From Sphingomonas edaphi (GTDB taxonomy: Bacteria; Pseudomonadota; Alphaproteobacteria; Sphingomonadales; Sphingomonadaceae): a DNA stretch of 64,000 bases. The position numbers were made by a program, and so were the translations under genes. Positions 1 through 64,000 of the stretch are shown in pieces (position 1 is the stretch's first letter; each line of letters opens with the position of its first letter). The notes under the pieces are model-generated. The model searched no databases. It was not told the origin of the DNA and saw nothing but the letters and a program-made list of their open reading frames with translations. Where the stretch lies: the NCBI RefSeq assembly GCF_003583725.1, contig NZ_QXTF01000004.1, positions 1-64,000 on the forward strand, written 5' to 3'.

Positions 1-948
1 GCCATCCACGTCGCCGCCCACCAGCAGGCCAGACAGGCCGCCATCGGTCGTCGTCGCCGACTGGTCCACCTCCGCGATCGATCCGCTCGTCACCGCCGCC
101 AGGGTCGGCGCATCGTCCGCACCGGTAATCGTGACAACGATATCATAGCTGGCTGATCCGTCGATTGACGTTACCGTCAGAGTTTCGGTGACCGACTCTC
201 CATCGTCCAAACCTTGGGTCGTCGCTAGCGAGTTATCGAGTGTATAGGTCCAACCACCACTCAACGGATTGAATGTGAAATCGCCGTACGTTCCTGTAAG
301 TGCGCCGGCATCTGGAGCATGAAAAACATTCTCGCCCAGATCAGCATCATTGACGACCAGCGTGCCATAAGCACAAGGATCGCCGGGCAGCCCATTGGCA
401 ACGCCGCCCGCCTCGACGACAGCATTATCGCTGACACCGACGACGGATATGGAAGCCGCATCGTTGGCGCCAGTAATATTAATCTTTACGGTCGCCTCAC
501 TAAGCGTCCCGTTACCTAGCCTGATCGCATAGACAAATTGATCGCAAAAGATCTGTCCATCCGTGAGCGAATTAATGTCCCGGCCCTGCCCAGGGACACC
601 TGACCCATCGGCAATTCGATATTCGATCTTGCCGTTGTTGATGCGGACCCAATTTCCGCCCAACGTCATTTCCCACTGAGAAACTCCGGCAGAGTTAACA
701 TCTTTCGCCAATAGGTCGAAGTCAGCGGTGATGGGATTGCCGTCACCATCTTCAACGGAGAACAGCGTCTTGGCTTTTCCGCCAAGGTCGTTAGCCATAA
801 CATCTAGGATGATTGTACTGGTCGCTATACTGTACAGCGTCGTGTTGTTACGCAGATCGTCCTCAACGAAGATGTAGCTGTCATCTTTTGCTTGCGGTGT
901 ATTGGTAAACGACGTCGTCGAGCCACCGCCCGTTGTTTGCGTTGCCAT
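1..948 (-). CDS. VCBS-repeat surface/adhesin-like protein, N-terminal part (cut by window edge)
   Basis: The reading frame is open from an ATG at 948 to the left edge (316 codons), so only the N-terminus is present. After a Thr/Gly/Ser-rich start with no obvious classical signal peptide come Ig/cadherin-like segments. The part around residues 210-285 has VCBS-repeat hallmarks: a GTYGDFTFNPLSGGWTY-like stretch, then LDDGES and an ETLTVTSIDGS-type strand ending in VTITGADDAP. Such repeats are typical of very large secreted adhesins, often exported by type I secretion, but the C-terminal signal and any secretion genes lie outside the window. A GGGGA ribosome-binding sequence sits 7 bases before the ATG. 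Function beyond surface or adhesive role is inferred. Confidence 0.8.
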   Translation of the reverse strand, partial: MATQTTGGGSTTSFTNTPQAKDDSYIFVEDDLRNNTTLYSIATSTIILDVMANDLGGKAKTLFSVEDGDGNPITADFDLLAKDVNSAGVSQWEMTLGGNWVRINNGKIEYRIADGSGVPGQGRDINSLTDGQIFCDQFVYAIRLGNGTLSEATVKINITGANDAASISVVGVSDNAVVEAGGVANGLPGDPCAYGTLVVNDADLGENVFHAPDAGALTGTYGDFTFNPLSGGWTYTLDNSLATTQGLDDGESVTETLTVTSIDGSASYDIVVTITGADDAPTLAAVTSGSIAEVDQSATTTDGGLSGLLVGGDVDG

Positions 949-1414
949 GGTCAGTCCCCGGGATCTGCGAGCCGAGTCGCGTTAAATCCTCGTTAACTAT
1001 GATTGATAAACGCGCACAAACAAAGACTAAGTCAAAAAAAACCGTCCCAAACTGACACAACTTAGACTTTGGTCATGAGATTCCGTAGACAGACCGCGCT
1101 CATCCGACTGTCACATTTTTGCTCTGCCTGGCCGCCTTCGACCGCCAATCCCATTTCACCGGGCATTATTTGCACCCAGCGACTACCTTCTTTCTCCAGC
1201 GGCTGCGGTTGTCTAAGCGGGGACATGTTGGCGAAATAAACCCGCGAGGCGCGCTCGCCGGCCGATCCCCTTTCCGGGGCGTGCAAGTTGGCCTACCGCA
1301 CGAAAACCTGCTCCGCCGTGTAACCCGATGCTTTCGAAGAGTGCCCGGTTACCCCTTTGGGAACAGGTCCCGCCAGTAACCGTATCTAGCACAACTCAGG
1401 AGACGTCTTTCATC
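949..1414. other. Divergent intergenic region
   Basis: This gap separates the divergently transcribed VCBS protein and the DUF6481 gene, so it must hold promoters for both. An A-rich stretch lies at about 1010-1045. An imperfect hairpin can form from a 7-bp stem (1346-1352 with 1376-1382) in what would be the DUF6481 leader. Small open frames here overlap on both strands and lack ribosome-binding sites or recognisable products. I see no RNA gene. Confidence 0.4.
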
Positions 1415-1723
1415 ATGAACGCATTCAAGGATCAGTCATTTCAGGATCGCGTCGCCCGCGCTGCCGAAGCGAAGCAGAAGGCACTGGATGCTTTGCGAGC
1501 GAAACCGCCCGCAGACCCAGAAGAAGTTGCCGCCCGACAGGCAGCTCGCGAAAAACGGGAAGCGGCCGACGCCGAAAAGCGGAAAGCGAAACAGGCTGCG
1601 ATGCAGGCCGCGAAGGAAGCTAAGGCTGCCGCCAAATCAGTTGTGGCGCCCGTTGCTCGGACGGAGGCTGAACTGAAAGCTGCCCGCGACGCCCGCTATG
1701 CCGCGCGCAAGGCGCGGAAATAG
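1415..1723 (+). CDS. DUF6481 family small charged protein
   Basis: This encodes 102 residues beginning MNAFKDQSFQDRVARAAEAK. The rest is an Ala/Lys/Glu/Arg-rich, probably helical sequence with no membrane segment or cysteine. The opening motif and composition match the small DUF6481 family common in sphingomonads, whose role is unknown. The ATG at 1415 is chosen because a CAGGAGA ribosome-binding site lies about 11 bases upstream; a longer frame from 1328 adds 29 residues with no such support. Its stop is 4 bases before the GTG of the next gene, so the two are probably cotranscribed. The charge pattern suggests nucleic-acid binding or a coiled coil, but that is only inference. Confidence 0.75.
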   Translation: MNAFKDQSFQDRVARAAEAKQKALDALRAKPPADPEEVAARQAAREKREAADAEKRKAKQAAMQAAKEAKAAAKSVVAPVARTEAELKAARDARYAARKARK

Positions 1724-1727
1724 GACC

Positions 1728-3344
1728 GTGGCAAGCGAGCCCAGAAAGAGTCCTGCAAAGCTGGAAATTCGAACGGCCGTCCCGCAAGACGTCCCCGGGA
1801 TACTTTCACTCATAAACAGGGCCTATCCCGGCTTTGAGAATTACAGCCCGGGGCAGGTCCGTGGGCAGATCAACAATTTTCCTGAAGGCCAGTTCGTCGC
1901 GGTCTTAGAGGGCGAGATCGTCGGCTACTGCGCATCCTCGCGCATTGACGAAGCGATAGCCCTGGCGCCGCATGATTGGGCGACGATCACGGGCAATGGC
2001 TTTGGTAGTCGTCACGATCCGACTGGTGACTGGCTCTACGGCATCGAAATGGCCGTCGACGAGCGACGTCGCGGGCTTCGCATTGGAAAGCGTTTATATG
2101 ATGCGCGCCGGGCGCTTGCCGAACGCCTCGAGTTGCGGGGCATCGTCTTTGGCGGACGGATGCCGGGCTATGCGCGGGCAAAAACAAAGGTAGGTGGCCC
2201 TGACCTGTACCTTTCCCAGGTTCAGGAAGGAAAGCTTCGAGATCCGGTTGTTGGATTCCAGATGTCGAACGGCTTCACCCCGATTGGCGTTCTTCGCAAC
2301 TACCTCCCGTTCGACAAGGCCTCGGGCGGGTTCGCTGCCCACATGGTATGGCGCAATCCGTACGTAGATCCCAACGAGCCTGCGGCTTTTCGTGTGCCTC
2401 GCGGGGTCGAAAGCGTGCGCTTGGCGAGCGTCCAGCTTCAGGCGCGCCCGGTGAAAAGCTTCGAGGAGTTCGTTCAGAACATCGAATATTTCGTTGACGT
2501 GGCCGCGGACTATCGCTCGGACTTTGTCGTGTTCCCCGAGTTGTTCACCATGTCGCTGCTGTCCTTTGAGAAAGCAGCGCTGTCGCCCATGGAGGCGATT
2601 GACCGCATGACCGATCATCGCGCGCCGATCGTCGCCGAACTGTCGCGGATGGCGATGCGGTACAACATCAACATCGTCGGGGGATCACATCCGACCCGCA
2701 CGGAAGATGGCAGCATCCAGAATGTCGCCTACGTCTGCCTCCGCGACGGATCCGTGCATGCGCAGGAGAAAATCCACCCGACGCCGAACGAAGCCTATTG
2801 GTGGAAGATCAAGGGTGGCAGTTCAGTGGATGTCATCCAGACGGACATCGGGCCAGTCGGTGTGCTCATTTGCTACGACAGCGAGTTTCCTGAGCTGGCA
2901 CGGCGGCTCGTGGATGAAGGCGCTCGGATCATCTTCGTCCCATTCTGCACGGACAACCGGCAAGGCTACATGCGGGTACGCTATTGTGCGCAGGCGCGAG
3001 CAATCGAAAACCAGTGCTTCGTCGTTCTATCGGGCAATGTCGGCAACCTACCGGGCGTCGACAATATGGATGTCCAATACGCGCAGTCGTGCATCCTCAC
3101 GCCATGCGACTTCCCATTCGCTCGCGATGGCGTCGCGGCCGAAGCAAGCGAAAACATCGAAACGCTAACGATCGCGGATGTGAACCTGGCAGATCTTACG
3201 TGGGCCCGGGCAGAAGGCACGGTGCGCAATCTTTCCGACCGGCGCTTCGACCTTTACCGGATAAATTGGAATAAGGGCGCTCGTGGTGATCCGGCAGCTA
3301 ATGTCGGACGACCAATGGGCATGAAGTCCCCTGGCGGGGGCTGA
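1728..3344 (+). CDS. GNAT acetyltransferase-nitrilase superfamily fusion protein
   Basis: Two domains are joined in about 538 residues. Residues ~12-210 are GNAT-like, with the acetyl-CoA loop region around MAVDERRRGLRIGKRLYD. Residues ~225-520 are a carbon-nitrogen hydrolase. The nitrilase triad is complete: Glu271 in VFPELF, Lys348 in EKIHPTP and Cys382 in LICYDSEFPE. The amidase half probably acts on a small C-N bond substrate, and the GNAT half may modify the same or a related molecule; the substrate cannot be told. I start at GTG 1728, just after the DUF6481 stop. An ATG at 1698 would overlap that gene and add ten low-complexity residues. A VOC protein follows 3 bases later, suggesting a shared transcript. 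Confidence 0.85.
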   Translation: MASEPRKSPAKLEIRTAVPQDVPGILSLINRAYPGFENYSPGQVRGQINNFPEGQFVAVLEGEIVGYCASSRIDEAIALAPHDWATITGNGFGSRHDPTGDWLYGIEMAVDERRRGLRIGKRLYDARRALAERLELRGIVFGGRMPGYARAKTKVGGPDLYLSQVQEGKLRDPVVGFQMSNGFTPIGVLRNYLPFDKASGGFAAHMVWRNPYVDPNEPAAFRVPRGVESVRLASVQLQARPVKSFEEFVQNIEYFVDVAADYRSDFVVFPELFTMSLLSFEKAALSPMEAIDRMTDHRAPIVAELSRMAMRYNINIVGGSHPTRTEDGSIQNVAYVCLRDGSVHAQEKIHPTPNEAYWWKIKGGSSVDVIQTDIGPVGVLICYDSEFPELARRLVDEGARIIFVPFCTDNRQGYMRVRYCAQARAIENQCFVVLSGNVGNLPGVDNMDVQYAQSCILTPCDFPFARDGVAAEASENIETLTIADVNLADLTWARAEGTVRNLSDRRFDLYRINWNKGARGDPAANVGRPMGMKSPGGG

Positions 3345-3347
3345 CAG

Positions 3348-3734
3348 ATGTCCCATTCCGCTATGCTTAGCCATTTGTCCTTTGGCATCGCTGATTTGGG
3401 CAGGTCAGCCGCGTTCTATGATGCTACGCTGGCGCCACTTGGCTTCGTTCGCATTTGGACCGCGGACGACGGAATAGGTTATGGCCCGCCCGGCGAGCTC
3501 GATGTGTTCGCGGTAAAGCTCCAATCCAAGACTATGGCGCTACCGGGCCCAGGCTTTCACCTGGCATTCACCGCCCCTCATCGCGATGCCGTCGATCAGT
3601 TTTATGCCGCTGCTCTCGCGCAAGGTGGTCGTGACGCCGGAGGTCCCGGGCTTCGGCCGAATTACGGGCCTTCATACTACGCTGCATTCGTCTTCGACCC
3701 GGACGGGTACAAGCTGGAAGCAGTACACCAATAG
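3348..3734 (+). CDS. VOC (glyoxalase/bleomycin-resistance fold) protein
   Basis: This 128-residue protein has the single-domain VOC layout. It opens with a strand and the helix GIADLGRSAAFYDATLAPLG, and ends with FVFDPDGYKLEAVHQ, whose Glu is the usual metal ligand in the family. The first His (HLSFGI) is another candidate ligand. Members bind a divalent metal and act on varied substrates such as glutathione adducts or drugs; the substrate here is unknown. The ATG lies 3 bases after the stop of the GNAT-nitrilase gene, which implies one transcript. A convergent gene follows after a gap of about 95 bases. Confidence 0.8.
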   Translation: MSHSAMLSHLSFGIADLGRSAAFYDATLAPLGFVRIWTADDGIGYGPPGELDVFAVKLQSKTMALPGPGFHLAFTAPHRDAVDQFYAAALAQGGRDAGGPGLRPNYGPSYYAAFVFDPDGYKLEAVHQ

Positions 3735-3830
3735 CTAAGCGGCAAGCCGCGAGAGCGGCGAAGACACCCTAGCGGAACAATCAAGCTTGTCCTGAAGCCG
3801 CACGAAGTTCAGCGGTAGAGCAAATCTTAA

Positions 3831-4052
3831 TTAGACTAGGTTCTTTGCGGCACCCAATGCGGCATGTTCGCTAGCCTTCTCGGCGATGAGCTTCTCGCGC
3901 ATAACTTCGGCTCGCTCACTCTGCTTCGCAAGGGCGGTCCAACTAGCCTCCGATGAGAGCCACCGATCACGGACATTTTGGAGTTTGGCTGCAGCTGCCC
4001 CTTCGCGAGCTTCGGATGCGCGTTGGCGGTAAAAATCGAGCTGTGCTGACAT
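3831..4052 (-). CDS. Small hypothetical protein downstream of the cold-shock gene
   Basis: It encodes 73 residues starting MSAQLDFYRQRASEAREGAA, helical and charged, with two Trp and no Cys or membrane segment. I do not recognise a named family. The start is the ATG at 4052. An in-frame TTG at 4097 has a strong GGAGGA sequence before it, but it lies inside the terminator hairpin at 4066-4095, so it is disfavoured. The gene sits just after that terminator, so it would be expressed by read-through from the cold-shock gene or by its own promoter within a very short space. Confidence 0.55.
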   Translation of the reverse strand: MSAQLDFYRQRASEAREGAAAAKLQNVRDRWLSSEASWTALAKQSERAEVMREKLIAEKASEHAALGAAKNLV

Positions 4053-4065
4053 GTTGTTCCCATTC

Positions 4066-4095
4066 AAAAAAGGCGGGTGCCCAAAGACACCCGCC
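4066..4095 (-). terminator. Rho-independent terminator of the cold-shock gene
   Basis: On the minus strand a perfect 8-bp stem (GGCGGGTG with CACCCGCC, 4072-4095) closes an 8-base loop and is followed directly by six T residues. It lies 37 bases after the stop of the csp gene. This is a textbook intrinsic terminator. Confidence 0.85.
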
Positions 4096-4131
4096 AATTG
4101 TTGTCCTCCGCCTTGCGACGGAGACAGCTAG

Positions 4132-4338
4132 TTAAGCTGATTGGAGATTGACCGCACTGGTCTTGCCGCGCCGGTCGTTTTCCAGCTCGTAAGAAACGCG
4201 CTGTTCTTTCTCCAGGGTTGTCATCCCAGCAGCTTCAACGGCGCTGATGTGCACAAACGCATCGTTGCCACCGGCTTCGTTCGTAATGAAGCCATAACCC
4301 TTGGAGTTGTCGAAAAATTTCACGGTGCCGATCGGCAT
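4132..4338 (-). CDS. CspA-family cold-shock protein
   Basis: This is a 68-residue single cold-shock domain beginning MPIGTVKFFDNSKGYGFIT. Both RNA-binding motifs are visible: KGYGFIT (RNP1) and DAFVHIS (RNP2). Such proteins bind single-stranded RNA and DNA and melt mRNA structure, often at low temperature or on entry to stationary phase. I take the ATG at 4338 because an AAGGAA ribosome-binding site lies 6 bases before it; an ATG five codons earlier lacks this. The gene is followed by a strong terminator. Which csp paralogue this is cannot be told from the window. Confidence 0.92.
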   Translation of the reverse strand: MPIGTVKFFDNSKGYGFITNEAGGNDAFVHISAVEAAGMTTLEKEQRVSYELENDRRGKTSAVNLQSA

Positions 4339-4888
4339 AACTAATTCCTTCAAATGGGGGACCTGGAAGTCAGATCCTTGCCGCTAGGGAGAAGCGAGAG
4401 AGAAGGAATAGGAGCCGCAAAGCGCCGAAAGACCATTCAATTGCGACTGTAGCAGGAGCAGTTGTAACAGCTTCTGGAAAGTTTGACAGCTAGTTTTCCC
4501 ACGTGCTCCGTAACGAGCTGTATTTCGTAAAAATAATCTACCGCCGCGGTATTATATGCTGATTAGTAAGATCACTCCTCACTTAGAATGTTTTCGCAAA
4601 ATATTGGACGAATTCTGGAATTCTCAGAGCCTCTACGGCAGATCCAGAAAGGAATTTGCGTGGCAACTTTAACAGGGGCAGCCAGTCACGCGCTCTGGAT
4701 GACAGCCTGAAGTTACAGGCTTCGATCAGGCCCATCCTCGATTTTTCAATGCTCGTTTCAACGACCGATCAATGCCCGCCACGTCTGGACTCTGTCCATT
4801 CGGTCTGGTCTGAAGAGAAGCCTTCGTGATGAACGCAAGGCCGACCGGCTGCGGATCAATTCCAGACCCTATGGGAGAGTTGAGCTCC
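4339..4888. other. Divergent intergenic region between csp and the DUF885 gene
   Basis: About 550 bases carry no convincing gene. The stretch 4520-4620 is AT-richer than its surroundings. The region must hold the promoter and leader of the csp gene on the minus strand and the promoter of the DUF885 pair on the plus strand. Cold-shock genes often have long structured leaders, so a thermosensing 5' UTR is possible, but I cannot identify one by eye. Confidence 0.4.
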
Positions 4889-6739
4889 ATGGATCGTCGT
4901 CAATTTCTCGGTTCCGCCGGAGCGCTTGCAATCGCCTCCACCCTCCCCGCCTGCGCTACCACTAGTGTCAGCGCGACTGCTAGGGATGCCGGTCCAAAGG
5001 ACGCTCAATTGCGCGCCCTTCTCGACCGCTTCTTTTACGACCGTCTTACCGACGATCCGGAAAGCGCGACTGCGGGCGGTTTCGACAATGGCGAACACCG
5101 AAATCTTAGATATCGCCTGGATGACTACTCGCAATCGGGCGTCGCAAAAGACCTTGCCCGGTCGAAAAGCGAGATCCAGAGCTTGCGCGCATTCGGCCGC
5201 GATGGGTTAAGTGACCCCGCCGCCCTCGACTATGACGTCGTCGAATACGGGCTTGAGCGAGCAATCAGCGGCTCGGAGCGGTTTCAGTTCGGCTCTGCAG
5301 GCGGACGCTACTCGCCGTACGTCCTAAGCCAGCTGAACGGTCCATATCGCGGCATCCCAGATTTCCTCGACAATCAGCATCCCATCGAGACTGAAGCAGA
5401 CGCGCACGCCTACCTCTCTCGCCTCTCTTCATTCCCCAAGGCGCTGGACGATACGACCGAGCGCCAACGCGCGGACGCTAGCCGGGGTGTCTTCGCGCCG
5501 GATTACCTGCTCGACACTACGCTCCGGCAATTGCGGTCTCTTCGCGATCAGCAGGCGGCGCAGACCGTGCTGGTGCAGTCCATTGCGCGCCGCGCCCGCG
5601 AGAAGGGCATCAAGGGCGATTGGGCCCGGCAGGCGACGCAAATCGTCGCAGCCAACGTGTTCCCAGCACTTGATCGGCAAATTGCGCTTATCACCGAGCT
5701 TCGCTCCAAAGCCGTCCATGATGCCGGTGTCTGGCGGCTGCCGGACGGTGAAGCCTATTACCAGGGAGCGATAGAAGCCTCGACAACCACGAAGCTCACT
5801 GCGGACGAGGTTCACAAGATCGGTCTTGAGCAAGTGGCTGCACTGGAAGCAGAGCTCAACCAGATACTGCGCGCCGAAGGCCTCACGCGGGGCACGCCCG
5901 GCGAACGCCTGGCCGAACTCAACAAACGACCCGATCAGCTTTTCCCGAACACGGACGCAGGGCGGGAGGAATTGATTGCCGAACTCAACAAGCAGATTGC
6001 CGAGATTGAGGCACAACTTCCGCGCGCGTTTGGAACCTTACCGAAGGCTGACGTCGTTGCGCGCCGGGTGCCCGAATTGATCCAGGCAGGATCCCCTGGT
6101 GCCTATTACGATAGCGCGCCGCGCGATAACTCCCGCCCGGCAATTTACTACATCAACCTTAGAGATACGTTCGATCGGCCCAAGTTCGGCCTGCGCACGC
6201 TGACCCATCACGAAGCCACACCCGGACATCATCTCCAGATCAGCCTGGCCCAAGAGTCGGAGGAGATACCGCTAATCCGGCGGTACGGCGGCTATTCTGC
6301 CTACTCCGAGGGATGGGCCTTGTATGCGGAGCAGCTTGCAGACGAACTTGGCATGTTTGAAGGTCGCCCGCTCGAGCGTGCTGGCATGCTCCAGTCCTTC
6401 CTGTTCCGAGCTACCCGCCTAGTCGTTGATTCAGGCATGCACTCCAAGCGCTGGTCACGTGAGCGCGCCACCGACTATTTCCTGCGCACGACGGGCATTG
6501 CCCGTGGACGCGGCCAGAACGAAATCGACCGTTACACCGCTTGGCCGGGCCAAGCGCTCAGCTATAAAATAGGACATACGGTCTGGCTGCGATTGCGCGA
6601 CGAGGCGCGCGCCAAGCTGGGCGATCGCTTCGATCTCAAGCAGTTCCACCAAGTGCTTCTGTTGGGATCGATGCCGCTCACCATTCTCGAGCGCCAGGTC
6701 GCTGAGCGCGTCGCTCGCAACGCTGCGTCGCGTGCATAA
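4889..6739 (+). CDS. DUF885 family lipoprotein, first of a tandem pair
   Basis: The 616-residue product begins MDRRQFLGSAGALAIASTLP followed by AC. That is a twin-arginine signal (RRQFLG) with a lipobox ending at Cys23, so it is probably Tat-exported and lipid-anchored. The body matches DUF885, a family with a metallopeptidase-like HExxxGHH signature, here HEATPGHH at residues 441-448. A conserved GGYSAYSEGWALYAEQL segment follows and may supply further ligands. Peptidase activity is inferred from the family. I choose the ATG at 4889 because it starts the Tat signal and has GGGAGAG upstream; an earlier ATG at 4826 would bury the signal. The paralogue at 6823 follows in the same orientation. 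Confidence 0.85.
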   Translation: MDRRQFLGSAGALAIASTLPACATTSVSATARDAGPKDAQLRALLDRFFYDRLTDDPESATAGGFDNGEHRNLRYRLDDYSQSGVAKDLARSKSEIQSLRAFGRDGLSDPAALDYDVVEYGLERAISGSERFQFGSAGGRYSPYVLSQLNGPYRGIPDFLDNQHPIETEADAHAYLSRLSSFPKALDDTTERQRADASRGVFAPDYLLDTTLRQLRSLRDQQAAQTVLVQSIARRAREKGIKGDWARQATQIVAANVFPALDRQIALITELRSKAVHDAGVWRLPDGEAYYQGAIEASTTTKLTADEVHKIGLEQVAALEAELNQILRAEGLTRGTPGERLAELNKRPDQLFPNTDAGREELIAELNKQIAEIEAQLPRAFGTLPKADVVARRVPELIQAGSPGAYYDSAPRDNSRPAIYYINLRDTFDRPKFGLRTLTHHEATPGHHLQISLAQESEEIPLIRRYGGYSAYSEGWALYAEQLADELGMFEGRPLERAGMLQSFLFRATRLVVDSGMHSKRWSRERATDYFLRTTGIARGRGQNEIDRYTAWPGQALSYKIGHTVWLRLRDEARAKLGDRFDLKQFHQVLLLGSMPLTILERQVAERVARNAASRA

Positions 6740-6822
6740 CAAAAAGCGAGACCGTTACTGCCGCTGGCGTACCCCGCCGAGCATGCTAGCAATTACCAGG
6801 TCCTAGCCGAGGAGACACTTGC

Positions 6823-8691
6823 GTGAAGCCCTTGTTACCCCTGTCACTGTCGCTCCTGCTTCTTTCCACCACGGCCTGCGTCCCGGCTACTGGCACGGCG
6901 CCAGTCGTGGCTCCTGCGCCAGTTGCAACTCCAGTCGCTACAACGCCTGCCCTGGACCCTGCGGCCGAAGATCAGCGGCTCACTGCATTTCTGGATGCAG
7001 CGTTCGAAGAGCAGCTTGCGAGATCCCCGCAGGGCCTCACCTCGCTCGGTCGGAAAGAGCAGTACGATCGCCTCGACAGTTACACGGAAGCATATCGCGC
7101 GGATGGCCTGGCGCTGGCGCAGCGGCAGCTGCAGCAGTTGCGCGCTGACTTTGACCCCGCCGGTCTTAGCCCTGCGGGCCGCCTTAGCTACCGATTGTTC
7201 GAAAAAGAGGTGCTGGACGAAGTCGAGGCGTGGCGTTGGCGCTGGCATGGCTTTCCGGCCAGCACCAACGGCAGTCCGGCAGGCTCCATTCCCGTTTTTC
7301 TAATCAACCAGCACCGGGTGAGCACGGTAGCTGACGCCGAGGCTTACATCTCGCGGCTCCGCGACGTTGAGCGAGTGATGAATGAAATCACTGCCAACAT
7401 GCGACGGCAAACCGAGGCGGGCATCATTCCCTCGAAGTTCAATTTCGCGCCGGTCCGGGCAGATGCCCGCCGGGTCCTTGCGGGCGCCCCCTTCACATCA
7501 GGTGCGGACACGCCGGTTTACGCGGACTTCAAGAGCAAGGTTGCAAAGCTCGACGTACCGCAGGCGGAGAAGGACCGTCTGCTTGCTGCGGCCCGCGAGG
7601 CGATGACCGGCCCATTCGCTCGAGGGTATCAGACCTTCCTGTCGACTTGGGATTCGATCGAGCTCCGCGCAACGGGCAACCGCGGCGCCTGGAGCTTGCC
7701 CGACGGCGGCGCCTTTTATGCAAACCGCCTAAGCCAATCCACGACGACTGACATGTCAGCGGACGAGATTCACCAGATCGGTCTTGATCAGGTGGCAAGC
7801 ATTCATCGCGAAATGGAGCGGATCAAGGATCAGGTTGGCTTCAAGGGCACGCTGAAGCAATTCTTCGCCCACATTATACGTGGTCAGCAGTACAAATATC
7901 CGAACAATGCCAAGGGCCGGGAGGCCTACCTCGCCGATGCCCGCCGATACATCGCTCAGGTCATGGCCAAAGCGCCGACGATGTTCAGCCGCCTTCCCAA
8001 AGCGCCGCTAGAGGTCCGCGCCGTCGAAGAGTGGCGGCAGGAAACCGCGCCTGTCGCATTCTACAACCGGCCATCTGAGGATGGATCGCGTCCAGGCATC
8101 TATTACGTGAATCTTGCCGACATGACGCAGGTGTTGAAGCCGCAAACGGAAGCAATCAGCTATCACGAAGGCGCCCCGGGCCACCATTTCCAAATTGCCC
8201 TCGCCCAGGAGCTTCCGGGTGTTCCCAAGTTCCGGCGTTTCGGTGGATATGGCGCCTATTCTGAAGGTTGGGGATTATATGCCGAAAGCCTTGGCAAGGA
8301 GCTCGGCTTTTACGAGGATCCGATTTCAGAATTTGGGATGTATTCGACCCAGTTGTGGCGCGCGGTGAGACTGGTTGTCGATACCGGCATCCATTCCAAG
8401 CGCTGGACACGCGAACAGGCAATTCGCTATTTCCTAGACAACGCCTTGCTGTCCGAGCGGGACGCCACGAAGGAGGTCGAGCGCTATTTCAATTGGCCCG
8501 GCCAGGCGACCAGTTACATGGTCGGACAGCTCAAGATCTTTGAACTCAGGCAACGTGCTCAGCGTGAACTTGGTGCGTCGTTTGACCTTCGTGAGTTCCA
8601 CGCGGTTGTACTTGAGAATGGCGCAGTACCGCTCGACGTTCTCGAAGACTTGATCACGGCGTACATCGCCGATCGCAAACGCGCTGGATAA
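6823..8691 (+). CDS. DUF885 family lipoprotein, second of a tandem pair
   Basis: The 622-residue product has a Sec lipoprotein signal with the lipobox STTAC, then a Pro/Ala/Val-rich linker to residue ~45, then the DUF885 body. The signature is HEGAPGHH at residues 448-455, followed by GGYGAYSEGWGLYAESLGKE and a shared VVDTGIHSKRWTREQA segment. The paralogue upstream matches throughout the C-terminal half, so this is a tandem duplication. The two use different export signals (Tat upstream, Sec here). The GTG start has GGAGA 7 bases upstream. A long hairpin just after the stop probably ends the transcript. Substrate is unknown; envelope peptide hydrolysis is the natural guess. Confidence 0.85.
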   Translation: MKPLLPLSLSLLLLSTTACVPATGTAPVVAPAPVATPVATTPALDPAAEDQRLTAFLDAAFEEQLARSPQGLTSLGRKEQYDRLDSYTEAYRADGLALAQRQLQQLRADFDPAGLSPAGRLSYRLFEKEVLDEVEAWRWRWHGFPASTNGSPAGSIPVFLINQHRVSTVADAEAYISRLRDVERVMNEITANMRRQTEAGIIPSKFNFAPVRADARRVLAGAPFTSGADTPVYADFKSKVAKLDVPQAEKDRLLAAAREAMTGPFARGYQTFLSTWDSIELRATGNRGAWSLPDGGAFYANRLSQSTTTDMSADEIHQIGLDQVASIHREMERIKDQVGFKGTLKQFFAHIIRGQQYKYPNNAKGREAYLADARRYIAQVMAKAPTMFSRLPKAPLEVRAVEEWRQETAPVAFYNRPSEDGSRPGIYYVNLADMTQVLKPQTEAISYHEGAPGHHFQIALAQELPGVPKFRRFGGYGAYSEGWGLYAESLGKELGFYEDPISEFGMYSTQLWRAVRLVVDTGIHSKRWTREQAIRYFLDNALLSERDATKEVERYFNWPGQATSYMVGQLKIFELRQRAQRELGASFDLREFHAVVLENGAVPLDVLEDLITAYIADRKRAG

Positions 8692-8698
8692 AGACGCA

Positions 8699-8738
8699 GG
8701 GCCGGTTGCTGCCCATAAATTAGCGCAGCAGCCGGCCC
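8699..8738 (+). terminator. Long GC-rich hairpin after the DUF885 pair
   Basis: A 14-bp stem with one G-T pair (8699-8712 with 8725-8738) closes a 12-base loop 8 bases after the second DUF885 stop. There is no T-tract, so it is either a terminator that works without one or an mRNA-stabilising hairpin. Confidence 0.5.
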
Positions 8739-8866
8739 AACGACTTCGACTCTACCGACCCTCAATGGCAGCCATCAGCGACCGCAGTCCGCGTGTCGAT
8801 GCAGGTGACGCGTTCGCGCTTAGCTGCTCTCCATTCCCGTGTTGAAGTTGGGCAATCAGTCGGTCG

Positions 8867-9250
8867 TCAGTTCATCGCGAAGTTTTGGAGTTCGGACGCG
8901 CGTTCCGCCGTCATAGACCTTATGCATTCAGCCGCCTCGATCAGTCGCAGCGATCCTTGCCGCGCTCCGTAAGCCTCGCAATTGGCATCGCGGTACTCGA
9001 TCCAGGCACGCTGCGCCTGACGCAGTGCAGCCTTCTGCGGTCCTTCCGCTCGTTGCAGTGCATTTCGGAAATTGACGTTCAATTGTTTGTCCCAGCGCTC
9101 ACTCCTCGCCTGCAGACATTCAAGAATGTCTGCCGTCGGTCCATCAGCACACTGCCGATATTCAGCGTTGTACATTTCCGCTGACACTGGGCTCGCCGAC
9201 CAAATTGCCGCGCTGCCCAACGCCGCCAAAAATTGCCCATAGATTTTCAT
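8867..9250 (-). CDS. Secreted LprI/DUF1311-like protein
   Basis: The product has 127 residues, with a signal peptide ending around SASPVSA and a mature domain carrying four cysteines in YRQCADG, ILECLQA, DANCEAY and AAECIRS. The WDKQLNVNFRNAL and AWIEYRDANC pattern is typical of the DUF1311 (LprI N-terminal) family. One member from Mycobacterium inhibits lysozyme, but most members are uncharacterised periplasmic proteins. Its ATG overlaps the stop of the upstream gene (TAATG at 9248-9252), so translation is probably coupled. Lysozyme inhibition here is inference only. Confidence 0.7.
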   Translation of the reverse strand: MKIYGQFLAALGSAAIWSASPVSAEMYNAEYRQCADGPTADILECLQARSERWDKQLNVNFRNALQRAEGPQKAALRQAQRAWIEYRDANCEAYGARQGSLRLIEAAECIRSMTAERASELQNFAMN

Positions 9251-9900
9251 TAATCGTCTTCGTCCGTTTGCTGGCGAAGCCGGGCCCGCGCTTTCGCCTG
9301 CTCATCCGCTCCGGCGCGCGGCGCCGGTAAGGTCCGGGGTGCGGGTGCAGCTCGGCCCGCCGCCCCGACAACACTGTCTCGCCTGACAGGTTGTGCGGTA
9401 CCGGTTGGGGCTCCAGCGGGACGTCCGGCGGCCGCACCGACAACGCTTCCGATGGCAGGACCCCGATCCCTAGAGCCTTCCGGGGCAGGCACGGCTTCCC
9501 TATGCTGGGATGGAGCAACAACTTGCTGCCGGGCCCGTTGGCGATTGCTCCTCTCGACATTCACGGGGCTCGCGTAAATATTGTTGTCCACGTTGCCGCG
9601 ACCATGTTGCTGAGTGGGAGCCACAACTCGCGGACGGGGTCGTTGGCGAACGCGTCCATCGACGTTCACGGGGCTCCTATAAACGTTGTTGTCCACGTTT
9701 CCCCGATTTGGCGTCGGCGACTGACCCGTCTTACGGTCTCGCAACAGGTCGATGAGCGTGGCAGGATCCAGGCAAACCGAGGGGCGTAATGGATCGGGAA
9801 TGCATGGCATGCCCGGCTGTGCCGCTGCCGCTGACGGGAAAGCCAATGCGGCCCCGATAAGGGCAACCAAGGTCGATGTACCAGAGATCGGCGGGGACAT
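9250..9900 (-). CDS. Secreted Pro/Arg/Ala-rich repeat protein of unknown function
   Basis: The product is about 216 residues with a signal peptide (…LVALIGAALAFPSAAAAQ), a short region with two Cys, and two 35-residue repeats that open RGNVDNN[VI]Y[RA]SPVNV and close RQR…VVAP[TS]Q. The C-terminal half is disordered-looking (Gly/Ala/Pro/Arg) and includes two VVGAA blocks. The ATG at 9900 is chosen because GGAGG sits 5 bases before it. It overlaps the LprI-like gene by one base and is likely cotranscribed with it. The basic repeats suggest an envelope-bound polyanion or peptidoglycan binder, but I recognise no family. Confidence 0.55.
   Translation of the reverse strand: MSPPISGTSTLVALIGAALAFPSAAAAQPGMPCIPDPLRPSVCLDPATLIDLLRDRKTGQSPTPNRGNVDNNVYRSPVNVDGRVRQRPRPRVVAPTQQHGRGNVDNNIYASPVNVERSNRQRARQQVVAPSQHREAVPAPEGSRDRGPAIGSVVGAAAGRPAGAPTGTAQPVRRDSVVGAAGRAAPAPRTLPAPRAGADEQAKARARLRQQTDEDD
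9499..9705 (-). repeat. Two tandem ~105-bp repeats inside the secreted repeat protein gene
   Basis: Unit 1 (9601-9705) and unit 2 (9499-9600) encode matching 34-35 residue segments, each starting RGNVDNN. The DNA is also similar, most clearly across the codons for GNVDNN and SPVNV. This indicates an internal duplication of one unit. Confidence 0.75.
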
Positions 9901-9977
9901 GCTGGCCTCCACGGTCGATTAATCGACTCATTCGCGGGCGCCACCAACCTTGATATACATTAATTTCCTAATCAGCA

Positions 9978-12900
9978 TCAATCGGACGCGAAGGGTTTGC
10001 CTTCAATTGCCGCCATCAGTGACGCATTGCCACCGGCAGCCGTCGTATCGATGCAGGTTACCCGTTCAGTTGCGAAGCGCGCCACGTAGTGCGGCCCTCC
10101 CGCCTTGGGGCCGGTCCCGGACAAACCTTCGCCGCCGAAGGGCTGGCTCTCCACGACCGCGCCAATCTGGTTGCGGTTGACGTAGATGTTACCAACTCGC
10201 GCGTTGCGCTCAACATAAAGCCGCGTCGTGTCAATCCGGCTCTGCAATCCTAGTGTCAGACCATAACCGGTTGAATTAATTGATTTGATTACCTTGTCGA
10301 GCTCGCCCGATTTCCAGCGAATGACGTGCAGGATCGGCCCAAAGTGCTCACGATCCAAATCCGCCAGGCTCTTGATCTCAACCATCGTCGGACGAACGAA
10401 ATGGCCACGCTTTGCGTTAGCAGGGAGCTCCAATTGGGCAATCGGCTTGCCTAGCTCGGCGAGATGAGCATCGAGCGCGGCCTTCGCCTCCTCATCGATA
10501 ACGGGACCGACGTCGACCGTGATGTCCGATGGATCGCCAATGCTTAGCGCATCGAGTGCGCCCGCGATCATCTCAAGCATCGAATCCGCCACGTCGTCCT
10601 GGATGAACAAGACGCGGAGCGCAGAGCACCGTTGGCCAGCGCTTTGGAACGATGACGCCACAACGTCTCTCGTGACCTGTTCCGGCAAGGCGGAGCTGTC
10701 CACGATCATGGCATTTTGGCCGCCGGTCTCGGCAATGAGCGGAACGATCGGGCCGTCACGGTTAGCAAGACTGCGGTTGATGGCGCGGGCTGTGTCGGTC
10801 GAACCCGTGAAAGCAACGCCGCCGATCAGTGGATGCGACGTCAAGGCCGCCCCTGCCCGCCCATCCCCGGGTACCATCTGGACCACATTTTTCGGGATGC
10901 CGGCCTTGTGCATAAGCTCAATTGCCAGCGCGCCGATCAATGGGGTCTGCTCTGCAGGCTTTGCAATTGCGCTATTGCCGGCCGCCAAGGCCGCGGCAAC
11001 AGGACCGATGAAGATGGCCAGCGGGAAGTTCCACGGACTGATGCAGGCAAAAACGCCGCGGCCGTGCAGGCGCAATTCGTTCAGCTCTCCCGTCGGCCCA
11101 GGCAGGGACGTCGCACCGGTGAACAGGCGACGAGCTTCGCTGGCATAATAGCGTAGGAAGTCTACCGCCTCGCGCACCTCCAGCACGGCGTCGAGGAGCG
11201 TCTTTCCAGCTTCGCGAATGCATAGAGAGAACAGCTCCTCGCGATGCTCCTCGAATAGATCGGCGGCGCGATCGAGCAACGCGGCACGCGCCTCCCCGCC
11301 AAGCTGGTCCCACTCGACCTGCACTGCGTGCGCACTGCGCACGATCCGGTCCACGTCTTTCTCGCTGGCCCAGATGGCCTCGCCAACCACGAGCGATGTG
11401 TCGAATGGCGAAACGATGCTGCACTTGTCGCCTGATCCTCCGCCCGTCGGCGCCGCCGACCAGCGCTTGCCTTGCAGCTTTGTCAACGAAGCCAACAAAG
11501 GCTCGCGCACGAGGGGATCACTAAGATCAACGCCGGCGCTGTTCACTCGGCCCTCGCCGAAGATGGCATTGGGCAGCGGGATCGCGGGATTGCGCCTTGG
11601 CTGAAGCGCTTCAAGCTCGGCGACCGGATCCCGAACCAGTGCTTCGACTGGCACTTCATCGTCGGCAATGCGGTTGACGAAGCTGCTGTTGGCACCGTTC
11701 TCCAACAAGCGGCGAACGAGGTAGGCGAGCAGCTCTTTGTGACTGCCAACCGGAGCATAAATGCGGACCGGGGTCGGCGTCTCGCCGATGCCCTGCTCCA
11801 GCTTGGCCAGTTCCTCGTAAAGCCCCTCACCCATGCCGTGCAGGCGCTGGAACTCGAACGGCGTCTTCCCAGCCAGTGCCTTCACCGCACCAATTGTATT
11901 GGCGTTGTGCGTTGCGAATGCCGCGTAAATGCAATCGTTGGCGGCCAACAGCCGCTTTGCGCATGCGAGATAGGAGACATCTGTCGCGACCTTGCGTGTA
12001 AAGACGGGGTAGTCAGGAAGCCCGCCAACCTGGGCTACCTTGATTTCGCTATCCCAATAGGCGCCCTTGACCAGTCGGACCATGAGCTTGCGCCCATGCT
12101 TGCGCGCCAGTTCAATCACCCAATCGACCAGCGGCACCGCGCGCTTCGAATAGGCCTGAATGGCAAGGCCAAAACCGCCCCAACCGTTGGCGAACAACTC
12201 ATCGTCCGCAACGAGCGCCTCGATAATGTCCATCGACAGTTCGAGCCGGTCTGCTTCTTCTGCATCGATGGTAAAATGAACGTCTGCCGACGATGCTCGT
12301 AGTGCCAGTTGGCGCAGGACTGGCATGATGTCTGCCATGGCCTGCTCTGCATGGCTCCACTCGTAGCGCGGATGGAGTGCGGAGAGCTTTACCGAAATAC
12401 CTGGAGCCTTGCGGAAGCCTCCCTTGGAGACCTTGGCGATGGTGTCGAGTGCGTCACCGTAGGCGCGGGCATAGCGGGCCGCGTCGGCATGTGTCTTGGC
12501 GGCTTCGCCCAGCATATCGAAGCTGTGGCTCCATCCGCGCTGCTGCTCCGGAGCTGCCCGCTTCAGTGCTTCGTCAATCGTCCGTCCGAAAACGAACTGG
12601 CGGCCAAGGATCTTCATTGCCTGGCCAACAGCGGTCCGAATGACCGGCTCACCGAGGCGACCGACAGCCCGCCCCAGTGCTGCACGCCAACCCTCAGTCT
12701 TGTCGTTGGCTTCGTCGAGTACCTTGCCCGTCAGCAGCAGGGAGAAAGTCGCCGCATTGACGAAAGTGGACCGGCTATCGCCCAGCTTTTCAGCCCAGTC
12801 GGGACCGGACAGCTTGTCGTGGATCAAGTCGTCGGCCGTTTCCGCATCGGGAATACGCAGCAACGCCTCGGCAAGACACATGAGCGCAATGCCTTCATCC

Positions 12901-13097
12901 GAGCCCAAGTCATAGGCCTGCAGGAACGCATCGAGGCCCGCGGCCTTATGCCCACGAACGGCCTTTACGAGCGTCTTCGCGATTGCGCCGGCTTCACCCT
13001 GCTGCGCCGCAGTCAATCGGGCCTGCTCCAATCGTTTGTCGACAATCTCATTCTCGTCAGGCCGATAGGCAAGGCGAAGAGCGGTACGATCGATCAT
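9978..13097 (-). CDS. putA: Bifunctional proline dehydrogenase / glutamate-semialdehyde dehydrogenase PutA
   Basis: The 1039-residue protein oxidises proline to glutamate in two steps. The N-terminal ~500 residues form the FAD-dependent proline dehydrogenase, with RLVKGAYWDSEIKVAQ, FATHNANTIGAV and EFQRLHGMGEG. The C-terminal half is an NAD-dependent aldehyde dehydrogenase with the Glu of LIAETGGQNA and catalytic Cys824 in SAGQRCSALRV. There is no N-terminal ribbon-helix-helix domain of the E. coli type, so this PutA should not repress its own gene. At 1039 residues it resembles the shorter alphaproteobacterial PutAs. No Lrp-type regulator is adjacent. The gene is divergent from the acyltransferase at 13217. 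Confidence 0.96.
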   Translation of the reverse strand: MIDRTALRLAYRPDENEIVDKRLEQARLTAAQQGEAGAIAKTLVKAVRGHKAAGLDAFLQAYDLGSDEGIALMCLAEALLRIPDAETADDLIHDKLSGPDWAEKLGDSRSTFVNAATFSLLLTGKVLDEANDKTEGWRAALGRAVGRLGEPVIRTAVGQAMKILGRQFVFGRTIDEALKRAAPEQQRGWSHSFDMLGEAAKTHADAARYARAYGDALDTIAKVSKGGFRKAPGISVKLSALHPRYEWSHAEQAMADIMPVLRQLALRASSADVHFTIDAEEADRLELSMDIIEALVADDELFANGWGGFGLAIQAYSKRAVPLVDWVIELARKHGRKLMVRLVKGAYWDSEIKVAQVGGLPDYPVFTRKVATDVSYLACAKRLLAANDCIYAAFATHNANTIGAVKALAGKTPFEFQRLHGMGEGLYEELAKLEQGIGETPTPVRIYAPVGSHKELLAYLVRRLLENGANSSFVNRIADDEVPVEALVRDPVAELEALQPRRNPAIPLPNAIFGEGRVNSAGVDLSDPLVREPLLASLTKLQGKRWSAAPTGGGSGDKCSIVSPFDTSLVVGEAIWASEKDVDRIVRSAHAVQVEWDQLGGEARAALLDRAADLFEEHREELFSLCIREAGKTLLDAVLEVREAVDFLRYYASEARRLFTGATSLPGPTGELNELRLHGRGVFACISPWNFPLAIFIGPVAAALAAGNSAIAKPAEQTPLIGALAIELMHKAGIPKNVVQMVPGDGRAGAALTSHPLIGGVAFTGSTDTARAINRSLANRDGPIVPLIAETGGQNAMIVDSSALPEQVTRDVVASSFQSAGQRCSALRVLFIQDDVADSMLEMIAGALDALSIGDPSDITVDVGPVIDEEAKAALDAHLAELGKPIAQLELPANAKRGHFVRPTMVEIKSLADLDREHFGPILHVIRWKSGELDKVIKSINSTGYGLTLGLQSRIDTTRLYVERNARVGNIYVNRNQIGAVVESQPFGGEGLSGTGPKAGGPHYVARFATERVTCIDTTAAGGNASLMAAIEGKPFASD

Positions 13098-13216
13098 GAT
13101 GGCGTTTTTCCGGCAAATGGCTGGGTGTTCGCGGCGCGGAATAGGCGCTCCCGCGCGGCCTTACCAGCGGGCAAATGATGCCTTTTTCGTAACCATTTCC
13201 GGTTACCAGCCAACCG

Positions 13217-14341
13217 ATGGGAATTGCTGCCCCGATTGACGCTACCAACGCAAGGCCACTGGACCCAGTTCGGCCCGGCAGCACCAATGGCTCATCCAAG
13301 TTGCTGGGACTGGAAATCCTGCGCTTTTTTGCCGCGCTTGCCGTGCTCTTGTACCATTATCGTCATTTCGCGCACATGGTCGGTGTTCGATCTGTCCTAA
13401 GAACCGACGTACCCTTTTATTCCGTTTTCTGGCCGCTGTACGAATATGGTCAGTACGGTGTGCAGCTGTTCTGGGGGATCAGCGGCTACATATTCTTCTG
13501 GAAATATGGGCGTCCTGTTCATGACCGACAGGTCGGAGCGGCCGATTTCTTCTGGCTCCGCTTTTCGCGGCTTTACCCGCTGCATCTTGCGACGCTGGCC
13601 CTGGTAATCGCCCTGCAAGCGGCGCACCGGAACTTAGTCGGATCGGATTTTATCTATCCGGCCCAGAACGCGACCTTCCTGATCCGCCAGCTATTCCTCG
13701 CGACGGATTGGGGGCCTCCCCAGCCCTTCAGCTTCAACGGTCCAATCTGGTCGATCTCGGCGGAAGTTGCAGTCTACGCCGGCTTCTTCCTCTTGCTGCG
13801 CAAATTGGCACCGACGGTAAAGCTGTGCCTCGGCGTCGTGCTTGCCGCGCTCATATTGCAGCTTGCTGGGCTCGATTGGGTCTCGATCGGCTGTGCCTCT
13901 TATTTCTTCGCAGGCGGCATAGCAGCCTTGGCTCCACAGCGATTGCACCGTGCTGCCGGCCTTGCCCTTGCAGGAATAGTGGTGGTCGGCCTCGCCACGG
14001 GGATACTTGGCGACCGGGCAACCCTACCCATGATCTTGCTTATCGCGGTGCCCTGCCTGTTATTGGTGGCATCACGTGAATGGCGAGCACTCGACCGATA
14101 TGCCGGGCCAATCCAGGCTGCCGGCAACCTCACTTACTCCAGCTACCTGCTGCACTTTCCACTGCAGCTCATGCTGGCGATTGCCGTTGCGCGCGGCGTG
14201 GTGGAGGTCGATCTTGCAAGCCCCGCGCTCCTTGCGGCTTACCTGGCAACGACATTAGTCGTCGCCGCCATTAGCTACCGGGCCTTCGAGCTCCCAGCGC
14301 AAGATTGGATCCGGCGGCGGACACTCGCCCGCCGCCTCTAA
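13217..14341 (+). CDS. Acyltransferase family 3 membrane protein (OafA-like)
   Basis: This 374-residue polytopic membrane protein has the family's opening motif LEILRFFAALAVLLYHY, whose His is the conserved catalytic residue, and a GPIWSISAEVAVYAGFF segment. About ten hydrophobic helices follow, ending LTYSSYLLHFPLQLMLA. Members transfer acetyl or other acyl groups to sugars of O-antigen, exopolysaccharide or peptidoglycan at the inner membrane. It stands alone here, divergent from putA and convergent with secA, so its substrate is not indicated. No strong ribosome-binding site precedes the ATG at 13217, and the true start may be a little different. Confidence 0.85.
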   Translation: MGIAAPIDATNARPLDPVRPGSTNGSSKLLGLEILRFFAALAVLLYHYRHFAHMVGVRSVLRTDVPFYSVFWPLYEYGQYGVQLFWGISGYIFFWKYGRPVHDRQVGAADFFWLRFSRLYPLHLATLALVIALQAAHRNLVGSDFIYPAQNATFLIRQLFLATDWGPPQPFSFNGPIWSISAEVAVYAGFFLLLRKLAPTVKLCLGVVLAALILQLAGLDWVSIGCASYFFAGGIAALAPQRLHRAAGLALAGIVVVGLATGILGDRATLPMILLIAVPCLLLVASREWRALDRYAGPIQAAGNLTYSSYLLHFPLQLMLAIAVARGVVEVDLASPALLAAYLATTLVVAAISYRAFELPAQDWIRRRTLARRL

Positions 14342-14345
14342 TCAA

Positions 14346-17099
<2,754 letters not shown>

Positions 17100-17169
17100 G
17101 TACGAAAAAATCCTCAAAAAGCCGGGCGCGCGGTGGCGATAGGACGCCTCGCCCGCGCGCGGGTAAAGA

Positions 17170-17195
17170 CGGGGCGCGATGTAGGCAGCGCCCCG
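17170..17195 (-). terminator. Terminator-like hairpin between trxA and secA
   Basis: On the minus strand an 8-bp stem (CGGGGCGC with GCGCCCCG) closes a 10-base loop and is followed by TCTTT. It lies about 36 bases after the trxA stop. The short T-tract makes it a moderate candidate. Confidence 0.5.
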
Positions 17196-17231
17196 CCTTC
17201 CGTCAATCGAAACGCCTAGATATCGATCCGC

Positions 17232-17558
17232 TTAGATTTGGGCTTCAAGCCACTGCTGGATCTGGCTGCGGGGTGCTGCGCCAACCTTTTGGGCAACCGC
17301 TTCGCCATTCTTGAAAAGCAGCATCGTGGGAATGCCGCGAACGCCATACTTGCCTGGCGTATCGGGGTTTTCGTCGATGTTAATCTTGGCGATGGTGACT
17401 TTTTCGCCGAGTTCAGCTGCAATTTCCTCAAGCGCCGGAGCAATCATCCGGCACGGGCCGCACCACTCCGCCCAAAAATCGACCAGCACGGGCTTGTCCG
17501 CGCCGAGGACATCGGCCTGGAAGCTCTGGTCAGTGACGGTCTTGGTGTTCTGGCCCAT
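17232..17558 (-). CDS. trxA: Thioredoxin
   Basis: This 108-residue protein is a complete thioredoxin fold with the active site WCGPC at residues 32-36, the buried Asp in LVDFWAEW, and the cis-proline in [11 protein letters not shown]. It is a general cytoplasmic disulfide reductase recycled by thioredoxin reductase. The ATG has GGAG about 8 bases upstream. It lies 58 bases downstream of addA on the same strand, the order commonly seen in alphaproteobacteria, so it may be both read through from addA and separately promoted. Confidence 0.97.
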
Positions 17559-17616
17559 AGTCGGGACTCCTTTGTATCGGGTTCAAGCAACCATATGGGG
17601 ATGAACTTCTGCCTGC

Positions 17617-20600
17617 TCAACCGCCGAGCACAATGAGCTTGGGGCCAGACGTGTACAGCAGGGCAGCTTCCACTCGCCTACCCGGAAAAATGACGGACAG
17701 CGCCTCGGCGTAGGCCTCCATTTGCGCGCGGTGCCCTGCTGGAAGGCTGGCAGCATCGGCGGGAACGCGGCTTCCAGTCTTGAAATCGACCACTTTTACC
17801 AAGTCCTCGCCAATACAGATGCGATCGACTGTGCCGGCGACCACCCGACCATCTGACAAAGTTGCGGCGATCGGCGCCTCGGCCAACGACTGGGTTGAAA
17901 AGACGTCGGCAAATTGTGGGTCGCCGATGACCGAACATGCTGCCTCTGCAATCTCTTCGCGGTCGCTTTCTGCCACACCACTGGCTTCAAGCCATGCAAG
18001 CGCCAGCGGTTTGCGGTTCTGCTGTTCGACGGCCGGAAGCCGTTCAAAGAGCGAGTGAAGCAGTGTGCCGCGGCGGGCAGCAGCGCGCATTTCTGGCGTG
18101 GGCGGAAGAGCGGCGTCCTTGTCCTCGGCGATCTGCGAGGGGGCCAGGGGGCGTGGAGGCCTTGCTTCGACCGGCGCGGGCTCCCTGATCCATTGAGGGA
18201 GGGTAATGGGACCGAGAGACGCTTTGGCGGCCATCGGAGCGCCGGCCGCTTTCTTGTCGCCCTCCCAGACGAGTCGGCCACCCCACTCGCCCTCTTCCTC
18301 TATACTCGCCCCGAGCGCCTCCATGACCCTTGCTGTCGTGGCATGCCAGCTGCCGCTGGGAATGCTCCGCTTGGGTTTGACGCCCGCAATGACCAGGCGC
18401 TCAGCGGCGCGCGTCAGTCCCACGTAGGCGAGCCGCCAATGTTCCTGCATCGCGGCGTCGGACGCACCATCGATGAGAGCACGAAAAACGGGGGCGCTCT
18501 CGTCTTTTCTTGGCCGGATGATCGGTACCGCTCCGACCTCGGAAATCGGCATGTCGATCGTGGAGGACGTGCCCCCTACCTTGGCCGGGTCGTGCGTTGC
18601 GTCGGCAAGAACGACGAGCGGCGCTTCAAGACCCTTGGAGCCATGGACGGTCATCACGCGAACGGCGTTCGAGGGCGCGGAAGGATCGCGCTTTACTTCG
18701 ACCTCGCCCTGCCCAAACCAGGCAAGGAAGCGGTCCAAAGACGGCACTTCTTCCTGCTCGAAGGAAATGGCGGCTGCCACCAGTTCCTCGATGGGATCAC
18801 GGGCTGCTTCGCCAAGCCGTCGCAGCAACTTCTGGCGCCCGCCAAGCGGCCCGGACAAGATTGTCTCAAGGAAGCGGGCTGGAGTTACGTAGTCTGCCAT
18901 CGAGAGCCAGTCCGCAAAGACGGCATGAGCCTCGGCGTGCAGCGGACTCTCATCCCGCCGGCGCGACAACTCCGTCCACAAGGCCCCCTTGCGACCTTGG
19001 GCGAGCTCATAGAGCTGCTCCTGGCTCCACCCGATCAGTGGCGACACCAGCACGTTTGCGAGGTTCAAATCGTCGAGGGGCTGGACCGCGAAACTAATGG
19101 CAGCAAGGAGGTCCTTGACCGCCAGCGGCTTGTGCAGATGAAGCCGGTCGATGCCTGCGACGGGTACCCCATGAGCATAGAGGCGAGCGACGATGAGCGA
19201 GGCCAATTCGGTCCGACTGCGGACCAGGATCAGTACATCGCCAGGAGTCAGCGGCCGCTTCGTCGACGCCATCGTGGGCGCTTCCGCAAGCCACTGTCGT
19301 ACCTGCCTTGCGAGCGCGTCGGCATAGAGACGGGTCGGCTCGTCGATCCACCCCTCTTCACCCTCATCGGCTTCGGCTGCCTCGACAACAGGATCGTATG
19401 GCGGCCACAGCTCCACCTTCCCCGGCCAGTCAGCATTATGGGCCACATGGCGGTTGGGCGGCGACGGCAAGCCCATCGCCGCATGCCCTACGTCTTCAAT
19501 GACGGCATCGACGACGTTCAAGACGGCAGGTGAAGATCGAAAGCTCGCATCGATCGAAAGATCGCGAAATTCACGAACGTGGATGTCGCTGCCATGAGCC
19601 GAAACGGTGAGGCTATGCGCGCGCTCTGCGATCAGACCCCGAAACTGCTCATATTCGCGAGGGTTGGTGCCCTGGAAGCCGAAGATCGCCTGCTTGAAAT
19701 CGCCCACCATGAACAAGGTTCGCCAACGGTCTTCGGCCTCCGGGCTACCAGAGAAGAACTCCCCGGCGAGCGCGTCAACAATAGCCCATTGATCGGAATT
19801 GGTGTCCTGCGCTTCATCTACGAGGACGTGATCGGTGCGCTGGTCGAGCTTGTACCGGACCCATTCGCCCATCCCGGGCTTGGCAAAGAGCCGGCGGGTC
19901 CAGGCAATCAGGTCATCAAAGTCAGCGACCCCTGCGGCACGCTTGGCCCGGACATAAGCCCGCGCGAAACGTTGACCGGCGCGCAAGGCCGCCGCCTGAA
20001 CCCGCGCTGCCTTTGCAGCAGATATGAGCGTCCGTAGCTCGACCAGCCAGTTCGCGAAGCTCGCGAGCAGGCTTTCATAGTCGGGATCGGCGTCGACCTG
20101 CTTTTGCTTCGCCTTGCAAGGCTCGCCCTTGGCGGTAACCAGGTGCGCGCCGACGCTCTCGAGCATATCCCGGCGATCCTCGGGGGCCGCTCCGAGGAAA
20201 TTGGCGAGGTTGGCGGCAGCCTGAAGCCCGGTCTTCGTGCCCCATCCCTGGTTCGCCAGCAGCAAGCGCTGGATAGTTGCTTGATCGATCGCCTGGTCCT
20301 GCAGGCGCTTCAGGATTTCCGCATCGGCATCGCCGCCCTCGACCCCAATGATGCCAAGGAGGATAGGCTCGATCTCCGCGGAATCGCCGATCGCCTCCAT
20401 GGCCTCGTGAGCCCGGGCGCACTTCATTAGATATTCCACGGCGCCTGCTTCGCCGAGACGCAGGCTGAGCGCGGAGACATCCGAGATGAGCCCGGCATCC
20501 TGGGCGGCGTCGGCGTCAGCCAGCAGGGATGACAGCGTGGAACGCGCAAGTTCAGCCTCGGCCCGCCCTTCGATGGGTCGAAAGCCCGGCGCCAGGTCTG

Positions 20601-21024
20601 CCTCGGCCGGGAACGAAGCAAGAAGCGATTGTGCGAAGCTGTGGATGGTCTGGATGCGAAGACCGCCTCCGGGAGCTTCCAGCACCTTGGCAAACAGGCG
20701 CCGCGCTTCCTGTATTTCTTCCGGGCCAGCTCGTTCCCCGAGCGCCTCAAGTTCGGCCGCGAGCTGCGCGTCAGGAAGGCGCACCCAGTGGGCGAGCCTC
20801 TCGCCTAACCGGTTGGCCATTTCGGCAGCGCCGGCCTTGGTGAAGGTTAGGCAAAGAATGGACGATGGCTGGGTTCCGCGGACTAGCAGGCGCAGGACGC
20901 GGGAGGTCAGGACGTGCGTCTTGCCGGTGCCCGCTGAAGCGGAGAGAGCTGCGTGGACAAGTGGATCGGATGCAGCCGCCTGCGCGCCAGCCAGTCTGTG
21001 AAATGGCTTCAGGCGCCGGCGCAT
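17617..21024 (-). CDS. addA: Double-strand break repair helicase-nuclease subunit AddA
   Basis: The 1135-residue protein is the UvrD-like helicase with a C-terminal RecB-family nuclease of the AddAB complex, which processes DNA ends for RecA loading. The Walker A is SASAGTGKT near residue 30, the Walker B is VLVDEAQDTNSDQW, and a late helicase motif is VMTVHGSKGLEAPLVVLAD. The nuclease motif is VKVVDFKTGS followed by the QMEAYAEAL helix. The start at 21024 is supported by AAGGAG 5 bases upstream. It is downstream of addB but separated by about 230 bases that hold an opposite-strand small gene. Confidence 0.96.
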   Translation of the reverse strand: MRRRLKPFHRLAGAQAAASDPLVHAALSASAGTGKTHVLTSRVLRLLVRGTQPSSILCLTFTKAGAAEMANRLGERLAHWVRLPDAQLAAELEALGERAGPEEIQEARRLFAKVLEAPGGGLRIQTIHSFAQSLLASFPAEADLAPGFRPIEGRAEAELARSTLSSLLADADAAQDAGLISDVSALSLRLGEAGAVEYLMKCARAHEAMEAIGDSAEIEPILLGIIGVEGGDADAEILKRLQDQAIDQATIQRLLLANQGWGTKTGLQAAANLANFLGAAPEDRRDMLESVGAHLVTAKGEPCKAKQKQVDADPDYESLLASFANWLVELRTLISAAKAARVQAAALRAGQRFARAYVRAKRAAGVADFDDLIAWTRRLFAKPGMGEWVRYKLDQRTDHVLVDEAQDTNSDQWAIVDALAGEFFSGSPEAEDRWRTLFMVGDFKQAIFGFQGTNPREYEQFRGLIAERAHSLTVSAHGSDIHVREFRDLSIDASFRSSPAVLNVVDAVIEDVGHAAMGLPSPPNRHVAHNADWPGKVELWPPYDPVVEAAEADEGEEGWIDEPTRLYADALARQVRQWLAEAPTMASTKRPLTPGDVLILVRSRTELASLIVARLYAHGVPVAGIDRLHLHKPLAVKDLLAAISFAVQPLDDLNLANVLVSPLIGWSQEQLYELAQGRKGALWTELSRRRDESPLHAEAHAVFADWLSMADYVTPARFLETILSGPLGGRQKLLRRLGEAARDPIEELVAAAISFEQEEVPSLDRFLAWFGQGEVEVKRDPSAPSNAVRVMTVHGSKGLEAPLVVLADATHDPAKVGGTSSTIDMPISEVGAVPIIRPRKDESAPVFRALIDGASDAAMQEHWRLAYVGLTRAAERLVIAGVKPKRSIPSGSWHATTARVMEALGASIEEEGEWGGRLVWEGDKKAAGAPMAAKASLGPITLPQWIREPAPVEARPPRPLAPSQIAEDKDAALPPTPEMRAAARRGTLLHSLFERLPAVEQQNRKPLALAWLEASGVAESDREEIAEAACSVIGDPQFADVFSTQSLAEAPIAATLSDGRVVAGTVDRICIGEDLVKVVDFKTGSRVPADAASLPAGHRAQMEAYAEALSVIFPGRRVEAALLYTSGPKLIVLGG

Positions 21025-21098
21025 TTCAGCTCCTTGGTGCTTTTCATTGGCCCGCCGCCGTCATAGGGACTTGGACAACCAGTAGATGCGAGGATCGA

Positions 21099-21251
21099 AT
21101 GAGCGACGATACGAAGCGTGACGACGAACGGCGTGGCAAGCTTGTGAAAGCCGGCGTTGCTGTTGGTATCGGCTCGGCCGCCATTGTTGCCGCGCTTCTT
21201 TACGCGTCCAAGATCAAGAAACCCACGCGCGGCGGCCCAAAGCCGGATTAA
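21099..21251 (+). CDS. Small single-pass membrane protein nested between addA and addB
   Basis: The 50-residue product starts MSDDTKRDDERRGKLVKAGV and has one hydrophobic helix (residues ~19-39) between a charged N-terminus and the basic tail KIKKPTRGGPKPD. The ATG has GAGGA 5 bases upstream. It is on the plus strand while both flanking genes are on the minus strand, and its stop is one base short of the addB stop. The ribosome-binding site, coherent topology and exact fit in the gap argue that it is real. I do not recognise a family; N-in, C-out or the reverse cannot be decided. Confidence 0.65.
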   Translation: MSDDTKRDDERRGKLVKAGVAVGIGSAAIVAALLYASKIKKPTRGGPKPD

Positions 21252-21252
21252 T

Positions 21253-24192
21253 TCACTCACGGCCATACCACTCCTCCAGCCTCATGAGCTGGTCGTAATC
21301 CTCGTACGGCGCGTAAGCGGGATGAAGCTTGGCGTGGAATGGCTCGAGGCCAAGCAGCCACTTTTGCGCAGCGACCTCGAATTGTGCGTAAGCCCGTTCG
21401 ACAAAGGCCTCCGAGCCCTCGTCCGCATCGGGCGAGCGACGATAGCCTAAGCTACCATCCTTTTTGGCAAGCGACCAATATTCGTGGACGCCTGCTTCCC
21501 CCTTAACATCGCCAAACCCGCCTTCACGAGCAATCAGCGATAAAAGGCCAAGCTGGAGCGCAAAACCTTCGGCAACGGCTTTGGGCTTCGGCGCCTGGCC
21601 GGTCTTATAATCGACGATGGCCAGCTTTCCGTCAGGCAGCTGGTCAATCCGGTCCACGACACCGTAGAGCCGCACACCCCCGATTTCCGCTTCGCCTCTT
21701 GTTTCCGCGAGAATTGGCCTCCTGCCCTTCTCCCGGTCCTCTTCCATCTCCTCTGCCACCCACTCGACGGCCTCCATGAGACGAGGTCCCCAGAGCGCTC
21801 GCAGCATCGGGTGGATAGCCGCATCTCCAAGCATCGCCTTGGCCCTGTCGGCTAGCTTTGCGGGATCGCAGCTATCCTCCTTGAACCAAAGTTCGAACAC
21901 CTTGTGGATTGCGGTCCCCTTCCAGGCCGCATGCTGCTCGGCATCTATCGGCTCGTTCTTGCGGAGCCTCAGGATCGCCTTCGCGTAGAAGGCAAACGGA
22001 TCGGCATTCAGTCGATCGAGATCGGTAACGGCGATCTGGCGAGGTCGATCGGCTACGGGCGGAACCGGCGCCGGCCTCTTGGCAGGCTCAGTCTTCTCCG
22101 ATCGATCCAATGAAAGCGCAAAACGCTCGAGCCGCTGGTCTCGTGTCATTCCGCCGGTCATTGCCTGGAGCCGAAGCCAGAGCCTCGATGCAACGGTAGG
22201 CGAGCGTCCATCTCTCCTCGCCCTGGTGAGGAGAACTTGAGGCGCTCCCAGAGCGCTCATGAAGTCGTGGGCGGAAAGGCCGGTTCGGAAATCCAGGCCG
22301 GGCAGTCCGAGCGAGCGCCGGATTTGCGGTGCAAGCCATGGATCAGGCGAAGGCAAAGCCGGCCAGACGCCCTCGTTCATCCCGCCAAGAACCATCAAGT
22401 CCGCTTGTTGAAGACGCGCTTCGAGCAAACCCCAGATGAATATCCTTGGATGTCCGCCATAGGGCCGCCGGACGGGGATGCTATCCATGAGCTTTCGAAG
22501 AAGCGGAACCGTGTCGCCCTGCTCTAGCCGCATAACTCGCCCGTCCGCGGATTCCTGGAGCGAAGCGAGAAGTTCAGCGGCCGCGCGACCGTCTGGTCCC
22601 GCCCATGCACTCGCACCACTCAGGTCCGAGACGATTCCCGCGATCTGTGCGGCATGGTCGGCCAGCGTGCTTCCAAGCGACAAATCTTGGAGTGAGGCAA
22701 TGCGTTCGCGGATCAAGGCCCAGGCTGCGCGGGCACGCAAGACATTCGCTCCGCGACGTTCATCCATCTGGGCAATATGCCGATCGATGCCGGTTATGCC
22801 CGCGCCCGGTCGAGGACCGCGCAAGGCCATGTCGAGTTGCCGAACCTGCTCGAGCCACTCTTGGCGCGCGCCGTCTTCTCCACCCACCAATGGATGCTTC
22901 AGAAGCGCAAGCAGCGGGACAGGCGCAAGGTCCTCGACGAGCGCGGCGGCAACGGCGAGAACCAGCGTTCCTGCAGGGGTTTTCGATAATGGAAGTCCGG
23001 CGCTGTCGTCGGCTTCAATGCCCCAGCGCTGCAAATGCCCGGATACTCGAGAAGCCAGATTTCTATCCGGCGTGACGAGCGCCGCCGTTCGCCCCGGCGT
23101 CTCGATTGCCTCGCGAAGCGCAATGGCAATCGCCTGCGCTTCGCTTGCCGGATCCGGCAGTTCGGCAACCCGGATTCCCGTTAAGCGGCGCTCGCGCGGC
23201 GGCAAGTCCATCCACTTGTCCGTGAAACGGGGCGAGGCCATGGCATGGATGACCGCTCGGCCACGGGCGGCCGGAGATGCGGCCCTGCCCCCTCCCCGCC
23301 AGTCTCTTACCTCGTCCCGGCCGACGCCGATCCGGTCGAGAAGCTTCTTCAGATGAAACTGCGGATGGGTTTCTTCTCCGCGTTTCTGGTCGTCAGGACC
23401 GAGCGCCGCCCATTCGTCCGGCGTCATTTCGTGTGCGGATGCCAAGGCAGGAAGAACAAGGGCACCATTGGCCATGCGCGACACCGCAGACAGCAGTACA
23501 GCAACCGCCGGCGCTGACGTGGCGATACCGGCCGCAATCGTGAAGCCTTCGGGCGGCGTCGCCGCCCATCGCTTCGCCAGCGAGTGGAGCAGCAGGCTTC
23601 TTCGCTCCGTAAGGTCGATGAACCCGCGCTCGGCAAGGATCGCAGGCCAACGATCGAGGATTGCTCGGAATCGCTCGATCGACTGCAGCCAATGCGATGC
23701 AAGATCGCCGTGCTCGGCCACCGCCCCAGCGAGCCTTTCAACCGGCACCTCCTCGACAGCGAGGGCGTCCATCGTCCGACCGAGCTCTGCGGCAAGGTTC
23801 ATCGCTTCGGCGGCGCTTTCGCCCTTCTCGCGAACGAGCCGGGCAAGCAGCAATTGGCGCGAAAGAGGATCGATCGCCGGCGGGATGGTGTTCGCAAGTT
23901 CGAGCGGGTCCAGTGCTCCACCAATACGGTCCTGGATTTCCGGATCGCCGATCGCAATCAGCCGCGGCAGAACCAGGCCCGTCCCGCTCGCGCGAACAAA
24001 TGCGTCCGTGACGGTGCGGACCGCGCGGTTGTTGGGAAGAAGGATGCGCCCCTTCGCAAGCGCCAGCGGATCTCGGCCAAATGCCGCGAGGAGGCCGGTC
24101 GCCAGCGCATCGGAAAAGCTTCTGTGAGCTGGAATCGAGTAAACGAGCGGATCGCCGGCCTGCCGGCGATCAAACAGCCCGAGATCAGGCAT
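21253..24192 (-). CDS. addB: Double-strand break repair protein AddB
   Basis: The 979-residue partner of AddA has a degenerate helicase-like N-terminus starting MPDLGLFDRRQAGDPLVYSI, a middle region with a VLGGMNEGVWP motif, and a C-terminal RecB-type nuclease with LAIVDYKTGQ and a following Gln-containing helix. I see no four-cysteine iron-sulfur cluster of the Firmicutes type around the nuclease domain. The ATG at 24192 overlaps the murU stop by 8 bases (ATGCCTGA), which fixes the start; longer versions run antisense-like sequence into murU. It is translationally coupled to the upstream operon. Confidence 0.95.
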   Translation of the reverse strand: MPDLGLFDRRQAGDPLVYSIPAHRSFSDALATGLLAAFGRDPLALAKGRILLPNNRAVRTVTDAFVRASGTGLVLPRLIAIGDPEIQDRIGGALDPLELANTIPPAIDPLSRQLLLARLVREKGESAAEAMNLAAELGRTMDALAVEEVPVERLAGAVAEHGDLASHWLQSIERFRAILDRWPAILAERGFIDLTERRSLLLHSLAKRWAATPPEGFTIAAGIATSAPAVAVLLSAVSRMANGALVLPALASAHEMTPDEWAALGPDDQKRGEETHPQFHLKKLLDRIGVGRDEVRDWRGGGRAASPAARGRAVIHAMASPRFTDKWMDLPPRERRLTGIRVAELPDPASEAQAIAIALREAIETPGRTAALVTPDRNLASRVSGHLQRWGIEADDSAGLPLSKTPAGTLVLAVAAALVEDLAPVPLLALLKHPLVGGEDGARQEWLEQVRQLDMALRGPRPGAGITGIDRHIAQMDERRGANVLRARAAWALIRERIASLQDLSLGSTLADHAAQIAGIVSDLSGASAWAGPDGRAAAELLASLQESADGRVMRLEQGDTVPLLRKLMDSIPVRRPYGGHPRIFIWGLLEARLQQADLMVLGGMNEGVWPALPSPDPWLAPQIRRSLGLPGLDFRTGLSAHDFMSALGAPQVLLTRARRDGRSPTVASRLWLRLQAMTGGMTRDQRLERFALSLDRSEKTEPAKRPAPVPPVADRPRQIAVTDLDRLNADPFAFYAKAILRLRKNEPIDAEQHAAWKGTAIHKVFELWFKEDSCDPAKLADRAKAMLGDAAIHPMLRALWGPRLMEAVEWVAEEMEEDREKGRRPILAETRGEAEIGGVRLYGVVDRIDQLPDGKLAIVDYKTGQAPKPKAVAEGFALQLGLLSLIAREGGFGDVKGEAGVHEYWSLAKKDGSLGYRRSPDADEGSEAFVERAYAQFEVAAQKWLLGLEPFHAKLHPAYAPYEDYDQLMRLEEWYGRE

Positions 24193-24946
24193 TCTGGAGA
24201 GCGAGCTCGGTCGCAGGAATGGCAGCGGGAGAGCCGACGTCGAACCACAATCCCTGGTGCACGGCGCCGTAGCAACGGCCCTCCTCGATCGCCCGGTCCC
24301 AGAAGATGTTGGTTGAGAAGGCACCTTCCGGAGCGTCTCTTAGCAGCCGCTTCGACACCATCTGGATGCCCGTAAAGACATAGGGCGCAACGCACCCTTT
24401 CTTGCGCCTTGAAAGCTTACCGCCCGGCGACATGTGGAAATCGCCCTGACCGCCGTGGTTACCTGCTCGCGCATGGGGAACGAGGAGAAGGAGTGCATCC
24501 ATCTCCCCCTCTCTCCAATGCGACGCGAGTAGCTTGAGCGTATCGGCCGGGCCATCCACCCAGTAATTGTCGCTGTTGACCACGAGAAATGGGTCGGACT
24601 GGATCAGCGGCTCAGCGCGCACCATGCCGCCGCCCGTTTCCAAAAGCAGGTCCCGCTCGTCGCTGATCTTGACGTCGAAGTCGCTGGCCCGGGATTTCAG
24701 ATGCGCCTCGATGGAGTCCGCGAGATAATGAACGTTGACGACGAGCTTGCTGACGCCTGCAGCCCGCAGGCGATCGAGCACATGATCGAGAAGCGCTTTG
24801 CCTGCGACCTCCACCAATGGCTTGGGCCGGGTCGCCGTCAGCGGGCGCATCCGCTTTCCAAGCCCTGCCGCCATGACCATCGCCGTTTCCGGCACCTTGG
24901 CTGGAATTTCAGGTCGCAGCGACAAGGCACGGGCTTTGCGGGTCAT
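24185..24946 (-). CDS. murU: N-acetylmuramate alpha-1-phosphate uridylyltransferase (MurU-like)
   Basis: The ~253-residue nucleotidyltransferase has the sugar-nucleotidyl signature AMVMAAGLGKRMRPLT followed by RPKPLVEVAGK, and the metal-binding VVNSDNYW. It lies directly after the AmgK-like kinase gene. In Pseudomonas and Caulobacter relatives this pair recycles peptidoglycan: AmgK makes MurNAc-1-phosphate and MurU converts it to UDP-MurNAc, bypassing de novo synthesis and its fosfomycin target. The start at 24946 overlaps the amgK stop as ATGA. A generic mannose- or glucose-1-phosphate nucleotidyltransferase is the alternative, but the context favours MurU. Confidence 0.88.
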   Translation of the reverse strand: MTRKARALSLRPEIPAKVPETAMVMAAGLGKRMRPLTATRPKPLVEVAGKALLDHVLDRLRAAGVSKLVVNVHYLADSIEAHLKSRASDFDVKISDERDLLLETGGGMVRAEPLIQSDPFLVVNSDNYWVDGPADTLKLLASHWREGEMDALLLLVPHARAGNHGGQGDFHMSPGGKLSRRKKGCVAPYVFTGIQMVSKRLLRDAPEGAFSTNIFWDRAIEEGRCYGAVHQGLWFDVGSPAAIPATELALQNA

Positions 24947-25947
24947 GCCGGTTCGACCTGCCAAGCCGCTGTTCGTGCGGAAACCGGAATGTTCTCGTCG
25001 AACCAGGCGCGAACGGGTCCAAGCGACGGATGCTCAAGGTCTCGCTCAAGCAAACCCCACATCCTGGGCTGGAAGGCCTTGTAGCGGTCTTTACCGTCGC
25101 GTTTCCACAAGCGGCAGAACACCCCGAGAATGCGCGTGTTGCGCTGGGCTGCGAGCGCCCAATAAGCCTGCTCGAACCTGTCGTCCGCCCCGGTCTTCTT
25201 GACGTAGCGATCGATCATGTTCCGTTCGATCGCTGGAGAAACGTCGCGCCGGGCGTCCTCCAGAACCGACACCACGTCGTAGGCGGGATGCCCTGCCAAC
25301 GCGTCCTGGAAATCGAGCAAGCCGAACCGGCGGACTCCGCCCTCGCCATCCAGCAGCATCACGTTTTCGGCGTGATAGTCGCGCAGCACCGTCACAGGGC
25401 CGAGACCATCGTTGGCCACAGGCTCAAGAACCTTGCGCCATGCGGCCTGCCAACCCGCCCGATCAACCGTTCCATGCTCAACTGCCGGCACATACCAGTC
25501 GAGGAACAATTCCAGCTCGGTCATCCACTCTTCAAGACCGTGCGGCGGAAGACCGACCATCGGCCGATGCTGGTGAAGGTGAACCAGGACATCGATCGCG
25601 GTTTCATAAAGATCTGCTTCAGCGTCCGGCGCAGCATCGAGGGCCTCACGCATGCGCTCATCGCCGAAGTCGTCGAGCAGCAGCAGGCCCCGGTCCATAT
25701 CGCGTGCGAGGATCCGCGGAGCGACCAGGCCAATGCTTGTGATCCACTCAGCGATGGCGACGAAGGGTCGTGGGTCTTCATGTGGTGGCGGCGCGTCCAT
25801 GAGCACTGCCCGGCGATTTTCTGCGACCACCCTGAAGTAGCGACGGAAGCTTGCGTCCCCAGCGAGCGGTTGAATTTCGGCGTCGCCCCACCCTGCCTGT
25901 GCCAGGAATTGAGACGCGTGTTCGGGCGGAATCATGTTGGCGGCCAT
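24943..25947 (-). CDS. amgK: Anomeric MurNAc/GlcNAc kinase (AmgK-like)
   Basis: This ~334-residue aminoglycoside-phosphotransferase-fold kinase carries the catalytic loop VLRDYHAENVMLL and the metal-binding LLDFQDALAGHPAYDVVS. It should phosphorylate MurNAc or GlcNAc at the anomeric carbon for cell-wall recycling, feeding MurU encoded next. Three starts are possible: 25959, 25947 and 25935. I choose 25947 because GGAAGG lies 4 bases before it; 25935 would give an ATGA overlap with the tsaE stop. The gene belongs to a divL-tsaE-amgK-murU-addB chain with overlapping ends. Confidence 0.88.
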   Translation of the reverse strand: MAANMIPPEHASQFLAQAGWGDAEIQPLAGDASFRRYFRVVAENRRAVLMDAPPPHEDPRPFVAIAEWITSIGLVAPRILARDMDRGLLLLDDFGDERMREALDAAPDAEADLYETAIDVLVHLHQHRPMVGLPPHGLEEWMTELELFLDWYVPAVEHGTVDRAGWQAAWRKVLEPVANDGLGPVTVLRDYHAENVMLLDGEGGVRRFGLLDFQDALAGHPAYDVVSVLEDARRDVSPAIERNMIDRYVKKTGADDRFEQAYWALAAQRNTRILGVFCRLWKRDGKDRYKAFQPRMWGLLERDLEHPSLGPVRAWFDENIPVSARTAAWQVEPA

Positions 25948-26369
25948 CGCCCTTCCCATGCCGTGGGTACGACCGCTGTCAAGGCGCGACTGCCGTCTTC
26001 TCGGGGCTCCAGCGACAGGGCGAGTGCATCAGGCCACGCACCGTTTCCGCCGTGCTCGGGCCATTCGACGATCAGGACGCCATCGGACCGAATTTCGTCG
26101 AGGCCCAGTTCCTCAAGTTCGGATGGGCCTTCGATCCGATAGAGATCGACATGCCAGACCGGTACCCTGAGGTCTTCGTAAGGCTGGACGATCGCAAAGC
26201 TCGGACTCGGAACCTCGCCATGGTGACCAAGAGCCTCGAGGACACCCCTCGCCAGCGTGGTTTTTCCCGCAGATAATGGACCCGACAGTGTGACCACGTC
26301 GCCCGCGCGAAGCAGGGCAGCGATCTTGCCCCCGAACGCCGCCGTGGCTGCTTGATCGTCGAGGATCAC
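25932..26369 (-). CDS. tsaE: tRNA t6A modification ATPase TsaE
   Basis: This 145-residue P-loop ATPase has the Walker A GPLSAGKTT, the PSPSFAIVQPYE segment and the VWHVDLYRIE motif typical of TsaE (YjeE). With TsaB, TsaC and TsaD it makes the essential N6-threonylcarbamoyl-adenosine at position 37 of ANN-decoding tRNAs. It starts with GTG that overlaps the divL stop (GTGA at 26366-26369), so translation is coupled to divL. It overlaps the start region of amgK as well. Confidence 0.95.
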   Translation of the reverse strand: MILDDQAATAAFGGKIAALLRAGDVVTLSGPLSAGKTTLARGVLEALGHHGEVPSPSFAIVQPYEDLRVPVWHVDLYRIEGPSELEELGLDEIRSDGVLIVEWPEHGGNGAWPDALALSLEPREDGSRALTAVVPTAWEGRWPPT

Positions 26370-28717
26370 TTCGGCGCTCTCGGCAAGGTGAGGATTACGC
26401 TTGTGCCTTTACCTAGCTGCGACTTCAGCTCGATCGTACCCCCGTGCGCTTCGACGAATTGCCGTGTCAGCGGAAGGCCGAGCCCAAGCGCCGCCTCGCC
26501 GCGCACCGTCGACTGGGTTCGGTGGAACCGGGCGAAGACCTTCTCCTGGTCTTCTGCCGCAATGCCCCTTCCATTGTCGGTGATCATGATCCGGGCGATG
26601 TGCTCATCACCATCGGCCGTCAGCGAGATGGCCCCGCCTTCATCCGTAAAGGTCACTGCATTTCTCAAGATATGCTCGACGGCTTCCCGCAGCCGGCGCG
26701 CATCGCCAATGACGCTGCCTGCAGAAGGCTCCAGCTTCAGCGCTAGCTTCTGGTCCTTCTCGGTGGCCCTGCCTTTGATATCGTCCGCAACGGACCGGCA
26801 CATACCGGCGATGTCGACGCGCTCCCGCTCAAGATCGACGCCCTTGGTATCGCCCTGCGTCAAATCGAGGACATCATTGATGAGGCGTGACAGACGCTCT
26901 GCAGATTCGAGAATGGCGGCAACATAGTCCGCGGCCGCTGGCGGCAGCTTACCGGCGTAACCGGCGGCCAGCATCTCGGCGAACCCGCCGATGGAGGTCA
27001 GAGGCGTCCGGAGCTCATAGCTCATGTTGGCAACGAAGTCGGTTTTGACCCGGTCGGCCTCTTCCAACGCCGCCGCACGCTCGCGAAGGGCCGCTTCAAT
27101 GCGGCTGGAGTCGGTGACGTCGATCATCGTGAAGAGCGCATTGCCGTCGGGCAATGGCACGGCCGCGAAGTCGAAATGTCGACCATCGGTCAGCGAGACG
27201 CGGCCGGTACCCAACTGGCGGCCGCTGGTGGTCGAGCGCACCATTTCACGGACCTGGGCTGCGGCTGTCGGATTGACCAGGCGCTTGGCCATCGCCGGAA
27301 CGAGTTCGTCAACCCGGGGGTGCTCTGCAAGCCAGCTTTCGTCGAGATCCCATACCTCGCTGAAGCGCCGGTTCCAGAGGTAGAGCCGGCCATCGGAGGC
27401 AAACACGCTGATGACCTCGAAGAGGTTGTCGAACGTTGCGGTCCGGACGCGAAGAAGCGTGTCACGGGCCGACGCGAGCCGGACCTGCTCGGTCCGATCT
27501 TCGAAGATTAGTCGTAAGCCCCCGTCCGGAAGCGGCTGCGCCAGGACGCGAAGATGGTCGCCGTTGGCGAGGATCCAGTCTTCCTCGATCGTTTCTTCAG
27601 GCGAGATGAACCAGCCCCGCCGCTCGGCCTTCCAGGCGGGGAAATCCCGGACTTCTGGTATCCGGCCGCTCTCGCGCATCTTCTCGAGGACCCGCTCGAA
27701 TGCCGGCTGCTCGGACAACCATTCGGGATCGATGCGCGCCATGATCGCAAACGGCTGGTTGAAGAAGGCCAGGTTTCGATCGCCGTCGAACTGGACTGCA
27801 CCTGCCGTCATCCGGTCGGCGAGTTCGCGCTGAGATTCCTGGTTGCGCGCAAGATCGATCCTTGCATCTTCCAGGTCCTGGATATCGATGGCAAAGCCGG
27901 CAACCGCGCCCGTGGGCAGCGGAACATCGACCAGCTTCAGCATGCGACGCTCCTGGCCGATCGTCGCCGGCTGGGTGCGCGAATAGGGCCGGCCGCTATC
28001 AAGCGCGATCTGGGCACCCGACTTCGCGCTCTCGGTCCCCACTGCGTCAATCAACTCGGTGCCGCGCTCGATCACATCGGCCGCGTCACTGCCTTCGACA
28101 GCCGCGACGAAGGCGGAATTGACGAGACCGAGGCTGAGATCTGGCCCCCGGTACCACATCGGAAAGGGCGCGCTTTCGATGAGCTGCGTTAATGCATCGA
28201 GCGCAGCATCGGTCTGCTGAAGCCGACGGGTCAGCTTGGATCGGTCGGCATCGGCATCGCTGATGTCGAACAGCCACGCCAGCACTGTCCCAGGTTTGGC
28301 TGGGGCCGGCGCAAGCGACGCACGCACCTCAATGACACGGTCGCTATCGGCGAGCTTAATTTGGCGCCTGATATGTTCCCCGCCCAACCGGACATTCACA
28401 AAATCGGCGGAAAGGGCCTCTAACCCCTCGCGGTCAAATCCCTTCCCATCGCGCGTAAGGTCACCGAGGACCTTCGGCGGGACCGAGAAACCTAGATCTC
28501 GCAGCAGGTGATTATCGACGTCGATCTTGCCGTCTGGCTCGATCATGATGGCCCGAGCCGGCGCCACATCCAGAAGCGCCTTCATGGATTGGGCAGCACC
28601 GAGAACCGACTGGGCTCTCTTGAGGCGCCGGGCCGCGAGGATAGCCAGCGCCGAGGCCAGCGCGACCCACAAGGCGGCGATCACGATGATGGCTGCAGCC
28701 GCGTCCGCGCCTACCAT
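26366..28717 (-). CDS. divL: DivL-like PAS sensor pseudokinase with Tyr in place of the phosphoacceptor His
   Basis: The 783-residue protein has one N-terminal membrane helix (residues ~7-30), several PAS-like domains to ~550, a dimerisation helix pair and a kinase ATPase domain. The H-box reads FVANMSYELRTPLTSI: residue 567 is Tyr (codon at 27017-27019) where histidine kinases have His. The ATP-binding boxes remain: LRNAVTF (N), ITDNGRGI (G1) and GLGLPL (G2). Caulobacter DivL has the same His-to-Tyr change and acts as a regulator of the CckA-CtrA cell-cycle pathway, so this is very probably its orthologue. It is the first gene of the tsaE-amgK-murU-addB chain. Direct kinase activity is unlikely. 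Confidence 0.9.
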   Translation of the reverse strand: MVGADAAAAIIVIAALWVALASALAILAARRLKRAQSVLGAAQSMKALLDVAPARAIMIEPDGKIDVDNHLLRDLGFSVPPKVLGDLTRDGKGFDREGLEALSADFVNVRLGGEHIRRQIKLADSDRVIEVRASLAPAPAKPGTVLAWLFDISDADADRSKLTRRLQQTDAALDALTQLIESAPFPMWYRGPDLSLGLVNSAFVAAVEGSDAADVIERGTELIDAVGTESAKSGAQIALDSGRPYSRTQPATIGQERRMLKLVDVPLPTGAVAGFAIDIQDLEDARIDLARNQESQRELADRMTAGAVQFDGDRNLAFFNQPFAIMARIDPEWLSEQPAFERVLEKMRESGRIPEVRDFPAWKAERRGWFISPEETIEEDWILANGDHLRVLAQPLPDGGLRLIFEDRTEQVRLASARDTLLRVRTATFDNLFEVISVFASDGRLYLWNRRFSEVWDLDESWLAEHPRVDELVPAMAKRLVNPTAAAQVREMVRSTTSGRQLGTGRVSLTDGRHFDFAAVPLPDGNALFTMIDVTDSSRIEAALRERAAALEEADRVKTDFVANMSYELRTPLTSIGGFAEMLAAGYAGKLPPAAADYVAAILESAERLSRLINDVLDLTQGDTKGVDLERERVDIAGMCRSVADDIKGRATEKDQKLALKLEPSAGSVIGDARRLREAVEHILRNAVTFTDEGGAISLTADGDEHIARIMITDNGRGIAAEDQEKVFARFHRTQSTVRGEAALGLGLPLTRQFVEAHGGTIELKSQLGKGTSVILTLPRAPK

Positions 28718-28770
28718 CTGACCCTACTACCCCCGCCTAGCATCTGTCCGTCATAGGACGCGCCTGAACA

Positions 28771-28807
28771 AAGAAAAAGGGGCGGGATACCGATGGTACC
28801 CCGCCCC
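28771..28807 (-). terminator. Rho-independent terminator of the TonB receptor gene
   Basis: On the minus strand an 8-bp stem GGGGCGGG with CCCGCCCC, extended by an inner GGTA/TACC pairing around a 3-base loop, is followed by five T residues. It lies 23 bases after the receptor stop. It is the strongest terminator in the window. Confidence 0.9.
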
Positions 28808-28829
28808 AGAAGTTTAGTTTTTTATGTGC

Positions 28830-31800
28830 TTAGAACTTCGCCTGTGCGCTCACGAAGAAGCGACGGCCGAAGTAGTCATAGTAGCTGCCGAGCAGCGGAA
28901 CCTGACCGAAGCCGCTGATCGGCGTACCGACCGTCGACACCCGCGGCGGCTTCTTGTCGAAGATGTTCGACACGCCGAGCAGGAAGTTGAAGTTCTTGTT
29001 CACTTCCAGTTCCGCCGACAGGCTGTGGTAGGCAACGCGCGGCAGCTTGTAGACCGGGCAGTAAGGTCCGCCACGCAGAGCGTAGGCTGCGGCCGTCGCC
29101 AGGCAGTTGTCGGCGTTGAGGTTGGCACCGCCAACATCTTCCAGATCTTCGAAGTCGTTGGTCTTCGAAATGATCTGAAGGCCATAAGTCACCGTGAACG
29201 GAGCCTTGCGCCACGTCAGGTTCATGTCGCCGACCCACTTCGGATCGCCCACTTCACCGTTGAAGCTGTCGGACACGCCCTGGAACAGGGTGTACTTGTC
29301 CTTCAGCTGATAGGTCATCTGAGCGAGCAGCGAGAGCGAGCCCAGCGAACCCAGGTCCTGACGGAAGCGGGTCGTGAAATCGAGGCTCTTGTTCCGCTGC
29401 TGATCGATGTTCAGGTACGGATCGGTGACCGTTACGATGTTGTACTGGTTCGGCGCATCGGGCTTACGAACGATGAGGTCGCAAAGCGGCTCATTTTCGA
29501 AATTATCCGACGTATAGCAGCCTGCCAGGATGCTTCCGGCACCGAGCTGGGTAACCTGATCCTTCACGTTGATGTCAATGTAGTCGACCGTGAAGCTGAA
29601 CTGGCCGCCATCCCAGAACCACGACTGCGGCGTGAAGATCGCGCTCAGCGTGAATGCCTTGGACGTTTCAGGATCGAGCAGGCCAACGCCGCCTTCCGAG
29701 AAGGTCTCGAACGAGCTGCCGGCACCGGCATAATTGTCCGGAATGCCGAGCGAAGCGCAGTTCGCCGCCAGCGTCGCGTTGTCCTTCAGGCCGTAGTTGA
29801 TGCAGGGATCGAGACCCTGACCAAGGAAGCCGGATTCGCTGGCGAGGAACTGTTCGAACAGCGCCGGCGAGCGGAACGAGGTGCCGTAGGTTGCGCGGAA
29901 ACGCAGCCAATCGGTGACCTGCCAGTTGCCGGCGAGCTTGTACGTCCAGTTTCCGTTATCCGAGTCTTCCTGGCCGTCGAACGCACGCTTGGCATTCGTG
30001 TTGGTGACACGAGCAGCGCCGCTGAAGGTCAGCGACCGTGCGATCGGAGCATTCTCGAGGATCGGGATTTCGATTTCGCCGAATGCTTCCTTAGTGATCT
30101 GACGACCAGCGGTGACGCCCGAAGTCGTGCTGCCCCAAACGTTGTCGCTGAGCGTGACTTCACCCGGCGTGTCATTGATCGAGTCACGACGGAAGTGCAG
30201 GCCGAGCGCCGCCTTCACCGGACCAGCAGGCAGTTCGAAGAGATCGCCGCCGGCGGTCACTTCAGCGCTGGTCTGCTTGTAGAGCGTGTTGCCCTTGTCC
30301 CAACCGAACAGGAAGGCGCGCTCTTCCGGCGTGAAGTTGCCGGCGAGAACACGCGGATCCGTGTAGTTGATATCGATGCAGGGGACGCCGCGGATCGCGG
30401 TTACCGTGCCTTCGCACAGGTCCGTGCGGAACTCGGCAACGCCGAATTCGATCGCATCCCGGAAGATGACCTGACGAGCATAGTCGCCGTCCGAGCGGCT
30501 GTGCTGAACGTGGAAATCAACGAAGCCGTTGGAAAGGACATTGTCGAGGTCCGCGCGCAGACCAGCAACGCCGCGATAGTATTTGACGTCCGTGCTGGAG
30601 TTGAACGGTGCATAGATGACTGGCTGCAGCAGGTTCGCACCGCCAAAGCCCGCATTCAGCGGATCGCCAACCGCGTTCGGATCGCAGGTCGTGCCGTCGC
30701 AGAAGAAGTACGGCAGATAGTACGCACCAAAGGCCTCGGAATAGACCGTGTCGCCAGAACCCGGGAACTGGTAGAAGAACAGCTGCCGCGAGGCGTCAGT
30801 CTTCGTCTTACGACGATTGTAGAGCCCTTCGAAGTAGAGCTCGACGCGATCGCTGAGCTCATAGCCAGCTTCAGCAAAGACAGTGAAACGCTTGGTGTCC
30901 GGAATAACCGAGTCACCAAGGGCGCGACTATCGAAGTTGTTGGCAAGTGCGAGGCCGTCTGCCGTGAACGAACCTACCGGGAAGAACCCGGTCGGCGCCG
31001 TAAACTGCGTATCGTTGGTCGGATTAAAGAAGGATCCGACTTGACCCGGCGTGCTCAGATACTGGTCCAGGTTCTGGCCCGGACGGTTGTACTGAATGGC
31101 GCCGATCGCACGGCGGGTAAAGTTAGCCGGGCAAATTCCGGCAGCTGGCGTACCCGGGATAGCGGGGACGCAAGGACCGCGCAGGTTGTTACCGCTCATC
31201 AGGCCGACGTTGGCGATAAAGATCTGGTCGGTCGGGAAGGCCCCGCAATAGGGATCGCCCGTACGCGGGTCGACCGGATCAACGCGATCGCCATCGGCGT
31301 TGGTGACGTATTCTTCCTCACAGCCGAGGAAGTCGCGATCGCCACGCTCCAGCTCGCGCTGGCGATGGAAGTTGAGGCCGATCATCGCGTGTCCGCGATC
31401 ACCAAGCTTGGTCCCGTAGGTTCCCGAGATGCTGTACTGCTCGCCGCCCGAATTTTCCGGAACCGAAGAGAAGCCACGAAGCTGGAAGCCTTCAAGGTCC
31501 TTCTTCGTGATCAGGTTGACGACGCCGGCAACGGCGTCCGAACCGTAGATCGACGACGCACCCGTCTTAAGGATGTCAACCGACTGGATGGCATCGACCG
31601 GAATAACGTTAAGGTCGAACGCCGAAACGCCGCCGCGGACGCCGGCCGGACCGGCACGACGGCCGTTCAGCAGCACGAGCGTGCGATTGGCGCCAAGTCC
31701 ACGCAGCGAAATCGTCTGGACGCCTTCACCACCGTTAACGACGAAGTTGGACGAAATGGCCGAGGTGATCTGGGTCGAACCCGCCGCAACCGGCGAGGAC

Positions 31801-32177
31801 TGCAGAACCTCTGCGGTGTCGAACTTGCCTTCACGCGCCTCCATCGAGGGGTCGATGATGGTCACGGGATCCGGGCTGTTGCGCTCGTCGCGGCGCAGAC
31901 GCGAACCGGTAACGACGATCGTCCCGGTCGAACCCTGAGTGCCTTCCGCCGAAGCAGGGGTGCCCGACGGCACGGTCGCCTGGTCGCCGGCATTGGCATT
32001 CGGAGCAGCCGTTTCGGCCGCTTCCGCGCAAGCCTGACGTTGAGCGTCGTCGGTGATCGCCGCGCAATTCTCCGGCGCCGGAGCCGGCGCGTCCTGAGCA
32101 AAGGCAGGTGTTGCCGCGGCGAGCGCGATGGCTCCCACGGACGCAGTAGATAGTGCAAGTACAGCAATGCGGCGCAT
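28830..32177 (-). CDS. TonB-dependent outer-membrane receptor
   Basis: The 1115-residue receptor has a signal peptide ending TPAFAQ, an unusual N-terminal segment (residues ~28-85) with a Cys pair in ENCAAITDDAQRQACAEA, then a TonB box-like GTIVVTGSRL and a plug domain with LRGLGANRTLVLLNGRRAG and VDILKTGASSIYGSDAVAGV. The rest is a large beta-barrel ending in the C-terminal Phe of RRFFVSAQAKF. Such sphingomonad receptors take up siderophores, oligosaccharides, peptides or other bulky ligands with TonB-ExbBD energy; no substrate enzymes are adjacent. GGGGTGA precedes the ATG. A strong terminator follows, so it is probably monocistronic. Confidence 0.93.
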   Translation of the reverse strand: MRRIAVLALSTASVGAIALAAATPAFAQDAPAPAPENCAAITDDAQRQACAEAAETAAPNANAGDQATVPSGTPASAEGTQGSTGTIVVTGSRLRRDERNSPDPVTIIDPSMEAREGKFDTAEVLQSSPVAAGSTQITSAISSNFVVNGGEGVQTISLRGLGANRTLVLLNGRRAGPAGVRGGVSAFDLNVIPVDAIQSVDILKTGASSIYGSDAVAGVVNLITKKDLEGFQLRGFSSVPENSGGEQYSISGTYGTKLGDRGHAMIGLNFHRQRELERGDRDFLGCEEEYVTNADGDRVDPVDPRTGDPYCGAFPTDQIFIANVGLMSGNNLRGPCVPAIPGTPAAGICPANFTRRAIGAIQYNRPGQNLDQYLSTPGQVGSFFNPTNDTQFTAPTGFFPVGSFTADGLALANNFDSRALGDSVIPDTKRFTVFAEAGYELSDRVELYFEGLYNRRKTKTDASRQLFFYQFPGSGDTVYSEAFGAYYLPYFFCDGTTCDPNAVGDPLNAGFGGANLLQPVIYAPFNSSTDVKYYRGVAGLRADLDNVLSNGFVDFHVQHSRSDGDYARQVIFRDAIEFGVAEFRTDLCEGTVTAIRGVPCIDINYTDPRVLAGNFTPEERAFLFGWDKGNTLYKQTSAEVTAGGDLFELPAGPVKAALGLHFRRDSINDTPGEVTLSDNVWGSTTSGVTAGRQITKEAFGEIEIPILENAPIARSLTFSGAARVTNTNAKRAFDGQEDSDNGNWTYKLAGNWQVTDWLRFRATYGTSFRSPALFEQFLASESGFLGQGLDPCINYGLKDNATLAANCASLGIPDNYAGAGSSFETFSEGGVGLLDPETSKAFTLSAIFTPQSWFWDGGQFSFTVDYIDINVKDQVTQLGAGSILAGCYTSDNFENEPLCDLIVRKPDAPNQYNIVTVTDPYLNIDQQRNKSLDFTTRFRQDLGSLGSLSLLAQMTYQLKDKYTLFQGVSDSFNGEVGDPKWVGDMNLTWRKAPFTVTYGLQIISKTNDFEDLEDVGGANLNADNCLATAAAYALRGGPYCPVYKLPRVAYHSLSAELEVNKNFNFLLGVSNIFDKKPPRVSTVGTPISGFGQVPLLGSYYDYFGRRFFVSAQAKF

Positions 32178-32337
32178 TGTTCACCCCGTTTGAGATAACC
32201 CTGAAAGGGGGGAGACTAGCGCCGACATCGCCTTCGTCGAGTGGCAACAGGAAACTGAACCGTCTTTCCTGCCGCTCGTTACATTTTAGTCACACTTAGA
32301 GTCGTTTAACCGACAGTTATCCCGTAACCGCCTGCAA

Positions 32338-33750
32338 TCAGTAGCGATAATGCTCCGGCTTGAACGGGCCCTGCGGCGTCACACCGATATAAGCAGCCTG
32401 CTTCTCGCTGAGCTTGGTCAGTTTCACGCCCAGCTTGTCGAGGTGAAGGGCAGCCACCTTCTCGTCGAGATGCTTAGGCAGAACGTAGACCTCGTTCTTG
32501 TACTGGTCCGACTTCGCCCAAAGTTCGATCTGAGCCAGCGTCTGGTTGGTGAAGCTGCTGCTCATGACGAAGCTCGGGTGGCCGGTGGCGTTGCCGAGGT
32601 TCACGAGGCGGCCCTTCGACAGCACGATCAGCCGCTTGCCGTCCGGGAACGTGACTTCATCGACCTGCGGCTTGATCTCGACCCACTTCATGTTGCTGAG
32701 CGCGCCGATCTGGATCTCGCTGTCGAAGTGACCGATGTTACAAACGATCGCCATGTCCTTCATCTCGCGCATGTGGTCGAGCGTGATGACGTCCATGTTG
32801 CCGGTCGCTGTGACGAAGATGTCGGCGCGCTTCGCGGCCTCCTCCATCGTGACTACCTCATAGCCTTCCATCGCGGCTTGGAGCGCGCAGATGGGATCGA
32901 CTTCGGTCACCAGAACGCGAGCACCACCGTTGCGAAGCGATGCTGCCGAGCCCTTGCCGACGTCGCCAAAACCGGCAACGCAAGCGACCTTGCCGGCGAG
33001 CATCACGTCAGTGCCGCGGCGGATCGCGTCGACGAGGCTTTCCTTACAGCCATAGAGGTTGTCGAACTTCGACTTGGTGACGCTGTCGTTGACGTTGATC
33101 GCCGGGAACGGAAGCTTGCCCTGCTTGGCAAGCTCATAAAGTCGATGAACACCGGTCGTCGTCTCTTCGGAGACGCCCTTGATGTTCTGAACCGTCTTCG
33201 TGAGGTAACCCGGACGCTCCTTCAGGAAGCGGTTAAGCGTCGCGACGAAAACTTCTTCTTCCTCGTTCTGCGGCGTGAACAGCGTTTCGCCGGCTTCGAC
33301 GCGCGCACCCCAAAGGGCGAACATGGTGGCGTCGCCGCCGTCGTCGAGGATCATGTTGCAGGTTTCGTCCTGGCCCCAATCGAAGATGCGGACGACATAT
33401 TCCCAGTACTCTTCGAGCGTTTCACCCTTCACTGCGAACACCGGGACACCCGTGGCTGCGATCGCGGCCGCCGCGTGGTCCTGGGTCGAGAAGATATTGC
33501 AGGACGCCCAGCGGACGGTCGCGCCAAGGGCGGTCAGCGTTTCGATCAAAACGGCCGTCTGGATCGTCATGTGGAGCGAACCGGTGATCCGGGCACCCGT
33601 CAGGGGCTGCGACGTACCATACTCCTCGCGAAGCGCCATGAGGCCGGGCATTTCCGTCTCGGCGATCTCGATTTCCTTGCGGCCGAAATCAGCAAGGGAA
33701 ATGTCCTTGATCACATAGTCACGGGTCATGGTGTCGGCGGTCGTTGCCAC
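32338..33750 (-). CDS. ahcY: S-adenosylhomocysteine hydrolase
   Basis: The 470-residue enzyme splits S-adenosylhomocysteine into adenosine and homocysteine, relieving product inhibition of methyltransferases. Visible signatures are [20 protein letters not shown], the NAD-binding [15 protein letters not shown] and the C-terminal PFKPEHYRY typical of the family. I start at the GTG at 33750 because GGAGA lies 7 bases before it; an internal ATG at 33729 lacks this, and frames reaching upstream cross the promoter. I looked for an SAH riboswitch in the short leader and saw none. The TPR-sulfotransferase gene is divergent from it. Confidence 0.97.
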
Positions 33751-33864
33751 GGCAAAATCTCCAGGGATAGAAAGTTGCGCCGCCCCTACCCTTGCGCGCC
33801 CGCAAACGCAATTCGGCGGCGCACCCGCATTGTCCGAGCGGGCGATTCCGCTAAGTACCCGCAA

Positions 33865-35658
33865 ATGACTACTTCCCCTTCGACCACCCAAGCGCGCCCC
33901 GGATCCTACGAAGAAGGCCTTCAGAACGGCTACCGGCTGCTTGACCGGGATCCGGCTTCCGCCATCAAGCAGGCTGAAGCATTGGTTCGCACCGCAAAAG
34001 ATCCAAGGGCGTTTCGGCTTGCAGCGGCTGCCCTGCGGAAGCTGGGTCATCAATCTGAGGCCGAAGGTGCAGAGCTCGGGGCCATCGAGGCCGGGTTCGC
34101 CGATCCACGCCTCAAAGCCATCGCTGAGGCCGAAGCAGACGGGCGAAGCAACGATGCGCTTGTCCAGGCGCAGTCCGCGTTGAACCGACAACCAGACGAC
34201 CTCCTAGCCCTAACTTTAGCAGCTGAGTCGTTGCTGAGCCTGTGGCGGACGGAGGAAGCCGAAGCTGCACTGCGAACCGTACTGGGCCGAGCCCCAGGCT
34301 ATCTTCGGGCGTCGATGCTGCTCGCGCACTGCGTAGAACGTCAGGTGAAGCCACGAAATGCGATCGCGGTCGTGGACGAGATATTGAAGCGGAAGCCCGA
34401 TAACCAGGCCGCCCTGCGCCTCGCCGTGACTTCTCGGGCAGAAGTGAACGACCACGAGGAAGTGGTGAAAATTTCCGAGAAGCTGACCGCGCTCGAACCC
34501 GAGAACGTGGGTTACTGGGTGCACCTTGGTCACCATTACCGCATTGTTGGAAGGCGGGCCGATGCCATCCGGGCATTCCGGCGCGCGATCGCCCTCGACG
34601 AGTATAATGGTTCAGCCTGGTGGAGCCTGGCCAACTATTTCCGTGACGGCCTGGCCCAAGAAGATGCCGAGACCATTGAGCGCGGGATTAGCGCTGGCGG
34701 CGGCACTCTCGACGAAGGCAACTTGCGGCTCGCGAGCGGCATCATCGCGGAACGCTCCGGCGATCTGGAGCGAGCTGCCCAGCAGTTCATCGCGGGGAAA
34801 AAGATTCGCCTGGAAGCTCAGCCCTATGATCCTGAACTGGTCGGCCAGGCCGTGTCCGGATTGATCAAGGTTCTAACTCCCGGGCTCGTCAGCCAGCGGA
34901 GCCAGGCAGGCTATAAGGACCCTGCTCCCATATTCGTTCTTGGAATGCCCCGAGCAGGTACGACGCTTGTTGAGCGCATTCTTGGGCGTCACGACGAGAT
35001 CGAAGGTGTTGGTGAGCTCTCAATCCTCAACCGGCTGGCTGAAATCGCCCGGCGCCGGACAACGATGAAGGATGAATTTGCGGCGCTGATCACTGAGATC
35101 TCCGACGAGAACCTGCATTGGGTCGGCCAGCGCTACATCGAAGCATCGCGAGATTATCGTAAAACAACCAAGCCGCATTACATCGACAAGGCCAACCTCA
35201 ATTGGATTCACGCCGGTCTTATCCTCATGGCCCTTCCTGGCGCCAAGATCATTGATGTCCGGCGTAACGCACTCGATTGTTGCTGGGCCAACTTCAAGAT
35301 GCTGTTTGCCGATCGATACCCGGCCACGAACGACCTGAGGCATATCGCTCGCTTCTATCGCGACTATGTCCGCCTGCTCGATACTCTCGCGGCTATTGCC
35401 CCCGGACGAATTCTCCAGGTTCGATACGAGGACGTCGTGGACGACATCGAGGGCCAGACCCGCAGGATGCTCGAGTTCCTTGGGCTCCAGTTTGATCCGC
35501 GATGCGTTGATTTCCACCTGGCGACCGATGCCGTGGCGACTGCGAGCAGCGAGCAAGTCAGGAAGCCGTTGAACCGGGAAGGGATTGGATCCGCTGAGCC
35601 TTACCGCCAGTGGCTTGGCCCGATGATCGAGGAACTAGGCGAGCTGGCTGGGCGGTAA
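33865..35658 (+). CDS. TPR-repeat sulfotransferase family protein
   Basis: The 597-residue protein has tetratricopeptide repeats across residues ~15-300 (units such as [20 protein letters not shown]) and a C-terminal sulfotransferase domain. The PAPS 5'-phosphosulfate loop is [18 protein letters not shown], and [14 protein letters not shown] fits the 3'-phosphate motif. It would transfer sulfate from PAPS to a carbohydrate, lipid or protein acceptor, with the TPRs binding a partner or acceptor. It stands divergent from ahcY; the link that PAPS and SAH chemistry share sulfur metabolism is suggestive only. No clear ribosome-binding site precedes the ATG. The stop is 1 base from the convergent yqgE gene. 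Confidence 0.9.
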
Positions 35659-35659
35659 G

Positions 35660-36220
35660 CTAGGCCGCGCCCGCGGCACTATCGAGCAGCTTAGGATCAA
35701 TGCCCTCGGCCTTGAACCCAGCCTGCCATCGCTCTTCCGTTGGCGTATCGAACAGGATGTCCTGGCGGCCGGCAGCCGTGAACCAGCCTGGCCTCGTCAT
35801 TTCCTCGTCGAGTTGCCCCTCACCCCAACCGGCGTAGCCTAGCGCAACGAGATAGCGGGATGGCCCCTTCCCTTCCGCAATGGCTTTGAGAACGTCGATA
35901 GTGCCGGTCAGCGCACCGATGCCATCGACAGAAATCGTGTCCTGCCCGCCCCAGTCATCGCTATGGAGCACGAAGCCTCTGCCGGGCTCGACAGGACCGC
36001 CGTGAAGGACCGGAGTGTCAGGCGCCTGTCCGGGATCGATGTCGAGTTGTTCAAGAAGACTTCGCAGGCTGATCCCGGCTCGTTGGTGCCCAACGCCGAT
36101 GCCAACCGCTCCATTTTCATCATGGACACACATCGCGATGACCGCGTGCTCGAACCGAGGGTCCCCGATGCCGGGCATGGCGAGGAGCAATTTGCCTGAA
36201 AGAAAGCGCGGCGTTTCCAT
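35660..36220 (-). CDS. YqgE/AlgH family protein
   Basis: The 186-residue protein matches the YqgE/AlgH family: it begins METPRFLSGKLLLAMPGIGD and carries VLHGGPVEPGRGFVLH and VALGYAGWGEGQLDEE. Members have been linked to alginate regulation in Pseudomonas (AlgH) but their biochemical role is not established. I use the ATG at 36220, giving the usual family length; the open frame extends to a TTG at 36256 that adds 12 residues. It is convergent with the sulfotransferase and divergent from the peroxiredoxin gene. Confidence 0.9.
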   Translation of the reverse strand: METPRFLSGKLLLAMPGIGDPRFEHAVIAMCVHDENGAVGIGVGHQRAGISLRSLLEQLDIDPGQAPDTPVLHGGPVEPGRGFVLHSDDWGGQDTISVDGIGALTGTIDVLKAIAEGKGPSRYLVALGYAGWGEGQLDEEMTRPGWFTAAGRQDILFDTPTEERWQAGFKAEGIDPKLLDSAAGAA

Positions 36221-36318
36221 GGGCCTGACAATGACGCTGCTGCCTAGCTCCGACAAGTCTTGTGGCGGCTATCAGCCGCTCCTATCTCCCGGCCTGTCCA
36301 TCCACAGGAGAGATTTCG

Positions 36319-36798
36319 ATGACCATCCAGCCCGGCGAGCGCCTTCCCGACGTCCAGCTGACCCTCGCCACCCCCGAGGGTCCCGTTCCGGTAAAGAGCG
36401 GCGACTATTTCTCCGGAAAGCGCGTTGCACTGTTTGCAGTCCCGGGCGCCTATACGCCGACCTGCTCGGCTCGGCACTTGCCCAGCTACGTCGAAAAGGC
36501 GGCTGAGCTGAAGGGCAAAGGGATCGACGAGATTGTTGCCACGAGCGTCAACGATGCTTTCGTGATGGGTGCCTGGAACAAGGAGCAGGGCAGCGAGGAG
36601 ATCACCATGCTGGCCGACGGCAATGGTGAGTTTGCCGAAGCGCTTGGCCTGACCATGGACGCCTCGAAGTTCGGAATGGGCAAGCGTAGCCAGCGCTACT
36701 CAATGATCGTCAACGATGGCGTCGTCGAGCAGGTCAATGTTGAAGCGCCGGGCGAGTACTCGGCCTCGAGCGCCGAGACCATGCTCGGCCAGCTGTAA
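36319..36798 (+). CDS. Peroxiredoxin (Prx5/redoxin family)
   Basis: The 159-residue protein has the Prx5-type active site PGAYTPTCSARHLPSY with the peroxidatic Cys in TPTC, and the HLP that follows. It should reduce hydrogen peroxide or alkyl hydroperoxides, using glutathione/glutaredoxin or thioredoxin. No second conserved resolving Cys is visible, so it is likely a 1-Cys enzyme. AGGAGAG lies 6 bases before the ATG at 36319. A hairpin lies just after its stop. Confidence 0.92.
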   Translation: MTIQPGERLPDVQLTLATPEGPVPVKSGDYFSGKRVALFAVPGAYTPTCSARHLPSYVEKAAELKGKGIDEIVATSVNDAFVMGAWNKEQGSEEITMLADGNGEFAEALGLTMDASKFGMGKRSQRYSMIVNDGVVEQVNVEAPGEYSASSAETMLGQL

Positions 36799-36809
36799 GA
36801 TTTACACGG

Positions 36810-36840
36810 CGCCCGGCGCGACCAAATGCCGTGCCGGGCG
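36810..36840 (+). terminator. Terminator-like hairpin after the peroxiredoxin gene
   Basis: An 8-bp stem CGCCCGGC with GCCGGGCG closes a 15-base loop beginning 11 bases after the stop. A competing CACGGC/GCCGTG pairing exists. Only TTACT follows, so termination strength is uncertain. Confidence 0.5.
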
Positions 36841-36884
36841 TTACTCCCCACAGATGATCAACCGATCCAGTGAGGAGTATCCCG

Positions 36885-37325
36885 ATGGCTACCACGAAAA
36901 AGCGCTCTACAACCTCGAGCCGGTCGACCCGGACGAGTTCGCGTAAACAGAAGCAATCGGTCGCAGCCCGCGCCGGCCGCACGGTCAGGGACCGTCCCTA
37001 TGCTAGCGCCGCCATTGCAACCAGCGCTGTAACGGCCGTTGCCGCGCTTGCTGCTGGCGCATTCTTTTTCTCGCGCTCTAACCGGAGCCTGAAAGAGACG
37101 ACGGACGATATCTCGGGCCGTGTGAAGGATGGCCTGGCCGAAGCGAAAGTGAAGGCTAAGTCCGTCGCTGGGCGAGTGAAGAGCCGGCTGGATGGCCATG
37201 CCGAGAAGTCCCAGGCTGAAATTGCCGAAGAGGCGCTGACCCTCAAGGACACCGGCGCGAAGACCAATAAGCCGGTTGACCCGATGGTCTCTGACCAACT
37301 GAAGGCCGGCGCGGTCGCGTACTAA
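36885..37325 (+). CDS. Hypothetical single-pass membrane protein with charged tail
   Basis: The 146-residue protein has a Lys/Arg/Ser/Thr-rich N-terminus (MATTKKRSTTSSRSTRTSSR), a hydrophobic helix (about residues 46-65, AATSAVTAVAALAAGAFFF-like), and a long amphipathic, helix-forming tail. The layout resembles ElaB/YqjD- or YtxH-type stress proteins, but I cannot assign it. GAGGAG lies 7 bases before the ATG at 36885. A hairpin at 37357 follows. Its position next to a peroxiredoxin hints at a stress role, which is inference. Confidence 0.6.
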   Translation: MATTKKRSTTSSRSTRTSSRKQKQSVAARAGRTVRDRPYASAAIATSAVTAVAALAAGAFFFSRSNRSLKETTDDISGRVKDGLAEAKVKAKSVAGRVKSRLDGHAEKSQAEIAEEALTLKDTGAKTNKPVDPMVSDQLKAGAVAY

Positions 37326-37356
37326 GCTACTCCCTTAAGCAATCTCGGACTTCCCC

Positions 37357-37387
37357 AAGAGGCGGTGCTCGTTGAGCATCGCCTCTT
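37357..37387 (+). terminator. Hairpin between the small membrane protein and the receiver gene
   Basis: A 14-bp stem with one G-T pair (37357-37370 with 37374-37387) closes a 3-base loop. It is followed by CCTTC, not a T-run. It lies about 30 bases after the upstream stop and separates that gene from the receiver operon. The rest of the 37388-37562 gap shows nothing recognisable and should hold the operon promoter. Confidence 0.5.
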
Positions 37388-37562
37388 CCTTCATCTGTCC
37401 GTCCCTTCATCGAGAGCCGAGAGTATTGATTTCCATTGATGCACCATGGGCACGGTGTACGGTCGCTTTGACTGTAAGCGCCTAATTCGTCTTTCGTCGG
37501 TCGGACAGTCGACATAAGGGACTGAAATAGCCTGACTTGCTGACAATCCTGAAAGTCCCGTT

Positions 37563-37943
37563 ATGAGTACCCCCGTTCGCGTTCTTGTCTGCGATGACGA
37601 TCCCCTCTTGCTTGAACTCCTCGAATTCCGACTAGCCGCGAAGGGTTTCGATGTGCAGGCTGCCCGTGACGGCGGCGAGGCCATGCAACTCCTGGAGTCA
37701 AAGCCACCATCGGCCGTCGTTCTCGACGCAATGATGCCGTTCATCGACGGCTACGAGGTCCTGCGCCGGATCCGGGAAAACCCAACATTGAAAGCTCTGC
37801 CGGTCATCATGCTGACCGCGAGAAAGCAGGAGAAGGATATTGTGGGAGCTCTTGAGTTGGGAGCGTCGGACTTCCTCGCAAAGCCTTTTATTCCCGAAGA
37901 ATTAGTCGCGCGGTTGATCCGACTGACTGGTCCAGCCCAGTGA
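37563..37943 (+). CDS. Single-domain response regulator heading the exopolysaccharide-like operon
   Basis: This 126-residue receiver has the acidic pair in LVCDDDP, phosphoacceptor Asp55 in AVVLDAMMP, the Thr of MLTARK and the Lys of FLAKPF, so it should be phosphorylatable. It lacks an output domain. Its stop overlaps the start of the next gene (GTGA at 37940-37943), tying it to the barrel, HEAT and glycosyltransferase genes. It is the natural acceptor for the Hpt protein of the convergent operon at 41393-44180, an inference from neighbourhood. It could act by binding the HEAT protein or the synthase. Confidence 0.88.
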   Translation: MSTPVRVLVCDDDPLLLELLEFRLAAKGFDVQAARDGGEAMQLLESKPPSAVVLDAMMPFIDGYEVLRRIRENPTLKALPVIMLTARKQEKDIVGALELGASDFLAKPFIPEELVARLIRLTGPAQ

Positions 37944-38953
37944 GGCTCGGGTTCGCTTGCCTGGCTTTGGGCATCGCCATTCCTGCAACGGCTCAGTCGC
38001 CCGACCCTTATGCGGAAGCTGTGGAAGCACGAAGGGCGGCAAACCCTGCACGCGCGGCCTCCATTCTCGAGCAAGTCCTCAAGGCTGACCCCGCAAACAG
38101 CGATGCGCTTGTTCAGTATGGATATTCATTGCTGGCACTGCGAAGGCTCGACGACGCGGAAGCCGCCTTCCGGCAGGCCTTGGCGGTTGCGCCCAACTAC
38201 CAGGACGCGCGGGACGGCTTGGAACTCGTAACCCAGCGACGAAAGGCCGCTCCTGCCCCTGCAGCTACTCGGTTCAAACTCGACCTTGATGGTGGCCTCA
38301 CGTCAGTGAGCCAGGGCCAACCGGACTGGCGCGATGCCTCAGTCCAGCTTCGCTATGATCAAAACAGTGCGGTTGTCCTGACCGGCCGGGTTGAGCTGGC
38401 TCGCCGCTTTCGCCGGACCGACGTCTACGGCGAAGCACGCGTAGACTTCCGGCAAGGCAACGATTTGTCTGGCTACCTGCTCACCGGGGGAACACCGGAT
38501 GCCGATTTCCGACCCAAGGTACAGCTGGGTATGGGAGGCTCTGCGAAAATCGGCGGCACTTCCAATCCCACGATTGCAACGCTGGATGCTCGATGGGCCG
38601 ACTATGCTTCTGGTGAAGTCTGGACGCTCAATCCTGGCGTCCAGCAGTATCTCGGCGGCGGCCGGGTCTGGTTGACGGCCCAGTGGATCAACATTTTCCA
38701 GGGCAGCGATCACAGCAGCGGCTGGCTCGCCCGGGCTGACTATCTCCCCACTCCCAAGCTGCGCCTTTTCGGCGGCGTCGCCAACGCTCCAGACATTTCT
38801 GAGGGCGTTGTGCTTCGAACGTCCAGCCAGTTCGGTGGCCTTGCACTCGGGATAACAGACAATCAGGACGTTCGCCTGTCGGTGGCGCATGATGATCCTG
38901 ATGGCAGTGCCAAGAGGACGTCGATTTCCATTGGTACTGGAATTCGGTTCTGA
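37940..38953 (+). CDS. TPR plus YaiO-family outer-membrane beta-barrel protein
   Basis: The 337-residue protein has a signal peptide ending IPATAQ, two tetratricopeptide-like repeats at ~25-100 (ANSDALVQYGYSLLALRRLD), then a beta-strand-rich domain ending RTSISIGTGIRF with a C-terminal Phe. This is the layout of YaiO-type barrels and a reduced version of PgaA, where TPRs and a barrel export poly-GlcNAc. It is likely the outer-membrane exit for the polymer made by the glycosyltransferase two genes downstream. GTG start overlaps the receiver stop; its own stop overlaps the next ATG by 1 base. Confidence 0.82.
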   Translation: MRLGFACLALGIAIPATAQSPDPYAEAVEARRAANPARAASILEQVLKADPANSDALVQYGYSLLALRRLDDAEAAFRQALAVAPNYQDARDGLELVTQRRKAAPAPAATRFKLDLDGGLTSVSQGQPDWRDASVQLRYDQNSAVVLTGRVELARRFRRTDVYGEARVDFRQGNDLSGYLLTGGTPDADFRPKVQLGMGGSAKIGGTSNPTIATLDARWADYASGEVWTLNPGVQQYLGGGRVWLTAQWINIFQGSDHSSGWLARADYLPTPKLRLFGGVANAPDISEGVVLRTSSQFGGLALGITDNQDVRLSVAHDDPDGSAKRTSISIGTGIRF

Positions 38954-39990
38954 TGGGCCTGCTGGACCTTTGGGACATTTCCCTGGCCCTTGCCGCCCTC
39001 TCCCTCGCAATCATGACCGCCCTGGTTGTCGGTCGCTTCATCACTGAGCGGCGCAGACGAAACATCCTCGAGCAGCGCAAGCTCCTGATGCCGCTCCTCC
39101 TTGGCGGCAAGAAGCGGACCGCACTTACTGAACTTGCAGTACCCAAGTGGTTGTTGGCTGCGCTCTCCGTCGAACTGGTACAGCTCGTGCGCGGCGATGA
39201 ACGGGCCCAGATCGCGGCGGCAGCGACGGACGCTGGCGCAGCAGCCGAGCTCCAACGCCAGGCAAGACGAGGCTCTGCTCGCAAACGGGCCTCTGCGGTT
39301 GAAGCCCTTGCCTATTTTCACGACGACAAGAGCAGTGAAACGCTGGCCCTCGCGCTCAGCGACAAAAGCCCGGACGTTCGTCTTGCGGCCGCGATGGCCC
39401 TGGCAGAATCCGGCCGGGCTCCCGCTGCCGAGCGCCTGATGGAAACGCTCGGCCTTGGGGTCAGCGAAAACTCCATGCTTATCGTCAGCCTCTTCCAGAA
39501 GATTGCTGCTTACCGTCCCGCCGAAATCCGCGATCTCATTCTCCTCCCCACGGTCCCCAATTCCGTCAAAGCCGCTGCCATCGACGCGCTTTCAGCCTCG
39601 CAGGATTATGGCCTCGTCAAAACCATCAACGAACTGGCGCTCCGCACCGACCCTTCGAGCGAGGACCTCCCCCGGTTTTTGCGAGCGCTCGGCGCTTTTT
39701 CGCATCCCGGCGGAGCACCTGCTGTCCGTCATTGTTTGTCGGCCCCAACCTGGTGGGTTCGCGCTGCGGCGGCCGAGGCAGCTGGCCGCATCGGCATGTC
39801 GGATACCGCCTTCAAGCTTGGCGAGATGTTATCCGATCCCGACTGGTGGGTCCGCTTTCGCGCAGGCGAGGCCCTCGTCCGCTTGGGGAGCGAAGGCAAA
39901 ACCATCTTGTCTAGAATCAGCAAAGGCAAAGCAGAGCCGGCCCGAAGTGCAGCCCGCCTGACCCTCGCCGAACAGGGAATCCCGGCATGA
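38953..39990 (+). CDS. Membrane-anchored HEAT-repeat protein
   Basis: The 345-residue protein has one N-terminal membrane helix (ISLALAALSLAIMTALVVGRF), a basic stretch, and then helical HEAT-like repeats, for example ALSDKSPDVRLAAAMALAESG and MLSDPDWWVRFRAGEALVRL. These repeats usually scaffold protein contacts. Between a beta-barrel and a glycosyltransferase gene and sharing overlaps with both (TGATG upstream, ATGA downstream), it probably bridges or regulates the synthase at the cytoplasmic face. This role is inferred. Confidence 0.82.
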   Translation: MGLLDLWDISLALAALSLAIMTALVVGRFITERRRRNILEQRKLLMPLLLGGKKRTALTELAVPKWLLAALSVELVQLVRGDERAQIAAAATDAGAAAELQRQARRGSARKRASAVEALAYFHDDKSSETLALALSDKSPDVRLAAAMALAESGRAPAAERLMETLGLGVSENSMLIVSLFQKIAAYRPAEIRDLILLPTVPNSVKAAAIDALSASQDYGLVKTINELALRTDPSSEDLPRFLRALGAFSHPGGAPAVRHCLSAPTWWVRAAAAEAAGRIGMSDTAFKLGEMLSDPDWWVRFRAGEALVRLGSEGKTILSRISKGKAEPARSAARLTLAEQGIPA

Positions 39991-41405
39991 TCGAGTGGCA
40001 GCCTTGGGTCATCACGATGGCGACCACCATTGCCTGGGTCGTCATCATTACCGGCCTTCTCCAGATCGGCCTCTACATCGTCCAGCTCGTCTATGCGGCA
40101 ATATCATTGGCCAACCGTCCGCCGGTATCCCGCTCGTCCTTGCTTTGGCAACGCTACAGCGACCGGGCTCCGCCCATCGCGGTATTGGCGCCGGCCTTCA
40201 ATGAAGTGGTTACCATCGTCGAGAGCGTAAATTCGCTCCTCTCGCTGCAGTATCCGCAGATGGAGGTCGTCGTCATCAATGACGGCTCGACCGACGAAAC
40301 TTTGGAGCGGCTCATCGACCAGTTCGCGCTCCAGCCCGTCGACCGCTACTATGATCTCACCGTCCGACACGCCCCAATTCGCGGCCTCTACGCGTCGCCC
40401 CGAATTCCCAACCTTCTCGTCATCGACAAGGAAAATGGCGGGAAGTCGGATGCGCTGAATGCCGGCATCAACGTTGCCCGTTCCCCGCTGTTCTGCTCAA
40501 TCGACGCGGACTCCATCCTGGAATCCGACGCTCTTCTTCGAGCCGTTCGCCCCTTCATTGAGAAGCCCGATGAAGTGATTGCCGTCGGCGGGACGATCCG
40601 GCTGGCAAATGGAAGCGATATTCACGCGGGCCGGGTGACGCGTGTCCGATTGCCTCGCAACTTCCTCGCGCTTGTCCAGATCGTCGAATATTTGCGCGCG
40701 TTCCTGATGGCTCGCCTGGCGCTGAGCCGGATGCAGGCTCTAACCGTGATCTCCGGCGCATTTGGTCTTTTCAGGCGGCGCCTTGTGCTTGAAGTCGGCG
40801 GCTACAGCCATGGGACCGTCGGCGAAGACATGGAGCTAGTGATCAAGCTTCACCGGCACATGCGCGAACAAGAGAAACCCTACCGGATCGAGTTTATTCC
40901 TGAACCGGTGTGCTGGACCGAGGCACCTGGAGACCTCACAATTCTTGGACGACAGCGGGCGCGCTGGCAGCGAGGATCACTCGAGACCTTCGTCAAGCAC
41001 AAGGACATGCTCTTCAATCCACGCTACGGCCGCATCGGGTTTCTGGGCTTTGGCCAGATCCTGGTCGTCGATGTGCTGGGCCCCGTGATCGAGGTCGCGG
41101 GCTACATCCTCGTGCCGCTGCTGTGGAGCGTCGGGCTTCTGTCGATCGAATATCTTCTCGCCTACCTCGCCATCACCTTCACGTTCGGCATTTTCGTGAG
41201 CGTCGCGACGCTGATCCTCGAGGAGGTCGAACTGCGCCGTTTCCCGAAGCCCACTGACCTTATCGTCCTGACGGTTGTCGCGATCGTGGAGAATTTTGGA
41301 TATCGGCAGCTCAGCAATTTCTGGAGGCTGCGCGGACTTTGGCAGTTCCTCCGCAAGCAGCAAGGCTGGGGCCAGATGACCCGCCGAGGCTTTCAGCGCG
41401 CCTGA
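39987..41405 (+). CDS. Processive-type family 2 glycosyltransferase (PgaC/BcsA-like synthase)
   Basis: The 472-residue membrane synthase has an N-terminal helix pair, a GT2 catalytic domain and a C-terminal membrane region of about four helices. The motifs are complete: Asp in NDGSTDET, SIDADS, the base in TVGEDME and QRARW (QxxRW). This pattern marks processive synthases that polymerise and push out polysaccharides such as cellulose, hyaluronan or poly-GlcNAc. The sugar cannot be read from sequence. No PilZ domain is visible, so c-di-GMP control of the BcsA kind is not indicated. It overlaps the Hpt gene end by 13 bases, tail to tail. Confidence 0.9.
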   Translation: MIEWQPWVITMATTIAWVVIITGLLQIGLYIVQLVYAAISLANRPPVSRSSLLWQRYSDRAPPIAVLAPAFNEVVTIVESVNSLLSLQYPQMEVVVINDGSTDETLERLIDQFALQPVDRYYDLTVRHAPIRGLYASPRIPNLLVIDKENGGKSDALNAGINVARSPLFCSIDADSILESDALLRAVRPFIEKPDEVIAVGGTIRLANGSDIHAGRVTRVRLPRNFLALVQIVEYLRAFLMARLALSRMQALTVISGAFGLFRRRLVLEVGGYSHGTVGEDMELVIKLHRHMREQEKPYRIEFIPEPVCWTEAPGDLTILGRQRARWQRGSLETFVKHKDMLFNPRYGRIGFLGFGQILVVDVLGPVIEVAGYILVPLLWSVGLLSIEYLLAYLAITFTFGIFVSVATLILEEVELRRFPKPTDLIVLTVVAIVENFGYRQLSNFWRLRGLWQFLRKQQGWGQMTRRGFQRA

Positions 41406-41671
41406 ACCACCCGGATCTCCGCGATCAGGTCCTCGACCAAGTCGCCAATCGTATCGCGAGTGGCGCCGTCTCTAATCGCATTCTCCAGCGTCTCTGCTGA
41501 CGTGCTGAGTGCAGCATAGCCGTACATCCCCGCGCTTCCGCTCAGGCGATGAACGACTGCCTCCAGATCCTCCAACGATAATGCCTCGTCGAGGAGTGCC
41601 CGGCGATCACCGGCCAGCCGAGCAAGAAAGCGAGAGCGGAGCGCTTCGAACTTCTCGTCAAAGTTTCTCAT
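41393..41671 (-). CDS. Histidine phosphotransfer (Hpt) protein
   Basis: The 92-residue four-helix Hpt domain has the phosphoacceptor His41 in VVHRLSGSAGMYGY. It lies last in the hybrid kinase-receiver-Hpt operon and overlaps the receiver by ATGA. Its 3' end overlaps the 3' end of the glycosyltransferase gene. It should relay phosphate between the kinase and one or both receivers of the locus. Confidence 0.88.
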   Translation of the reverse strand: MRNFDEKFEALRSRFLARLAGDRRALLDEALSLEDLEAVVHRLSGSAGMYGYAALSTSAETLENAIRDGATRDTIGDLVEDLIAEIRVVQAR

Positions 41672-42039
41672 TTCGCCAGGTGCGCCCGAACGGTTGCAGC
41701 CAAAGTCATGGGATCAAATGGCTTCGGCACCACCCCTTCTGCTCCGAGGCGGAGGTAGGTCGCCACATCAGCAGCCTGCGTTCGCGCCGTGCAGAACAGG
41801 ACCGGCGGCAAGTCTTCCAGCATCCTCGCCTGGAGGATGCCGAATGTTGTCGGTCCATCCATTTCCGGCATCATCACGTCGAGCAAAATGATGTCGGGCT
41901 GCCAGTCGCAGACGAGTGCAATGGCGTCTTTCCCGGATGCGCAGGTACGAACCTCGAAGTCCAAATCAAGCTCAAGCGCCATGGCTGCGATTTCCCGGAT
42001 ATCGTCTTCATCGTCGACGTAGAGCACCCGGTCGGTCAT
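41668..42039 (-). CDS. Single-domain response regulator of the phosphorelay
   Basis: The 123-residue receiver has DDEDD near the N-terminus, Asp54 in ILLDVMMPEMDG, Thr in CTARTQ and the Lys of VPKPFD. It lacks an output domain. The ATG overlaps the kinase stop by 1 base (TGATG), and its stop overlaps the Hpt start. It may be a phosphate sink or carry the signal to a target encoded across the junction. Confidence 0.9.
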   Translation of the reverse strand: MTDRVLYVDDEDDIREIAAMALELDLDFEVRTCASGKDAIALVCDWQPDIILLDVMMPEMDGPTTFGILQARMLEDLPPVLFCTARTQAADVATYLRLGAEGVVPKPFDPMTLAATVRAHLAK

Positions 42040-44180
42040 CAGACTTCCTTTTGCTGGACCCGCTCGAGCGTCACCCGGACGAGCGTATCGAGGTCCGATT
42101 TGGACTTGGTGAGACAGGCATCGACCGGCACGTCCGTCATGGCTTCCTCGTCCCTAGCGGTAAAGAGGATGATCGGCGCCTCGTCGTTGGTCTTCCGGAT
42201 CAGCGGGATGAGGTCGAGACCGTTTCCATCGTTCATCCCGATGTCGAGAATGACCCCGTCGAACTCGAAGCGCTGCAGGGCCGCCTCGGCTTCCCGCACG
42301 CTCGGCGTTGAGTGCATCGTGGCCTTGCCCTCGAACGCGCTGGCGATCAGCCTCAGCATGTCGGGATCGTCATCGACATGAAGCACAGAAGGTAAGTCTG
42401 CTTCGCTTAATCGCTCAAGCTTTAGAGTGCTCTGGGCGACGGCATCGAAACTGCTGACCAGCGGAAATTCGACGTTGAAGACCGTCCCCTCGCCTTTGCG
42501 GCTATCAAAGCGAACTTCCCCGCCCATCCTGAAGACCAGTTCGCGCACGATCGAGAGCCCAAGTCCCGTTCCGCCCTTTTGGCGCGCATCGGTCGAGTCA
42601 GCTTGAGAGAACTTGCTGAAGATCCGGCTTTTGAACTCTTCGGGTATCCCATCGCCCTTGTCGACGACGCTGATGATCGCGCTGTCGTCGATTTTCCTCG
42701 CCGAGATCACGACGTCAGCGCCTTTCGGCGAGAATTTCACGGCGTTCGAAACAAGGTTCGTGAACACCTGCATGAGGCGGTCATGATCGGCGTGGATTTC
42801 CCAGTCGGTTGGGCAAGGCTCTTCGACCAGCCCGACTTCATGCCTTTCTGCGTATGCGTGGTTCGCCTGCACTACATCGCTCAGGATTTTGCACAGTTTT
42901 ACGGGACGAAGGTCGAAGTGCAGCTTCCCGGACTCGATTTTCTCAATGTCGAGGATGTCATTGATGAGACGAATAAGCCGTTCGCTATTGTCATGCGCGA
43001 TTTTTACGAGACGCAACGCCTTTGGCGGCATCTCTCCGGCCGCCCCTCCACTTAAGAGCCCGAGCGAGCCGGCAATCGACGTCAAAGGCGTCCTGAGTTC
43101 GTGGCTGACGGTCGCGACAAATTCGGACTTCAAGCGCTCAGTGCGCCGGCGTTCCGTCGCATCCCGGGCGACGGCCAAGTAATGTAGCCCGTCTTCGAGC
43201 TGGATTGGCGTGGTCACAACTTCGACTTCGATGTCCGTTCCGTCTCCGCGTAAGCCGATGAAATCCCGCTTGCCGAGGCTGGAGGGAGCGCCTTTTGCAA
43301 GGCTGTCGAGGTAGGCTGCGCTAACCTCTTGGCTCGGCGGCTCCTTGAAGAGGACTAGGTTGGACTGGCCGACCAAGCTTTTCCGGGTCCTGTCAAAGAG
43401 CCTCTCGGCGGCTGAGTTCGCCGTTTCGATGATGCCTTTTTGGTCCAGCATCATCATGGCGTCGGTCGCGCCTTCATAGATTGCGGCCTGGCGAACGGCG
43501 GAGTCTCGCATGTCTGCTGAATTGGCTTCGACCTGGCGGACGTTTCGCAAGAGACCGACGACCATGAGGAACACGGCCAGTAGCAGAGCGAGTTCGACGA
43601 GGAGGATTGCCCGTTGTTGTGCGTATCGCTGACTGGCCGCGCCAGAGACCAATTGCCGCAGCTTTACCTGTTCGCGGTTTGTTAGCTGATCGGCGAGAGA
43701 CCGGGCCCGGTCCATCATGGCCTTGCCGTAACCTTCCCGAACGAGGGAGATCGCGCCAGCGCTGTTGCCTGCATTTAGCAAGCGGATGATTTCCGAGGAT
43801 CGCTGTGCGCGGGCCGCACCGGTCTTCAACAACTGGGTCGTCAACGCTGCGTCCGTGGCATCTGCCCCCGTGAAACGCTGCAATTCTTCGTGAGAGTGCT
43901 TCAGTCGGCCGATCGCCAGGTTGAACGGCTCGAGAAACTCCTCGCTCTCGGTGACCATATAGCCCCGCTGGCCATTCTCGATGTCGCGGAGAATGGTCAG
44001 ATAGCCGTCGATCATTGCCAAGCGGTCATTGGATGCCTGGACGGCAACTCGGATCGAGGCTTCAGACTGGAATTGCCGCCATTGGAGCATGGCGAGCAAA
44101 AGGACGAGCGCCACCGTCATGGTCCCAGCCACTAGAGCAAGCAGGCGTGAGCCGGACTGGGAGGAGAGACGCGGTACCAT
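42039..44180 (-). CDS. Hybrid histidine kinase with CHASE3-like sensor, PAS and receiver domains
   Basis: About 713 residues. Two membrane helices (about residues 12-32 and 185-208) flank a periplasmic CHASE3-like helical sensor with the RDIENGQRGYMVTESEEFL motif. A PAS domain, a HisKA domain with SHELRTPLTSI (His360), an ATPase domain (GGTGLGLSIV) and a C-terminal receiver with VILDIGM follow. It should start a His-Asp-His-Asp relay through the neighbouring Hpt and receivers. The ATG at 44180 is chosen; an in-frame TTG 16 codons earlier is possible, and neither has a clear ribosome-binding site. Confidence 0.9.
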   Translation of the reverse strand: MVPRLSSQSGSRLLALVAGTMTVALVLLLAMLQWRQFQSEASIRVAVQASNDRLAMIDGYLTILRDIENGQRGYMVTESEEFLEPFNLAIGRLKHSHEELQRFTGADATDAALTTQLLKTGAARAQRSSEIIRLLNAGNSAGAISLVREGYGKAMMDRARSLADQLTNREQVKLRQLVSGAASQRYAQQRAILLVELALLLAVFLMVVGLLRNVRQVEANSADMRDSAVRQAAIYEGATDAMMMLDQKGIIETANSAAERLFDRTRKSLVGQSNLVLFKEPPSQEVSAAYLDSLAKGAPSSLGKRDFIGLRGDGTDIEVEVVTTPIQLEDGLHYLAVARDATERRRTERLKSEFVATVSHELRTPLTSIAGSLGLLSGGAAGEMPPKALRLVKIAHDNSERLIRLINDILDIEKIESGKLHFDLRPVKLCKILSDVVQANHAYAERHEVGLVEEPCPTDWEIHADHDRLMQVFTNLVSNAVKFSPKGADVVISARKIDDSAIISVVDKGDGIPEEFKSRIFSKFSQADSTDARQKGGTGLGLSIVRELVFRMGGEVRFDSRKGEGTVFNVEFPLVSSFDAVAQSTLKLERLSEADLPSVLHVDDDPDMLRLIASAFEGKATMHSTPSVREAEAALQRFEFDGVILDIGMNDGNGLDLIPLIRKTNDEAPIILFTARDEEAMTDVPVDACLTKSKSDLDTLVRVTLERVQQKEV

Positions 44181-44633
44181 CGGGTTAGTCGTGGCAGCGA
44201 GGTTTAGGGCTTGCGCCTGCCGATACAAGCCTCGCCACTATAGGTGCCGCGAACTCGTTGGATCAGAGACGCCGATGATTGGCGCATCAGTTTTCGTGAT
44301 TTTCAGTAGCGAAAGCGATACCAGTCAATGAGCGATAGTAATGCGGTTGCAATAAATCGCTGTTGGTCGGGCGCGCAAACGCGACCAAATGTGGACGGTT
44401 CCATAAGCCAAGCAGATTCTTATGCCCGTTGCCTATTTGCATCTTCATCACCGCATATCGTGACGCTCGTTAAACGAAATAGGCGCGCAAAAGCGCCGTT
44501 TTAGCTTATTTCGATGGAACTCCAGCGATTTACCGGAATTTAATTGGCAGAATTTAGGCACAAATTCGCGCTACTAAGGGTTGCATGAGAAGGCCGTTCA
44601 GGTTAGCCGGGCCATCAGAAAAGGGAGTTTGTT
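44181..44633. other. Divergent intergenic region before the polysaccharide operon
   Basis: About 450 bases carry no convincing gene. It separates the hybrid kinase (minus) from the polysaccharide operon (plus), so it should hold both promoters. A small hairpin GGCGC/GCGCC at 44482-44497 followed by GTTTT is visible. The 44500-44580 stretch is AT-rich. A GGGAG ribosome-binding sequence ends the region. Confidence 0.4.
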
Positions 44634-44894
44634 ATGCGTGCAGTTCGTAATGTCGCCGCCGCCGTGAGTGCTCTGGCCCTTGTTGCCGTTCCGACCGCTA
44701 GCATCGCCGCTCGTCCGAGCGCAGCCGTGCCGACCGCCGCTGCCAGCAGCGTCAGCGCCGCCCAGCCCTACGGCGGTTCGAGCGCTTTCGCTCCTTGGCC
44801 AGCTTATGCGATTATCGCTCTCACCCTCGCGTTTGGCGTATGGATCGCCACCAAGGGTAACGACAGCGACAGCTCGCCCATCAGCCGCGGCTAA
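44634..44894 (+). CDS. Small secreted/membrane protein heading the polysaccharide operon
   Basis: The 86-residue product has a signal-like N-terminus (VSALALVAVPTASIAA), a Ser/Ala-rich middle with QPYGGSSAF, and one membrane helix (AYAIIALTLAFGVWIAT) followed by an acidic tail KGNDSDSSPISRG. GGGAG lies 6 bases before the ATG. Small proteins of this design recur at sphingomonad exopolysaccharide loci by my recollection, but I know no function. The short acidic tail is not a PEP-CTERM sorting signal. It is followed after 22 bases by the Wzy-like gene. Confidence 0.6.
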   Translation: MRAVRNVAAAVSALALVAVPTASIAARPSAAVPTAAASSVSAAQPYGGSSAFAPWPAYAIIALTLAFGVWIATKGNDSDSSPISRG

Positions 44895-44916
44895 TTACAC
44901 TAACTAAGGGGGTTAC

Positions 44917-47454
44917 ATGCTGGCCACTTTGCCGGCGGGTGCATTGCGCCAAGCCCCCTTTGCCAACGGGCTCTTTGCCGCCGCCTTAGTCGCCGTCTTT
45001 TTAATAGGTGGTGGCGGCGCTGAAGGCTTCGCCAAGAACGGGCTGCTCGCTGCTGCGGGCAGCCTGCTTCTTTTTAGCGTTCTGGCCGACCAGTTCGGGC
45101 GCGCTGCGTCCATTCCCCGTTATTCCTGGCCAATCGCGATTGCGGGACTGCTCCTGCTCGCAGTGCCTGTCATTCAGCTAATTCCCCTGCCCGCTGAGAT
45201 GTGGAAGCAGCTCGCCGGGCGCGAAAATGCTGTTCAGGCTCTTTCCCAAGTTGGCGCTGCTAACAGCTGGCGGCCACTGACGCTTGACGCGGAAGCGACC
45301 ATCCGCAGCGCGACGGTCATGCTGCTTCCGGTTGCGCTGCTGTTACACACCCTGCGCTCGTCAGGCGCGCACCGCCACCGCCTTCTCCAGCTAATCGCGG
45401 TGTCCGCAGCGATCAGCGGACTCATCGCGGCCGCCCAGCTTGCCCTCGGGAGCCCCAGCTGGTTGACCTTTTATGGCAAGCCGAGCGTCGGCGCCGCGTC
45501 CGGCCTCTTTGCCAATCCCAACCACCAGGCCCTTTTTATGGCGATCGCCATGGTGGTCTGCGCCATGCTGATCCGGACGATGCCGGCAGTGCGCTCGCGC
45601 AGGAAGTCCCAGGTATCCGGCATCAAGCTGGCCTGCTGGTTCGGCATCCTGTTCTTTGCCGTCATGTGTCTTGCCGCTGGCGCGCGGGCGGGCGTGTTGC
45701 TGCTTGGCCTTGCAATCCCGGGCTCGCTTCTCATCGCCATGGGTAGTGGATCCACGCTTCGCTGGACGGCAGCGTTGGGCGGCGTGCTTGCGCTCCTCTG
45801 GCTGATCGTCCTGCTCTACCCAGGCACCAACTCTCTTGGTCTTCGGGAGAGCTTCCGCGTCGGTGAAGATGCGCGCTATGCTTACCTTCCAGACATTCTT
45901 TATACGCTCGAGCAATATTGGAAGTCCGGAAGTGGCCTTGGTACGTTCGTCCAAGTCTTCTCGCCGAACGAAAATCTTGATCTCGCCCAGCGTGGTTTCC
46001 TTAATCACGCTCACAACGACCTGCTTGAGTGGCTGACGGAGACCGGCGTGATCGGCGCCGCATACCTCGCCATTGCCGCAGCGGCTCTCGCCTACGCGGT
46101 ATACCGGGCAGTAAAGGTCAATCATCGCGACCTCGGCATCATCATGGGCGCCGTGCTGATTATCCTCCTGGCGGTCCTTCACAGCCTTGCAGATTATCCG
46201 CTTCGCACTCTGGCGCTGGCTTCCCTGTTCGCCTTTGCCGTCGGTCTGCTCGGCAATCCTCCCAAGGAGCGTGAAGAGACTTCAAAGCGCAGCAAGATGA
46301 TTACGGCGATTGCCGTCGTCCTTGCGCTCCCGATCGCCGTCCAGGCGGTAAGAGTGAGCATGGCGGAGGCTGCGATCCGGGAAGGTCAGCCAAGTGCTGC
46401 AGCGGCATTCATGCCAGCCAACGCGTTCGTGAAGGTCGATCAATCTGGCCAGGCTTTCCGCGCCAAGGACTGGAAACGCGCTGAGCAACTGGCCGCCGAT
46501 GCCATCATCGCCCGCCCCATGACGGCCTCAGCCCTTCGCAGCCTCGCACTGGCCCGTGAAGCCCAAGGCAAGCCGGCCGGGCAAACCTGGCAATTGGCAA
46601 GCGCACTTGGCTGGCGCGACCCGCCAACGCAGTTCTGGGCGTTCCAGCAAGCCTTGAGCGAAAATGAATATCAGACGGCTGTCCTTCGCGCCGGCGCCCT
46701 ACTTCGCACAACAGAGCCGCCGGCAAGCTTCATCCGGATCTTCCGGATTGCGACGATGGATCCGCAGTTTGCGGAGGCAGTTGCCAACCGTATGCGGATC
46801 GAGCCGCCGTGGCGCGCAAAGTTCTTCCAGTTGTCAGCCGACCCTAATCCGGATGAAATCCGCGGCCTCATAACGACGCTGAAGGCGCAGGCCGCGATCG
46901 ACGCGGCTCCGCGGCGCTCGGACATCCGCAGTCTCGTCAGTTATCTAATCGGCAAGAAGCGATACGCCGACGCGATGCAGGTCCGGTCCCTGCTTGGGCC
47001 CAATGATCCAGCTGTCCTACTCGAGGATGGTGGCTTCGATCGCCCGAAGGAAGATTATGCGAAGGATTCGACCCTGTTCGATTGGCAGGTGAGGTCAGGC
47101 AGCAGCGCCACCGGCTCAGTTGAGCCTGCTCCACCTTCACACCTTGTCGCGGATTCGAAGGGTGACCGCATCGACATTGCCGCCGAACGATATCTGCAAT
47201 TGCCGCCAGCGGCCTATCGGCTGACCTATCGCGCCAGGGCTGATGCTCCGGAATCGTTCCGGGTGCGATTGCTTTGCGCACCAGCTAATGAGCTGGCTGC
47301 GCAGATCATCCCGCAAAACAATAGGTATGAACCTGCTGTCGTCGATTTCACCGTCCCCCAAGGCTGCCTGCTCACGAGGTTGGTTATTGAAGGCCTCGCT
47401 ACGGGACGCCCTGCGGCGGCAGAACTAGACGAGTTCGAACTGTCAGCGAGATGA
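44917..47454 (+). CDS. O-antigen ligase/Wzy-like polymerase with large C-terminal extension
   Basis: The 845-residue protein has about 12 membrane helices over residues ~1-465, with the periplasmic-loop motif of the Wzy/WaaL family: FANPNHQALFMAIAMVV and GFLNHAHNDLLEWLTETG. The C-terminal ~380 residues are soluble, TPR-like at first (AWKRAEQLAADA-type helices), then strand-rich. In a gene order with Wza and Wzc it most likely polymerises the undecaprenyl-linked repeat units. GGGGG precedes the ATG. A polymerase or ligase with such a long tail is unusual. Confidence 0.85.
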   Translation: MLATLPAGALRQAPFANGLFAAALVAVFLIGGGGAEGFAKNGLLAAAGSLLLFSVLADQFGRAASIPRYSWPIAIAGLLLLAVPVIQLIPLPAEMWKQLAGRENAVQALSQVGAANSWRPLTLDAEATIRSATVMLLPVALLLHTLRSSGAHRHRLLQLIAVSAAISGLIAAAQLALGSPSWLTFYGKPSVGAASGLFANPNHQALFMAIAMVVCAMLIRTMPAVRSRRKSQVSGIKLACWFGILFFAVMCLAAGARAGVLLLGLAIPGSLLIAMGSGSTLRWTAALGGVLALLWLIVLLYPGTNSLGLRESFRVGEDARYAYLPDILYTLEQYWKSGSGLGTFVQVFSPNENLDLAQRGFLNHAHNDLLEWLTETGVIGAAYLAIAAAALAYAVYRAVKVNHRDLGIIMGAVLIILLAVLHSLADYPLRTLALASLFAFAVGLLGNPPKEREETSKRSKMITAIAVVLALPIAVQAVRVSMAEAAIREGQPSAAAAFMPANAFVKVDQSGQAFRAKDWKRAEQLAADAIIARPMTASALRSLALAREAQGKPAGQTWQLASALGWRDPPTQFWAFQQALSENEYQTAVLRAGALLRTTEPPASFIRIFRIATMDPQFAEAVANRMRIEPPWRAKFFQLSADPNPDEIRGLITTLKAQAAIDAAPRRSDIRSLVSYLIGKKRYADAMQVRSLLGPNDPAVLLEDGGFDRPKEDYAKDSTLFDWQVRSGSSATGSVEPAPPSHLVADSKGDRIDIAAERYLQLPPAAYRLTYRARADAPESFRVRLLCAPANELAAQIIPQNNRYEPAVVDFTVPQGCLLTRLVIEGLATGRPAAAELDEFELSAR

Positions 47455-47562
47455 AGTTTGAAGCGGCTAAAAATATGAAAAACTTGATAATTGTTTCAAA
47501 AAGTTCCAATGGAACCGCGCTTTCGACCTTCTCGTCGGGCCAGCGTGTTGCGGAGAATGACG

Positions 47563-48261
47563 ATGCCTAATCGATCTTTTGTTTCCTTGTTCAGCCTCGC
47601 GCTTTGCGCTTGCGGCGGAGGCATTGGTCTCGATCAGAACTCGACCGCTGTTCGGGTAGCGCAGGCCCTCCCCCCCCCTGACCAGACGGTGACCGCTGCG
47701 GACTTTACCAACTACCGTATCGGTGCGCTGGACGTGATCAGCGTTACCGTTTTTGACGCTCCGGAACTGGCACGTGAAGGCGCTGTCGATGAAGCCGGCA
47801 ATTTCGCAATGCCACTCGTTGGGTCGGTCCAGGCCGGCGGCAAGACGCCCCAGGAACTGGGCGACGCGATCGCAACGAAGCTCAAGGGCCGCTATCTCAA
47901 GAACCCGCAGGTCGCGGTGAACATCAAGGAAGCTCGTGCTCGGACCGTAACCATTGATGGCTCGGTCGTGCAGCCCGGCGTTTATCCGATTGTCGGCAAG
48001 ATGACGCTTCAGCAAGCCGTCGCGACAGCACGCGGCGCCAATGAATCGGCCGACATCGATAAGGTTATCGTCTTCCGCACGGTTAGCGGCCAGAAAATGG
48101 CTGCGATGTTCAACCTGCGGGACATTCGTTCCGGTCGCTACGCCGACCCGGAAGTTTACGGGAATGATATCGTCGTGGTGGGTGAAAACTCCGCCCGGCG
48201 TTTCTTCCGCGACGCGACGATGAGCTTCCCGCTCCTCGCCCGCTTCGTACCCGTTCTTTAA
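47563..48261 (+). CDS. Polysaccharide export lipoprotein (Wza/GumB-like)
   Basis: This 232-residue protein has a lipoprotein signal ending LCAC and the polysaccharide-export domain YRIGALDVISVTVFDAPELA, followed by SLBB-like segments (VTIDGSVVQPGVYP). It forms the outer-membrane channel working with the Wzc-like kinase. I choose the ATG at 47563 because GGAG lies 7 bases before it; earlier in-frame starts (47491, 47557) add non-signal sequence. It is 15 bases upstream of the Wzc gene. Confidence 0.92.
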   Translation: MPNRSFVSLFSLALCACGGGIGLDQNSTAVRVAQALPPPDQTVTAADFTNYRIGALDVISVTVFDAPELAREGAVDEAGNFAMPLVGSVQAGGKTPQELGDAIATKLKGRYLKNPQVAVNIKEARARTVTIDGSVVQPGVYPIVGKMTLQQAVATARGANESADIDKVIVFRTVSGQKMAAMFNLRDIRSGRYADPEVYGNDIVVVGENSARRFFRDATMSFPLLARFVPVL

Positions 48262-48276
48262 TCAGGAAGTCTCTTA

Positions 48277-50532
48277 GTGTCCGATATCCGTGACCTTGCT
48301 GGCCCCGCTGGGCCTGGCTCATCAATCCAGGCCTATGCGCCTGGTGTCCCCGCGCTTGCCGGCAACTATTTCGGTGAGATTCCGGGAGAGCCCGAAGAGT
48401 CACTGGTTCGGCACTATTGGCGGATTTTTTACCGCAACCGCTGGATCATCGGCGGCATAACAGCGGCCTGCCTCGTGCTGGCCCTGCTCGTCAGCATGAT
48501 GATGCAGCGCCAGTATACTGCGACGGTTCGCCTGCAGATTGCGCGCGAGGCTGCCAAGGTCGTCGATGTCGAGAGCGTGGACTCCCAGGAAAGCTCGGGG
48601 CCGAACCTCGAATTTTACCAGACTCAGTATGCACTGCTGAAAAGCCGTTCGCTGTCTGAAGCGGTCGTTCGGGATCTGCGCTTGGCCGACAATACAAGCT
48701 TCCTTACCGACCTTAATGACGACCGCGCCGATGACATTCAGGCCTTGTCGCGCGATGAACGGTTCAAGCTTGCGACCGAGAAGGTCAACGCTAACACCAA
48801 GGTCGCGCCACTTCCGGGCTCGAGCGTTGTTGACGTGAATTATGTCGCTGCCAGCCCTGCCCTTGCGGCCACCATTGCGAACTCGCTCGCCGACAACTTT
48901 ATCGAGACCAACCTCTCTCGGCGCTACGAAGCGACGACCTACGCCCGTAAATTCCTCCAGGACCGCATCAATGCGACGCGTGCCAAGCTCGAGGAATCCG
49001 AGCGGAAAGCGGCCGAATATGCGCAGGCGCAAGGCATCATCAAAGTTGCCAGCGAAGGCGGTGAAGGTCGTGTTTCCAGCGAGCAGACTCTTGCCTCGGC
49101 CGATCTTACCCAGCTGAGCGCTCAGCTTGCGCTTGCCCGCGCAGCACGTGTCCAGGCGGAAGCCGACTACCGCGCCAACAGTGGCGGTGCTGCAGCGGCA
49201 TCCTCGCTCACCAATAGCGCAGTCAACCAGCTTCGTGGTCAGCGGGCCGAACTCACCGGTGAGCTCAGCAAGCTCCAGAGCGACTTCGGACCTGAATATC
49301 CCAAGGTTGCAGCGCTGAAGTCGCAGATTGCCGAGCTCGACCGCCAGATCGGACGTGAACAAGGCCGCGTGACGTCGTCGGTCTCGCAAGGTTTGGCGGA
49401 CAAGTACCGGCAAGCGCTCGCTAACGAGCAAGGGCTCCAGGCGCGGGTGAATGGCCTGAAGTCGGCCGTCCTGGACCAGCAACAGCGCTCGATCCAGTTC
49501 AACATCATTCAGCGTGACGTCGATACGAACCGCGCGCTCTATGACGCGCTCCTCCAGCGCTTCAAAGAAGTCGGCGTGGCAGCCGGCGTCGGCACGAACA
49601 ACGTTTCGATCGTCGATGCAGCGTTGGCGCCGGAATCGCCGTCGCAGCCCAATCTTCCGCTGAACCTCGCCATCGGCCTCCTGTTCGGCCTTCTGGCTGG
49701 CGGCGGAACGGCGCTTGTCCGTGAGCAGCTCGCTGACGCGGTCATTCTTCCGGCGGAATTCCAGCAAAAGCTTGGGATCAAGCTTCTTGGAACAACGCCA
49801 AAGCTGTCGGCGGCCGAGGTCGCGGAGCAGCTGGCTCAGGGACGTTCGGACCTGTCGGAAGCATACTTCTCGATCCTGACGGCGATCCAGTTCTCGTCGG
49901 GAAGCCGGGCACCAGCATCCATGCTGTTCACCAGCACGCAGGCCAACGAAGGCAAGTCAACGACAGCGCTGGCAATCGCACGGTCGCTCGCCAGCGTCGG
50001 TTCCAGGGTGCTCATCATCGACGGCGACATGCGCAATCCGTCGCTGCATCGTAATTTGAAGCAGCCCATGGCGCATGGCGTCAGCGACGTCCTGTCGGGC
50101 AAAATCCAGTGGAATGAAGCCATTCAACCGATCGGTTCGTCTGGCCTATCGGTCATGCTTGCCGGCCGCATGCCGCTCAACCCGGCTGAGCTTCTGGCCA
50201 CCGACGGCTTCGACAAGCTCATGGAGAATGTCGGCCACGCCTTCGATCACGTGATCGTTGACGGACCGCCGGTCCTCGGACTCGCTGACTCCATTCTGCT
50301 CGCTCGGTCCTGCGAATCCGCAGTGTTCGTAATCGAAGCCGGCCGCACCCGCGCGTCGCAAGCGCGCATGGCTATTAATCGCCTGAATGCGGTGCGTGCG
50401 AATATCCTGGGTGCAATCCTCACCAAGCTCGATGCCAAGGAGCAGGGATACGGGGATAATTACGGATACCAATATGCGTATGCGCAGCAAAAAGAACCCA
50501 AGAAGCTCTCGGAGATTCTGAAACTTCGCTGA
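48277..50532 (+). CDS. Polysaccharide co-polymerase / tyrosine autokinase (Wzc-like)
   Basis: The 751-residue protein has an N-terminal Wzz domain with a membrane helix (IIGGITAACLVLALLVSMMM), long coiled coils to ~430, a second helix (LNLAIGLLFGLLAGGGTALV), and a C-terminal BY-kinase domain. That kinase has the Walker A ANEGKST (Gly559-Lys560-Ser561), Walker A' VLIIDGDMRNP and Walker B HVIVDGPPVLG. The tail YGDNYGYQYAYAQQ is a tyrosine cluster for autophosphorylation. It controls chain length and coordinates polymerase and export. GTG start with AGGAAG upstream. Confidence 0.94.
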   Translation: MSDIRDLAGPAGPGSSIQAYAPGVPALAGNYFGEIPGEPEESLVRHYWRIFYRNRWIIGGITAACLVLALLVSMMMQRQYTATVRLQIAREAAKVVDVESVDSQESSGPNLEFYQTQYALLKSRSLSEAVVRDLRLADNTSFLTDLNDDRADDIQALSRDERFKLATEKVNANTKVAPLPGSSVVDVNYVAASPALAATIANSLADNFIETNLSRRYEATTYARKFLQDRINATRAKLEESERKAAEYAQAQGIIKVASEGGEGRVSSEQTLASADLTQLSAQLALARAARVQAEADYRANSGGAAAASSLTNSAVNQLRGQRAELTGELSKLQSDFGPEYPKVAALKSQIAELDRQIGREQGRVTSSVSQGLADKYRQALANEQGLQARVNGLKSAVLDQQQRSIQFNIIQRDVDTNRALYDALLQRFKEVGVAAGVGTNNVSIVDAALAPESPSQPNLPLNLAIGLLFGLLAGGGTALVREQLADAVILPAEFQQKLGIKLLGTTPKLSAAEVAEQLAQGRSDLSEAYFSILTAIQFSSGSRAPASMLFTSTQANEGKSTTALAIARSLASVGSRVLIIDGDMRNPSLHRNLKQPMAHGVSDVLSGKIQWNEAIQPIGSSGLSVMLAGRMPLNPAELLATDGFDKLMENVGHAFDHVIVDGPPVLGLADSILLARSCESAVFVIEAGRTRASQARMAINRLNAVRANILGAILTKLDAKEQGYGDNYGYQYAYAQQKEPKKLSEILKLR

Positions 50533-50593
50533 CGAAGTATTCAGGGACGTTAGAGTATTCTGCTTTTGTTGTTTGTAGGCGTGGTGAAACAGG

Positions 50594-52531
50594 GTGTTGC
50601 GTCAAGTTTACTCGTACCTGCCAGAGCTGGTCGCACTGCCTCGCGCAGTGCGCCGCCTTTTGGTCGTTGCGGCAGACCTCGCAATTTGTTCTTTTGCAGT
50701 CTGGATTGCCTTTTGGCTACGCCTAGGCGAATGGGATTGGGTTAACCTACCCGTCATCCAGTTCATGGTGCTGGCGAATGCCAGCTGGCTAATCGCCGCC
50801 TTCGCCGGCGGCACCTACCGTTCAGTCATCCGCTTCTCAGGAAGGCATACTGTATTCCGGATGATTCCGGTGTTCATCGGCATGTCGTCGATGCTCGCTG
50901 CGGTGCTGTTTACTCTGCACCCTCCCGGCATCCCAAGAACCCTCTCGGTCCTTCATCCCCTCGTCTTCTTCTTTGGAGCTGCGACCCTTCGCGTCGCGGC
51001 AGCCCAAATCATCTGGGACGCCATTCACGCTCGTTCCCGGCTTCCTAACTGCAAGCGCATCCTGATTTATGGAGCGGGATCCGCCGGGCAGCAGCTCGCC
51101 CACTCGATGCGGCACGAGCCTGGCATGATCCTAGTCGGGTTCATTGACGATAACCGCGCGTTCAAGGGGCGCATTCTCGAGGGCAAGACCATCTGGCACT
51201 CCTCGCAGCTCGAGCGAGTGCTGGCCCGTGAAGATGTCAACGAGGTATTTCTCGCGATGCCTTCGGCGTCCCGGCAGGCCAAGCGCGAGATCGTCGACCG
51301 GCTCAATCACACGAAAATCAAGGTTGCGGTTCGGTCCCTCCCCTCAATCTCTCAGATCGCCTTTGACCATGTGTCGATCAATGACCTAAAAGAGGTTCAG
51401 ATCGAAGAGCTGTTGGGTCGGGACGAAGTAGCACCGGACGAAGCTCTCCTCGCCCACGACATCCGTGGCAAGGTTGTAATGGTGACCGGCGCCGGTGGAT
51501 CGATCGGCAGTGAGCTTGCCCGTCAGATCCTGCGCCAATTTCCCAAGCACCTCATTCTTGCGGACCAGTCGGAGTATTCGCTCTATCGCATCGATGCCGA
51601 GCTTCAGGACATCAAGAGGCGCGAGAACCTCGAACTAGAGATCACGCCCGATCTCGCCAACGTCGCGGACGAGGATGACTGCGCCCGCCTGTTTGCACGC
51701 TGGATGCCGCAAACGGTCTTCCACGCGGCGGCATACAAGCATGTGCCGCTCGTTGAAGCGAACCGCATCGCAGGCATTCGCAACAACGTGCTGGGTACGC
51801 TTCATTCAGCGTTGAACGCCGAATTGGTTGGCACCGAGAAGTTCGTCCTGATCAGCACGGACAAGGCCGTTCGTCCAACGAACATCATGGGCGCCAGCAA
51901 GCGCGCCTGCGAACTGGTGATCCAGTCGCGCGCGGAAGCCCAGTCGCGCACTAACTTCACTGCCGTCCGGTTTGGCAACGTGCTGGGTTCGAGCGGTTCG
52001 GTCGTGCCGAAGTTTCGCGAGCAGATCGCGCAGGGTGGCCCGGTCACGATAACTCACCGTGACGTCACCCGCTATTTCATGACGATCCCGGAAGCCGCCC
52101 AGCTCGTCATCCAAGCGGGCGCCATGGCCAACGGCGGCGAAGTCTTCCTTTTGGACATGGGGCAGCCGGTAAAGATTGCGGACCTCGCGGCAGCCATGAT
52201 CGAGCTTTCAGGCCTGACGGTCCGCACCTTGGACAATCCCGAGGGCGACATCGAAGTCGTCGAGGTTGGCCTTCGCCCTGGCGAAAAGCTGTATGAAGAA
52301 CTGCTCATCGACGCAGACGCGGAAGAAACGAACCATCCGCGTATAGTCCGGGCACGCGAGGAAAGCCTGAGCTGGCTGACACTATGCGACGTGCTCGAAC
52401 ACCTGCGCAAGTCGCTCCATCGCTTGGATGAGCAACAAGCGGTGAAGACGCTTCTGGGTCTCGTTCCAGGCTATCGACAGCCCCATGGGAGCATTGAACC
52501 GGAAGAGGCGCGAGAAGTTATCGCGGCCTAA
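50594..52531 (+). CDS. UDP-GlcNAc 4,6-dehydratase-like protein (PglF/CapD type)
   Basis: The 645-residue membrane protein has four N-terminal helices, a middle Rossmann-like segment (ILIYGAGSAGQQLAH), and a C-terminal extended SDR domain with TGAGGSIG at residues 298-305 and STDKAVRPTNIMGASKR. That NxMGASK form, with Met in place of the usual SDR Tyr, marks PglF/FlaA1-type 4,6-dehydratases. It should convert UDP-GlcNAc to the 4-keto-6-deoxy sugar, the first step toward bacillosamine. The aminotransferase, acetyltransferase and PglC-like genes needed next lie on the other side of the recombinase island. GTG start; the last gene of the plus operon. Confidence 0.9.
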   Translation: MLRQVYSYLPELVALPRAVRRLLVVAADLAICSFAVWIAFWLRLGEWDWVNLPVIQFMVLANASWLIAAFAGGTYRSVIRFSGRHTVFRMIPVFIGMSSMLAAVLFTLHPPGIPRTLSVLHPLVFFFGAATLRVAAAQIIWDAIHARSRLPNCKRILIYGAGSAGQQLAHSMRHEPGMILVGFIDDNRAFKGRILEGKTIWHSSQLERVLAREDVNEVFLAMPSASRQAKREIVDRLNHTKIKVAVRSLPSISQIAFDHVSINDLKEVQIEELLGRDEVAPDEALLAHDIRGKVVMVTGAGGSIGSELARQILRQFPKHLILADQSEYSLYRIDAELQDIKRRENLELEITPDLANVADEDDCARLFARWMPQTVFHAAAYKHVPLVEANRIAGIRNNVLGTLHSALNAELVGTEKFVLISTDKAVRPTNIMGASKRACELVIQSRAEAQSRTNFTAVRFGNVLGSSGSVVPKFREQIAQGGPVTITHRDVTRYFMTIPEAAQLVIQAGAMANGGEVFLLDMGQPVKIADLAAAMIELSGLTVRTLDNPEGDIEVVEVGLRPGEKLYEELLIDADAEETNHPRIVRAREESLSWLTLCDVLEHLRKSLHRLDEQQAVKTLLGLVPGYRQPHGSIEPEEAREVIAA

Positions 52532-52552
52532 GTCTGGGAAAAGAACTGCGAC

Positions 52553-52581
52553 GGCCGATATCGCCGGCCTCGATACCTTTT
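52553..52581 (+). terminator. Possible terminator of the plus-strand polysaccharide operon
   Basis: A 5-bp stem GGCCG/CGGCC with a 7-base loop, 22 bases after the 4,6-dehydratase stop, is followed by TCGATACCTTTT. The T-run is displaced from the stem, so confidence is low. Confidence 0.4.
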
Positions 52582-52697
52582 GTTAAACGCCTGCAGCTAC
52601 GCGCCGCGCAGTATCAGTTGCGTAGTAGACATTATGTATCCTCAAATCGAAGTTCACGAAGCGGACTGCTTCCCTGGCGCGTCGGGCGACCACCAGC

Positions 52698-54248
52698 GTG
52701 GCTAGCAGTCCGCAATCACCGTCCGACACCCTAATCCTCAGCGAGACCCGCAGAAACCAGCTTCTGCCCATGGACTGGTGGCACCTGTCCGAGGTTGATC
52801 TGTGGGAAATTCGGCAAATGCTGAAGGCGGGTCTCAAAGCTCCCAGACGCCTCGAGCCGGAAGCAAAACTCGCCATTGCGGCAATCCTGACGACAGGCCG
52901 CAAGCTTAAAGACCTTCGCCGCATGTCGATCGTCGAATACGAAAGCGATCTTGATCTCCCCGGGTGCAACCCCGAGGGACTGATTTGGAACAAGGATCAA
53001 ATTAGCTGGCGCTTCATTGCGGGCACCGCTGACGTTCACGACGCGAGACGAAACAAATCCAAGCGTGCGAAAAAATCGCGAGGTCGCAAGGGCGTCGCGA
53101 CGCCTCCTGTCTATCAATTCGTCTACTTTGACGTCGAGGAAATTGTCCAGGACTGCCTAAAACAGTTTCCGACCCAGTTCTCGCCTCTTGGCAAGGCGAG
53201 GAATGGGCCGGCGCCCCTGTTTGTCTCCCGCAAAGAGGCGCACATCACCAAGATCGAGCAACTGCTCGATACCCGCCGCCCGGTGGAATGCGGACGCCCA
53301 CGAGCCTGCTCACGTACAGTGCCAAGCTTAGAGCGCTTTTTGACGCGGGCGATGACCTTCCAATACGGCGGAGATCTCGTCGGCGCGATGAGACTAACCG
53401 GCCGCGAAGAAACGCTTGGCCGGACCGCGAATTATTACGGCGAGACGTTCGTTAGCAATGCCGCGACAAGCGCCAAGCGCGCTAACGGCATTCTTCGTGG
53501 CGACGAGAAATGGGTCCCGAGCTACGCACCAGACGATCAAAGGATCGGTAACTCGATGTCACCTGTGTGGCGAGAAGTCCGCGACCTCGCCGAAGCTTGC
53601 CGGAAGTATTTAAAGAAGACTGCTCGAAACCCTTTGAAAAGCCACAAGGCCATGACCTTTCAAACAGTGGCACTTCTTAGTTTTGCGACCGGCCATCGAG
53701 GGATGGGCGAAGCTTTACCGGGTTCAGCCGCGATCGACGAGATCACGGGGTTCTGCAAAATTCATGACAAGCTACGCCAACGTGCGGACCACGCCCGAAT
53801 GATCTGGGTTGCCGATGTCGCCCGGGAGCAAATTGCGATTTACGAAGACCACTTGGGCGTTCTTGGCAGCCTGCTTAAAAAGCAGGACCACCAGCGGGTT
53901 CTCAACATGGTGGCCAGCGGAAGACTGCCGATCTTTTCCATAGAGAATGGCGCGATGGTGCGGCTGCGCTACCGGGCCCTATGGCAAGATCTCAGCACCG
54001 AGTTAGGCCTCTGGCGACCGATGACACCTAATGCAGGACGGCATTGGCTCCGTTCGGTTTTGTCGGGCCGATGCAGCAGCGATACCCTGCATGCCTTCTT
54101 CGGTCACTGGCTCCTCGGAAACGAGCCTTGGTCGTTTGGCTCTTGCCTCGACCCCCTCCTCTATCGTTCCGAAATAGACGGCGTACTAACGGAGATGCTG
54201 AAAAAAATCCGCTGGCATGCCCGCGATGCGACCGGAGCAGTCGCATGA
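52698..54248 (+). CDS. Large tyrosine recombinase, first of an overlapping pair
   Basis: The 516-residue protein has the tyrosine recombinase residues in order: Arg334 in FATGHRGMGEA, His449 and Arg452 in GRHWLRS, His470 in FFGHWLLG, and Tyr489 in DPLLYRSEI. The gap between His470 and Tyr489 is 19 residues, longer than in ordinary integrases, and includes a GNEPWS segment. The N-terminal half has no recognised fold. It starts with a GTG without a strong ribosome-binding site. Its stop overlaps the next gene as ATGA, so the two enzymes are made together and may form mixed complexes. Confidence 0.8.
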   Translation: MASSPQSPSDTLILSETRRNQLLPMDWWHLSEVDLWEIRQMLKAGLKAPRRLEPEAKLAIAAILTTGRKLKDLRRMSIVEYESDLDLPGCNPEGLIWNKDQISWRFIAGTADVHDARRNKSKRAKKSRGRKGVATPPVYQFVYFDVEEIVQDCLKQFPTQFSPLGKARNGPAPLFVSRKEAHITKIEQLLDTRRPVECGRPRACSRTVPSLERFLTRAMTFQYGGDLVGAMRLTGREETLGRTANYYGETFVSNAATSAKRANGILRGDEKWVPSYAPDDQRIGNSMSPVWREVRDLAEACRKYLKKTARNPLKSHKAMTFQTVALLSFATGHRGMGEALPGSAAIDEITGFCKIHDKLRQRADHARMIWVADVAREQIAIYEDHLGVLGSLLKKQDHQRVLNMVASGRLPIFSIENGAMVRLRYRALWQDLSTELGLWRPMTPNAGRHWLRSVLSGRCSSDTLHAFFGHWLLGNEPWSFGSCLDPLLYRSEIDGVLTEMLKKIRWHARDATGAVA

Positions 54249-57205
54249 GCCGCCTAAATGCCCTCCGAGCCTCCCCCTTTTTCGGGATTGAAATCGGAAC
54301 TGCGGCTCGGCCCCTCGATTTTCTCCCGGCTGAATGGCTTGCAGAGGATCCTTGGTATTCCAGTGAAGAGCGCTTGGGCCAAATTTTATGCTCTGCGGTT
54401 GTGCACGGCGCATTGCTGGATCGGGGCGCTTGGCAAAGCTGGATGGATGCCGTCGACAGAATGCGAACCTCTGACGGCCTGGCATGGATCAGCTACGAGG
54501 TGGAGTGCGGTCAGTCGCCCAGCGGGTACCGCACGCGGCGCTGGTTTGCCGATCCAATTACGCACCGGCTCCTCGAACGGCGGCTGCAGTGGCGCAGAAC
54601 TAATCCTACTATGGACGCAGAGCAGTGCCTGCTGGCCTTTCTCCGGGACCGTAATTTAGGAAAAACAGTAAACGTCTCAGCAATCGACGATCTTGAGAAA
54701 TGGGCTGCCATTCACTGGCGTTTGAGGATGCCGCCTCTGCTGATCGATCAGGCGCTCGGCAATTGCGAAACAACCGCCATCGGTGAGCGCTCATACCTGC
54801 GCTTGACTGAGGGACGAGCGGCCGCCGAAAATTATTCTCCGCCAGTTCATCCGAACAGGACATGGCGCCAAAGACCGCCCAGTGCCCATGACGCCATGGC
54901 CGCGTGGTACGCCAATTACACCGCGAAAAATACGCGGGAGGGCAAGGCATTTGCCCATGGGCGGCAAATAGCCAAACGCAGCGAATATTCCCCTCGGCAG
55001 ATCAAGGTCATTTGCGCGAGTTGGTTGAGACAAGCCCAGAGTTCTTTTACGAACGAGCCTGCAAGACAGCAGATCTTGAGCTGGTGCATTGCACTACTTT
55101 TGCTCCGGCGGCCCTATGGGCCTCAAGGCTACGCCCCTTATACCGTAGAGCAGAAGCTCGTGACCCTCCTCGAAGGGATATTCGCAGGCAATTATCCTGT
55201 CACCTTAACAGACCTCAATAGATATGCGGTTCTCTCGCGGGCGAAAGTAGCCATAACCTGCGAGCAATGTCATACTCGTCGCCGGCTGGTAGCCAGTGCA
55301 GCGGTCGATTTCGTACGATTCATGGACGACAGGTTTGCGTGGGCTGAGCACAAAACTAGCCAGCGTCTGTCCAGCACCGGTTTAGGCGGAGCGGGAGGCG
55401 GATCTCAGTTCCTGGATCCCGTCGAGGCCGAAATCATCTCCGACGACGAGTATGGCCGTTGCCTCAGCTATGCCTACAAGATGGACCCGTCGGGCGACTT
55501 TGCCATGATGATTATCCTTGGCTTTCGTGCTGGCCTGCGAATGACAGAGGTCGCGGGGCTCGAAACGTCAGACTTCGCATCGTCTGACAAGCGTCACGAA
55601 CTACACCTACAAAGCAATCGCTATCGAAACCTCAAGACGCCGGACAGCAGGCGGATTGTTCCTCTCGACGTTTTAATGACGCCTCGCGAACTGGCCTTTT
55701 TGAATGGCTGGCTCGCTCCAAGGCGAAAACATGCCCGCAAAATCGGGCGGCCAATCCTTTGCTTCGGGCCATTGGGCGGTCAGATTTTGCCGTCCGCCAA
55801 ATATCTGACCGATAGGATCGACAAGATATTAAAGGCAATTACCGGCCAGGATCTGACCTATCATTGCCTTCGCCACAGCTTTTCTAGCTACCTGATGCTG
55901 AAGTTGCTGCTTCCGGATCCGGAGAGCGAACTCCTTATTCCGGGCTCGTTTCGCAATATCGTCACGTGGAGCCACAGCCGGCAACTGCATAACAGGTTGA
56001 TTGGCCGCGGCTCGCTGGGGCAATCCGCTATGCATGCCGTAAGCATGCTGATGGGCCACACCGGCATTCCGCGGACCTTGAAGAGCTATCAGCATCTGCT
56101 GGACTTGGCCGTCTACCTCTATTGCTCACGTTCCGTCAGCCAAGTCCCGCTTTGTGAATACATCCGCGACCACCTCGATGAGGACCTTGATGAGCCAAGG
56201 CTGGCGCCGCCTAAGTTGATCGATCCGAATTTTTTGAAGAAATCGCTTCGCGAAATGAAGCCTCTCCTAAAGAGCTCGGATGATCTCCTGCCGCTGAACA
56301 AGAACACACAATTCCGAGAGAAGCAGGGCGAATGGCGAAAATCGGGCTTGGCGCCGTGGACAACCGAACAGTCCGAACCGGCCCCCGAGGATTCGACAGA
56401 CTGGCAATTGGTTCATAAGCTAATCACTCTGCCGCCCTTCGTAGCAAGTGCGCTGGCATTGAAATCTCGCGTCTCCAATGACCGGCTGAGCAGATGGCGG
56501 AAAAGCCGTCGCTTTCTCGTTGGCAAAACGCAGATTAAGACCCGTCCGCAAACTTTGTACCTGCCCCGTGGGGCAATCGCGGATGACCTGGTCGAGAAGC
56601 TTTGGAGGCGGAAAGCCAAGGTATCGACTGAGCAGGATTTGAGCCTGTTACGGGAATTCCTCGACGGTTATCGAACGAACGATGGAGCCTGCCGGTTCTC
56701 TAGCGAGGAGCGGGCCAAAGAATTTGCGGCGCTGCTACGCAGTCTCGGCGTACCGGGGGAGCATATCGGCATCGCATTTGGATCAAGAACTGAGGTCCGC
56801 GCGTGTCAGCATCACACTGATAAAATGGCCCTATATCCCGAGGAAGCACCATATCATTACCGAGAAGCCAAGCTTAAACCGGTAGAGCATCCCCGAGCAG
56901 ATAAAAGACCTGCTTTGTGGGTCAGTTATATCAAGCTCGAGGAGGACGAGCTGGGCTGGTCATTCTCCCGTCAGCACCGCCTCGACGCGCTAAATGACTT
57001 GCGTGACGAGGAAGCCCTCCGATCCGGCGAGCTCCTATCCAAACGGAGATTGGCGGCGAAAGCTAAGAGGGAGGCGCGAGCCAATGAGATTAAGAAGCTG
57101 AATGAGGGCGGAAGAGCCGTTTATCAGCCGGGCACTTCCGCCTATCTCTTTGGCCTGCAGATGCTGGCAATTTTTCGCGGGATTACGAAGGATAATCCTT
57201 CTTAG
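54245..57205 (+). CDS. Very large tyrosine recombinase, second of an overlapping pair
   Basis: The 986-residue protein has a complete recombinase core in the middle: Arg432 in RAGLRMTEVAG, His540 and Arg543 in HCLRHSF, His605 in LMGHTGI, and Tyr615 in LKSYQHL, at the classical 10-residue spacing. About 400 residues precede the core, including a CEQC pair, and about 370 follow it, rich in Lys and Arg near the end. Those flanks are far larger than usual for integrases and may bind DNA or partner proteins. Start at the ATGA overlap with the first recombinase; in-frame starts upstream run inside that gene. Confidence 0.85.
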   Translation: MSRLNALRASPFFGIEIGTAARPLDFLPAEWLAEDPWYSSEERLGQILCSAVVHGALLDRGAWQSWMDAVDRMRTSDGLAWISYEVECGQSPSGYRTRRWFADPITHRLLERRLQWRRTNPTMDAEQCLLAFLRDRNLGKTVNVSAIDDLEKWAAIHWRLRMPPLLIDQALGNCETTAIGERSYLRLTEGRAAAENYSPPVHPNRTWRQRPPSAHDAMAAWYANYTAKNTREGKAFAHGRQIAKRSEYSPRQIKVICASWLRQAQSSFTNEPARQQILSWCIALLLLRRPYGPQGYAPYTVEQKLVTLLEGIFAGNYPVTLTDLNRYAVLSRAKVAITCEQCHTRRRLVASAAVDFVRFMDDRFAWAEHKTSQRLSSTGLGGAGGGSQFLDPVEAEIISDDEYGRCLSYAYKMDPSGDFAMMIILGFRAGLRMTEVAGLETSDFASSDKRHELHLQSNRYRNLKTPDSRRIVPLDVLMTPRELAFLNGWLAPRRKHARKIGRPILCFGPLGGQILPSAKYLTDRIDKILKAITGQDLTYHCLRHSFSSYLMLKLLLPDPESELLIPGSFRNIVTWSHSRQLHNRLIGRGSLGQSAMHAVSMLMGHTGIPRTLKSYQHLLDLAVYLYCSRSVSQVPLCEYIRDHLDEDLDEPRLAPPKLIDPNFLKKSLREMKPLLKSSDDLLPLNKNTQFREKQGEWRKSGLAPWTTEQSEPAPEDSTDWQLVHKLITLPPFVASALALKSRVSNDRLSRWRKSRRFLVGKTQIKTRPQTLYLPRGAIADDLVEKLWRRKAKVSTEQDLSLLREFLDGYRTNDGACRFSSEERAKEFAALLRSLGVPGEHIGIAFGSRTEVRACQHHTDKMALYPEEAPYHYREAKLKPVEHPRADKRPALWVSYIKLEEDELGWSFSRQHRLDALNDLRDEEALRSGELLSKRRLAAKAKREARANEIKKLNEGGRAVYQPGTSAYLFGLQMLAIFRGITKDNPS

Positions 57206-57254
57206 TAGGTCGGCTGAGAGCGCCCATGACTGAGGTGGTGTTGGACCGGTTTGC

Positions 57255-57294
57255 CGAGGGTCGATGTTCTTCTAGAGCGAACGACCGACCCTCG
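57255..57294. terminator. Hairpin between convergent recombinase and MobA-like genes
   Basis: A perfect 9-bp stem CGAGGGTCG/CGACCCTCG (57255-57263 with 57286-57294) with an inner GTTC/GAAC pairing lies 50 bases after the recombinase stop and 12 bases before the MobA-like stop. It is placed as a bidirectional terminator, though the T-runs are weak. It could also be a recombination site. Confidence 0.5.
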
Positions 57295-57306
57295 ACCGTC
57301 TAAGAC

Positions 57307-57978
57307 CTATCTGGTTGCCCAGCGAGACCGAAAGTCCGCCCATTCATCATAAAGGACGCGCTGCCCCTCGTCACAGATGAGGTCGTCGGCAAAGCCTCGG
57401 AATCCCGTGCCGTCCATCCGTCGTGCCGAAATGAGCAAATGGATATGAACCGGATTATTGGATCCCGCATCGCCTGGACGGTGCTCGATCAGAAGAACCG
57501 GTAGCTGGCGTTTCCGAGCAAGGTTTTCATAAGCGAATGCCCTGCTCTCTTCCCATGCATGATGGAGCCGGCGTGTGTCCGGGAACGAAAGCGTCGCATA
57601 GATGAGCGTTGCCGGTTGGTGATCGCAGCGCGCTAGGTCGAACGCCTTCATAAGCGGCACTGCTTCGTCGAGAACGTCCGGAGCATCATCAGGCAACACG
57701 CAGCCGTAGCGATAGGCCGTGAAAGTATCCGGGTCCATGCTGGTCCCGTGATCCTTTCCACCGATCGGCCGAAGCTTGTGCAGCGCGAATTCCGACGGCG
57801 TGTTCGGGAAGCCCTGATACGACTGCTTCAGGATCCCGAACGTGAAGTCTGGGAAGCTCCCGAGTGGATTGTCGTAGAGCCAGTCCATCGGGTTTGACGA
57901 GCGACGAAGTGCCGGCTTGGAAGACCCGGTCTTGAGGTGCACCACGTTTACACTGGAGCGGTTGAGCTTGCGGGCCAT
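57307..57978 (-). CDS. MobA/MobL-like HUH-motif protein
   Basis: The 223-residue protein has, near its C-terminus, the segment LIEHRPGDAGSNNPVHIHLL, in which His178-Ile-His180 forms the HUH motif. This run resembles the NPHxHxLL core of MobA/MobL relaxases, which nick plasmid origins. The N-terminal ~130 residues do not show the usual relaxase start with a catalytic Tyr, so activity is doubtful. Start at ATG 57978, 1 base after the stop of the partner gene upstream. It converges with the recombinases. Function in transfer or replication of the element is inferred. Confidence 0.55.
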   Translation of the reverse strand: MARKLNRSSVNVVHLKTGSSKPALRRSSNPMDWLYDNPLGSFPDFTFGILKQSYQGFPNTPSEFALHKLRPIGGKDHGTSMDPDTFTAYRYGCVLPDDAPDVLDEAVPLMKAFDLARCDHQPATLIYATLSFPDTRRLHHAWEESRAFAYENLARKRQLPVLLIEHRPGDAGSNNPVHIHLLISARRMDGTGFRGFADDLICDEGQRVLYDEWADFRSRWATR

Positions 57979-57979
57979 G

Positions 57980-58591
57980 TTACTTAGCCCCCTGCAAAGC
58001 GGCAAACGTCTTGGCGGCTACGTTGAAGCCATGTTCGCGCTCGAACAGATTGTAGAAGGGCGCGCGAGGCGAAAGCGCGAGATAGCCACCGACAATCCGG
58101 ATCGACCGGCCCTCGCCTTCGCTTGGAACGAGCCACAAGTCGCCTGTCGGGTGGATCTGCCACAGGCGATAGCGAATGAGCCAGGTCCGCGTGTCAGCGA
58201 TCAGCAGATCGATCGTGAACGGCCCGTAACCGTGAGTTTCATCCTCGAGACGGACGATGAGGACATGATCACCGTTGCTAGAGCGCAGTTCTTGCGCTTG
58301 TTCGCACAGCATCGGGCGGTAGCACGCGGTGGCCAACATAGTGAGGCCGGCCGACGGGTGACGATAGCCCACGACCTCCTTCTCGCCGACGAAGCATACC
58401 GGCATGACATCCCCGCCAATTGCGCCTGCGAGGCTTCGCAAGGCTTCCAGCGCGCGCCGACGAGGCACGGGAATTGGTGTCGGGGCATCAAGAGCCCTCG
58501 GCGTCGCGTCTGCCTGTTTGGCCACGCAGCTAGTGTTGAGAGAGGCCACCGGGATATACCCGGCAATCGGAAAGTTGGTGGTCTGAGCCAT
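57980..58591 (-). CDS. Hypothetical protein partnered with the MobA-like gene
   Basis: The 203-residue protein begins MAQTTNFPIAGYIPVASLNT, has a Pro/Arg-rich early part and a strand-rich body with TIDLLIADTRTWLIRYRLWQ. I recognise no family. GGAGA lies 7 bases before the ATG at 58591. Its TAA is one base from the next gene's ATG, so both are cotranscribed. It could be an accessory of the HUH protein; there is no membrane segment or signal peptide. Confidence 0.55.
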   Translation of the reverse strand: MAQTTNFPIAGYIPVASLNTSCVAKQADATPRALDAPTPIPVPRRRALEALRSLAGAIGGDVMPVCFVGEKEVVGYRHPSAGLTMLATACYRPMLCEQAQELRSSNGDHVLIVRLEDETHGYGPFTIDLLIADTRTWLIRYRLWQIHPTGDLWLVPSEGEGRSIRIVGGYLALSPRAPFYNLFEREHGFNVAAKTFAALQGAK

Positions 58592-58721
58592 AACTGGTTC
58601 TCCAGCGCGTCCCGGCTCCACCAAGGGACGCATTTCATTAAACGGGTGGAGCCGTGAGCTCCCCGTTCTTCGCTCTGTTACTTCCTTCTGGCGTCAGAGT
58701 TGGACTTACCCCGCTCGGAGA

Positions 58722-59936
58722 TTAGTCAGCGGTCGCGAGCGCCAGCACTTCGGCGCTGACTTCGCCAGCCTTCTGAATTTCGCTGGGCTGCAACGTAGGA
58801 TGGACGAGCCACATCAAGCTGGTCTCCCCAAGCTCTCTGGCGATTGGAAGGCGCGGCTCAGGACGCCAACCGGTGCCCTCGAAGGCCTTTTCGAGGTATA
58901 CTTCCGAACAACTACCGTGAAAGCAGGGCACCCCGCGATCGTTGATTTCCTGAACGATACGGTCACGGCTCCAGCCCGCGCGAAGCCGGTCTGGATTGAT
59001 GTACCCATAGAACTTATAATTCGCGTGGACCGTCTGCCCGCCATGATTGTCGACCTGAGGTAGTCTAATAGCGCCTCGCTCTTCTGCCGGCGCGAGCGCC
59101 TCAAGCATCTGCGATGCGTTGTGATTTCGCATCGCCGTCCAGTCGGCCATGCGTTTCAGCTGAATGCGTCCGATCGCAGCCTGCATTTCAAGCATGCGCC
59201 AATTCGTGCCGAAGCTCTCATGCAGCCACCGAAAGCCCGGCGGATGCTGGCGTTCGTAGACAGCTTCCCAGCTTTTGCCGTGATCCTTGAACGACCACAT
59301 GCGCGACCAAAGGTCGCGGTCGCTGCACGTGACCATGCCCCCTTCCCCGCCAGTCGTCATGATCTTGTCCTGACAGAAGGACCAAGCACCGACATGGCCG
59401 ATCGAACCGACGCTCTTGCCCTTATACCGAGCGCCATGCGCTTGGGCACAATCTTCGATGACGAAGAAATCATGGTCGGCAGCGAGTGCTATGATCGGGT
59501 CCAGATCAGCCGGCCAACCAGCCAAGTGCACGACGACGACTGCTCGTGTGCGCGGCGATATAACTTTCGCGATCGTCTTGGCGTTCAAATTTCCGCTGTC
59601 ACGATCGACGTCGGCAAATACGGGGATGGCACCAGCATTCACAACGGTGCTGACGGAAGCCAGGAAGGTCCGTGGTGTTACGACGACTTCGTCGTCGGCT
59701 GAACCGCCGTTCGCGGACCCTATTCCGAGACCGCGCAGGGCCAAATCGAGCGCCACGGTTCCGTTGGCCAATGCAATCGCGTGGCGAGCGCCTGACCAAG
59801 CGGCGAACTCACTCTCGAAATGGCGCCCCTCTCCGCCAGTCCAATAATTGACGCGATTAGAAAGCAGTACATCGCGGACTGCATCCGCCTCCTCCTGGCT
59901 GAAGCAGGGCCAAGAGGCAAAAGAACTGTTTAGCAT
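58722..59936 (-). CDS. DegT/DnrJ/EryC1-family aminotransferase (PglE-like)
   Basis: The 404-residue PLP enzyme has the fold-type I signature with the Schiff-base Lys in WSFCQDKIMTTGGEGG and the Asp of FVIEDCAQAHG. Family members transaminate 4-keto sugars, and here the neighbours (PglF-, PglD- and PglC-like) point to UDP-4-amino-4,6-dideoxy-GlcNAc. It follows the acetyltransferase gene by 1 base and is last in the compact minus-strand operon. The 130 bases after it (58592-58721) hold a short hairpin at 58648-58662 that could end the operon. Confidence 0.88.
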   Translation of the reverse strand: MLNSSFASWPCFSQEEADAVRDVLLSNRVNYWTGGEGRHFESEFAAWSGARHAIALANGTVALDLALRGLGIGSANGGSADDEVVVTPRTFLASVSTVVNAGAIPVFADVDRDSGNLNAKTIAKVISPRTRAVVVVHLAGWPADLDPIIALAADHDFFVIEDCAQAHGARYKGKSVGSIGHVGAWSFCQDKIMTTGGEGGMVTCSDRDLWSRMWSFKDHGKSWEAVYERQHPPGFRWLHESFGTNWRMLEMQAAIGRIQLKRMADWTAMRNHNASQMLEALAPAEERGAIRLPQVDNHGGQTVHANYKFYGYINPDRLRAGWSRDRIVQEINDRGVPCFHGSCSEVYLEKAFEGTGWRPEPRLPIARELGETSLMWLVHPTLQPSEIQKAGEVSAEVLALATAD

Positions 59937-59937
59937 T

Positions 59938-60585
59938 TCAACCCTTGATCAGCGGCCGAGCCGGATTGCCTACCACCGTGGTTCCGGCAGGGACGTCTTT
60001 TGTAACGACAGCCCCCATTCCGACGACGGCTCCTTTTCCGATAACGAGCGGCTTTTCCGGCGTTCCCTGGCGAATTACTGCTCCGGTACCGATATAAGCG
60101 TGATCTTCAATTCGAACATTGCCATTGCAACTCACTCGGGGTGCGAAGGTCACAAAGTCGCCAATCACACAGTCATGCTCGACGTATGAGTATAGATTGG
60201 CGTGAAAACACTTCCCGATGCGAATATTCGACGTGAGCGTGACGAATGGAGATAACAGGGCGCCTTCGCCGATTGCCACATCGTCCATTTCGACAACCGA
60301 GGCCGCGCGCGCCCCGGTCAGCGTGATTCCCCCGTCTGAGCATTTGTTGGCCAAGCGCTCTCGCACGTGACTGTTGGCGACAGCAATTGCGACCAATTTA
60401 TCGCTTTCCGGTCTACTGAGAAACTCATCCCATCTTATAACGGGAGTTTCGTTGACAGTGTCGACCGCACAGCCGTCGTCGATGAATAGAAACCGGGTCT
60501 CACCTGTGCCATGAGACGCGCGAAGGAGCGGGAGTATCCCACGACCACAGCCGCTTGCACCATATACTCCCACCACGCGGCTCAC
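59938..60585 (-). CDS. PglD/NeuD-like sugar O/N-acetyltransferase
   Basis: The 215-residue protein has a Rossmann-like N-terminus (VVGVYGASGCGRGILPLL) and a left-handed beta-helix of hexapeptide repeats ending KDVPAGTTVVGNPARPLI. The catalytic His lies in YSYVEHDCVIGDFV, the position used by PglD. It should acetylate the 4-amino group of the bacillosamine precursor. The ATG overlaps the pglC-like stop (ATGA). Confidence 0.9.
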   Translation of the reverse strand: MSRVVGVYGASGCGRGILPLLRASHGTGETRFLFIDDGCAVDTVNETPVIRWDEFLSRPESDKLVAIAVANSHVRERLANKCSDGGITLTGARAASVVEMDDVAIGEGALLSPFVTLTSNIRIGKCFHANLYSYVEHDCVIGDFVTFAPRVSCNGNVRIEDHAYIGTGAVIRQGTPEKPLVIGKGAVVGMGAVVTKDVPAGTTVVGNPARPLIKG

Positions 60586-61175
60586 GAACCGCTTCCCTTA
60601 AACTTGGTCATCGTTGCTTCGCCCGCTGCACTTATCCCCTGCCGGCGGAAAACCTTCACAACGGTTAGCGCCAAGATTTTTAGATCGAGCCAAAGGCTTC
60701 GGTTGTCGACATACCAAACATCCAGCGCGAATTTTTCATCCCAGCTGATCGCATTCCTACCGTTGACTTGAGCCCATCCAGTGATTCCTGGCCGAACGTC
60801 GTGACGCCGAGCCTGATCGGCACTGTACAATGGCACATACTCCATCAACAGCGGTCTCGGACCAACAAGGCTCATATCGCCCTTGAACACATTCCACAGC
60901 TCGGGAAGTTCGTCGAGACTCGTCGCTCGAAGGAATCGGCCTAGGGACGTTAATCGCGCCGAGTCAGGCAGAGGATTGCCGTCCTGACCACTCGTGATAC
61001 TCATTGTTCTGAATTTAATCATCTCAAAGGGTACAGCATGCTGTCCTGGGCGGACCTGCCGAAAGATCACCGGTGTGCCCATGGAAATCGCCACAAGCGA
61101 TCCGACGGTAAGAAGGATCGGTGAGAGCAAGATCAACGCGATAGCCGACACTGCAATATCAAACCAACGTTTCAC
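60582..61175 (-). CDS. Initiating phosphoglycosyltransferase (PglC-like sugar transferase)
   Basis: The 197-residue small membrane protein matches the monotopic phosphoglycosyltransferase family: an N-terminal re-entrant helix (MKRWFDIAVSAIALILLSPI), KFRTM, the catalytic DE in ATSLDELPELWNV, and GDMSLVGPRPLL. It moves a sugar-1-phosphate from a UDP-sugar to undecaprenyl phosphate, the first step of repeat-unit assembly. The small size, with no extra N-terminal helices, fits PglC rather than WbaP. Gene overlaps at both ends (ATGA). Confidence 0.92.
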   Translation of the reverse strand: MKRWFDIAVSAIALILLSPILLTVGSLVAISMGTPVIFRQVRPGQHAVPFEMIKFRTMSITSGQDGNPLPDSARLTSLGRFLRATSLDELPELWNVFKGDMSLVGPRPLLMEYVPLYSADQARRHDVRPGITGWAQVNGRNAISWDEKFALDVWYVDNRSLWLDLKILALTVVKVFRRQGISAAGEATMTKFKGSGS

Positions 61176-62365
61176 AACGTCTTGCCTCCTGAATTGCAGT
61201 GCATGGAAAGCCGTTTCTGAGTGAAGGGCTCAAGATAAGCGCTTTTGTAAAGTTTCCATACGATTTCTCTGTCGAACCGTGCGGCGACAACCCTCCGGGC
61301 GTTAGTGAAGCGCTGCTCAAAGCTCACTCGATCACCAATTGCGCTATTTATCTCGTTCACAATCGGCTCCAGTCCCCCCTCACGTGGGAAAAGTATCCCG
61401 GTCTCGCCCGAAATTACGCTGTCGCGAACGCCAACGACGTCGTAAGCGAACGTCGGCAAGCCCGTTGCGGCAGCCTCGATAGCGACATTGCCGAAACCCT
61501 CGCGATGGCTGAGAAATAAATGCAGATCAGCTGCTCTAAACCAAAGTTCTATTTCGTCAGAAAACCCAACATGAATTAAACGCGGGTTGGAGCATATGCT
61601 TTTCTGAGGGGAACAATCCTCATCTTCAATGTCTCCAACGAGAACCCATGATATCCCAACAGCCGATTTAAAGCGCTCTACAAGCTGAGCGATGTCGAGG
61701 ATGCCCTTGTCGCGAGTCAAGCGCCCAACAGTTAGTATAACAAATGCATCAGCAGGAAGATTCAGCGCGGCTCGCAGTTGCGAGCGAGCTTGCGTCGATT
61801 CCGGTGGGCGGAATCGGGAGAGATCGACACCGTTGCAGGAGCCGTACCCGAGAACGCGGGCCTTACGAATTAAACGGGCATCATCGGACTTGTAAGCAAG
61901 CATTAGGGACCGGCTTACAAATAACACCTGATTCGAACACGCGAACGCTATCCGATCAAGGGTGAGATACGCGCGGCGGATCTTTCCTGAGGAATTTTCG
62001 TACGCCCTTCCGTGCACGACGGCGATACGTCCGCGCTGCCGTGTTACAAAAGCTGAAATCGAACCAATCAACAGAGCTTTCGGAGTAGAATAGACTACAG
62101 CATCGAAACGATAGATCAAAAAAATTAGAGACAGCCAAATCAGCGAAACAAGGTCTGATACCGGGTGGGGCTTCCTCCGCATCGGCACATAAAAAACTCG
62201 CCCAACATTGCGGGCCCTTAACTGATTACGGTCGTGGGCAGACCCTCCGCAGAAAAGCGACAGGCGCACACCGCTGTCTCTCAGATACTCAAGCTGCCCC
62301 TGATACAAAACATTGAACGAAACTGCGTCCGTTGCGACCATCGCTAAACGGTTGTGCTCGGTCAT
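61172..62365 (-). CDS. Family 4 glycosyltransferase
   Basis: The 397-residue GT-B enzyme has the family 4 motifs ILTVGRLTRDKGILDI and HREGFGNVAIEAAATGLPT, with the EX7E glutamates. It probably adds the second sugar to the undecaprenyl-linked primer made by the PglC-like protein encoded next. The start overlaps the acyltransferase stop as ATGA. The sequence is richer in A and T than genes to the left. Confidence 0.9.
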   Translation of the reverse strand: MTEHNRLAMVATDAVSFNVLYQGQLEYLRDSGVRLSLFCGGSAHDRNQLRARNVGRVFYVPMRRKPHPVSDLVSLIWLSLIFLIYRFDAVVYSTPKALLIGSISAFVTRQRGRIAVVHGRAYENSSGKIRRAYLTLDRIAFACSNQVLFVSRSLMLAYKSDDARLIRKARVLGYGSCNGVDLSRFRPPESTQARSQLRAALNLPADAFVILTVGRLTRDKGILDIAQLVERFKSAVGISWVLVGDIEDEDCSPQKSICSNPRLIHVGFSDEIELWFRAADLHLFLSHREGFGNVAIEAAATGLPTFAYDVVGVRDSVISGETGILFPREGGLEPIVNEINSAIGDRVSFEQRFTNARRVVAARFDREIVWKLYKSAYLEPFTQKRLSMHCNSGGKTL

Positions 62366-63363
62366 GCGATGCTTGTCGGCCGTGGAGCGGCGCGATTTAG
62401 CGCATTAAGCCGTTCCCGTGCCCATCGAGTGATAGGAATCTCAATGTAGCGCCAAGCTAGCACTCCCGCGAAACAAGAAACGACAACGGTAACGAACACC
62501 GCGGCGTCACCATTAATAATTGGGAAAAATCGCTCAAAAAATGTGAACCAAAAACCAAGCACAAATAAATGGGTTAAATAAATGCTATAAGACGCGTCAC
62601 CAATCATTATTATCGTCTTATTCGAGTTTTGCGCGATAAAGAGAGAGGATAAAAGAATAATTGTAGCTGGCAAGCCCCAGACTATAGCACGATGAACTTG
62701 GAAATCGACTATTGCTGACAGCAGGAGGAGTATCCAGCCTGAAATATGAATCAGGAGCCAGTGGCGAAAATTTCTTTTGGAACCCAATCTGTAAATAAGA
62801 TAGCAGCCGACACCCATGCAGAATTCGACGGCTATCCAGTCCAAAGCGCCCATCATGGCTAGCGCCGCTAAGGCTGCTGATGAAAAGAGCATGGCTCCGC
62901 GCTGTCGGCCGAGCAACAGCCCTGCAGCAAACAATATGTAAAACAGCATCTCGTACTCTAGGGTCCAACCAACGGATAAAAGAGGATATTGATATCCGAC
63001 CGACATGGACGTGAATGCATACGAAGAGATCACATATTCCGTCGAAAGGTGCAAATCTGCGAAAAGTCTTGGCATAGCAATCGCCAAGCCTAATGTAATG
63101 GTTGTGATCAACCAATAAAACGGGACAACACGGACTAGCCTACTCGTGATAAAGTCACGAGCCGTTTTTTGCCTCTCGTGTACCGTATACGCCATAATAA
63201 AACCGGATATGACGAAGAAAACGTCCACACCGTTGGCACCCCACCCTTCAAAGGTGGCCAAAGCAGTAACGTTCATTTTCTTGGCCAAAGCCATTCCAAG
63301 TGCATGGAAGAAAACCACGTTCATTGCCGCGAATGCGCGCATGAACTGAATGTTAGAAATCAT
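62362..63363 (-). CDS. Acyltransferase family 3 membrane protein
   Basis: The 333-residue polytopic protein opens MISNIQFMRAFAAMNVVFFH, whose His is the family's catalytic residue, and has VDVFFVISGFIM and SVGWTLEYEMLFYILF. About ten membrane helices follow. Placed in the glycan operon, it probably acetylates or otherwise acylates the repeat unit. The DNA is visibly AT-richer than the housekeeping region, a common sign of exchanged glycan genes. It lies 32 bases after the stop of the truncated glycosyltransferase. Confidence 0.9.
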   Translation of the reverse strand: MISNIQFMRAFAAMNVVFFHALGMALAKKMNVTALATFEGWGANGVDVFFVISGFIMAYTVHERQKTARDFITSRLVRVVPFYWLITTITLGLAIAMPRLFADLHLSTEYVISSYAFTSMSVGYQYPLLSVGWTLEYEMLFYILFAAGLLLGRQRGAMLFSSAALAALAMMGALDWIAVEFCMGVGCYLIYRLGSKRNFRHWLLIHISGWILLLLSAIVDFQVHRAIVWGLPATIILLSSLFIAQNSNKTIIMIGDASYSIYLTHLFVLGFWFTFFERFFPIINGDAAVFVTVVVSCFAGVLAWRYIEIPITRWARERLNALNRAAPRPTSIA

Positions 63364-63395
63364 GTAAGATGATCCGTACGAACGCTAAATGATGA

Positions 63396-64000
63396 TCAAT
63401 TAACGGATTTGTTCAACGGTATGGGAGTAAATTTGATCGTTTCCATTGCCTCAAAAAACCGTTCTGCCATGCACGAGGTCACCGGCGTTGGATTTCGCCG
63501 CTGAAGCAATTGTCGCTGCAACCACGGACCAAAAAACAATATAACCACCAATCTTTTGGCAATATTGCGAAGAAAGTGTTTCGCCAAAGAAAGCGGGCTG
63601 CGAACATGGCGGCGAATACAAGCGAGTTCCGTCGAATAGGCAGCTAACAGCTTTTCACGGGTGACGTTGAGATCCTCGCGATAGATGTATAATGGTTCGG
63701 CGATCGTGATTGAGTTAAGGTCGCGCCGAGCTGCTGCCCGCGCCCACAGATCGATGTCTTCCGAACGCCGTATCGACGGGTCGTACGGGTTCCGTAACGC
63801 CCATCGCTTTCGATAGATCACCGAAGCGTGGATGAGGCCTGCATTCCCGGTAACCGCGTCCTCCAAGCTAGGAAACGCTTTGTCCGGCACGCGGACGCCG
63901 ATCAATGATCCGTCGCGCTTTACTGAAAAAGTACCAGTGCCCACTATATCGGCGTCGGGGTTTGCTGAAAGCAATGCAATCTGAAGCCTTAAGCGGTCCG
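63396..64000 (-). CDS. Family 2 glycosyltransferase, C-terminal part (cut by window edge)
   Basis: The frame stays open from the stop at 63396 to the right edge, so the N-terminus with the nucleotide-binding loop is missing. The visible part includes NPDADIVGTGTFSV, the Asn-Ala-Gly acceptor region GNAGLIHASVIYRK and RRSEDIDLWARAA, typical of GT-A family 2 enzymes. It should add a sugar to the repeat unit. It begins the minus-strand operon as far as the window shows. Confidence 0.85.
   Translation of the reverse strand, partial: DRLRLQIALLSANPDADIVGTGTFSVKRDGSLIGVRVPDKAFPSLEDAVTGNAGLIHASVIYRKRWALRNPYDPSIRRSEDIDLWARAAARRDLNSITIAEPLYIYREDLNVTREKLLAAYSTELACIRRHVRSPLSLAKHFLRNIAKRLVVILFFGPWLQRQLLQRRNPTPVTSCMAERFFEAMETIKFTPIPLNKSVN

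Follow-up and report, generated by a model that had tools for sequence, protein, structure and literature searches.

The locus lies in a 64,000-nucleotide stretch of Sphingomonas edaphi DNA (the window) and comprises seven genes in two tail-to-tail operons that share a 13-bp overlap, with neighbors inside each operon overlapping by 1-4 bp. The ORF coordinates agree with the preliminary description, which had spoken of seven genes in two convergent operons knitted together by overlaps of this size. The genes are:

37563..37943, plus strand: single-domain receiver, 126 aa (PF00072, 2e-30); first of four overlapping plus-strand genes
37940..38953, plus strand: TPR and YaiO outer-membrane beta-barrel protein, 337 aa, GTG start; likely export pore; 4-bp overlap with the receiver gene
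38953..39990, plus strand: HEAT-repeat protein, 345 aa, with a predicted N-terminal membrane helix; probable dedicated partner of the GT2; 1-bp overlap with the barrel gene
39987..41405, plus strand: processive GT2 synthase, PgaC-like, 472 aa (PF13641); 4-bp overlap with the HEAT gene
41393..41671, minus strand: stand-alone Hpt, 92 aa (PF01627, 4.5e-9); phospho-His at residue 41
41668..42039, minus strand: second single-domain receiver, 123 aa (PF00072, 1.7e-25); 4-bp overlap with the Hpt gene
42039..44180, minus strand: hybrid histidine kinase, 713 aa, ATG start, TM-CHASE3-TM-PAS-HisKA-HATPase-REC; 1-bp overlap with the second receiver gene

Matches above the Pfam cut-offs were obtained for Response_reg in the receiver at 37563-37943, for YaiO, TPR_19 and TPR_14 in the barrel protein, for HEAT_2 and HEAT in the HEAT protein, for Glyco_tranf_2_3, Glycos_transf_2 and Glyco_trans_2_3 in the GT2 and, in the minus-strand operon, for Hpt, for Response_reg, and for CHASE3, PAS, HisKA, HATPase_c and Response_reg in the kinase. 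The Pfam search found neither PilZ nor deacetylase matches among the seven proteins at E <= 0.01, and no DNA-binding or GGDEF domain in any of them; they likewise include no domain of a PgaB-type N-deacetylase and no PgaD-type small membrane subunit. The domain search upholds the earlier view of a polysaccharide locus of the synthase-dependent kind, its GT2 resembling PgaC and both PgaB and PilZ missing, and judged by sequence the seven genes very probably make and export a surface polysaccharide. The GC content of the genes (57.5-63.1%) is ordinary for the window (59.6%), and recent foreign DNA was rejected on that ground. A promoter and terminator scan of the locus gave sites no more numerous than in shuffled sequence.

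The GT2 synthase and the YaiO barrel

Processive GT2 synthases are marked by the motifs DGS, DxD, (T/G)ED and QxxRW, and the window GT2 carries these together with transmembrane helices, its C-terminal hydrophobic stretches resembling those of processive synthases by hydropathy. Among 90 aligned GT2s, DGS is kept in 89, DxD in 88-89, ED in 82 and 88, and QRxRW in 87-88; three contig pairs taken to be the same contigs (L008/L077, L009/L070 and L034/L091) are each counted twice in the motif and receiver alignments and in the locus counts. A C-terminal NFGYRQ part is conserved as well. Aligned with E. coli PgaC over 350 aa, the protein is 28% identical (E 2e-33). It scores 137.3 bits against TIGR03937 (PgaC_IcaA), for which the cut-off is 422.3 and five distant family members reach 121-137 bits, and 48.7 bits against the curated CelA profile, with its cut-off of 699.1. 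Membership in Pga or Bcs was rejected because these curated cut-offs are missed and the defining genes are absent. On the GT2 side, a PDB sequence search returned no GT2s but distant ones, including cellulose synthase.

The barrel protein belongs to the YaiO family by its score against TIGR04390 (122.2 bits, cut-off 32) and also matches PF19413 above cut-off. It is short and of the YaiO type, and its family profile, in a six-sequence set, gave E. coli PgaA a weak 22 bits. A YaiO-family protein stands upstream of HEAT in 33 of 34 loci selected on the GT2; the barrel is absent from the HEAT-GT2 loci of Bacillota. Immediately downstream, two Verrucomicrobiota loci have a nucleotide-sugar dehydrogenase.

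The HEAT protein as constant neighbor of the GT2

The HEAT protein scores 102 bits for HEAT_2 and has a hydrophobic stretch at residues 9-27; its predicted structure (pLDDT 94.1) consists of a helix at 3-50 followed by a helical solenoid at 55-340. A signature, W-x-V-R / WWVRF, occupies residues 267-270 and 298-302 and persists where overall identity drops to 15%, with W298 conserved in 40/42 sequences, W299 in 38/42, and D295, V300 and R301 each in 42/42. Both HEAT_2 matches in the whole genome (E <= 0.001) belong to this gene. The HEAT side of the PDB sequence search gave designed alphaRep and other HEAT proteins only, and sequence comparison gave no likeness to PgaD.

When loci were picked on GT2 score alone, HEAT was immediately upstream in all 36 assessable cases (34/34, plus 2/2 further loci with upstream DNA), including one weak HEAT match of 35 bits (L095), and in none of nine lower-scoring GT2s. 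This recurrence is more than chance. A survey of 296 genomes from the order gave 24 that are GT2-positive and 23 that are HEAT-positive, the latter all included in the former. Selection on HEAT over several phyla found the GT2 adjoining in 55 of 62 loci, and the pair is present in Proteobacteria, Verrucomicrobiota, Gemmatimonadota, and Bacillota; three distant HEAT matches (L054, L056, L063) stand without a GT2. Outside the window, genes were called as mechanical ORFs, and the lengths given for neighbors may be overlong. A literature search found neither the combination of HEAT repeat with PgaC, nor a description of the HEAT-GT2 pairing, nor an equivalent of the full gene set, consistent with the earlier statement that no characterized system has this exact composition.

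No receiver lies upstream in seven HEAT-GT2 loci (L036, L041, L049, L050, L061, L062, L066), each with 9 kb or more of upstream sequence read. HEAT as a mere scaffold for the relay was rejected, since it accompanies the GT2 in such receiver-less loci too; these loci suggest instead a core synthase subunit that the receiver can address. By its sequence associations, HEAT is probably best read as a dedicated subunit of the synthase, in putative contact with the GT2.

Receivers and phosphorelay

Of 34 GT2-selected loci, 32 have a receiver gene immediately before the barrel gene; five loci that lack the barrel (L019, L046, L051, L053, L059) still have one upstream. For alignment, one short receiver (< 230 aa) was taken per locus within 4.5 kb upstream, giving 68 plus that of the window; the phosphosite, Asp55 in the window's receiver, is Asp in 67 of these 69, duplicate contigs included, and Glu in 2. 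Receiver-bearing ORFs of 239 aa at L043, 3 kb upstream, and of 257 aa at L047 were left out of the count of stand-alone receivers.

The phospho-His is kept in 30/30 aligned Hpt proteins, and the window Hpt is one of three genome-wide matches at E <= 0.05. The kinase analysis used a start lying 12 bases 5' of the ATG at 44180, and in the numbering of this longer start H364, D650 and K696 are invariant among 18 aligned kinases; CHASE3, PAS, HisKA and HATPase occur in 18/18 locus kinases and REC in 17/18. A complete multistep His-Asp set is present, formed by the kinase His, the kinase REC Asp, the Hpt His and the receiver Asp; phosphotransfer among kinase, Hpt, and receivers would run through these residues.

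The preliminary description depended on the kinase operon being conserved beside the synthase. Within the clade of the window this holds as far as the convergent Hpt shows, which adjoins 23 of the 28 tips. Outside this clade the kinase set differs, and the receiver stays where the set changes or none is seen nearby. As an invariant part, the kinase operon was rejected on three arrangements: in G270 the best-scoring kinase relative is far from the GT2 and has no adjacent Hpt or receiver, in G207 a different kinase ORF of 541 aa occupies that place on the opposite strand, and in Brevundimonas kinase, receiver and Hpt come next in the same orientation. Because few candidates were scored per genome (HEAT 7, GT2 4-6, kinase 3), the lack of a kinase hit carries little weight. 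In the order, 13 genomes that are not GT2-positive also carry relatives of the kinase, and the relay is therefore not specific to this synthase. The idea of the relay as central partner survives in part: the His-Asp-His-Asp set is complete, but it is HEAT, not the relay, that accompanies the GT2 most constantly.

Comparison with known systems

HmrABCX of Caulobacter crescentus controls holdfast polysaccharide through a hybrid kinase and putative Hpt proteins, and resembles the window locus in having such components govern a surface polysaccharide; unlike it, Hmr is suggested to act through DgcB and c-di-GMP, and the abstract and outline of the article mention no HEAT synthase operon (PMC11481889). 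XagABCD of Xanthomonas is a glycosyltransferase operon for biofilm polysaccharide, likened here by description, and a term search of that article gives no occurrence of HEAT (PMC3609779). PgaABCD of E. coli, which makes poly-beta-1,6-GlcNAc, shares a GT2 of the PgaC kind and, apparently, the TPR and outer-membrane barrel, whereas the window locus lacks PgaB and PgaD, has HEAT and a receiver, and its GT2 falls under the PgaC cut-off. E. coli K-12 also places a YaiO protein near a GT2, YaiP, to which the window GT2 is 27.5% identical over 240 aa; in K-12, however, the two are separated by yaiX, an acyltransferase gene interrupted by IS2, and neither HEAT nor receiver is found among the 15 annotated features of that stretch. 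BcsABC likewise combines a processive GT2 (E. coli BcsA, 22% identical to that of the window) with an exporter, but the window locus is without PilZ, none of its seven proteins matches BcsB or BcsZ, and its GT2 is far under the CelA cut-off.

Discussion

Many biofilms have synthase-dependent exopolysaccharides as their main matrix, and known control of the synthases concerned is mostly by c-di-GMP. We read the locus, with a probability of roughly 0.5, as a synthase-dependent exopolysaccharide operon in which the GT2 works with a HEAT subunit and the receiver serves as a post-translational phospho-switch acting via HEAT. The GT2 would polymerize a UDP-sugar and extrude the chain, one N-terminal helix would anchor HEAT in the membrane with its cytosolic solenoid packed against the GT2, and the TPR/YaiO protein would take the chain through the periplasm and outer membrane. 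Phosphoryl groups would pass from the His of the CHASE3 hybrid kinase to its own REC, to Hpt, and on to the receiver or receivers. The stand-alone, output-less receiver would be the switch, its phospho-state altering docking on HEAT and so activating or silencing the synthase post-translationally. We infer polymer synthesis and polymer identity, the contacts of HEAT with the GT2 and with the receiver, and the direction of the switch. Receiver control is not universal, because the seven HEAT-GT2 loci noted above show no receiver upstream.

Single-domain receivers of the Spo0F type are relay intermediates or phosphate sinks, and the receiver might be only that, with HEAT, GT2 and YaiO making the polymer and control lying at transcription, through a DNA-binding regulator elsewhere. 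Related kinase-receiver-Hpt sets beside chaperone-usher pili (L116, L118) are accompanied by a LuxR-type regulator, whereas the locus receivers have no output domains; with two single-domain receivers in the relay, one could act as a sink, and the seven loci without a receiver fit as well. We nonetheless regard transcriptional control as unlikely, given that all seven proteins lack a DNA-binding domain and that the receiver holds its place before the barrel gene even at loci with another kinase set or with none seen in the neighborhood.

Gating by c-di-GMP as in PgaC/PgaD or BcsA, directly or via a free PilZ protein, would leave the relay to tune only expression or a diguanylate cyclase. The genome outside the locus has 11 GGDEF and 13 PilZ matches, several of the latter in short open frames; REC-PilZ (L044) and REC-REC-GGDEF (L065) adjoin distant HEAT-GT2 pairs; and the Caulobacter Hmr relay is suggested to affect c-di-GMP synthesis via DgcB (PMC11481889). 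On the genomic counts and these neighbors, c-di-GMP independence was dropped as a finding, and the earlier claim of a switch "rather than c-di-GMP" is not borne out. Such gating is still improbable for this synthase, as the seven proteins have neither PilZ nor GGDEF and HEAT is unlike PgaD. It is more improbable still that the GT2 is no polymerase and yields a glycolipid or short envelope glycan, with YaiO in another envelope role. Scores far under the curated cut-offs (PgaC 137 against 422, CelA 49 against 699) and the barrel-less Bacillota loci would suit that explanation, but the QRxRW and ED motifs, the C-terminal hydrophobic stretches, the near-constant YaiO-family protein upstream of HEAT and the two downstream nucleotide-sugar dehydrogenases all argue for a polymer.

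If a receiver does switch the synthase through HEAT, this would be a second gating mode for GT2 synthases, with a HEAT neighbor in monoderm and diderm phyla and an output-less receiver usual in Proteobacteria. A broader proposal, which we offer tentatively and with some doubt, is that HEAT-GT2 forms a separate, widespread synthase class in which the HEAT solenoid replaces PgaD/PilZ and the phosphorylated receiver gates directly, without c-di-GMP, under exchangeable kinase sets. The named sequence signature and the small gene set can now be used to test the gating idea. At one locus (L089), receiver and barrel lie in a single open frame, and that receiver has lost its Asp.

Organization of the locus

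The layout given in the preliminary description, seven genes with their positions and short overlaps, was borne out by open reading frames and by Pfam and NCBIfam domains. The plus-strand operon encodes a receiver (126 aa), a TPR/YaiO barrel protein (337 aa), a HEAT protein (345 aa) and a GT2 (472 aa), which overlap, in gene order, by 4, 1 and 4 bp. The minus-strand operon encodes a hybrid kinase of 713 aa, a receiver of 123 aa and an Hpt of 92 aa, with overlaps of 1 bp (kinase/receiver) and 4 bp (receiver/Hpt), and the two operons meet tail to tail in a 13-bp overlap. Both single receivers lack an output domain by Pfam and NCBIfam. The genome that holds the locus is 2.37 Mb in size.

Linkage of the HEAT protein to the GT2

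Our best reading is that this locus represents a new synthase-dependent exopolysaccharide variant, in which the GT2 has a dedicated membrane HEAT subunit, the TPR/YaiO protein is the exporter in diderms, and, in most Proteobacteria sampled, an operon receiver is present and is fed by an exchangeable phosphorelay. Among the listed matches in the PMC literature (title, start of abstract and term counts), no HEAT-GT2 polysaccharide system appeared.

Linkage was examined at loci selected on the GT2, without selection on the HEAT protein. The GT2 (E <= 1e-60) occurs in 24 of 296 genomes of the order and the HEAT protein (E <= 1e-10) in 23, all 23 of which fall within the 24 GT2-positive genomes; a draw across the phylum gave the GT2 in 13 of 398 genomes. 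After removal of the window's own genome and of a genome shared by the two draws, 34 GT2-selected loci remained, and all were fetched. The gene directly upstream of the GT2 encodes a HEAT protein in 34/34 (L095 scoring weakly), a YaiO protein is also encoded upstream in 33/34, and a separate receiver immediately precedes the barrel gene in 32/34. Among these 34 loci, no receiver was found upstream of the barrel gene in L098, and in L089 the receiver and a YaiO-type barrel share one open frame (5854-7194) in which the receiver Asp is replaced by Ala. This arrangement is odd, as the receiver part is expected to be cytosolic and the barrel part to reside in the outer membrane.

As a control, 240 genomes of the class were searched for the GT2 down to an E-value of 1e-15. 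Matches were obtained in 14, and because the E-values drop straight from 3e-143 to 3e-38, the GT2 forms a distinct group. Three further members of the group came from this draw: in two the HEAT gene adjoins the GT2, and in the third the contig ends too soon to judge. None of the nine lower-scoring GT2s had a HEAT or YaiO neighbor within the stretches fetched. A chance neighborhood of HEAT and GT2 genes is not a serious explanation, since both HEAT_2 matches of the window's own genome fall in the HEAT gene. Judged by linkage, the HEAT-GT2 partnership is well supported.

A search selected on the HEAT protein gave 62 loci, in 55 of which a full GT2 adjoins it. A partial GT2 stands at the contig end in two (L042 and L045), the contigs of two others (L017 and L022) stop before the GT2 position, and three distant HEAT matches (L054, L056 and L063) have no GT2. 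The pairs extend through Alpha-, Beta- and Gammaproteobacteria, Verrucomicrobiota, Gemmatimonadota and Bacillota. In the Bacillota loci (Planococcus-type, Alkalicoccus and Syntrophomonadaceae) no barrel was seen. Few genomes of the window's genus carry the system: 2 of the 22 same-genus genomes among those listed, the window's own genome counted.

The GT2 and its product

The closest named relative of the GT2, at 84% identity, belongs to a Sphingomicrobium MAG. Escherichia coli PgaC (28% identity over 350 aa, E 2e-33) is nearer to it than E. coli YaiP or BcsA, yet its PgaC equivalog score of 137 bits is far under the cut-off of 422. In an alignment of 90 sequences, 89 have DGS. The two Asp of DxD are present in 88 and 89, the ED pair in 82 (Glu) and 88 (Asp), and each fixed residue of QRxRW occurs in 87-88. 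In two Verrucomicrobiota loci a nucleotide-sugar dehydrogenase lies directly downstream of HEAT-GT2 (L041, 12156-13316; L043, 12474-13781), a neighbor that hints at uronic acid in the polymers of these two loci only.

The HEAT protein

A simple hydropathy scan placed a hydrophobic N-terminal stretch at residues 9-27, and a slightly laxer threshold found one in 40 of 42 family members. The structure was predicted confidently (mean pLDDT 94.1, pTM 0.82) as a single helix (3-50) followed by a helical solenoid (55-340). Overall identity of relatives to the window's protein falls to 15%. In the last repeat D295, V300 and R301 are nonetheless kept in 42/42, W298 in 40/42 and W299 in 38/42, and in the penultimate repeat R270 in 42/42 and W267 in 34/42, a conservation that is partly circular for loci from the HEAT-selected search, one of whose three patterns contained WWVRF. 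The pattern D..VR..A..AL is a general feature of HEAT repeats, and the tryptophans are therefore the family-specific part; they would be the best candidate for contact with the GT2.

The phosphorelay and its output

The phosphorylatable residues are well kept: of 69 aligned operon receivers, 67 have the Asp and two a Glu, and the Hpt has its His in 30/30. All 18 convergent-locus kinases analyzed have CHASE3, PAS, HisKA and HATPase domains, and a receiver domain scores in 17. The proposal that the kinase operon is kept beside the synthase holds largely within the window's clade of the GT2 tree, where 23 of 28 tips (two being re-fetched duplicates) have a convergent Hpt. Two of its loci (L006 and L021) have an in-line open reading frame matching kinase, receiver and Hpt, and three (L005, L073 and L079) show neither form. 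Outside the clade the arrangement differs: in L093 the Hpt is convergent and the kinase lies upstream, Brevundimonas has kinase, receiver and Hpt on the same strand, and L038, L046 and L055 have an Hpt-REC-REC protein (its Hpt under the Pfam cut-off in L046). The kinase set can thus be exchanged, and the receiver holds its position before the barrel.

Nor is the kinase tied exclusively to the GT2. Three candidates were scored per genome in the 296 genomes of the order, and a kinase relative (E <= 1e-75) was found in 24. By coordinates it adjoins the GT2 in nine genomes besides the window's own, lies far from the GT2 in one (G270) and, in 13 cases, belongs to genomes that are not among the GT2-positive ones; these findings speak against an exclusive link. 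The surroundings were read at five places. In two GT2-negative genomes (G171 and G264) a kinase-receiver-Hpt set is accompanied by a LuxR-type regulator and by genes for chaperone-usher pili, where the usher match is weak, and under cut-off in L118; in two others (L119 and L120) kinase and receiver were found and an Hpt was not detected.

Kinase-receiver-Hpt sets akin to that of the window, each followed by a LuxR-type response regulator, near chaperone-usher pilus genes
L116, 7289-10964
L118, 6932-10698

From gene content, a related relay serves another surface structure, apparently with a transcription factor as its output. At the synthase locus a receiver without an output domain takes the position corresponding to that of the LuxR-type regulator, which favors control of the synthase at the protein level. 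The most likely mechanism is a switch in which the receiver would act on the HEAT protein and, through it, on the synthase.

The preliminary description suggested this relay as the switch in place of c-di-GMP. The seven proteins of the locus are indeed without a PilZ or GGDEF match in Pfam, but 13 PilZ and 11 GGDEF matches occur elsewhere in the genome, and such domains lie directly beside distant HEAT-GT2 pairs: a REC-PilZ protein after the pair in a deltaproteobacterial locus (L044, 8179-9207) and a REC-REC-GGDEF protein before it in Alkalicoccus (L065, 7590-9239). These neighbors suggest that c-di-GMP may provide input in some lineages; on the proposed contrast with c-di-GMP as a whole, the evidence points both ways.

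Neighboring genes

A Wzy-type polysaccharide cluster (44917-63363) adjoins the locus. Its members include O-antigen ligase-like, polysaccharide export (SLBB) and Wzc-like proteins and an epimerase/dehydratase, and, on the opposite strand, an aminotransferase, a sugar acetyltransferase, a phosphoglycosyltransferase-like protein, a GT4 and an acyltransferase. Inside the cluster lies a 1053-aa frame (54044-57205) without a Pfam or NCBIfam match; the stretches HCLRHSF ... MGHTG ... SYQH make it resemble, by eye, a large tyrosine recombinase. Slightly upstream of the locus, 34435-35658 encodes a protein with TPR and sulfotransferase (Sulfotransfer_3) domains.
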